Notes under the pieces: model-generated
The model's input: only the letters and a program-made list of their open reading frames with translations
Told to the model about the DNA's origin: nothing
Databases searched by the model: none
Shown: positions 1-32,332 of the stretch, in pieces
Numbering within the stretch: the first letter of the stretch is position 1
How the letters are laid out: the number at the start of each line of letters is the position of its first letter
Assembly (NCBI GenBank): GCA_025355165.1
Contig: JANYAD010000100.1
Coordinates: 1-32,332 of the forward strand
From: Gammaproteobacteria bacterium
Lineage (GTDB): Bacteria; Pseudomonadota; Gammaproteobacteria; Steroidobacterales; Steroidobacteraceae
Direction: 5' to 3'
DNA length: 32,332 nt
Program-made: the position numbers and the translations under genes

Positions 1-541
1 GCATCGCCTCCGTAAGCGCGCGCTTGGCGATCGCCACCGGCATCTCGCTCGCCGTTGAGGGCGCGAATCCGGCCCCCACCTGAACCGCCAGGGTCTGCAA
101 TTGAAGTATGGCCGCCGGGCGGTACACATCGGTGCTGACCATCAATACTTTCTTGTTTTGCTTCTCGATCAGCCAGCGCGCCAGCTTCCCAGCGCTGGTA
201 GTTTTGCCGGCACCCTGCAGACCGGCCAGCATCACAACGACCGGCCGTTGCGCACGCAGATTGAGCCCCGTGCTGGCCTCACCCATCAGACGAGTCAGTT
301 CCTCGTGCACGACCTTGATGAATGCCTGTCCGGGCGTGAGGCTTTTGGCCACTTCGACGCCAACCGCGCGTGCTTTCACGGCGTCGGTGAAACTCTTGAC
401 TACCGGGAGGGCCACATCCGCATCCAGCAGGGCAAGCCGGACCTCGCGAACCGTGTCGGAAATATTGTCGTCCGTGAGCCGGCCGCGGCCGGAGAGCGAC
501 TTGAGGGCCGAGGAAAGGCTGCTGGTTAAGCGGTCAAACAT
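1..541 (-). CDS. ffh: Signal recognition particle GTPase Ffh (N-terminal part)
   Basis: Ffh binds 4.5S RNA and signal sequences of nascent inner-membrane proteins and, with FtsY, targets ribosomes to the membrane. The visible 180 codons begin MFDRLTSSLSSALKSLSGRG, the usual Ffh N-domain start. The G domain follows, with P-loop GLQGAGKTT at about residues 107-115 and DVYRPAA at about 138-144. The rest of the G domain and the M domain lie outside the window. The ATG at 541-539 matches the family start. A TATAAT box lies only 9 nt upstream, so the transcript probably has almost no leader. The gene is divergent from the ypjD-like gene, a neighbour it also has in E. coli. Identity is certain; only the 5' end is seen. 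Confidence 0.97.
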   Translation of the reverse strand, partial: MFDRLTSSLSSALKSLSGRGRLTDDNISDTVREVRLALLDADVALPVVKSFTDAVKARAVGVEVAKSLTPGQAFIKVVHEELTRLMGEASTGLNLRAQRPVVVMLAGLQGAGKTTSAGKLARWLIEKQNKKVLMVSTDVYRPAAILQLQTLAVQVGAGFAPSTASEMPVAIAKRALTEAM

Positions 542-550
542 AGTGCGGCT

Positions 551-580
551 ATTATACTTGTGTCATTATCCGCACGTCAT
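551..580 (-). promoter_or_regulatory. Predicted sigma-70 promoter of ffh, leaderless arrangement
   Basis: On the minus strand a perfect TATAAT (556-551) lies 9 nt before the ffh ATG (541). An ATGACG element (580-575) sits 18 nt upstream and matches 4 of 6 bases of the -35 consensus. A start site 6-8 nt after the -10 box would fall within about 5 nt of the start codon. No Shine-Dalgarno sequence fits in that space. Confidence 0.6.
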
Positions 581-829
581 CCAAAGGAGCCTGTCTGAGT
601 ATTCCACGTGAGCCGCGTTGGCTGGGAGAGGGAACGGATGCAAGGCGTGCGGCGCGGTTCGTAGCTCGTTCTACGGACAAAACGCGCACCGCCGCAGGCG
701 CCCCGCTCGGAGCCGATCCGAAGTACTCTGGCAGATTTCCTCTCATGCGGCATGGTGGCCTCCTCATCGGGTCCCTACCCGCCTTCGGTAGCGCCACGCG
801 CATTACTCAAACGCGCTTTTAGGCCAGCC

Positions 830-1627
830 GTGATTCTAGCCCTCGCCATAATCCTGTTCCTGCTTTACACCGCCAGCGCCTGGGCGATGTTGCGCAGTGT
901 AAAGAATCCGCGGCTCGAACCCCTTGCTTGGGTGCTTATTCTGAGCGCCATTATCGGCCATAGCGAAACCATCATGCTCATGATGCGATCCAGCGCGCGA
1001 TTCTCCATCGGGCTACTGGAAGCCATGTCGCTGCTTGGCTGGACTCTGGCGGTGCTGGCCTGCTTAGTTTCGATCGACAAGCAGAATCGCGTGCTCGGTG
1101 CCATCCTCATGTTGAGCGCGGCAGTCGGGGCTGCGATGACGGGAGCCGGCCGCAGCTATGCCGAAGCCACCAGCGTGGGCTGGGAGCTGACGGCGCACAT
1201 ACTTTTGTCCCTGGGCGCGGCGGCCTTACTGTTCGCTGCGGCCGTCACGGCAACTCTGCTGGTGTTTCTCGATCGGCGCTTGCGCACACGGCGCCTTTCG
1301 AATCTGCCCAGCGCACTGCCCCCGCTCGATGCCTTGGAAAAGGTCATGTTCAGGTTGATCGCCGCGGGTTTCGGCCTGCTGACGCTTGCACTCCTGACCG
1401 GCTTTATTTTCGTCACCAATTTATTCACGCAAAATTTGGTGCAAAAGACGGTGTTGTCAATCATTGCGTGGCTGCTCTTCGGCGTGCTCCTGGTCGGGCG
1501 CCTGCGCTTCGGCTGGCGGGGCCGGTCCGCCGTTCGCTGGACTTTGTGGGGTTTTGGGATTTTGGCGGTCGCCTATTTCGGTGTTAAGTTCGTGCTCGAA
1601 TATTTATTCGGGCGGCATTGGGGCTGA
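830..1627 (+). CDS. ypjD: YpjD-like inner membrane protein, cytochrome c assembly (CcsA-type) family
   Basis: This is a polytopic membrane protein of about eight hydrophobic segments. It resembles YpjD/CcsA-type proteins, which in related families handle haem for cytochrome c maturation; the exact role of YpjD is not established. The first segment is ILALAIILFLLYTASAWAML, and a loop carries GHSET. The frame is open from a possible ATG at 752. The GTG at 830 is preferred because it gives 265 residues, close to E. coli YpjD (about 263), and puts the start directly before the first membrane segment; only a weak AGG precedes it. Position between ffh and a CorC/HlyC-like gene reproduces the E. coli order and supports the name. 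The next gene starts 12 bp after the stop, so they are probably co-transcribed. Confidence 0.8.
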   Translation: MILALAIILFLLYTASAWAMLRSVKNPRLEPLAWVLILSAIIGHSETIMLMMRSSARFSIGLLEAMSLLGWTLAVLACLVSIDKQNRVLGAILMLSAAVGAAMTGAGRSYAEATSVGWELTAHILLSLGAAALLFAAAVTATLLVFLDRRLRTRRLSNLPSALPPLDALEKVMFRLIAAGFGLLTLALLTGFIFVTNLFTQNLVQKTVLSIIAWLLFGVLLVGRLRFGWRGRSAVRWTLWGFGILAVAYFGVKFVLEYLFGRHWG

Positions 1628-1639
1628 CGCCCCCTGCGA

Positions 1640-2920
1640 ATGGACCCCTCGCCGTCCTTAGGGCTCCTGTTCGCAGCACTGGCGGCGCTGCTCATCTTGG
1701 CCGCATTTTTTGCGGGCAGCGAAACTGCCTTGATGAGCTTGAACCGCTACCGCCTGAAGCACATGGCAGCCGCAGGCAACCGTGGAGCGCGGCTGGCGGA
1801 GGCGCTGCTGAGGCGTCCGGATCGCCTGATCGGCTTGATTCTGTTGCTCAGCACTTTGGTCAACGTCGCAGCGCCGATGCTGGTCGGATACATCGCCCTG
1901 CGTTTGGGCGGCGGCGAGTTTTTCGTGGCTTTTGGGGCTGCGATATTGGCATTCATGCTGCTGATTTTTTGCGAAGTCGCCCCTAAAACATACGGAGCGC
2001 TGCATCCGGCGCGCCTGGCACTGCCCGCCGCCTACATTTTTACCCCGCTGCTTTTTTTGCTGTATCCATTCGTGTGGTTCACCAACCTCTTGGCCAATGG
2101 CCTGCTGCGCCTATTCGGGGTATCCAGGGAGGTCGCGGCAAATTCCTTGAGCAGCGAGGAATTGCGCACCGTGGTGGCCGAGGCCGGTGCGATGATTCCG
2201 CGACGTCATCAACAAATGTTGGTCAGCATTTTGGATTTGGAAAACGCCTCGGTCGAGGACATCATGGTGCCGCGCAATGAGATCGTCGGCATCGATATCG
2301 ACGATGATTGGGACCGGATTCTGGAGCAGCTGCGCCAAAGCCAGCATACCCGCCTCCCGGTTTATCAGGGCGAAATCGACCGCATCATTGGCCTGTTGCA
2401 TATGAAGCAAGTCGTCCACGAGCTGGCGCGTGGACATCTGGATCGGGATACCCTGACCGCAGCGGCCCAAGCTCGCGAACCCTACTTTGTCCCGTCGGGA
2501 ACCACGCTCAACACCCAGCTGCTGAATTTTCAGCGTAACAGGCGCCGGCTGGCATTCGTCGTCGATGAGTACGGCGATATCCAAGGCTTGGTGACGATCG
2601 AGGACATTCTCGAAGAAATCGTCGGTGAATTTACCTCTGATCCTGCCACCATGATGCACAAGGATGTGCATGTGGAGGCGGATGGCAGTTTTGTCGCTAG
2701 CGCCTCGGCGACGATTCGTGCGCTCAATCGATCGATGCGTTGGAACCTGCCGACCGACGGACCAAAAACGCTCAACGGCTTGATTGTGGAATTTTTGGAA
2801 ACCATTCCCGAACCCGGCACCACGCTGAAGATGGCCGACTACATGCTCGAGGTCCTGCAGACCAGCGACAATGCCATCAAGACCGTCCGCATCCGCCCGC
2901 CGCTGGCTCCCTCTGCCTAA
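1640..2920 (+). CDS. CNNM/CorC-HlyC family membrane protein (DUF21, CBS pair, CorC_HlyC domain), YfjD-like
   Basis: The 426-residue protein has three parts. An N-terminal CNNM (DUF21) region (about 1-185) has four hydrophobic segments and the family motif FAGSETALMSLNRYRLKHM near residues 24-42. A tandem CBS region (about 200-330) contains EDIMVPRNEIVGI and DEYGDIQGLVTIEDILEEIVGE. A CorC_HlyC domain closes the chain (about 345-425). Relatives are linked to Mg2+/Co2+ homeostasis; the direct transport role is debated. Length and order are normal for the family. It follows the ypjD-like gene by 12 bp and ends 11 bp before the convergent radA stop. E. coli has yfjD in the same place. Confidence 0.9.
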   Translation: MDPSPSLGLLFAALAALLILAAFFAGSETALMSLNRYRLKHMAAAGNRGARLAEALLRRPDRLIGLILLLSTLVNVAAPMLVGYIALRLGGGEFFVAFGAAILAFMLLIFCEVAPKTYGALHPARLALPAAYIFTPLLFLLYPFVWFTNLLANGLLRLFGVSREVAANSLSSEELRTVVAEAGAMIPRRHQQMLVSILDLENASVEDIMVPRNEIVGIDIDDDWDRILEQLRQSQHTRLPVYQGEIDRIIGLLHMKQVVHELARGHLDRDTLTAAAQAREPYFVPSGTTLNTQLLNFQRNRRRLAFVVDEYGDIQGLVTIEDILEEIVGEFTSDPATMMHKDVHVEADGSFVASASATIRALNRSMRWNLPTDGPKTLNGLIVEFLETIPEPGTTLKMADYMLEVLQTSDNAIKTVRIRPPLAPSA

Positions 2921-2931
2921 CCCGGCGCGCG

Positions 2932-4284
2932 CTAAAAAATATCGAGCGCCTGGCTAAGCCGGATCACACCGCGAACGGTCATACCCTCGGGCGGCCGCTT
3001 CGGCACATTGGCCTCCGGCACCACTGCTGATTTGAATCCATGTTTGGCGGCCTCGCGTAATCTTTCCTCACCGAAGGGTACGGGCCTGATCTCACCGGCA
3101 AGCCCGAGCTCGCCGAATGCCACGAGCGAGTTTGAAATGGGCGAATCATTCAAGCTCGAGCGCGCCGCCATGACGATGGCCAGATCACCGGCGGTCTCGG
3201 CCAGACGCACACCGCCGACCACGTTGGCGAAGACATCCTGGCCTTGCAGCTGCAATCCCCCATGCCGATGCGCCACCGCCAACAGCATCGTCAAGCGGTT
3301 AGCGTCGATGCCGACCGCGACGCGGCGCGGATTTTGCCCAAGACTTAAATCGGCCAACACCTGTACCTCGATCAGCAGCGAGCGTGTTCCCTCCCGCATG
3401 ACGGTAATGACGCTGCCGGGGACAGGCTCGACGTGGCGGGACAGGAAAATAGCCGACGGATTCGTGACCTCGCGCAGTCCCTGCTCCACCATCGCGAATA
3501 CGCCAATTTCGTTCGCGGCGCCAAATCTATTTTTTACAGAACGCAGTACGCGGTAACGGCTGCCCGTATCGCTTTCGAAATACAGCACGGTGTCTACCAT
3601 ATGCTCGAGCACGCGCGGCCCTGCGATCTGTCCTTCTTTGGTGACATGACCCACCAGCAGCACCGCCGTACCGCTGGCCTTGGCAAAGCGAACCAGTTCC
3701 GCCGTGCATTCGCGCAACTGCGATACAGCTCCCGGCGCCGCTTCAACACGTTCGGAGTACATGGTCTGAATGGAATCCACGATCAGCACATGCGCACCCA
3801 GGCTCGATGCCGCGCCGACAATCTCCTCCACGCAGGTCTCGGCGAGCAGACGAGCCGTGGCGGCTTCCAGCCCAAGACGCCGACCCCGCAGCGCGACTTG
3901 CTTCAAAGACTCCTCCCCGGTCGCATACAAGACCGCACCCGACGCATTGAGGGCCGCTGCCGCCTGCAGCATCAGGGTGGATTTCCCGATGCCGGGATCC
4001 CCGCCAATCAAGCTCACCGAGCCTGGTACGAGGCCACCGCCCAACACTCGATCCAGCTCCGCTGAGCCGGTGGTCAGTCGCGCGGATTCCGCGACCGCCT
4101 CGGCGGCAAGCGATGTCGAGGCGTCGATTCGCTTAAGCTGGGCAGAGCTTTGCTGGCGCGGATTGGCCGCCGAAACTTCCGCCGCGAGCGTATTCCACTC
4201 GCCGCAGGCGGCACATTGACCCTGCCATTTTGGCGCATCAGCGCCGCAATTTTGGCAAATAAAAACCTGTTTCAACTTGGGCAT
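2932..4284 (-). CDS. radA: DNA repair protein RadA (Sms)
   Basis: RadA is a RecA-like ATPase and DnaB-type helicase that drives branch migration during recombinational repair. The order of parts is canonical: a C4 zinc finger (CQNCGADAPKWQGQCAACGEWNT) at about residues 10-32; a RecA core with Walker A GGDPGIGKST near residue 95; the RadA-specific KNRFG motif; and a C-terminal Lon-protease-like domain. The frame opens 15 bp earlier at an upstream ATG (4299), but the start at 4284 (MPKLKQVFIC) fits the family and gives 450 residues, the usual length. The gene is convergent with the CorC-like gene and divergent from the kinase gene, and appears to be a single-gene unit. Confidence 0.95.
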   Translation of the reverse strand: MPKLKQVFICQNCGADAPKWQGQCAACGEWNTLAAEVSAANPRQQSSAQLKRIDASTSLAAEAVAESARLTTGSAELDRVLGGGLVPGSVSLIGGDPGIGKSTLMLQAAAALNASGAVLYATGEESLKQVALRGRRLGLEAATARLLAETCVEEIVGAASSLGAHVLIVDSIQTMYSERVEAAPGAVSQLRECTAELVRFAKASGTAVLLVGHVTKEGQIAGPRVLEHMVDTVLYFESDTGSRYRVLRSVKNRFGAANEIGVFAMVEQGLREVTNPSAIFLSRHVEPVPGSVITVMREGTRSLLIEVQVLADLSLGQNPRRVAVGIDANRLTMLLAVAHRHGGLQLQGQDVFANVVGGVRLAETAGDLAIVMAARSSLNDSPISNSLVAFGELGLAGEIRPVPFGEERLREAAKHGFKSAVVPEANVPKRPPEGMTVRGVIRLSQALDIF

Positions 4285-4317
4285 GGGCGTACTTCGCACG
4301 GATTTGTGAATTTAGGG

Positions 4318-4348
4318 TTGCAGGTATTGCGGCCCGATCACCTATACT
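4318..4348 (+). promoter_or_regulatory. Possible promoter of the kinase-phosphatase-FHA cluster
   Basis: TTGCAG at 4318-4323 and TATACT at 4343-4348 are separated by 19 nt. The -10 box matches 5 of 6 consensus bases; the spacing is long. It is the only reasonable sigma-70-like pair in the short gap between radA and the kinase gene. Confidence 0.35.
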
Positions 4349-4381
4349 GACCGGCTTCTAAGCTCGGATTATGTCTATTGC

Positions 4382-5761
4382 ATGAGCAAATTTGGACTGA
4401 TCGCAGCGATTGCCGGCTTTGGGATCCTAGCAGCCGCCCTCGTGCTCGGGTTGCTGGCTGATTTGCATACCTGGACTTGGCTGTGGATGCCCGGTGCGGC
4501 GCTGCTGGCGGTCGGCGGTGCCGTTTATCTCTGGTCTCGGTCCAAGCCTGCGGCCGCCCTACCCATGCCGGCTTCCAAGACCACGGTGGGTTCTGACACC
4601 GCGCGACTACTCGATAACTTCGAGCAGCGCTTTGCGGAGCTCAAGGGCCGCAAACCAAACGGCACCGTGCTAGGGGACCTGTATACACTCGGGACCCAGT
4701 TGGAACACCGAGGACGTCTCTCGCAGGCCACGGCCGTTTACCGCCACTTGGCCCGCTTTGATGGCAGCTATAAAGATGTCACCGCGCGATTGCGGCGGCT
4801 CATGGACGTCGATCGCGCTCAACCCAAAGACGCGCCCGCAGCCACCCCGCCTTCCTTGGAAACCACGCCGGATATACGCGCCGTACCGCGCGAGCGTCCC
4901 GCGGTTGCAGCAGTGTCCGAGATGGACCGGTTGGGCCGCTACCAACTGGAGCGCGAGATCGGCCGCGGAGCGATGGGTATCGTCTATTTGGGGCGCGACA
5001 CGGCCATCAATCGCATGGTTGCCATCAAGGCCATCCCGCTCGCAAGCGAGTTCAGCGACGCGGAACTGACTGAAGCACGAGCCCGATTTTTTCGGGAAGC
5101 AGAAACCGCGGGTCGACTGAATCATCCGAACATCGTGACCATTTACGATGTCGGCGAAGAGCGAGGGTTGGCCTATATCGCCATGGAATATCTCAAGGGC
5201 CGTCACTTAAGCGACTACACCAAGGCGCAGAATCTGCTCGAGCCGCGCAAGATATTGGACATCGCCGCGCGAACCGCCGGAGCACTGGGATTCGCTCATA
5301 AGCAGCAGGTCGTTCATCGCGATATCAAACCGGCGAACCTCATGTACGATACGGGCACCGATGTTCTGAAAATCACCGATTTTGGCATCGCGCGATTGAG
5401 CGATGCGGGAACTACGCGGACCGGCATCGTGCTTGGAACTCCGTCCTTCATGTCGCCCGAGCAGCTCGAAGGACGAACTGTGACAGGTCACTCGGACTTG
5501 TTTTCCCTGGGTGTTAGCCTATTTCAATTGTTAACCGGCCAGCTTCCGTTCACCGCTGATTCGATGACCGGCCTGATGCAACAGATCGCCGAAGCGCCCC
5601 ACCCGCCGCTGCGAGCATTCCGACCGGATTTGCCCGCTTGCATCGGAAGCGTGGTCGATCGAGCACTGGCCAAGAATCCAGAAGCACGGTACGACTCGGG
5701 CGCTCAAATGGCTGCAGCTCTAGAGGACTGCAAGTCTCGGATCCCGAGCGGTTTACCATGA
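4382..5761 (+). CDS. Membrane-anchored Hanks-type Ser/Thr protein kinase
   Basis: The 459-residue protein starts with two hydrophobic segments (about 5-27 and 33-51). A linker follows with a helical TPR-like stretch (about 95-140), then a complete kinase domain (about 187-450). Active-site elements are all present: glycine loop GRGAMG (194-199), VAIK lysine K216, alpha-C glutamate E239, HRD D314 with N319, DFG D333, and the SPE form of APE (358-360). Both membrane segments are N-terminal, so the kinase domain should be cytoplasmic, with no large external sensor. This differs from PASTA kinases. A PP2C phosphatase and an FHA protein follow directly, suggesting a phosphorylation-reversal-readout module. 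The substrate is unknown. No good Shine-Dalgarno sequence precedes the ATG. Confidence 0.93.
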   Translation: MSKFGLIAAIAGFGILAAALVLGLLADLHTWTWLWMPGAALLAVGGAVYLWSRSKPAAALPMPASKTTVGSDTARLLDNFEQRFAELKGRKPNGTVLGDLYTLGTQLEHRGRLSQATAVYRHLARFDGSYKDVTARLRRLMDVDRAQPKDAPAATPPSLETTPDIRAVPRERPAVAAVSEMDRLGRYQLEREIGRGAMGIVYLGRDTAINRMVAIKAIPLASEFSDAELTEARARFFREAETAGRLNHPNIVTIYDVGEERGLAYIAMEYLKGRHLSDYTKAQNLLEPRKILDIAARTAGALGFAHKQQVVHRDIKPANLMYDTGTDVLKITDFGIARLSDAGTTRTGIVLGTPSFMSPEQLEGRTVTGHSDLFSLGVSLFQLLTGQLPFTADSMTGLMQQIAEAPHPPLRAFRPDLPACIGSVVDRALAKNPEARYDSGAQMAAALEDCKSRIPSGLP

Positions 5762-5805
5762 ATGGATTGAATAGAATGATACATAAAGCGTCTAAAAATC
5801 CATGA
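5758..5805 (+). other. 15-codon bridging reading frame between kinase and phosphatase genes
   Basis: An ATG at 5758 overlaps the kinase stop (ATGA). It opens a frame encoding MNGLNRMIHKASKNP whose TGA at 5803-5805 overlaps the phosphatase ATG at 5802 (again ATGA). The frame therefore links the two genes exactly by two 4-bp overlaps. It may couple translation of the phosphatase to the kinase, or be coincidence. There is no evidence that the peptide itself has a function. Confidence 0.3.
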
Positions 5806-6626
5806 GTTTGAAGGGGAAAATTGCCAGCGTTGCGCTTACGGACACCGGAAAAGTCCGAGAGCACAATGAGGACATGATCGGCAGCGAGGCGGACATCGGC
5901 CTGTTTGTGCTGGCCGATGGCATGGGCGGCTACAATGCGGGCGAAGTCGCGAGTGGTATCGCCGTCAAAACCATCATCAATCTGGTGCGGGATGCTTTCT
6001 TGCGGGAAGACTTGAGCGTACGCGACCAGGAGTCCGGCCTAACGCGCCCCAGCATCATTTTGCGTGATGCTATTCACAGGGCGAACAAGATCATTTATCA
6101 CACCTCGAAGACCCAGCCGCAATGCGAAGGCATGGGAACGACGGTGGTAGCCTGCTTGTTCCATGACAACAAGGTATCGATCGCTCATGTGGGTGATTCA
6201 CGCGCCTATCGGCTGCGGGACAACCGCTTCGAGCAGCTGACCTTGGATCATTCGCTGCTGCAGGAGCTCGTAGACCGAGGTTTTTACTCGCAACAGGAAG
6301 CACAGCGGGCCACCAATAAGAATTATGTTACACGTGCGCTCGGGGTGGAGCAGAATGTCGAGGTCGAGATCCACGAGCAGCCGGCGCAGAAAAGTGACTA
6401 CTACGTACTGTGTTCCGACGGCCTTTCTGACATGATTGAAGATGAGGACATTCACTTAACAATCAGCACCTTTAGTGCTAATCTTGATACGGTTGCTAAG
6501 CAGCTGATTCAGCTGTCGAACGATAATGGCGGCCGGGATAATGTCTCTGTGATTATGGCGCACGTCGAGGAGCCGTTCCCGGCTCACCGGCGTATATTGG
6601 ACAAAATCTTGGGATGGTTCGGCTAG
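5802..6626 (+). CDS. PP2C-family Ser/Thr protein phosphatase
   Basis: This 274-residue metal-dependent phosphatase (PrpC/Stp type) would remove phosphates placed by the adjacent kinase. Metal-binding and catalytic motifs of the family are intact: REHNED (19-24), ADGMGG (38-43, metal ligand D39), GMGTT (111-115), HVGDSRAYR (130-138), SDG (206-208, D207) and GGRDN (244-248, D247). There is no signal peptide or membrane segment, so it is cytoplasmic. Length is typical of the stand-alone bacterial family. It lies 40 bp after the kinase stop and 15 bp before the FHA gene, so the three are probably one transcript. Confidence 0.95.
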   Translation: MSLKGKIASVALTDTGKVREHNEDMIGSEADIGLFVLADGMGGYNAGEVASGIAVKTIINLVRDAFLREDLSVRDQESGLTRPSIILRDAIHRANKIIYHTSKTQPQCEGMGTTVVACLFHDNKVSIAHVGDSRAYRLRDNRFEQLTLDHSLLQELVDRGFYSQQEAQRATNKNYVTRALGVEQNVEVEIHEQPAQKSDYYVLCSDGLSDMIEDEDIHLTISTFSANLDTVAKQLIQLSNDNGGRDNVSVIMAHVEEPFPAHRRILDKILGWFG

Positions 6627-6641
6627 CAAATTGGAGTCTTA

Positions 6642-7358
6642 ATGGCACGCCTGATGCTCAGCTTGGACGGTAATGTCCTCGCGGAATACAACATGAATAA
6701 AGAGCGCTACACCATTGGGCGCCTTCCGGATAACGATATTCGTATCGACAACCCCGCGGTGAGCGGCCACCACTCGCTCATCATCAACATTTTGAATGAC
6801 TCCTTTTTGGAGGACTTGAACAGCACCAACGGCACCTATGTCAACGGCAAGCTGATTAAGAAACATGCGATGCAACATGGCGACGTCATCACGGTCGGCC
6901 ATCACCAATTGCGGTTCGTCGACAGCCAGGATGGTGAAGTCGAACAGGATGAATTCGAAAAAACCATGGTCATCACGCCCAGCTCGCAGGGTGAGGACCG
7001 TATCCGGCGCGTCAGCGCCGCGGTCGATCAGGCCGCAAAGGCGGTCGCTGCCAAGCGGCCGAGCGTGCCTGAAAATGCCACTGCTCTGCCCAAGGCCAAG
7101 CTGCAGGTATTGAGCGGCGCCTTTGCCGGCCGAGAGCTCGAGCTCACCAAGGCATTGACGACGCTGGGGCGTCCCGGTGTTCAGGTGGCGGCGATCACGC
7201 GCCGTGCCGAAGGCTATTTCATCGTGCACGTGGACAGTGGAAAAGAGAACGATTATCCGCAGGTCAATGGCGTACCGATCGGACCCCAGGCGCGGCGCCT
7301 GAACGACAACGATGTCGTGCAGCTGGCCGGCGTTAAGATGGGATTCTTCGAAAGCTAG
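6642..7358 (+). CDS. FHA-domain protein (one canonical and one degenerate FHA domain)
   Basis: FHA domains bind phosphothreonine peptides. The first domain (about 1-95) has the signature positions: YTIGR (R27), SGHH (41-44) and the NGTYVNG loop (63-69). A linker (about 96-150) holds EKTMVITPS, a threonine context that could be a target of the neighbouring kinase; this is inference. A second FHA-like fold (about 150-236) keeps LGRPG and the NGV/L-D-V core but lacks the clear S-x-x-H motif, so it may not bind phosphopeptide. A GGAG Shine-Dalgarno lies at 6632-6635 before the ATG. The protein is probably the readout arm of the kinase/phosphatase module, either as a phospho-switch or as an adaptor. 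Confidence 0.9.
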   Translation: MARLMLSLDGNVLAEYNMNKERYTIGRLPDNDIRIDNPAVSGHHSLIINILNDSFLEDLNSTNGTYVNGKLIKKHAMQHGDVITVGHHQLRFVDSQDGEVEQDEFEKTMVITPSSQGEDRIRRVSAAVDQAAKAVAAKRPSVPENATALPKAKLQVLSGAFAGRELELTKALTTLGRPGVQVAAITRRAEGYFIVHVDSGKENDYPQVNGVPIGPQARRLNDNDVVQLAGVKMGFFES

Positions 7359-7390
7359 GGCCGCGGGATTTTTCGGGACGGGCCCGCGCC

Positions 7391-9253
7391 TTAAGGCACA
7401 ATTCCGAGCGCGGTGAATTGCTCGGCAATTTTTGGTTCGATCTTCTGCGCCTTGGCCATGTCGGCTTCGCCATCCGCGATGTTTTTCTTTCTGACCTCGG
7501 CGATGCCGCGGCCATAGAGGGATGCGGACAGTTGGGGATTCATTTTTAGAGCGGCGTCGTAGTCCTCAATCGCTTTATCGTAGTCCCCGAGCCGCAAGCG
7601 AACGAATGCTCGGCTATCGAGAAACCGGGGGTTGGAACCTTTAGGGCTGGCGCTGACCGCACGATTGCAATCCTTTAAGGCGAGCGCCAGATCCCGCCCC
7701 AGCACGGCTCTGGCTGTGCATCGAGTGCTCAGCGCAGTCGGCATGCGCGAATCATCGGCATGCGAAGCTATCCATAAATCGAGTTGCGCCAGCGCCGATG
7801 GCATGAGGTTGGCGCGCTCATAAAGCATGGCCATTGCGAAGCGAACTTCAGATTGTTTCGCAGCAACAGTATCAACCACATCCAGATCGGCGCGGCCATC
7901 GGCGATATTTTTAGAATTGATGCGCACTTCCGCGCGGCTCATCAATGCAGGTATGTGATCGGGTTTAAGTTCGAGCACGCGATTAAGATCAGCCAGCCCG
8001 CTGTGCTCATCCCCCTTTTGTCGGTAGATCTGGCCGCGCTCGAAAAAATATTCAGGGTTCGTCGGTTCCAACTCGCAAGCACGCGTCAAGTCGGCAATCG
8101 CGCGGTCAAAGTCCCGCCGAGCGGCAAATGCCGTGCCGCGCCGTGCCCAGGCGGCGGCATCGGCAGGTTCATTGGCAGCCGGCTTGTCATCCGAGGGTTG
8201 CTTGACAGGCACAGAGGCGCTGCTCGCCGGGTCGACGGCGTTTTGCGGGTCAGCGTTTTGCGCAACGCTAACCTTGGTAAGGTTGAATACCGGCCCGCCG
8301 TTGTAGGTGAAATATAATTTGTTCTGGCTGTTTGCCACGAAAATTCGGTGCGAGAGGAAGAAATCCGCGCCGATCAGCATGTCGGTTAATTCGAGGTCTA
8401 GATCAGCGACGCGCAGCCGCGTGTGCTTTATTTCCTCACCGTCGGCAAACTTGAAGCTGTCCACGGGCGCGATATAGGACTTGGCCACACTTCGCCCTAT
8501 GCCGCTGACCGGGCCTGCATCAGTTACGCCAGCACCGTCGAGCTTTATCCCCGCGTGCTCGGCGGCTCTTTTTGAGATCATCGACACGGCTGCGCCGGTG
8601 TCGAAGACGACGCGAATTTTGACGCCGTTTACATAAGCGGAACCGGTGGTCTGTCGCCTCAGGGGCGTCGTTCTCGCGATGTCGATCAAGGAAACCGGGT
8701 CATTCGGTTTCACCCAATAAGCCAGCATCGCCTTGCGGCAATCCTCGTCCCTCATGAGGCGGATCATGCCCGCCGCCAGGTTGTATTCGACGTCCCAGGT
8801 CTCGAGCAGGTTTTGTCCGATTACGCCAATGCTGCCGCTTCCGACTGCGCTGCCGCCGACCAAAAATTCAACGTTGGGCACAGCGACGTTGGCCAGGGTA
8901 AAAGTCCTGACGGTGGCAACGGTGGGGACGGTTACGCCGCCGATGCCGCTCACCCGTAGGCCATGCGGGGCCTCGCTGGTCCTGAGCTTGAACTCCTCGG
9001 CAGCCGCGGCACTGATCATGCTGAAAAATGCACCGCTATCTATGATGAAACGCGCGTCCATGCCATTAATCTTGGCAGTGATGGTCGGTCGGGTACCAGC
9101 TATGGTCACCGGCAGGTCCAATGCTTCTCGTTTACATATCGCGTAAGAGGGGACGGGAAGTACCGAGATCCCGAGCGCCAGCGCGATGGCGCCAACGCGA
9201 CGGGCCGGGCGCGGCAGGCTAAATTGCGCAGCCATCCGGCGAGTGCATTTCAT
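7391..9253 (-). CDS. Secreted protein with two retropepsin-like aspartic protease domains and C-terminal TPRs
   Basis: The 620-residue chain begins with a signal peptide (basic start, hydrophobic core GAIALALGISVLPV, cleavage near SYA at 36-38), so it should be periplasmic or exported. Two retropepsin-like domains follow, each with its own catalytic motif: IDSGAFFSMIS (D72) and FDTGAAVSMIS (D218). Each also has a downstream hydrophobic-Gly segment (SIGVIGQNLLE; DMLIGADFFLSHR). From about 380 to the end are repeated TPR helices (for example AWARRGTAFAARRDFDRAIAD and PEYFFERGQIYRQKGDEHSG). Retroviral-type proteases need two such domains, here supplied by one chain. The substrate is unknown. Start chosen at ATG 9253; an ATG at 9235 also leaves the signal peptide. 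It stands alone, convergent with the FHA gene. Confidence 0.85.
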   Translation of the reverse strand: MKCTRRMAAQFSLPRPARRVGAIALALGISVLPVPSYAICKREALDLPVTIAGTRPTITAKINGMDARFIIDSGAFFSMISAAAAEEFKLRTSEAPHGLRVSGIGGVTVPTVATVRTFTLANVAVPNVEFLVGGSAVGSGSIGVIGQNLLETWDVEYNLAAGMIRLMRDEDCRKAMLAYWVKPNDPVSLIDIARTTPLRRQTTGSAYVNGVKIRVVFDTGAAVSMISKRAAEHAGIKLDGAGVTDAGPVSGIGRSVAKSYIAPVDSFKFADGEEIKHTRLRVADLDLELTDMLIGADFFLSHRIFVANSQNKLYFTYNGGPVFNLTKVSVAQNADPQNAVDPASSASVPVKQPSDDKPAANEPADAAAWARRGTAFAARRDFDRAIADLTRACELEPTNPEYFFERGQIYRQKGDEHSGLADLNRVLELKPDHIPALMSRAEVRINSKNIADGRADLDVVDTVAAKQSEVRFAMAMLYERANLMPSALAQLDLWIASHADDSRMPTALSTRCTARAVLGRDLALALKDCNRAVSASPKGSNPRFLDSRAFVRLRLGDYDKAIEDYDAALKMNPQLSASLYGRGIAEVRKKNIADGEADMAKAQKIEPKIAEQFTALGIVP

Positions 9254-9335
9254 TCACTATGAACGTCCTTGTCGCGAAATTCAGAATGATTCTGCGCCGA
9301 CCAGGCGCATATCGTCAATCGGGCCGTGCAGCGAA

Positions 9336-10418
9336 TCACTCGAGCAACGTAACCGATACTCTCTGGTTGATTCCGCAAGTCAGGGTGTACGGAATCGTTT
9401 CCGCCCAGATCGCAATCTCTTCGACCGGCAGCCCCTCTCCCCACAGGACGACGGGATCACCCACTTTCGCCGCACGCTGTGCATCCGTCACATCGATTGC
9501 GAGCATGTCCATCGATACCCGGCCCACCAAGGCTGCGTGCTCACCGTTAACCAGCACTGGCGTGCCTGAGGAGGCGCTTCGCGGGTAACCGTCGCCGTAA
9601 CCGATCGCAGCGATCGCCAAACGCGTCGGACGCCTCGCCGTCCAGTCGCCGCCGTAACCCACTTGGTCGCCCTCGATGAGGTCTTTCACGGCAATGATGC
9701 TGGTGCGCAAAGTCATCACCGGACGCAGGTCATGATCTGCGCCAGTTGAGCCTCTAAAGGGCGAGACACCATACAAAAGGAGGCCCGGCCTGATCCACTC
9801 CGCTTGCGCCTCAGGAAAGCCTAACAGTGCCGCCGAACTCTCGATGCTCCGCTCGCCTACCAAATTGCGCGTCGCCGCGGCGAACACCATCAATTGCTCG
9901 GCGGTGTTCGGCCGCTGTGGAGTATCGGCACAGCCAAGATGAGTCATCAAGTTTACAGGGCCCTTTAGGATCGACATCGAGCTTAACTGCGCGTGCGCCG
10001 ATCGAAAGGCTTCGCCTTTGAATCCCAACCGGTTCATACCGCTGTCAAGCTTCAGCCACACCTTGAACTGCACATGCGCCGGCGCGGCGCGCAGCAATTC
10101 CATTTGTTCCGGCGAGTGAACCACGAGTTGCAAATCGGCAGCAGCTGCGGCATCGAGCTGCTGGCGGTCAAAAACGCCTTCCAAAAGCACGATGGGTGTT
10201 TTGATTCCGGCCTCGCGCAGCGCAAGTCCTTCGCTTACCCGGGCAACCGCGAAGGCATCGGCCGCTGCGAGCGCGCGCGCCGCGATAACCAGCCCGTGTC
10301 CGTAAGCATTGGCCTTGATGACTGCCATAACGCGAGACTTCGGCGCGAGGCGACGAATCACCTGCAAGTTGTGCCGTAGCGCGCCGCTGTCAACCGTCAC
10401 GCTCACCATCGGCGTCAC
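9336..10418 (-). CDS. alr: Alanine racemase
   Basis: Alr is a PLP enzyme that converts L-alanine to D-alanine for peptidoglycan. The 360-residue chain shows the PLP lysine in AVIKANAYGHG (K35), the N-terminal TIM-barrel region, the second-domain catalytic tyrosine in IGYGDGYPR, and the SMDM motif, all as in the family. Length matches E. coli Alr. Its start (ATG 10418; a second ATG three codons in) lies 18 bp after the dnaB stop, so it is the last gene of the minus-strand block. dnaB-alr is the E. coli order too. Whether a second racemase gene exists elsewhere cannot be told. Confidence 0.96.
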   Translation of the reverse strand: MTPMVSVTVDSGALRHNLQVIRRLAPKSRVMAVIKANAYGHGLVIAARALAAADAFAVARVSEGLALREAGIKTPIVLLEGVFDRQQLDAAAAADLQLVVHSPEQMELLRAAPAHVQFKVWLKLDSGMNRLGFKGEAFRSAHAQLSSMSILKGPVNLMTHLGCADTPQRPNTAEQLMVFAAATRNLVGERSIESSAALLGFPEAQAEWIRPGLLLYGVSPFRGSTGADHDLRPVMTLRTSIIAVKDLIEGDQVGYGGDWTARRPTRLAIAAIGYGDGYPRSASSGTPVLVNGEHAALVGRVSMDMLAIDVTDAQRAAKVGDPVVLWGEGLPVEEIAIWAETIPYTLTCGINQRVSVTLLE

Positions 10419-10436
10419 GGCAAGATCACCGCGAGC

Positions 10437-11834
10437 TCACCGAAAGACACCTTCGGCATAGGACTCTGGCGCGTAGTTTTCGAACTTGGTGTATTGACCT
10501 AAGAATGTGAGTTGCACATCGCCGGTAGGACCGTTGCGCTGCTTCGCAATGATGATGTCGGCGATGCCCTTGCGCGTCGTGTTCGGATCGTAGACTTCTT
10601 CGCGATAAATCAGCAGGATCAAGTCGCTATCCTGTTCGATTGCGCCGGACTCGCGCAGATCCGACATCACCGGCTTCTTCTCCACCCGTTGTTCGACGCC
10701 GCGATTGAGCTGCGACAGCGCGATGACGGGCACCTTTAATTCCTTCGCAAGGGCTTTCAAGGATCGGGAAATTTCCGAAATCTCGGTGGCGCGATTTTCC
10801 TTGGTACCGGCGACCTGCATCAGCTGCAGATAATCCACCACGATGAGGTCAAGTCCACGTTCGCGCTTCAAGCGGCGCGCGCGGGCGCGAATTTCTGTCG
10901 GGGTAAGTGCCGGAGTTTCATCGATAAAGATCTTGGCATTGCCCAATTGCGTCATGGCCGAATCGATTCGCGGCCAGTCCTGCTCTTCCAGCCGCCCCGA
11001 TCGCAAGTTGCTCTGATTGATGCGGCCCAAGGACGAGATCATGCGCAGTGTCAGGGACTCGGCCGACATTTCCATGCTGAAAATGGCCGCCGATTTGTTC
11101 GAGCCGAGCGCGGCATTTTCTGCGATATTCACCGCGAGCGTGGTTTTTCCCATGGAGGGGCGGCCCGCGATGATGATCAAGTCGCCGGGCTGCAATCCCG
11201 AGGTCATTTCGTCGAGCTTCTTGAATCCGGTCGAGACCCCCGTCATGCTGCCGTCCGAGTGGTACAACTCGTCGATGCGGTTCACCACATCGGGCAGAAT
11301 GCTTTTCACGGTCCTGAATCCGACTTTGCCGCGCGACCCGCGCTCGGCGATTTCAAAAACGGCACGTTCAGCCTCATCCACGACTTCACGCGCTTCGCGG
11401 CCCTCCGGTTCCAGGGCCGAACTGACAATGAGGTTGCCCGCGGAAATCAGCTGCCGCAACACCGAGCGCTCACGCACGATGTCCGCATAGGCGCGAATAT
11501 TGGCAGTGGTGGGCGTATCGCGCGCCAGCGATCCTAAATAGGAAAGGCCGCCAACTTGGTCCAAGAGGCCCTGACTCTCCAAATGGCCGGAGAGAGTTAC
11601 TGCATCGCAAGGTTGGCTGCGTTCGATCAACGCCGCGGCGGCCTCGAAGATCAACCGGTGGTCATTGCGGTAAAAATCTTCCGCAATCACGCGGTCGGCG
11701 ATTTGATCCCACGCGGCCGAGTCCAGCATCAAACCGCCGAGAACCGATTGTTCCGCTTCGATAGAATGCGGCGGCAGGCGCAGGCCCTCGCCTGCACCCA
11801 AGGTTCGATTAATGACGCGGGCGGACATGCGCAA
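10437..11834 (-). CDS. dnaB: Replicative DNA helicase DnaB
   Basis: DnaB is the hexameric 5'-3' helicase of the replication fork. The 465-residue protein has the N-terminal collar domain (PPHSIEAEQSVLGGLMLD at about 21-38, typical), a linker, and a RecA-like motor domain. The motor has Walker A GRPSMGKT (224-231), Walker B LIVVDYLQLMQ, and the C-terminal SDLRESGAIEQDSD and KQRNGPTG motifs. There is no intein or insertion. It begins 25 bp after the rplI stop and is followed closely by alr, consistent with one operon. Confidence 0.97.
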   Translation of the reverse strand: MRMSARVINRTLGAGEGLRLPPHSIEAEQSVLGGLMLDSAAWDQIADRVIAEDFYRNDHRLIFEAAAALIERSQPCDAVTLSGHLESQGLLDQVGGLSYLGSLARDTPTTANIRAYADIVRERSVLRQLISAGNLIVSSALEPEGREAREVVDEAERAVFEIAERGSRGKVGFRTVKSILPDVVNRIDELYHSDGSMTGVSTGFKKLDEMTSGLQPGDLIIIAGRPSMGKTTLAVNIAENAALGSNKSAAIFSMEMSAESLTLRMISSLGRINQSNLRSGRLEEQDWPRIDSAMTQLGNAKIFIDETPALTPTEIRARARRLKRERGLDLIVVDYLQLMQVAGTKENRATEISEISRSLKALAKELKVPVIALSQLNRGVEQRVEKKPVMSDLRESGAIEQDSDLILLIYREEVYDPNTTRKGIADIIIAKQRNGPTGDVQLTFLGQYTKFENYAPESYAEGVFR

Positions 11835-11859
11835 TCCCTTCGGGGACGCGGGTGCCGCG

Positions 11860-12309
11860 CTACTCTTCGGCGATGATCGTGACCAACAGGGTCACATCAA
11901 CGTCAGTGTGCAAGTGCAGCTGCACCGGGTGTTCGCCCGTGACGCGGATTGGACCTGTGGGCATGCGAACTTCGCTGCGGCTGATGGGCTGGCCTGCTTT
12001 GACCGCGGCCTCGGCGATATCGGCGGTACCGATCGAACCGAAGAGCTTGCCTTCCGCTCCGGCCTTGGCTTTGAGCTCGAGCTTGAAATTCTCGAATCTC
12101 ACGGCACGCGCTTGAGCGGCAGCCAGTTCCTGGCCTGCTTTGGCTTCTAGCACGTGGCGTTGCGCTTCGAACTTGGCGATATTCGCCGCGGTCGCCATGG
12201 TGGCGCGGCCGGTGGGAACCAGGAAATTTCGCGCATAACCTGACTTGACCTTGACGCGATCGCCGATCTGACCGAGGTTTGCGACCTTCTGCAACAATAT
12301 GATGTCCAT
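11860..12309 (-). CDS. rplI: 50S ribosomal protein L9
   Basis: L9 binds 23S rRNA at the base of the L1 stalk and limits frameshifting. The 149 residues start MDIILLQKVANLGQIGDRV and contain VKSGYARNFLVPTGRA, the standard N-domain. A long connecting helix and a C-domain with GKLFGSIGTADIA follow. Length equals that of E. coli L9. The gap to rpsR is 15 bp. Confidence 0.98.
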   Translation of the reverse strand: MDIILLQKVANLGQIGDRVKVKSGYARNFLVPTGRATMATAANIAKFEAQRHVLEAKAGQELAAAQARAVRFENFKLELKAKAGAEGKLFGSIGTADIAEAAVKAGQPISRSEVRMPTGPIRVTGEHPVQLHLHTDVDVTLLVTIIAEE

Positions 12310-12324
12310 GTGCCTTGGCTTACC

Positions 12325-12549
12325 TTAGTGCTGATCTGTGTAGGGCAGCAGGGCAAGAAATCGCGCGCGACGAATCGCCAGCTGTAGCTGGCGCTGATAG
12401 TGCGCGCGGGTGCCCGTGATGCGGCTCGGAACAATCTTGCCGGTTTCAGTGATGTAGCTCTTGAGAGTCGTCAGATCCTTGTAGTCGATCTGCTTGACGT
12501 CATCTGCGGTGAACCGGCAGAACTTCTTACGACGGAAAAAACGTGCCAT
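12325..12549 (-). CDS. rpsR: 30S ribosomal protein S18
   Basis: S18 pairs with S6 on the platform of the small subunit. The 74-residue protein starts [18 protein letters not shown] and contains [20 protein letters not shown], the diagnostic S18 core. A clear AAAGGGGAA Shine-Dalgarno precedes the ATG. It lies 16 bp after rpsF. In E. coli priB sits between these two genes; here there is no room for it. Confidence 0.98.
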
Positions 12550-12565
12550 GCTAATTCCCCTTTAT

Positions 12566-12958
12566 CTAGCGCATGCCCATGGGCATGTCATCATCATCGC
12601 CATCGTCGCCGAAGTCATCATGACGACGGGCATTTTCATCGGGCGCGCGCGCCATCGGCGAGGGCTCCGTGACCGCCTCGTCCATTTTGACCACCAAGCT
12701 GCGAAGCACCGCATCGCTGAACCGGAACGACCCGGTGAGCTCCGCCAGGGTCTTTTGGTCGCATTCGATGTTCAAGAGAATGTAGTGCGCTTTATGCACT
12801 TTGGAGATCGGGAAGGTAAGCTGTCGACGGCCCCAGTCCTCGAAACGATGCATCGAACCACCACCGGCACTGACCATGCCTTTGTAGCGATCGACCATCG
12901 CAGGAACTTGCTCGCTCTGATCCGGATGGACCAGAAGCACTATTTCATAATGCCGCAT
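12566..12958 (-). CDS. rpsF: 30S ribosomal protein S6
   Basis: The protein begins [19 protein letters not shown] and contains [16 protein letters not shown] and [10 protein letters not shown], the standard S6 fold (residues 1-97). The 130-residue length comes from a long acidic tail ([17 protein letters not shown]). E. coli S6 also has an acidic tail that RimK extends with glutamates; here the tail is aspartate-rich. AGGGAGA precedes the ATG. The 106-bp leader upstream contains a GCCGG-TTGC-CCGGC hairpin (13013-13026). S6-S18 autoregulatory leaders are known in many bacteria, but I cannot show that this hairpin is one. Confidence 0.97.
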
Positions 12959-13064
12959 TGTATCTCCCTAAGGGTTAAGCCTCCCGTTGCGAGCGGTGAG
13001 GCAAGGAGTGAAGCCGGTTGCCCGGCAAAAAGAGCGCGAAGGATACGGTTAAAGGCGGTTTTGG

Positions 13065-13814
13065 TCAACCTGAGCGCTGCCTCAATACCTCGAATAAGGC
13101 CACGCCAGCAGCCACTGAAACGTTAAGCGAGGGCATCGGACCTGCCATGGGAATGCGCACCAGGAAATCGCACTTATCGCGGGTCAGGCGCCGCATGCCG
13201 CCCCCCTCCGCCCCCAAGACCAGGCCCATGGGCCGCTTAAGGTCCGCCTTATAGATCGACTCAGGCGCCTCGCCATCCGTTCCAACCACCCAGATGCCGC
13301 GCTCCTTGAGCACCCCCAAGGTGCGGGCCAAATTGACGACGCTGGCCACCGGAATGAACTCCGCAGCCCCTGCGGCCACTTTGCGCACTACCCCGTCCAC
13401 GGAGGCGGCTCGATCCTTGGGAATCACCACCGCGTGCGCGCCGGCGGCAACCGCCGTTCGCAGGCAGGCGCCCAAATTATGGGGATCAGTAACGCCGTCC
13501 AGAATGAGAAGTAGGGGATCAACGGTCAGCCGATCCAACGCGTTGGTCAAATCATCCTCGTCCCAGGCCCTCAAGGGGCGCATCGCGAGCACCACGCCTT
13601 GGTGGGAAGTGTCCCCCACCAAGTTAGCCAGGGCATCGTTGGACACGGTATGAACGTGCAGACCCACTTGCTCAGCGCGCTGTTTCAGATTGCGCGTACG
13701 AGGGTCTTCGCGCGCCCCGGCAATCCAAAATTCCAGCACCCGTTCCGGGGCCTGCTCTAAGGCGGCGCTAACGGCATGCAAACCATAGACGAAATTGCGT
13801 TTCGGATCAGCCAC
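13065..13814 (-). CDS. rlmB: 23S rRNA (guanosine-2'-O)-methyltransferase RlmB
   Basis: RlmB methylates the ribose of G2251 in the 23S peptidyl-transferase region. A substrate-binding N-domain (VYGLHAVSAALEQAPERVLE) is followed by a SPOUT knot domain. The SPOUT domain has LILDGVTDPHNLGACLRTAVAA, the VLGAEGGGMRRL loop and SLNVSVAAGVALFEVLRQR, the SAM-binding knot. I chose the GTG at 13814, which overlaps the rnr stop by 8 bp and gives 249 residues, near E. coli's 243. The frame stays open to an ATG at 13880 (271 residues), but that adds a 22-residue extension rich in small residues that is not typical. Coupled downstream of rnr as in E. coli. Confidence 0.93.
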   Translation of the reverse strand: MADPKRNFVYGLHAVSAALEQAPERVLEFWIAGAREDPRTRNLKQRAEQVGLHVHTVSNDALANLVGDTSHQGVVLAMRPLRAWDEDDLTNALDRLTVDPLLLILDGVTDPHNLGACLRTAVAAGAHAVVIPKDRAASVDGVVRKVAAGAAEFIPVASVVNLARTLGVLKERGIWVVGTDGEAPESIYKADLKRPMGLVLGAEGGGMRRLTRDKCDFLVRIPMAGPMPSLNVSVAAGVALFEVLRQRSG

Positions 13815-16167
13815 GACCGCCGCGCCCGCCGCGCTTGGCTCCACGCTGCGGTCGGTTCTGGGGGGAACCACGCCGCGCATGCGTCGCGTTCTCGCCGCGC
13901 CGCGGTGCCCGCACCGTACCGCGGCTCGTCGCGGTTTCGCCGTCGAGCAGCTCGAAGTCGATTTGCCGCAGGGTAAGGTCGACCCGGTTCAATCGCACCC
14001 GCACCGAGCCTCCGAGCTGCCAGCGCCGGCCGGTGCGCTGCCCCACCAAGCCCATGCCGCCCTCTTCCAATTCCCAATAGTCTCCCGGGATGGCCGAAAT
14101 ATGCACCAAGCCATCGATGGGCATTTGCTTTAATTGCACGAACAGCCCGAACTCGAGCGCACTCGAGATGGTCGCATCGAATGTCTCGCCGATTCGCGGC
14201 TGCATCGCCAAGCACTTCAGATAACCCATCACATCGCGCGAAGCCTCATCGGCGCGGCGCTCGCGCTGCGAGGTCTCTGTGCCCAGCGCCTGCAGTTCGG
14301 CCGCCGTATAGGCATATCCGGATGCGGACTGCGGCAACACCGCCGCTTTGATCGCTCGATGCACGAGCAGGTCCGGATAGCGGCGAATTGGCGAGGTGAA
14401 GTGCGCGTACTCTTGCAGCGCCAGGCCAAAATGGCCGATGTTGGTTTGCTGATAAACAGCCTGGGCCAGCGAGCGGATCACCAAGCCTTCCAGCAGCAGC
14501 CCGTCGGGTCTGGCGGCCAGCCTCTCAATGAGCTGCCGAAACTCGCGAGGCGTCGGCTTCTCAGAGAAGACTGCACCCACCTGCAGAGCGCTCATGACTT
14601 TTTGCAGCTCGGTGACACGCTTATCCTCCGGCTGGCTATGCACGCGGTACAGGCTCTTTGCCTTATGGATGCGCAATGCCACCGCCGCTTCCACATTGGC
14701 GGCGATCATGCACTCTTCGATCAGGCGGTGTGCATCATTGCGCGTCACGGCGTGAAAGCCATCGATCGTGCCCGCATCACCGATGCGCGCCTTGACTTCT
14801 CCGCCGCGAAAATCAAGCGCTCCGCGCGCATCACGCGCCGTCTTTAGCGCGCCGTAAACCTCGTATAGCGTTTGCAACGAGATGCCCACCGCCGGCGCCA
14901 CATCCGCGATATGTGCCCGCGGGTTCTGTAAATAACTCCACGCTTGGTCGTACGTCAGTCGCGCATGGGAAATGATCACCGCCTCGTAAAATCGAGACTT
15001 GCTCAATTTCCCATTCTTGCTGACGTGCATATCGCACACTAACGCGAGCCGCTCCACCTGCGGCATCAGCGAGCACAGGTGATTGGACAGATGCTCGGGC
15101 AACATGGGGATGACGCGATCGGGAAAATACACGGAGGTCGCACGAGCACGCGCCTCCGTATCCAGCGCAGTGCCGTGCCGCACATAATGGCTCACATCCG
15201 CAATCGCAACGATCAGGCGCCAGCCACCGCCGCGTTGCGCCTCAGCGTATACGGCATCATCGAAGTCTCTGGCATCCGCACCGTCGATGGTGATCAGGGG
15301 CAGCTCGCGCAAGTCCTCCCGTCCCTCAAAATCCGCGGCCGGTACATCGGGCGAAAATAGATTAGCCTGATTCAACACCGCTTCCGGAAACTCCTGCGGC
15401 AGGTCGTGGCGAAGGATGGCAAAACGCGCCGCCAGATGAGCCGGACTCAAATTATCCAGCACCTCGACAATGCGACCTTGCGCGGCGGCCTCGCCCTGCG
15501 GGCGCTTGGTCACTTCGACGACGACTTCGTCGCCTTCCTTTGCCCCGTGCCGCTCGCGCATGGACACTTCAACCGTATACCAATGCCCTGGATCCTCCGG
15601 TTCGACGCGGCCGCGGGACTGACCGGCGTGCCAAACACCGCCGATCAGCTTCGGCGAATCGCCGATGCGTCTGATCAAACGGGCAATGCGTCTACCGCGC
15701 TCATTCATTCCTACCGCAAGCACTTCAACGCGATCGTTGTGCATCAAAGTCGCGGTATCGGTGCGCGCCAAGACCAATGGCGCCGATCCGTCATCCGGCA
15801 GCACCAGAACATCGCCATTGGCACGGCCGCGAACGCGGCCTGCGACGCGCTCTCCTTCGCCGGCGGTTGCAAAACCGTTCGGTCCCTCGATGGCCTGCCC
15901 GTCGCGCACCATCGCGGCCAATCGCTTGGCCAATGCATCGCGCTGCGCATCGGTGTTGAGGCCCAACCGCTTCGCCAGGCGAGCGGCAGTCAAGGGTTCG
16001 GGTGCCTCGCTCAAGTGCTTGAGCAAGAGCTCGCGGCTCGCGATTGGGTCCGAATAACGCGACTTTTCGAGTTCTAGATTGGGGTCTTCACCCCGCCAAT
16101 CGGTAACGGCTTGTGCAGCGCGGGCGGGTTTGGGGCGTTGCGAGTTGCTCGATCCACGTCGGGTCAT
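13807..16167 (-). CDS. rnr: Ribonuclease R
   Basis: RNase R is a processive 3'-5' exoribonuclease able to degrade structured RNA. The 786-residue chain has an N-terminal winged-helix region (RELLLKHLSEAPEPLTAARLAKRLGL at about 46-71), two cold-shock domains, and the RNB catalytic domain with ITIDGADARDFDDAVY, the aspartate cluster that binds Mg2+. An S1 domain (GETFDATISSALEFGLFVQL to LRQIDFELL) and a basic Gly/Arg tail end the chain. Length is slightly below E. coli's 813. It heads the minus-strand block and is divergent from tRNA-Leu. Confidence 0.97.
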   Translation of the reverse strand: MTRRGSSNSQRPKPARAAQAVTDWRGEDPNLELEKSRYSDPIASRELLLKHLSEAPEPLTAARLAKRLGLNTDAQRDALAKRLAAMVRDGQAIEGPNGFATAGEGERVAGRVRGRANGDVLVLPDDGSAPLVLARTDTATLMHNDRVEVLAVGMNERGRRIARLIRRIGDSPKLIGGVWHAGQSRGRVEPEDPGHWYTVEVSMRERHGAKEGDEVVVEVTKRPQGEAAAQGRIVEVLDNLSPAHLAARFAILRHDLPQEFPEAVLNQANLFSPDVPAADFEGREDLRELPLITIDGADARDFDDAVYAEAQRGGGWRLIVAIADVSHYVRHGTALDTEARARATSVYFPDRVIPMLPEHLSNHLCSLMPQVERLALVCDMHVSKNGKLSKSRFYEAVIISHARLTYDQAWSYLQNPRAHIADVAPAVGISLQTLYEVYGALKTARDARGALDFRGGEVKARIGDAGTIDGFHAVTRNDAHRLIEECMIAANVEAAVALRIHKAKSLYRVHSQPEDKRVTELQKVMSALQVGAVFSEKPTPREFRQLIERLAARPDGLLLEGLVIRSLAQAVYQQTNIGHFGLALQEYAHFTSPIRRYPDLLVHRAIKAAVLPQSASGYAYTAAELQALGTETSQRERRADEASRDVMGYLKCLAMQPRIGETFDATISSALEFGLFVQLKQMPIDGLVHISAIPGDYWELEEGGMGLVGQRTGRRWQLGGSVRVRLNRVDLTLRQIDFELLDGETATSRGTVRAPRRGENATHARRGSPQNRPQRGAKRGGRGGRG

Positions 16168-16213
16168 TACGCCTCAGGTTATCAGCTTTACGGGCCGCCA
16201 GGCGCTTATCGGA

Positions 16214-16242
16214 TTGACAAGCATCCACCCAGTGCGTACATT
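16214..16242 (+). promoter_or_regulatory. Sigma-70 promoter of tRNA-Leu
   Basis: A perfect TTGACA (16214-16219) is followed by a 17-nt spacer and TACATT (16237-16242; 4 of 6 consensus). The predicted start, near 16249, is about 24 nt before the tRNA. Confidence 0.7.
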
Positions 16243-16272
16243 TCTGCGCCTCGCGTACGGCGGACCCATCTT

Positions 16273-16357
16273 GCCCAGGTGGCGGAACTGGTAGACGCGC
16301 TGGTTTCAGGTACCAGTGGAGCAATTCGTGGAGGTTCGAGTCCTCTCCTGGGCACCA
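16273..16357 (+). tRNA. leuT: tRNA-Leu (anticodon CAG)
   Basis: The sequence folds as a class II tRNA. The 7-bp acceptor stem is GCCCAGG/CCTGGGC (16273-16279 with 16347-16353), the D-arm contains GGTAGACGC, and the anticodon stem CTGGT/ACCAG closes loop TTCAGGT (anticodon CAG). A long variable arm (TGGAGCAATTCGTG) and a T-arm with TTCGAGT follow, then discriminator A and encoded CCA (16355-16357). It reads CUG leucine codons. The last 16 bases of the gene lie inside the 18-bp att repeat of the island, so its 3' end is supplied by the integrated element while its sequence is kept intact. The gene symbol is a guess from E. coli naming. Confidence 0.95.
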
Positions 16358-16359
16358 CA
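16342..16359 (+). repeat. attL core, 18-bp direct repeat at tRNA-Leu 3' end
   Basis: CCTCTCCTGGGCACCACA runs from the T-arm through the CCA end of the tRNA plus two more bases. It is identical to 28998-29015; the copies diverge immediately outside on both sides. Confidence 0.88.
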
Positions 16360-16394
16360 AATTGTAAACCGCTGATTTTCAAGGGAATTTAGAG

Positions 16395-16433
16395 GGGATA
16401 AAGGGATAAAAAGGCGATAAAGTAGGCGATAAT
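16395..16433 (+). repeat. Four tandem GGNGATAAA-type repeats between attL and the integrase gene
   Basis: The units are GGGATAAA (16395-16402), GGGATAAA (16403-16410), GGCGATAAA (16413-16421) and GGCGATAAT (16425-16433), in direct orientation. They sit between the att core and the integrase start. That is where arm-type integrase sites, excisionase sites or an operator would lie. Function is inferred from position only. Confidence 0.5.
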
Positions 16434-16457
16434 TTGTCGCCGACGGGAGTCGCCAAG

Positions 16458-17564
16458 ATGGAACCCACCCCCTGCAGAAAAGGCCACACCGAGCCGCGTA
16501 ATCGTTTCAATCAGTGCGTTGTCTGCTTGCGCGAGTCGCGCAGCGCGTACAAAAAATCACACCTGACAAAGCAGCGCGAACGTATCGCGCCGCCGCCCGC
16601 CGCGGCACCAGCACCGCGGCACTCGCCGCCAGCCCCGCGCTCGTTCCTCGCCGTCGCCCGGGAATACTTCACCACGCAAGACGACATCGCCGAGTCGACC
16701 GCTAAGAAGCGCGAGTACCTTCTTGAACAGCTGCAAGCTCTGCACGATGTACCCATCGGTGAGCTGACAACGCCAGGTATCGTCCGGGCGCTCAACGCCA
16801 TCGCGGCGAAGAGTGACCGGCGCGAGACCGCGCACCGCTGCGGCATGCTGGTGGGCCGTGTGACTAGGTTCGCCGTGAACCACGGCTACGCGGCGGTCAA
16901 CGTGTTGCCGATGGGCCAGCTGCGCGGAGCGCTCAAGCCGGTCAAGACCGACTCACACGCCGCGATCACCGACCCGAAGCGCTTCGGCAAGCTCCTCAAG
17001 TTCATCGATCTCTACTTCGATTTCGCCGGTAGCCGCTCGCAGCCCGGCGTGCGCTGGGCTATGCGGCTCGCGCCGCTCGTGTTCATGCGCCCGGGAGAAC
17101 TTCGCCAGATGGAATGGGCCGAAGTGAATCTCGACAAAGCAGAGTGGACGATACCGGCCGAGAAAATGAAGATGCGCCGACCGCACATCGTACCGCTAGC
17201 AAAGCAAGCGCTGGCTATCCTGCGGGCCGCGTACAAGGTGACGGGCGCCGACCGGTACGTGTTCAGAACTAGACGGCTCGACGAAGCGCTCTCTGAGAAT
17301 GGATTTCGCGAGGCGCTCAACACGGTACTGGGCGCGATGGGAGAACCCCGCGGCGCCCACACGATGCACGGCTATCGCAGCTCGGCATCGACGCTGCTCA
17401 ACGGCGAGCTGGGCATCGACTCTGCGCTAATCGAGCTGCAGCTCGCCCACGCGAAGGCCGACAAAGTGGCGGGCATCTACGACCGCTCGCAGCGGCTGCC
17501 GGAGCGTAGAGCGATGATGCAGAAATGGGCGACCTATTTGGATTCACTCAAAGGGAATAAGTGA
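16458..17564 (+). CDS. int: P4-type tyrosine integrase with N-terminal zinc-finger-like motif
   Basis: This site-specific recombinase probably inserts and excises the island at tRNA-Leu. In the catalytic domain the residues are in order: R211 (MRPGEL), a lysine in EKMKMRRPH, H304-x-x-R307 (HGYR), H331 (QLAHA) and the nucleophile Y341 (AGIYDRS), as in P4-family integrases. A SAM-like core-binding domain covers about 60-165. The usual N-terminal arm-binding domain of P4 integrases is not seen. Instead the start has C6-x3-H10-x9-C20-x2-C23, a probable zinc-binding motif, then an Ala/Pro linker. ATG 16458 is chosen because GGGAG lies just upstream; a TTG at 16434 is possible. The product is 368 residues. 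Its TGA overlaps the ATG of a broken small frame. Confidence 0.93.
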   Translation: MEPTPCRKGHTEPRNRFNQCVVCLRESRSAYKKSHLTKQRERIAPPPAAAPAPRHSPPAPRSFLAVAREYFTTQDDIAESTAKKREYLLEQLQALHDVPIGELTTPGIVRALNAIAAKSDRRETAHRCGMLVGRVTRFAVNHGYAAVNVLPMGQLRGALKPVKTDSHAAITDPKRFGKLLKFIDLYFDFAGSRSQPGVRWAMRLAPLVFMRPGELRQMEWAEVNLDKAEWTIPAEKMKMRRPHIVPLAKQALAILRAAYKVTGADRYVFRTRRLDEALSENGFREALNTVLGAMGEPRGAHTMHGYRSSASTLLNGELGIDSALIELQLAHAKADKVAGIYDRSQRLPERRAMMQKWATYLDSLKGNK

Positions 17565-17695
17565 TGGGTACGTTCACTAAAATTTAAGCTGTCGGTCTGC
17601 TAGTTGCTGTCGCGACGCCGCAGAGCGCGCCCGCGTTCGCGCAGGAAAGTTCGCAGGAGCGCGAGGCGCGCTTCCATGCGTGCGAGGAGACTTAG
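17564..17695 (+). pseudogene. Remnant of a small exported protein gene, coupled to the integrase stop
   Basis: An ATG at 17564 overlaps the integrase TGA. The frame reads MGTFTKI, a TAA at 17585-17587, then AVGLLVAVATPQSAPAFA, QESSQEREARFHACEET and TAG. The second part looks like the core and Ala-x-Ala cleavage site of a signal peptide followed by a short polar mature peptide. Two in-frame stops make a functional product unlikely without restart or readthrough. I recognise no family. Confidence 0.4.
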
Positions 17696-17750
17696 CAGCG
17701 CGCGTGATTCGCCCCTTACCCGATTTGTCTTTGCTACCGCACTTTCCCGC

Positions 17751-17780
17751 TTGACAAGCAGGACTTTCTGTAACTAGATT
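17751..17780 (+). promoter_or_regulatory. Predicted sigma-70 promoter of the large secreted protein gene
   Basis: A perfect TTGACA (17751-17756) is followed after 18 nt by TAGATT (17775-17780; 4 of 6 consensus). The start site would be near 17787, leaving a short leader with AAAAGGA before the ATG at 17832. Confidence 0.55.
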
Positions 17781-17831
17781 GCGAGGAGAGAGACGGATTG
17801 AAGACGAAATTAGAACAAAAGGATCAAAGGA

Positions 17832-19778
17832 ATGACGCGCTCTTCACGGTTCACAGCTCTCTTATGCATCGCAACTTTCTCCCTGCTCGTAGATGCAGTC
17901 ATCGCGCACGAATCAACCCCCGCATCTACTTGGTCGCCGGCCAAGAAGACGGTGACTGCCATTCCCGGAATTGCTAGGACGTTTACAGTCCAACTGATCG
18001 CGACTCGCACTCTGCCCAGGCCAGTCACAGTCGTCGCGCGGGGTCTAGCCGCGAGCGTAGTGTCGATCAGCCCAGCGGAGGTAGGCCCCTTGCTAGCCGG
18101 CTCCAGCGTGACGATTACCGTTAAAGTTGATTTACCGATTGATGAGCCACTCGGCAGCGAGCTACACGGTGTTTTGCTCTTGAAGCCCGCCACCTGCGCG
18201 AAAGGGGCGCCCGCAAGTGCGTCCGAGTACTGCACTGACGATGATTCAAACATTGGCCCGGCGTTGCCACTCACCGTGGAGGCGGCGCCGTTTGCGAATA
18301 CCACTCTCTATTCCGAAATCGGGGACCCCCGCGGCATCGCTTTCGATCTCCCGACGACGGACAACGCGACGCTGCTTGGAACGAAGAGCGCGGATGGTAC
18401 CGTCGTTGAACAGACTGGGGTGCTGTTACAGCGGCCGAACCAGCCTCAGTCGTATGTAAAGCAGGACGCGCTGGGCCGGCCAACCCATGTGGTCCTCGGC
18501 GATGTCTGCACGTTGGATATCACCTACCTGGACGCCGTCAATTTTACGGTTTCCGTAACCTATGCAAATGGCCAGAAAGTTATCATACCCATGAAGCTTC
18601 CTGAGGCAGCGCCTGCGAACGGGGCTAAATCCTCGGTCGCCGCACGACGCGTGCTTGCGGCTAGCGGTGGATTCACCGCCCCGACCGACGGTACGCTCGA
18701 TGTGTCTGTGACCGACACCTTGGGCCCCGTGAGCGGGGCGACCGTGATAGCAGATATCGTGTTGAATGATCCCCTCGGCGCCAGTGGGTTCCACCTTCCG
18801 CTTGACGAAGCGAGCCCGGGACATTACACGGGGCGCTTTGCATCCATTGCAAATCCGGTCCTTCCACCTGGTTGGGTGAGTGATTGCTCCAGCTGGGCCG
18901 AGAATGCCGAGGCGATTTGCTCTGCCATAGGAAATTCGATTAATTATTGGGCTACTAATGGATGTGGTCAGCTAGCTGCATTGGGACCCCCGCTTGCCGC
19001 GCAGCTTTGCGAAGCAGCGTTCCTTGGACTCAAGAGTGCATGCGGTGCAACCGCGTATACAAAGTACAATGGCGGTGAATTCATGTGTACCGTGATTGAG
19101 AAAGTATGGGATTTTTACTCGCCGTCGGGCTTAAAGTTTACGGCCACCGCTTCAAGTGCGAATCGGACGGGCATGAACACAACCACGGCTGCTGCTGGGA
19201 CTACTTTTGTGCCACTGCCCATTGTGCTTCCACCGCCCGACTGCACAACATATACGCCAGATACGGGGTCGTTTCCGATCACGTGGACGATGACGGATAA
19301 TTGGACGTATCCCTTGAGCAACACGAGCGCGCAAGCGACCTATACGCAATCGATGCCCGATCCTGTGGTCTACCTAGGAGATCTTGGCCTAAACATCGCC
19401 AGTGGATTTCAGAGCTGCAATGGCGCGTTTAAGCCCGCTCATAGCCAATGGATACAGCAGCCGACATCGACGAACGTCTTTACATACACATGGACTGCTT
19501 CACTTGATGCCTCAGGGACGCTGACTATCACCGAAGCAGGGATTTCCAACACCGTACCTCTTGGCTTCTATGTTGGCGATACGGTCACCTCGTATTCCGC
19601 GATGGAGAACGCTACGTGGACATTCAACATACCCACCGGGGTCTACAACATTACCCAGACGGACAGCCAGTCGATCACTTTCATTGACAGCTCCGGTAAT
19701 ACCGTCATTGGAAGTGAAACCGGTTCTGGTGGCACGAGTGGCACCGTGCCTGTGATACCGGCTTCGACGCCACCTTGA
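17832..19778 (+). CDS. Large secreted protein of unknown function
   Basis: I do not recognise this 648-residue protein. It has a signal peptide (hydrophobic core FTALLCIATFSLLVDAVIA, cleavage near residue 25). A beta-rich Ig-like region follows at about 30-160 (TFTVQLIATRTLPRPVTVV, SSVTITVKVDLP), then two further beta-rich segments, the second (about 275-335) resembling an Ig/filamin-like repeat (GTLDVSVTDTLGPVSGATV). A cysteine-containing middle at about 345-420 has eight or so cysteines, compatible with disulfides. The Thr/Ser-rich beta C-terminal half ends in a Gly/Ser/Thr/Pro tail. There is no obvious catalytic motif and no membrane anchor after the signal. It has its own promoter and a Shine-Dalgarno, suggesting expressed cargo. 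An adhesin-like or surface role is a guess. Confidence 0.75.
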   Translation: MTRSSRFTALLCIATFSLLVDAVIAHESTPASTWSPAKKTVTAIPGIARTFTVQLIATRTLPRPVTVVARGLAASVVSISPAEVGPLLAGSSVTITVKVDLPIDEPLGSELHGVLLLKPATCAKGAPASASEYCTDDDSNIGPALPLTVEAAPFANTTLYSEIGDPRGIAFDLPTTDNATLLGTKSADGTVVEQTGVLLQRPNQPQSYVKQDALGRPTHVVLGDVCTLDITYLDAVNFTVSVTYANGQKVIIPMKLPEAAPANGAKSSVAARRVLAASGGFTAPTDGTLDVSVTDTLGPVSGATVIADIVLNDPLGASGFHLPLDEASPGHYTGRFASIANPVLPPGWVSDCSSWAENAEAICSAIGNSINYWATNGCGQLAALGPPLAAQLCEAAFLGLKSACGATAYTKYNGGEFMCTVIEKVWDFYSPSGLKFTATASSANRTGMNTTTAAAGTTFVPLPIVLPPPDCTTYTPDTGSFPITWTMTDNWTYPLSNTSAQATYTQSMPDPVVYLGDLGLNIASGFQSCNGAFKPAHSQWIQQPTSTNVFTYTWTASLDASGTLTITEAGISNTVPLGFYVGDTVTSYSAMENATWTFNIPTGVYNITQTDSQSITFIDSSGNTVIGSETGSGGTSGTVPVIPASTPP

Positions 19779-19795
19779 ATATCTTTCTCCGAGTA

Positions 19796-19819
19796 GGTGA
19801 GGGCCTTGCGGTCCTCACC
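19796..19819 (+). terminator. Strong hairpin after the secreted protein gene
   Basis: The 10-bp stem GGTGAGGGCC/GGTCCTCACC (one G-T pair) closes a TTGC loop 18 bp after the stop. There is no T-run on either side, so it may be a weak or Rho-assisted terminator, or part of the adjacent transposase remnant. Confidence 0.35.
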
Positions 19820-19955
19820 CCTCACAGACCCGCACGTCCGCAACTGACGCATGCGGCCTTCCGTGCCTCAAGATCATCTTGATCACCCGCTCCTCCTCGA
19901 CGAAGGCGATGATCTTCCCCTCGGCGCCGCACCGCTCGCACGGTGACACCTCCAT
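19815..19955 (-). pseudogene. C-terminal fragment of an IS91/IS801-type transposase
   Basis: The frame from 19955 reads MEVSPCERCGAEGKIIAFVE, then EERVIKMILRHGRP, and stops at 19815. This matches the zinc-like C-terminal end of IS91/IS801-type transposases (CPxCGG-x-MRIIAFIED-xxVIxxILxHLGL). Upstream on the same strand, in another frame, RWVQRLKRG resembles the preceding segment, which implies a frameshift. Only about 50 codons survive, with no catalytic part. Assignment is from motif memory, without a search. Confidence 0.5.
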
Positions 19956-20481
19956 CCTGAACACCCCGCTTCAACCGCTGGACCCAGTGCGTCGAGCCCA
20001 CCGCTCGGATGATTAGTTTACGGGAGGAGGGGAATGACGGCTTTATTCAGTTGATTTCGGGACTAACGTTGCCCGAGTTTGGCCGTATTCGGCCTCCAAG
20101 CAGGCGGACTTCGACGACCAATGATAGCCCCAATACTGGAGCAGTCTTCCCCCACCCCCTTGTTGTCGCTGAACGTAAGTCGCCAAGTCCCGCGCATCGC
20201 GGTCTCGATCTTCGCCATTTGATTCACCGCGTTCGGGATCGCAGAGGTCGGTAGCCTCGCAGTGGAGGCGCGCCACGCGACCGTGCACTTGTTTGTGCGC
20301 GCCCGCGCTACGACATTGTTCGCGGCAGCCGCTCCGCCCACCGCCGCCAGGCGCCGCTTAGGGCTGCGAACCTCCGCAATGTCGGCACTCTAATCGCTGA
20401 TCGGAGCCGCCGGGATTTTGACTAAACCATCGAAAATAATGAGTCAATTTGTCCCGGGAAGGAAGACGGAAGGTCAAAGCA
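19956..20481. other. Stretch of about 525 bp without a supportable gene
   Basis: No frame in this stretch looks like a known protein. A minus-strand frame of 92 codons (20341-20063) contains MAKIETAMRGTWRLTFSDNKG but has no clear start signal or family. The interval probably holds debris of the transposon insertion to its left. Confidence 0.4.
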
Positions 20482-20506
20482 AAACCCCGGATCCGTATTG
20501 GGGTTT
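20482..20506 (-). terminator. Rho-independent terminator of the serine recombinase gene
   Basis: Read on the minus strand, AAACCCC (20506-20500) pairs with GGGGTTT (20488-20482) across an 11-nt loop and runs on into TTTTGCTTT. It begins 3 bp after the recombinase stop codon. Confidence 0.55.
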
Positions 20507-20509
20507 CGA

Positions 20510-21265
20510 CTATTGGTCCATAGGTCGGGATGCTCCGGCGTGGCGCCGGCCTGCCAGGATCCAGCTGCTACGGGCTACGCCGGCGAGCAGCCGGCGCTCG
20601 ACGTTGATTACGGCGGCCGCCGTCCACTGCTTGCCGCGGAGGGTTACGAAGCCCTGGTCGTTGAGCCAGCTCGCGACACAGCGCAGCGTGGTGCAGCCGC
20701 CCTCAGCTCGCGCCCGCTCGATCTGCGGTGCCATGTCCGCCGCATGCTTCTGCACCTTGCCCAGCAGCGCCGCGCGCCCCTTGACGCCCGCCGCGACCGC
20801 GTAGGCCGTCAGGTCGCGAGGTGTGCCGAGCGGTAGCCCGCGCGCCCTGCGCGCCGCCAGCGCCGCCTTCGTACGCGCCGAGATAGTCTCTCGCTCGTGC
20901 TGGGCGACGGTCGCGAGTACGCCCAGCATCAGCGTGGTGACCTCCGGCATGTCGAGCGCTATGAACTTCACGCCGGCATTGTGGAGCTTGAACAGGAACT
21001 CGGCGTTGCGGCTCAGCCGGTCCAGCTTCGCTGTGATCAGCGTCGAGCGCGTCTGCCGACAATGGAGTAGCGCGGCCTCCAGCTGCGGTCGGTCATCAGT
21101 CTTGCCGCTCTCGACCTCGACGTACTGCGCCAGCTCGACACCGCCGCTGGCCGCGAGGTGCTGCGCGATCACTGCCTGCTGGCTCTCCAAACCTAAACCG
21201 CTTGCGCCCTGTTTCAAAGTGGACACGCGGATGTAGCTGACGAACTTCTGCTTGGCCGGGCTCAT
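20510..21265 (-). CDS. Serine recombinase (resolvase/invertase family)
   Basis: The 251-residue protein has an N-terminal resolvase catalytic domain (about 7-145) with the nucleophile in YIRVST (S15), ESQQ (27-30), the active-site motif LDRLSRN (81-87) and the E-helix ARTKAALAARRARG (130-143). A C-terminal part (about 145-245) has a helix-turn-helix-like region ending TAAAVINVERRLLAGVARSS, much shorter than in large phage integrases. It could resolve or invert DNA within the island, or be left from another element; no res/dif-like site was identified. A terminator follows directly. The upstream HNH gene carries a related C-terminal region, so the two may share a history. Confidence 0.9.
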   Translation of the reverse strand: MSPAKQKFVSYIRVSTLKQGASGLGLESQQAVIAQHLAASGGVELAQYVEVESGKTDDRPQLEAALLHCRQTRSTLITAKLDRLSRNAEFLFKLHNAGVKFIALDMPEVTTLMLGVLATVAQHERETISARTKAALAARRARGLPLGTPRDLTAYAVAAGVKGRAALLGKVQKHAADMAPQIERARAEGGCTTLRCVASWLNDQGFVTLRGKQWTAAAVINVERRLLAGVARSSWILAGRRHAGASRPMDQ

Positions 21266-21330
21266 GTTCGATGTACCTCATGGAACGTTGAGGCAGATCA
21301 TACAGTGCCCGGAGCCTTCAATTAGCGGAA

Positions 21331-21771
21331 CTACGTCACAGATAAGGGTTGTTGCAGTGCGCTACGACTAGTTGCCAATATCCGTCTGATCGACTGCGCC
21401 GCGTACGTGCGGCCGTGGGCGTTCAGGTGTCCGGCAGCAGCCAGCTCGGCGGCGATGGCGCGTAGCGACAGGCCGCGAGCGTGCGCCGCCCAGGCGGCCT
21501 TGACGGCTGGCGCCGACGCCATGAGCCGCTCTGTCTTCACCCAGTTCGGGTTACCCGCATACACGCCCCTGGCCCTGGCGGCGGCTAACCCGTTTTTTAT
21601 TAGCGTGCTGATGTTCGCCGGCCGCCTGATGTCGTGCAGCAGCCCGTGGTGTGTGCCGCAGACGGTCAGGATGTTGGTAGGCTCGTCGCCTCCACCCTCT
21701 GACCTGGGCCGAACGTGGTGGTGCTCGATACCATCCTCAGTACCACAGAATACGCAAAAATTTAGGAACAT
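21331..21771 (-). CDS. HNH endonuclease fused to a serine-recombinase-type DNA-binding tail
   Basis: Residues 1-50 form an HNH domain: C6-x2-C9, HHH at 17-19, N33, and C38 with H41/H42 and H46. Residues 55-140 do not look like a nuclease but match the C-terminal segment of serine recombinases: the basic E-helix (IKNGLAAARARGVYAGNPN), then a helical HTH region (LSLRAIAAELAAAGHLNA) and SIRRILATS. The neighbouring recombinase has the same order (TKAALAARRARGLPLGTPR ... TAAAVINVERRLL). The combination suggests a nuclease guided by a recombinase-derived DNA-binding module. GAGGG precedes the ATG. Target and role are unknown; homing or phage-defence functions are possible. Confidence 0.85.
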   Translation of the reverse strand: MFLNFCVFCGTEDGIEHHHVRPRSEGGGDEPTNILTVCGTHHGLLHDIRRPANISTLIKNGLAAARARGVYAGNPNWVKTERLMASAPAVKAAWAAHARGLSLRAIAAELAAAGHLNAHGRTYAAQSIRRILATSRSALQQPLSVT

Positions 21772-21912
21772 GACGCCCTCGGTGTTTCATAGGCAGCGGC
21801 TCGACGGAGAGCTGCGAAGCGTCCGTGTCGGGGCGACACACGGCGGGGCACCTATTTTCGCTGCGATGAAATCAGCGGCGGCCGGCTAGGCCAGAGCGGT
21901 TGGCTTGGTTAT

Positions 21913-22284
21913 TTACGCAGCGCGCGACTTCGATTTCTTCGTCGCTGATTTCTTCGGCGCACGCTTCGGTACGGCAACCTCTTCTAGCGGCCCGAACTCG
22001 CCGTCGGGCTTAGCGAACCAGGCCGAGCTGGCGCGCGTGTCGACCACAATAAAATTACCGACCCGCGTAACTGGGTACAGCCCATCACCCAGCTCCGTCT
22101 CGCACGCGACCTGCGCCTCGCCTTGAGCGAAGTCGCCGATCCCTACCAGCCCCGAACCTATGCTGACGTCGCCTACGTATTCGTGCCGGAAGCGTGTTAC
22201 CAGCGACGCATAGAACTCGTCGTCCAGCTTCGTCGCGTTCTCTGGCGCAGGGTTGATGTCTATCGTGTCTATCGTGTAGCTCAT
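21913..22284 (-). CDS. Unknown small protein with basic C-terminal tail
   Basis: I do not recognise this protein of about 123 residues. It starts MSYTIDTIDINPAPENATKL. The middle is moderately hydrophobic (VGDVSIGSGLVGIGDF; YPVTRVGNFIVVDTRASSAW), and the tail is strongly basic (PKRAPKKSATKKSKSRAA), suggesting nucleic-acid contact. The ATG at 22284 is chosen because AGGAG lies just upstream. The frame is open to 22347, but the extra part (DHSQEHLHDHTHEE) is low-complexity and would overlap the upstream gene. It lies 59 bp after the 496-residue gene and is probably the last gene of that operon. Confidence 0.7.
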   Translation of the reverse strand: MSYTIDTIDINPAPENATKLDDEFYASLVTRFRHEYVGDVSIGSGLVGIGDFAQGEAQVACETELGDGLYPVTRVGNFIVVDTRASSAWFAKPDGEFGPLEEVAVPKRAPKKSATKKSKSRAA

Positions 22285-22343
22285 CTGAATCTCCTCGTGT
22301 GTATGGTCATGTAAATGTTCCTGTGAATGGTCTGGCGGCGCGG

Positions 22344-23834
22344 TCACTGGACGCCTCGCTTCGACACCAAAACGCCGGCAAGTAGCTCATCGACGCTGAA
22401 CCTGTTACGTTCACACCAGGGCCCGACCCATGCGGCCTCGGGCGGCGTCTCGCTCTTTAAAATTTCAACCCTTCTCATAGCCTTGAGCGCCGATACTTCT
22501 GCTTTCGCTATCTTCGCGTCTCGCGTCTTCTGTGCGATACGCTCGTCCAAAACGCGCAAGGTCTCTTCCACGTTATGGCCGTCCTCTCGCGCCTTCCGCT
22601 GTAGGTACCGCGCCGCCGTCTCTACGTACCGGTTGTCGGCCTGCTGCACGCGCTTGTCGAAGCTAGTCTCTGACATCTGGATTCGCTCTGCGTAGGTAGC
22701 CTTGCGCCCGCCGCCCGACATCTCGCGCATCTCTGCCGTGTCGAACGTGGCGCGCCGTTCGTAGTCCCCTACCAGCCTCCCTATCTTTTTTGCTTGCGCG
22801 TACGAGCGCATCGCGTTCTCATTGATATCGTCGCCACTGATCTCTGGAGCGTTGAGCCCAGACAGCATATCCATCGCCCCGTTGTGTATAGCCGCGGTGC
22901 GCAGGTTCATGTCCGTCGGCGCGGCGTCTTTGTACCTGCCTCTTTTTTCCATTTCATCGGCCTGGGGCGCCGAGCTTTCGGTTGACGTGTTCGTTATCTG
23001 CGTTAAGGTCTCGTCCGGGGCCAGATCTGGCTCCGCCGTTGCCGGCGCCACATAATCCTGAGAGGCCACCGTGAGCAGCCTCTCTGCCATCTCGTCTAGT
23101 CGCCCGCGTATCTCTCTTATTTTTGGTTCTCCCGCGCCGGTGCGCGCGGCGATGTCTCCGGCCCTCAGCCGGGGGTCGGCGATGATCTCCCGAACGACAT
23201 TTTTATGTCTCGTCTTCTTCAGTGTGAGCATGTACTCGGTGACCGCCTCCAGGAGCCACGTGTTCTCTGCCTCATCTAGCCGTACCCTATAGTCCAGCGC
23301 CGCCCGCTCCGCTCTCTTTCTCTCTTTCCGCTCGATCTCTCGCGAAGGTTCTGTAGACCAGGCATCACCAAAGTCGGTATGCCGGTCAAGGTCGTAGACC
23401 TGCTCTGACGGTAGCGGCTTGAACGTCCCGCCCACCCCGCCGCCCGTGAACTCCGTGGCCTTAATAAATGCCTGCCGCTCGGCGTCTAGGGCGCGGAAGA
23501 TCAGCGCTCTGACCGCCTCCGTCATAGGCTCGCGCCAGAACTTGCCGCTCTCGATGTAGTTCCGGTGCACGATGATCCACGCCGCCCACGCCGTAGGGTC
23601 TACGTTGTAGAGCGTGATGTTGCCGAACGTTTTAGGGTTTAGCCTGAGACGTGTCGCGTACGGGAAGATTGCGTCGATCATTAACAGGCGCGCCGTCGCG
23701 CCGTCTACAACAGCGGGTTTCGCCTCGTCCCCGCGCAGTTTGTTGAAGTGTATATTTTCGGGTATTTTCTCCTTGGTCAGGCCCTCGACTAGCGTTCTTA
23801 CGTATTCCCACGTCTCGATGGTGGCGTTGCTCAT
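22344..23834 (-). CDS. Unknown 496-residue protein with a predicted HTH segment
   Basis: No family is recognised. The N-terminal 130 residues look like a folded helical domain (TARLLMIDAIFPYATRLRLN; DPTAWAAWIIVHRNYIESGKFW). A highly charged helix follows (REIERKERKRAERAALDYRV, 165-184). Residues about 185-255 resemble sigma-factor region 4 or a similar HTH (DEAENTWLLEAVTEYML ... AGDIAARTGAGEPKIREIRG). The second half is charged and mostly helical with coiled-coil character (DERIAQKTRDAKIAKAEVSALKAM). The ATG overlaps the TGA of the 61-residue gene upstream (ATGA), so translation is coupled. A regulatory or replication-associated role within the element is possible but unproven. Confidence 0.75.
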   Translation of the reverse strand: MSNATIETWEYVRTLVEGLTKEKIPENIHFNKLRGDEAKPAVVDGATARLLMIDAIFPYATRLRLNPKTFGNITLYNVDPTAWAAWIIVHRNYIESGKFWREPMTEAVRALIFRALDAERQAFIKATEFTGGGVGGTFKPLPSEQVYDLDRHTDFGDAWSTEPSREIERKERKRAERAALDYRVRLDEAENTWLLEAVTEYMLTLKKTRHKNVVREIIADPRLRAGDIAARTGAGEPKIREIRGRLDEMAERLLTVASQDYVAPATAEPDLAPDETLTQITNTSTESSAPQADEMEKRGRYKDAAPTDMNLRTAAIHNGAMDMLSGLNAPEISGDDINENAMRSYAQAKKIGRLVGDYERRATFDTAEMREMSGGGRKATYAERIQMSETSFDKRVQQADNRYVETAARYLQRKAREDGHNVEETLRVLDERIAQKTRDAKIAKAEVSALKAMRRVEILKSETPPEAAWVGPWCERNRFSVDELLAGVLVSKRGVQ

Positions 23835-24016
23835 GGCGCACCCCGCTTTGCCAGCGCCGCTTCAACCGCGTCGTAGCAGGGCTGCCACATATTTTCAGGC
23901 AGAACAACGGTATTCATCACACCAAAAAAACCTAATATCTCAACCGCGGACGCTCGGTCGACCTTCTCTAATTTTCGTATTACATCGTTTAGCTCACGCT
24001 TCGTGACGGCGCTCAT
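23831..24016 (-). CDS. Unknown 61-residue protein, first intact gene of a coupled pair
   Basis: The protein starts MSAVTKRELNDVIRKLEKVD and ends YDAVEAALAKRGAP, probably all helical. The ATG at 24016 overlaps the TGA of the truncated frame upstream, and its own TGA overlaps the ATG of the 496-residue gene; both overlaps are ATGA. GGGAG precedes the ATG at suitable distance. No family is recognised. A small helical partner encoded directly before a large unknown protein suggests a complex or a regulator; this is inference. Confidence 0.65.
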   Translation of the reverse strand: MSAVTKRELNDVIRKLEKVDRASAVEILGFFGVMNTVVLPENMWQPCYDAVEAALAKRGAP

Positions 24017-24180
24017 GACTTTGCTCCCGCGAGCATCCGCGCCGGCAGCGCGCCGGTACGGTTGTATGTGCACTGCTCGTCCCTGTTCAGTCCCAGCCCC
24101 ACGTCTTCGTCTCGGTGCATCACCTCGGTCAGCGTCGGCGACGCTGGCAGCCCCGCCAAAATCTCCAACCATAGAGGTAG
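24013..24180 (-). pseudogene. 3' remnant of an unknown gene at the head of the minus-strand operon
   Basis: The minus frame ending at 24013 reads LEILAGLPASPTLTEVMHRD, then EDVGLGLNRDEQCTYNRTGALPARMLAGAKS. It is coupled by ATGA to the next gene, as expected of a real coding end. Further upstream the same strand is the antisense of a different gene, so the 5' part is missing. I read this as a gene cut by a recombination junction near 24180. The family is unknown. Confidence 0.45.
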
Positions 24181-25049
24181 CGCCGCCTTCGCTTGAACGA
24201 GGTTACCGCCGACACGGCCGGGTACATGGCGGCGCACGTGCACAAGTGGTCGGGATACGAGACCGACTTCCGCTCGGACGGGCAGCTCATAGACAAGCAG
24301 ACGGGGTTCCCCGTCGCGGGCGTGAAGGGGTCGGGCCTCTCGCCGGAGCAGTACAACAAAGCGATGAACGAAGCGAACACTCTCGTGACGGTCACGGACA
24401 CTGAAGGCCACCCCCACAACATAGCGACGTGGCAGGCGGCGAAAATGAACGGTATGCCCGTCAGCTCCGCCGCGGACTACATACAACAGAACGCGCAGGC
24501 GTCGGACGACATCGCGAAGAACAAGCAGAAGGTACAGAACCACCTCAACTCGACAAACGCGGCGCAGCAGGTGCAGCGGGGCGTCGTGCCGAGCACCTTG
24601 AACAGCCCCGCCGCGCAGGTACCCGGGCAGCCGCAGCAACAGCCTGGGCAGTCTGGCGCACCTACCACACGCACCCGTCGGGGCCCAGCTCGACAATGTT
24701 CTCGGACGACGACATCAACGTTTCGCAGAAGCTGAAGGCGCCGAGCTACATACTCGCGCGCGACGATAATAAAATTAAGATGTTCGACCCCACCAGCTCG
24801 AAGGTGCAGAAGGATACATCCTTCGGCGCCCAGTTCGGGCAAGGGACCAGGTTCTCGTACGGCAGCCCCGTAGACGAGACCCCGCCGACGCCCGCGCTCG
24901 CCGCGGCACCTCCTCCAGCGCAAGCCCCTCCGGCGCAGACTCCGTCCGCTCCGACGGTGCAGCCCGTGGCCGGTAGCCGCATCATGAAAGACTTCGCCGC
25001 GCGGCACCGTGCTCAGAAGTATAAGCCGAAGACTGTACACATAAAGTAG
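24181..25049 (+). pseudogene. Frameshifted gene with HTHP metal-binding (JAB/DUF4329-like) C-terminal domain
   Basis: The first frame runs from just after a TAG at 24178-24180 (possible TTG start 24193, ATG 24226). It encodes AAHVHKWSGYETDFRSDGQL, then a soluble domain and a Gln/Pro-rich linker (VPGQPQQQPGQ). Near 24645 the reading must slip by -1, equivalent to one lost base in a GGG run, to continue as VWRTYHTHPSGPSSTMFSDD, DINVSQKLKAPSYILARDD and a Pro/Ala-rich tail to 25049. HTHP followed by S/F-S-D-x-D is the zinc-site pattern of JAB and DUF4329 domains. The 5' end also looks lost. It could be decay, a sequencing error or a programmed slip; no classical slippery heptamer is present. Confidence 0.55.
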
Positions 25050-25106
25050 CAGGGACCGAACAGGCCGCAGGCCGAGACCGTGGTGAGGAGAGCGAAATGA
25101 AAGAAA

Positions 25107-25913
25107 GTGAAAAACAAAAGTTCGGATCAGAAAATTCTTGTGCTCGATATCGAGACCGCGCCGATAGAGGCATTCGTCTGGGGATTGTTCGATCAAAATA
25201 TTGGGATTGATTTCATTAAGAACGACTGGTCGATACTTAGCTACGCCGCGAAGTGGGTAGGCAGCAAGAAAATCATATATGCGGACACGGGCGGGCGCGG
25301 TGTTCGGAAGGTTCGCGACGATAAAATCTTGATGCGTCCTCTCTGGGATCTGCTCGACGCCGCCGATATCGTGATCGGACAAAATTTACGTAAGTTCGAT
25401 GCCAAAAAAGTTAATGCGAAAATGATAGCTCACGGGCTAGGCCCGCCATCACCGTACAAGGTGGTCGACACGCTGCTCGTGTCGCGCAAGCACTTCGCGT
25501 TCACGTCGAACAAGCTCGCGTTCACCTCGCGACTCCTCACCGACACGCCGAAGGATGAACACAAACGGTTCGCGGGTTTTGAATTGTGGAAAGAGTGTCT
25601 AGCGGATAATCCAGCGGCGTGGCGCGAGATGAAGAAGTACAACAAGCGCGACGTCGTGGCGACAGAAAAATTATATTTGAAACTACGGCCCTGGATAGCT
25701 GGACACCCGAGCGTAAGCGTGCACGAAGATCCTGAGTCGCCGACCTGTCCGCACTGCGATAGTTCAAAGATGCAGCGACGGGGCGTCTCCGTGCTACGCG
25801 CCGGGGGCTCGTACCCGAGATTTCAGTGTCAGGGTTGCGGCGCCTGGTCGAGAGGTAAAACGTTGCTACGCACAACGGCGTCTAGCAAAAAGCAATTGGT
25901 GTCTATTACCTGA
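25107..25913 (+). CDS. DEDDy 3'-5' exonuclease-like protein with C-terminal zinc ribbon
   Basis: The 268-residue protein has an RNase H-like exonuclease fold: motif I VLDIET (D14, E16), motif II GQNLRKFDAKK (D98), and motif III YNKRD (Y178, D182), which marks the DEDDy class. This resembles phage and YprB-type ribonuclease H-like proteins. Residues 214-244 add a C4 zinc ribbon (CPHC ... CQGC), probably for nucleic-acid binding. GTG 25107 is the only start in frame, because a TGA lies 6 bp upstream. The good Shine-Dalgarno GAGGAGAG is spaced for an ATG at 25097 in another frame. Initiation is therefore odd and may reflect a small indel in the A-rich start region. Confidence 0.82.
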   Translation: MKNKSSDQKILVLDIETAPIEAFVWGLFDQNIGIDFIKNDWSILSYAAKWVGSKKIIYADTGGRGVRKVRDDKILMRPLWDLLDAADIVIGQNLRKFDAKKVNAKMIAHGLGPPSPYKVVDTLLVSRKHFAFTSNKLAFTSRLLTDTPKDEHKRFAGFELWKECLADNPAAWREMKKYNKRDVVATEKLYLKLRPWIAGHPSVSVHEDPESPTCPHCDSSKMQRRGVSVLRAGGSYPRFQCQGCGAWSRGKTLLRTTASSKKQLVSIT

Positions 25914-26087
25914 ACTTTTGGAGTGACAGAAAATGAACGCCAGTCTTAAAAACGCGGGGGTTGCTGCGTCGAATGGCGCGTAGCGCCATTATATGGCGGT
26001 GTGAAAGGCCAAAGAATATTTTAATTCTGCGGTCCAGAACGGCTCCAACTGCTTGATATTTCACTGATTTCATGCTACCCTTAAAGG
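25914..26087. other. Intergenic DNA with a short perfect hairpin
   Basis: No gene is seen here. AATGGCGC-GTA-GCGCCATT (25972-25990) is a perfect 8-bp stem with a 3-nt loop, 60 bp after the exonuclease stop. It lacks a T-run. It may stabilise or end the exonuclease transcript. Confidence 0.4.
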
Positions 26088-26184
26088 CCCAAAGCAGCCT
26101 GCTCGTGAACTTCTCTTTTTGGGCGAAAGGGCGAGCAAATCAGAGTTACGCATTCCAAGAAGTTCACGAGCAGGCTGCTTTGGG
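26088..26184. repeat. 27-bp perfect inverted repeat, 43-nt spacer
   Basis: 26088-26114 (starting CCCAAAGCAGCCTGCTCG) is the exact reverse complement of 26158-26184 (ending CGAGCAGGCTGCTTTGGG). The 43-nt centre has no coding frame. No target-site duplication is evident at the outer edges. It could be a small MITE-like element, a large transcript hairpin, a recombination site pair, or a replication structure. It lies between the exonuclease and the toxin pair. Confidence 0.85.
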
Positions 26185-26335
26185 TAATTCGGGGCGCTAT
26201 GCGCCTAAAAAACGTGTAAATACAGTGCAGTAGACGTCCGTGGAGGGCCTACGTCACGCTGGGGGTGCGGTCGAGTTGACCATAGCTGTAGGTACGCCTA
26301 GGCTATGCGTAGGACGAACGGATAAGGAAATGGCC

Positions 26336-26512
26336 ATGACGGCAGCACTAAAGACACGCAGACATTCGGAAGACAATAATCGGACAGCGAAGCCCGAGTC
26401 GGATCGTCGTGCCTACCACATCAGCGAGATTCCTAAGTCCACCGTTGAGGCAATCAAGACCTCGCGCATGGATTCACGGCACGATCATCTCAACGCCCTG
26501 CTAGATCAGTAA
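26336..26512 (+). CDS. Small protein, probable antitoxin partner of the PemK-like toxin
   Basis: The 58-residue hydrophilic protein starts MTAALKTRRHSEDNNRTAKP and ends KTSRMDSRHDHLNALLDQ. The ATG at 26336 has AAGGA seven bases upstream; the frame is open from 26240 without better signals. The stop lies 22 bp before the toxin-like gene, the usual antitoxin-toxin arrangement. It shows no AbrB/MazE-type DNA-binding domain and may act only by covering the toxin. The antitoxin role is inferred from position and size alone. Confidence 0.6.
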   Translation: MTAALKTRRHSEDNNRTAKPESDRRAYHISEIPKSTVEAIKTSRMDSRHDHLNALLDQ

Positions 26513-26534
26513 CTCCTAAGCGCCTCCACTTACA

Positions 26535-26957
26535 GTGGACTATCCGAGCCCCGAAATTGGGCTTGTGATTACGTACTCATACCTCTGGAAGAACGAAGCC
26601 GCGGCCGGCCATTCAGGTGGCAGAAAAAATCGTCCGTGCGCGATTCTGCTTTCAGTTCAGCAAGCTCTCGGTGGCCCGACGGTCACGGTTGCGCCGATCA
26701 CGCACAGCAAGCCGCGCGACCCGAACGTCGCCGTCGAAATCCCGGCAGCGGTCTCACGCAATTTAGGCCTCGATGACGATAAGGGCTGGGTTGTGCTCGA
26801 CGAAGTAAATCAATTTACGTGGCCCGGTTACGATCTGCGCGTGAACCCTAAAACAGGCCAATATGAGTATGGATTTCTTCCGCCTCTGTTCTACGGCAAA
26901 CTCGTAACCAAATTCCATCAACTGGAGGCGACTCTTACAACTACGCCGCGAGACTAA
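26535..26957 (+). CDS. PemK/MazF-like toxin family protein
   Basis: The 140-residue protein begins PEIGLVITYSYLWKNEAAAG. It contains GRKNRPCAILLSV and TVTVAPITHSKP, which correspond to the PemK/MazF core (G-x-x-R-P and the T-H-S strand), then VEIPAAVSRNLGLDDDKGWVVLDEVNQFTWPG and YGFLPP, typical of the longer PemK-like subgroup. Members are usually ribosome-independent mRNA interferases that cut at short motifs. No start other than GTG 26535 fits before the conserved PEIGLV. The Shine-Dalgarno is weak, consistent with lower toxin yield. Together with the upstream small gene it could stabilise the island. Confidence 0.8.
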   Translation: MDYPSPEIGLVITYSYLWKNEAAAGHSGGRKNRPCAILLSVQQALGGPTVTVAPITHSKPRDPNVAVEIPAAVSRNLGLDDDKGWVVLDEVNQFTWPGYDLRVNPKTGQYEYGFLPPLFYGKLVTKFHQLEATLTTTPRD

Positions 26958-27071
26958 CTGACCACATCACGGCGCTCAACTATCGAAAACGGCTCGATGA
27001 AGCTGAAAATATGTGGTCGTCATCAGCAGAATCATCACGGCGGACTGCGCGAGTTCACAGCTCGGCTGTTG

Positions 27072-27971
27072 TTACTCCGCTGGGCGAGGTGGCTCCGGCG
27101 GAGGAGGAGGAGCTGCGTTTTCCTGTGCCTGCTTATAGATATTCGGCAGATCCCGCATGACTGCGATGGCTGCGCTTTGCTGCTCTGCTGAGAGACGGCG
27201 GTACTCGGCTTCATCGATTGGAAGTGCAAGATCGCGGCGCGCGCATAAAAGTGCTTCAGGCAAAAGGCTCGAATGCTCTTCCAACCAATCGGATAGCGCG
27301 GCTCCCAGCTTAAGAACGTCCGCCCCTTGCTGCGCATTTAGCTCCTTCATGGTTGCTGTATGTCTGCTGTGGTTTTCAAGTTCATTCTTGGCCTGCACGT
27401 TAAGCCGCTCCATTGCAGCCCTGTCTGAACTCCCTGCAATATTGTGTTCCTTCATCAGTTGCACAATTCGCTGGTGTTCAGCTATCGCAGAATCCATATA
27501 GCCCTGGGTTAGATCAATCTGCGTTTTTCGCACGACAAGTGGCGCTCTCCTAACTAGCATCTGAACGTAGCCTGGCATTACGGCTTTTTGAAATTTCATC
27601 AATGCAGTAACGGTGGGCTGCTGGGCAACTAAATGAGCCTTCAAAAGCATTGCGGTGTTGTCGACCATGCTGCGCCCTAGGGCCGTCTGATCTTCTTTGA
27701 CGTCCATCAGTCGAGACATCGAGGCCTGGATTCGCGAGACTGCCTCTATAGCTGGAAGATATACATCCCTCCGTAGAGACATTTCGCGCTCCAATCTTTG
27801 TTGGCCGGCATTGTGATCCTGTTGCATGCGGAGCTGCTTACGGGAGTTCCTATTGCTAAGAGTCGTGGTCACGAACGCGACACTCGCAGCAATAAGGGCA
27901 GCCCATACCGTATCCGGGACGTGAAAAAGCCCCGTGCTGATGAGCGCGAAAAATCCGCCTATGTAATCCAT
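27072..27971 (-). CDS. Membrane-anchored coiled-coil protein of unknown function
   Basis: The 299-residue protein has one hydrophobic segment near the N-terminus (about 22-38, VWAALIAASVAFVTTTL). A long, largely helical, charged region follows with coiled-coil tendency (SRKQLRMQQDHNAGQQRLER and on to about 235), and a Pro-rich tail (APPPPPEPPRPAE). The bulk is probably cytoplasmic. GGAGC precedes the ATG. No enzyme motif or family is recognised. It opposes the toxin gene and shares strand with the two following cargo genes, but gaps suggest separate transcription. Confidence 0.7.
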   Translation of the reverse strand: MDYIGGFFALISTGLFHVPDTVWAALIAASVAFVTTTLSNRNSRKQLRMQQDHNAGQQRLEREMSLRRDVYLPAIEAVSRIQASMSRLMDVKEDQTALGRSMVDNTAMLLKAHLVAQQPTVTALMKFQKAVMPGYVQMLVRRAPLVVRKTQIDLTQGYMDSAIAEHQRIVQLMKEHNIAGSSDRAAMERLNVQAKNELENHSRHTATMKELNAQQGADVLKLGAALSDWLEEHSSLLPEALLCARRDLALPIDEAEYRRLSAEQQSAAIAVMRDLPNIYKQAQENAAPPPPPEPPRPAE

Positions 27972-28010
27972 TGTCTGTGCTCCACTATTTCCACGGAAAT
28001 TTATTTTACG

Positions 28011-28247
28011 CTAACCGTCCCGCTTCATTTCAGGCCGCACGCTCGCTGTGCATTCCCTCTTCCCACACTTCGAGCAGCGCATACGGCTTACCACGCGATC
28101 AAGCTCGGCATCCCAGCCCGAGAACGCCGCCAGAGTCTCGGGGCGCGCGTTGCGGCTGTGCCCACACGTGCAGGTCAACCGAATGACGTACTGGCCTCCA
28201 TTGTCGGAGAGCTTGACGATGTGAAGGGCTGGGCGCGGCGGCATCAT
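28011..28247 (-). CDS. Small zinc-ribbon protein
   Basis: This 78-residue protein (MMPPRPALHIVKLSDNGGQY at the start) has two CxxC-type pairs: CTCGHSRNARPETLAAF and MRCSKCGKRECTASV. Small proteins with a C-x-C-G...C-x-x-C-G-K pattern of this kind are common in proteobacteria and their mobile DNA, with unknown function. The frame is open upstream to 28568, but that part overlaps the next gene on the same strand in another frame, so the ATG pair at 28247/28244 is preferred. Only a weak Shine-Dalgarno is present. Confidence 0.6.
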   Translation of the reverse strand: MMPPRPALHIVKLSDNGGQYVIRLTCTCGHSRNARPETLAAFSGWDAELDRVVSRMRCSKCGKRECTASVRPEMKRDG

Positions 28248-28327
28248 TGGAGCGCCAATTGTCTCGACGCCAGCATGCTGGCGTCCACCCAGTACCGGCG
28301 ACCCGCAACTACTGTATGCCGACGCGG

Positions 28328-28744
28328 CTAAGCCGACGCTCGATGGCAGAGCACAGAGACGAGCTTGAAGTCGATTGAATCCGGGGAAGGGCTCGCAAAC
28401 GTCGGCACAAATGGGAGGTCGCTTAGAGTTGGGCCGGTGATTGTCGGCTCTTCGGACAAGCCTTGCCGAAGAAATGCCAGTTTGCGTTCCTTGCAGTCGA
28501 AGGCCATCAGGTCGTAGGAGGGTTTTAGCGCCTCTCCAGTGGCCGACCAACGCTCTCGCCGAATCCATGCTGTCGTATATCCAGAGCGAATATCGATACC
28601 CTCCAGGGCGACACTCGCTGCGCTGTGATGATCGGAGCTAACGGCGACCATTTCCCAGTGCGCGGCTATCGCACTAGCCTGGGGGTCGGCGAGCGCCGAT
28701 GAAGCGATTGCTGCCGCGGCCATGATGATGCTGAATATTTTCAT
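28328..28744 (-). CDS. Small secreted protein, surface-adhesin-E-like
   Basis: The 138-residue protein has a clear signal peptide (MKIFSIIMAAAAIASSALA, cleavage before DPQ). The mature part has a W near residue 30, a GYTTAWIR strand and YDLMAFDCKERKLAF, resembling the surface-adhesin protein E type fold (W-x-strand, Y-D-x-x-x-x-x-D-C). It has two cysteines that could form a disulfide. Function is uncertain; relatives are small periplasmic or surface proteins. It is the last gene before the right att site. Confidence 0.6.
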   Translation of the reverse strand: MKIFSIIMAAAAIASSALADPQASAIAAHWEMVAVSSDHHSAASVALEGIDIRSGYTTAWIRRERWSATGEALKPSYDLMAFDCKERKLAFLRQGLSEEPTITGPTLSDLPFVPTFASPSPDSIDFKLVSVLCHRASA

Positions 28745-28997
28745 TGGCGATTTTACTCAACCTCCATCAAGTTCAAATCATTGCGCGCTGCGTGTAGCCA
28801 CGAGCTGCTTTAATTTGCAGGCCGGACACTCATCGCCGTATTGCGGCCTTGAAATACTCCAATGTGTTCAGGGAGGCCGAAGCATCTCAGCGGGGTCTAT
28901 GCCCTCGCTGTATTCTAAGTCACAGGGGCGCGTCCAGGATCAGGTTTTTTCTAGTCGTACCTGGTCGTTTACGGGTCCGTTTTCGTCCTTTAAGTGG
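28745..28997. other. Non-coding right end of the island
   Basis: No plausible gene, promoter or strong repeat is seen between the small secreted protein gene and attR. Arm-type integrase sites would be expected here, but I find no clear match to the GATAAA repeats at the left end. Confidence 0.5.
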
Positions 28998-29015
28998 CCT
29001 CTCCTGGGCACCACA
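28998..29015 (+). repeat. attR core, 18-bp direct repeat of the tRNA-Leu 3' end
   Basis: It is identical to 16342-16359. Only the T-arm/acceptor part of the tRNA is present; the preceding bases (TTTAAGTGG) do not continue the tRNA, so this is not a second gene. Confidence 0.88.
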
Positions 29016-29045
29016 CCCTTGCTTTCTGGATGCTATCGTCCACCC

Positions 29046-29547
29046 ATGACTTGGCCACCCGGTGCGGACCTTCGCACGCACTAGAGGCCACTCTGCCGGT
29101 ATTTTCCACCTACCTGTTGAGCTACATCAACGTCGGTATCTTTTGGAATAATCATCACCACATGCTGCATGCCACGGAGCGCGTCAACGGCCGCGTGTTG
29201 TGGGCGAATCTGTTCTTGTTGTTCTGGTTATCGGTCGTTCCGTTCGCAATAAGATGGATGGATGAAACCGGATTCGCCGCCTTGCCGACAGCAGCCTATG
29301 GCGTTGTATGGCGATGGCCGCAGGCGGCTACAATACATTGCAGCGTACGATTATCGCCTGCAATGGCCCCGATTCAAGACTAGCCGCGGCTCTAGAATCC
29401 GATTTGAAGGGCAAGCTTTCTATTGGTTTAGGCGTTGCGGCCGACCCGCTTGCATTCCTAAGACCGTGGGCGGCCATGGTGCTGTACGAGTTGGTTGCGC
29501 TGGTGTGGTTGGTGCTGGATCGGCGCATTGAAGCGGGCCCCGCGTGA
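29046..29547 (+). pseudogene. Decayed TMEM175-type (DUF1211) potassium channel gene
   Basis: Three frames together give a recognisable TMEM175-like protein. The pieces are WPPGADLR (frame 1, stop soon after), ALEATLPVFSTYLLSYINVG and FWNNHHHMLHATERVNGRVLW (frame 2), then MAMAAGGYNTLQRTIIACNG, a middle stretch and LVALVWLVLDRRIEAGPA (frame 3). The motif WNNHHHMLHAT is characteristic of the family. At least two frameshifts are needed, near 29073 and near 29300. The first transmembrane helix with its FSD selectivity motif is missing. The gene therefore lost its 5' end and reading frame. It begins 30 bp outside attR. Confidence 0.8.
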
Positions 29548-29654
29548 AGCGCGCCCAGGACAAAGTATTTGAAGGCCAGTAGGATGACGACCCACGCTTA
29601 GACCCGGAGCGACATCGCTGCATGGAGCTAAGCAGGGATCTGTCTAACCGGCGG
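29548..29654. other. Short intergenic gap with no recognised feature
   Basis: The gap lies between the channel pseudogene and the convergent diguanylate cyclase gene. No terminator hairpin with a T-run was found. Confidence 0.4.
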
Positions 29655-31610
29655 TCACTGGCGGTTTAGGCGTCTTATTCCTGACGCATTCAATGATTTC
29701 TCGTCTGCGACCCGCACCAGATCACGCCCCTCGTTTTTCGCCACATACAGTGCCGCATCCGCGCGCGCGATGAGTTCGTCGAGCGAACGCACCTGATGGT
29801 CGCGGCTCGCGAGCCCAGCGCTCAAGCTGACGCGCAGTCCCGCACCTGAGGGCGGCAGCGTGATGGCAAATACCAGGGTGCGCAGACGCTCGAGCGTGGC
29901 GATGGCCACTTCCGCCGTTGCATCGGGCATGATTAGTAGAAATTCCTCGCCGCCCCACCGGCCGAGGACATCGACACTGCGCAGCGACTCGCGGCCCAAG
30001 CGGGCGAACTCTCTCAACACGTAGTCCCCCGTCGCATGGCCGCAGCGATCATTGATGAATTTGAAATGATCCATGTCGATGATGGCGAGCGTCAAAGCGG
30101 TATCAAATTCGGTCGAGGCAGCCAGAGCATCCGTCGCCAGTTCCGCCGTGCGGCGTCGGTTCGGCAATCCAGTCAAGCCATCTTGACTTGCCAGTCGCAC
30201 CAGCTGCTGGCGAAAGCGCAGGTTGGTCACCAAGAAGTAGATGAGGAGTGCGATCACCAGGACGCCGGACACTGAGGCGATCGCATTCCAACGCAATTGC
30301 TGCGCCTGGCGCTGTGACTGCTCATGAGACAGATCCAACTCGCGCTTCAGCAGCGCGTTGCGCTCAATTTCCCGGTCCGTCTCAAAGCGGGCGCGCAGCG
30401 CAACCGCCTGCTTGGTGCGATCGGAATCATTGGTTGCGACGTAGCGGCGCATGTATTCGGCCAAGTCATTGTAGGCATCGCGATAATTGTGCAAGGCGGC
30501 GTTGGTGCGCGCGCGCCATTGATACAACGAGGCGACGCGCAGCGGCAGAACGTCGGTTCCGCTGTGGTCAAGCACCTCGTTCAACGTAGCCAGGGCCTTC
30601 TCTGGATGTCCCTCGGCCAGATCGATACGTGCCAGCAGCGCCTCGGTCTCCTTGACCTCGTCGGAGAACCTCGAAGCGATAAACGTGAACAAGGCATTCT
30701 CGCAGGAGGCACGCGCCTTGATGAGCTGTCCTAGTTCAATACGCGCTTCGCAAACCCGCACGTCGGAGAATGCAACGCCCTGAGAATCATTGAGCGAGGA
30801 GCTGAGCTTGCGGGCATCGTCGAATTCGGCGATGGCCTGCGAATACTTTTGCATGAGAATCAAAATTCGTCCGCGCAAAAATCGATCGACGGACAGCGCC
30901 AGCGGCAGGTGGTGCGCGGCGTCCCAGTCGATCGCTTCCTGATTCAAGGTAAGCGCTTGTGGGTAGTCGCCCATGCCTCGCAGTACCGTGGCCAGCACGC
31001 CGGCGGCGAGAATGTGCGGTTCGGCAAATGCCGGCGTGGTGCTGGATCGATACGCCTGAGAAAGACTGCCGATGGCCAAGTCCTGGCGATCTTCGCGATA
31101 CTGCAGGAGCCCACGCGCAATCAGCAGGCAGATATCCTCCAGGGAACCGCGCTTCTGCACCGCTTGCGCCTCTTCGGTCGTTTTGACAGCTGCCGCGATC
31201 CCCGCTTGGTCATAAACGTTTTCTGCGTACAACGATAGCAACATAATGCGGACCGGATCGGTATTGTCGGTGGCCAGCTTCAGTCCCTTGAACACCGCAT
31301 CGCGCGCTTTGGATTCCAGTTCAAGAATGCTGTAAGCCTGACCCTGCACGCTGTACAAGGAAGCGAGACGCTGAGGGTTGGGGACGGGCGAGGCGAGTTC
31401 CGCTTTGAGCAGCGCCGCTACTTTTTTCAATGCAGCATTGGCATCCTGGTCCACCAATGTCTGCAACGCTCTAATCGAGGGATCCACATTGGGCAGGCAA
31501 GCGGCGGACGCCGGCCGGCAGCCGAGCAGCCACGACACTAATAGCGTGGCCAGAATGCCTGCAATTCCCGCACGGCAGGCGCGTTGCTCGGCATACTTGG
31601 AAGAGCTCAT
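29655..31610 (-). CDS. Diguanylate cyclase with periplasmic TPR sensor (GGDEF protein)
   Basis: The 651-residue protein has a signal sequence or signal anchor (GIAGILATLLVSWLLGC, about 15-32). A large periplasmic helical region with TPR-like repeats (about 45-435) follows, then a coiled stretch, a membrane helix (about 442-465, VSGVLVIALLIYFLVTNL), and a cytoplasmic GGDEF domain (about 475-640). The active-site motif is RWGGEEF, competent for making cyclic di-GMP. RSVD five residues before it is an intact product-inhibition I-site. DGLTGLPNRR marks the domain start. The ATG at 31610 is preferred to an upstream TTG at 31622. Periplasmic TPRs suggest control by an extracytoplasmic protein or peptide. 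It is divergent from the MFS gene. Confidence 0.92.
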   Translation of the reverse strand: MSSSKYAEQRACRAGIAGILATLLVSWLLGCRPASAACLPNVDPSIRALQTLVDQDANAALKKVAALLKAELASPVPNPQRLASLYSVQGQAYSILELESKARDAVFKGLKLATDNTDPVRIMLLSLYAENVYDQAGIAAAVKTTEEAQAVQKRGSLEDICLLIARGLLQYREDRQDLAIGSLSQAYRSSTTPAFAEPHILAAGVLATVLRGMGDYPQALTLNQEAIDWDAAHHLPLALSVDRFLRGRILILMQKYSQAIAEFDDARKLSSSLNDSQGVAFSDVRVCEARIELGQLIKARASCENALFTFIASRFSDEVKETEALLARIDLAEGHPEKALATLNEVLDHSGTDVLPLRVASLYQWRARTNAALHNYRDAYNDLAEYMRRYVATNDSDRTKQAVALRARFETDREIERNALLKRELDLSHEQSQRQAQQLRWNAIASVSGVLVIALLIYFLVTNLRFRQQLVRLASQDGLTGLPNRRRTAELATDALAASTEFDTALTLAIIDMDHFKFINDRCGHATGDYVLREFARLGRESLRSVDVLGRWGGEEFLLIMPDATAEVAIATLERLRTLVFAITLPPSGAGLRVSLSAGLASRDHQVRSLDELIARADAALYVAKNEGRDLVRVADEKSLNASGIRRLNRQ

Positions 31611-31844
31611 GATTGCCGACAAATTACGGGCTTCAGGCCTTTGGTTCGTTACCCAAAGTCACGGTTTTTAACTTCTTAAAGGATGCCCCGTGCGCGGCGC
31701 GCCAGCGGCGCGGACTGTGACCGAATTCGCACGTTATGCGCCATCCTGCGAACGCCGGTGGTGACAAGCGCGCGGGAAATGCGCATATTGGAGGTGGCGA
31801 CACATATATCGAGCCTTGCTCAACTAAAAAAGGACAGGCCACTT

Positions 31845-32332
31845 ATGTCATCCTCGTTTCTGGATCGCGAAAATACCGTGGCCGGCGCTGGTTTTAATCG
31901 ATTTATGGTGCCGCCGGCGGCCCTAGCGGTGCATCTTTGCATAGGGCAGGTCTATGCGATTTCGACCTTCAACTTGCCCCTCACCAAGCTCATCGGCCTG
32001 ACGCAATCCGCGCCCGGCGATTGGACGCTGAAAGACGTGGGTTGGATTTTCTCGATCGCGATCGTATTCCTCGGTTCCTCGGCGGCCATTTTTGGACGCT
32101 GGGTTGAACGTGTAGGACCGCGAAAATCGATGTTCGTCTCGGCGCTGTGCTTCTCGGGCGGATTTCTGCTCTCCGCCGTGGGCATCCATTTGCACCAACT
32201 GTGGATCATTTATCTGGGGTACGGGGTGTTGGGAGGCTGCGGCCTTGGCATCGGCTACATATCCCCGGTTTCCACACTGATAAAATGGTTTCCCGACCGT
32301 CCCGGCATGGCCACTGGCATGGCCATCATGGG
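31845..32332 (+). CDS. MFS transporter, oxalate/formate antiporter type (N-terminal part)
   Basis: The visible 162 codons start MSSSFLDRENTVAGAGFNRF and contain hydrophobic segments and the MFS loop motif GRWVERVGPRKSMF (about 85-98). GYGVLGGCGLGIGYISPVSTLIKWFPDRPGMATG follows, typical of the OFA family and related anion transporters. AGGACAGG lies just before the ATG. The rest is outside the window, so the substrate cannot be judged; relatives move oxalate, formate or other organic anions. Divergent from the GGDEF gene with a 234-bp gap that should hold both promoters; no convincing one was picked. Confidence 0.88.
   Translation, partial: MSSSFLDRENTVAGAGFNRFMVPPAALAVHLCIGQVYAISTFNLPLTKLIGLTQSAPGDWTLKDVGWIFSIAIVFLGSSAAIFGRWVERVGPRKSMFVSALCFSGGFLLSAVGIHLHQLWIIYLGYGVLGGCGLGIGYISPVSTLIKWFPDRPGMATGMAIM

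Follow-up and report, generated by a model that had tools for sequence, protein, structure and literature searches.

A Putative Integrase-Bearing Genomic Island (About 12.66 kb) at the tRNA-Leu(CAG) 3' End in a Steroidobacteraceae Genome

Genomic islands that target tRNA genes by means of P4-type tyrosine integrases are a recognised class of element, and the phage satellites known as PICIs and PICMIs combine an AlpA-type regulator with a replication module. We analysed a window of 32,332 nucleotides, which is one entire contig (JANYAD010000100.1) of a 4.16-Mb Steroidobacteraceae genome in 271 contigs (GCA_025355165.1), and compared the element that it carries with described systems. As in the P4-type-integrase islands, the integrase lies beside the tRNA and reads in the same direction, and the tRNA 3' end is duplicated at the far end. 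Unlike in those islands, the N-terminus of this integrase has a Cys-containing stretch, seen by eye, and Pfam matched the central and catalytic domains only.

Three further groups provide points of comparison. As PMC12595487 presents the Pseudomonas islands I23, I44 and I55, I55 is transduced by jumbo phages, islands of this type lie downstream of tmRNA, alpA served as one search criterion, homologues of RadC or YqaJ occur in many members, and defence systems in most. As far as that account describes them, our element resembles these islands in its tyrosine integrase, direct repeats and absence of recognised transfer genes; it differs in its site, tRNA-Leu rather than tmRNA, and no alpA, RadC, YqaJ or defence system was found in it. 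The core-gene account in PMC8628076 assigns Pfam profiles to psu, delta, alpA, epsilon and alpha of P4-like satellites and a custom profile to Sid; by that account the tyrosine integrase and size class are shared, whereas Pfam matched none of Psu, delta, AlpA, epsilon and alpha in the island. Some integrative mobilisable elements (IMEs), as outlined in PMC5704250, carry oriT alone and some bear toxin-antitoxin genes. In the terms of that outline, a tyrosine integrase acting at a tRNA 3' end is a point of likeness, the possible toxin-antitoxin pair may be another, and the lack of a relaxase found in the island sets it apart from relaxase-bearing IMEs.

Island boundaries and the site in relatives

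An exact 18-bp direct repeat delimits the element (Table 1), with 12,656 bp from repeat start to repeat start. The plus-strand tRNA-Leu(CAG) called by ARAGORN was also matched by Rfam family RF00005 (16273-16354), and the 16 tRNA nucleotides within the left copy include the encoded CCA. The original prediction had placed exact 18-bp repeats in the tRNA 3' end and at the end of the region, and this reading holds: only two copies exist, and no third core, with up to 3 mismatches allowed, occurs anywhere in the window, island interior included. At the same tolerance, chance alone would give a mean of 0.01 matches, and 0 of 100 dinucleotide shuffles contained two.

Composition changes near the same boundaries. 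Tetranucleotide distance to the flanks exceeded the left-flank maximum (0.3055) in 14 of the 15 overlapping segments lying fully within the island, the exception being 19501-21000 at 0.271; the left-flank range was drawn from 20 overlapping segments, each excluded from its own reference. The raised distance begins and ends near the cores. Codon-position GC is mosaic across the island, GC3 ranging from 0.55 to 0.89.

The integration site is unoccupied in relatives. In 13 of the 22 other genomes of the same genus, tRNA-Leu(CAG) and the same GGDEF gene lie on one contig, 13-2227 bp apart, and no island ORF was matched between them at E 1e-3. The corresponding gap here is 13,297 bp, with the GGDEF gene ending at window position 29655. 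This count rests on those 13 genomes; the matches in the other nine included no contiguous tRNA-GGDEF stretch. The closest relative by the GGDEF gene (G007, 86% amino-acid identity) has a gap of 1147 bp, in which an ORF resembling a serine hydrolase was noted by eye. In three relatives (G001, G002 and G004), the 7-11 kb that separate RNase R from the tRNA were considered as further islands and set aside, several of the ORFs appearing metabolic by eye; the window's island ORFs had no match there.

Directly beyond the right repeat, 29016-29654 holds the remnant of a TMEM175 potassium channel (PF06736, E 9.7e-16, matched from position 32 of 88 in the profile). An apparent C-terminal part was seen by eye in another frame; Pfam gave no family for that part. 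None of the relatives' loci that were compared contains an equivalent of this remnant, and the genome itself carries it only once. The empty-site comparison proposed with the prediction was borne out in part: the site is unoccupied in the 13 relatives, but an exact join of 16341 to 29016 was not seen in the loci compared, because the segment occupied by the remnant is missing from them.

The integrase and related loci

The integrase ORF begins 74 bp past the left repeat, reads away from the tRNA, and matched both Phage_integrase (PF00589) and Phage_int_M (PF22022) in Pfam. Alignment with 18 relatives demonstrated that H312, R315 and Y349 are conserved in all 19 sequences and R219 and H339 in 18 of 19; position 244, tested for the catalytic lysine, holds K in this integrase and R in each of the 18 relatives. 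At 1e-60, matches occurred in 15 of 296 genomes sampled from the order, this one included, and the best relative was 49% identical. Integrase-like stretches with 39-54% identity were also found at seven genome-contig loci titled Sphingopyxis, Sphingobium or Sphingomonas.

At 12 of the 18 related integrase loci, a tRNA or tmRNA gene lies within about 1 kb of the match (tRNA-Asn, Cys, Leu(TAA), Ser(GCT), Arg(CCT), an Ala/Arg pair, or tmRNA); none was present in the stretch of locus covered at the other six. Two of the 18, with integrases 46-48% identical to ours, have an exact tRNA-end repeat downstream and hence the same architecture: a 17-bp copy of a tRNA-Asn end bounds 11.5 kb at locus L176, and a 21-bp copy of a tRNA-Arg end bounds 9.3 kb at locus L184. 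No exact repeat of at least 14 nt coinciding with a tRNA end was found at the remaining 16, in stretches of 3.2-20 kb that often ended at a contig end. Among 10 chosen ORFs of both elements that were scanned, L176 yielded AlpA (3.5e-14) and a DnaB-N/AAA (DnaB-type) protein, whereas L184 yielded a MobA/VirD2-like relaxase (2e-13) and a NikA-like protein; related integrases therefore serve different transfer strategies. Taken together, the repeat, the unoccupied relatives, the composition and the like layout at 2 of the 18 loci uphold the earlier reading of a complete island, bounded by att repeats, with its integrase adjacent to the tRNA.

Cargo and class of the element

Table 1. Features of the island and its target gene in window coordinates.
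Feature	Position	Strand	Evidence
tRNA-Leu(CAG), integration target, intact at left junction	16273..16357	+	ARAGORN, Rfam
Left 18-bp att repeat (last 16 nt of tRNA + CA)	16342..16359	+	Repeat search
Tyrosine integrase, 376 aa, TTG start or ATG at 16458	16434..17564	+	PF00589 4.2e-15; PF22022 1.4e-11; phrog_1 1.4e-39
648-aa protein, signal-peptide-like N-terminus (by eye)	17832..19778	+	No family
Serine recombinase, resolvase/invertase type, 251 aa	20510..21265	-	PF00239 2.1e-25; phrog_125 1.2e-31
HNH nuclease, weak recombinase-like C-terminal match, 146 aa	21331..21771	-	PF01844 1.6e-4 (above cut-off); PF07508 0.017 (below); phrog_740 8.9e-8
144-aa orphan, 4-bp overlap with next gene	21913..22347	-	No family
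496-aa orphan, sub-cut-off HTH_37 match at residues 207-254	22344..23834	-	No family
66-aa orphan (shorter reading of 113-aa ORF), start of minus-strand run, 4-bp overlap	23831..24031	-	No family
JAB-domain-like gene in two frames (change near 24640, by eye)	24193..25049	+	Prok-JAB 8.4e-4, below cut-off
Phage-type 3'-5' exonuclease ('DNA polymerase exonuclease subunit'), 268 aa	25107..25913	+	phrog_403 3.6e-95; PF13482 2.5e-5
Perfect 27-nt inverted repeat, 43-nt spacer	26088..26184	.	Repeat search; fold z -9.4
Small protein, 60 aa, possible antitoxin by position only	26330..26512	+	ORF list; no family
PemK/MazF-like toxin, 140 aa	26535..26957	+	PF02452 8.5e-5, 23.2 bits vs cut-off 23.1
299-aa protein, hydrophobic N-terminal stretch (by eye), no curated family	27072..27971	-	phrog_13166, function unknown, 0.0015
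185-aa ORF overlapping next in another frame	28011..28568	-	No family
138-aa protein	28328..28744	-	Weak Adhesin_E match 0.0039, below cut-off
Right 18-bp att repeat, island end	28998..29015	+	Repeat search

Several cargo genes belong to recognised families. The serine recombinase had two matches in phage records at 1e-20 (40-43% identity). The HNH protein had one match in viral contigs (35% over residues 16-82), three in phage records, covering one third of the protein, and no relative at 1e-15 among 195 other genomes of the order. The exonuclease matched 1517 phage records, all below 60% identity, and IMG/VR contigs at no more than 59%. On 80 viral loci with exonuclease relatives, the other island ORFs were unmatched at 1e-3, weak HNH matches on L094 and L095 excepted. 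The PemK-like toxin lies 0.1 bit above the Pfam cut-off, and its upstream partner has no family. The JAB-like gene, with GC3 of 0.89 and 0.79 in its two frames, represents either a broken gene or a sequencing frameshift; its ORFs have no phage relatives, and the second also has none in viral contigs.

The 648-, 496-, 144- and 66-aa proteins matched nothing above cut-off, in agreement with the expectation that several cargo genes would have no recognisable family. The 648-aa protein had no relative at 1e-3 in 195 other order genomes and none in viral contigs; the 144-aa orphan had no phage or viral-contig relative. For the 496-aa protein, nothing rose above cut-off in Pfam, PHROGs, NCBIfam or PADLOC, and no relative was found in 295 other order genomes, phages, plasmids or PDB sequences, nor in viral contigs or genome contigs; searches of these two collections, here as for the other ORFs, reach close relatives only. 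The suggested co-occurrence check between the integrase and this protein accordingly had nothing to compare. Its single-sequence AlphaFold2 model (mean pLDDT 39.4) was unusable. PADLOC, run on ten ORFs (none of them the integrase, the serine recombinase, the HNH protein or the PemK-like toxin), returned one match only, on the 113-aa ORF (E 0.017). Where the 185-aa and 138-aa ORFs overlap, at most one of the two parts is likely to be coding. The inverted repeat was rejected as a mobile repeat: it occupies a single place in the genome and is absent from 97 other genomes. The pattern of its 21-nt arms was not found in viral contigs either.

Among the island ORFs scanned, profile searches including Pfam and PHROGs gave no conjugation, relaxase or virion family at cut-off, as the prediction of a region free of conjugation and virion genes had it; the only transfer-type name listed was DotA (E 0.028, sub-cut-off), on the ORF at 24193. 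AlpA, primase/helicase, terminase, capsid and P4 core families were likewise absent at cut-off among these ORFs. None of the five Pfam families of the P4-like core was found, Sid, with its custom profile only, falling outside this comparison. Pfam and PHROGs revealed no AlpA-type regulator or replication module of the PICI/PICMI kind, PHROGs no virion family indicative of a prophage, and the searches for an integrative mobilisable element no relaxase, NikA/MobC or coupling-protein family. This gene content lends no support to the earlier suggestion of a satellite-like or mobilisable element of unknown type. Nonetheless, AlpA and a DnaB-type protein accompany the related integrase at L176, and a relaxase and a NikA-like protein accompany that at L184.

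The features of tRNA islands, by comparison, are present: a tRNA 3'-end repeat at both junctions, a tyrosine integrase with catalytic residues beside the tRNA, and an unoccupied site in relatives. The element is best filed as an integrase-bearing genomic island with mosaic cargo and without a recognisable transfer module. This kind of element is already known: the common bacterial genomic island at a tRNA 3' end.

Competing explanations and the proposed mechanism

The locus is very probably a genomic island, about 12.66 kb long, that integrated at the 3' end of tRNA-Leu(CAG) by means of its own tyrosine integrase. What is observed directly comprises both repeats, the undamaged target tRNA, the neighbouring integrase, in which catalytic residues are conserved, the 13 relatives without island genes at this site, and the two like architectures. 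A different history, tentative but possible, is an accretion zone in which a smaller island at the tRNA later swelled with phage DNA, a toxin-antitoxin pair and a serine-recombinase module, and would not be one transferable unit today. Mixed gene strands and codon-position GC, the two-frame JAB-like gene, the TMEM175 remnant directly outside the right core, and the lack of relatives of other island ORFs on the exonuclease's 80 viral loci, two weak HNH matches apart, are consistent with accretion, whereas the presence of only two cores, bounding the entire interval, and a tetranucleotide signal that starts and ends near them argue against it. For the arrival of the first part, accretion is compatible with the island reading. 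The mosaic GC3 is also compatible with stepwise accretion, and we counted it against the island reading, together with the exact empty site not found, the nine genomes uninformative for the gap and the 16 related loci at which no tRNA-end repeat was found in the stretches examined.

An IME that depends on a conjugative helper, by way of either an oriT or a relaxase of a new type, is unlikely: a related integrase does sit in a 9.3-kb element with relaxase and NikA, and oriT-only IMEs exist (as outlined in PMC5704250), but relaxase, NikA/MobC and coupling-protein families were not found. More doubtful still is a P4-, PICI- or PICMI-like phage satellite with unrecognised regulators, which the size near 12 kb, the integrase adjoining the tRNA, one phage-type replication gene and the related integrase beside AlpA and a DnaB-type protein would suit; against it, AlpA, primase/helicase, terminase, Psu, delta and epsilon were all below cut-off or absent among the ORFs scanned. 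A chance repeat, or duplication of a tRNA fragment without site-specific integration, is extremely improbable; its sole point is the exact empty site not found, and it is opposed by an expectation of 0.01 even at 3 mismatches, by the integrase adjacent to the tRNA and by the relatives' unoccupied site.

For the integrated island, we propose that a circular form with one 18-bp core recombined with the identical core at the tRNA-Leu(CAG) 3' end, in a reaction catalysed by the island's own tyrosine integrase. The tRNA would thereby stay whole at the left end, and the right end would gain the other copy of the core. By inference, the insertion was the work of this integrase, which would still be able to excise the island. 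Since no transfer machinery is recognisable, the most likely scenarios are movement by a helper, which may be a transducing phage or a conjugative element acting through an undetected oriT, and descent from a former mobile element after loss of its transfer module; we consider the two about equally probable. That no self-transfer, mobilisation or phage-hijacking module was recognised fits helper-carried islands such as I55 and a decayed element alike. The cargo is a mosaic. On the minus strand, a run of orphans ends in the HNH nuclease and serine recombinase; to this are added a phage-type exonuclease and a PemK-like toxin, which with its small upstream partner would favour island retention. 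As a long shot, the minus-strand run at 20510-24031 (the 66-, 496- and 144-aa orphans, HNH nuclease and serine recombinase) might form a module, so far unrecognised, for replication, mobilisation or phage exploitation, in a small family of islands with other members outside the collections searched.

The island leaves the general picture of such elements unchanged. It is cleanly delimited, with boundaries readable from the sequence, and carries a small stock of orphan genes. Integrases related to its own at 46-48% identity are used by an AlpA/DnaB-type element as well as by one with a relaxase.

Repeat and apparently frame-shifted genes in and beside the island

The inverted repeat within the island is predicted to form a very stable hairpin. 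It was found in none of 97 other genomes searched, and a search of viral contigs with its arm returned no match. In the JAB-like gene, the reading frame was seen by eye to change near position 24640. Beyond the island, another frame apparently holds the C-terminal part of the truncated TMEM175-type gene; no counterpart of this remnant was present in the relatives' loci compared.

Features of the window and of elements with related integrases
Feature	Location	Description
JAB-like gene	24193-25049	
Inverted repeat	26088-26184	perfect 27-nt arms, 43-nt spacer
TMEM175-type potassium channel gene	29016-29654	N-terminally truncated; between right repeat and GGDEF gene
L184 element	G257:C176:2500-22000 (locus)	9.3 kb, at tRNA-Arg
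L176 element	G216:C1:31000-50900 (locus)	11.5 kb, at tRNA-Asn

tRNA-Leu(CAG) loci of relatives

At the loci compared in three other genomes (L060, L061 and L062 in G001, G002 and G004), RNase R and tRNA-Leu(CAG) lie 7-11 kb apart, and several ORFs 5' of the tRNA appear metabolic by eye.

Elements carrying related integrases

The L184 element encodes a relaxase, a NikA-like protein and a protein kinase, and from its sequence looks like an integrative mobilisable element. The L176 element encodes AlpA and a DnaB-type protein; it also has a 488-aa ORF, terminase-like by eye, which matched no family in Pfam. As a satellite candidate, the L176 element ranks above the island of the window.
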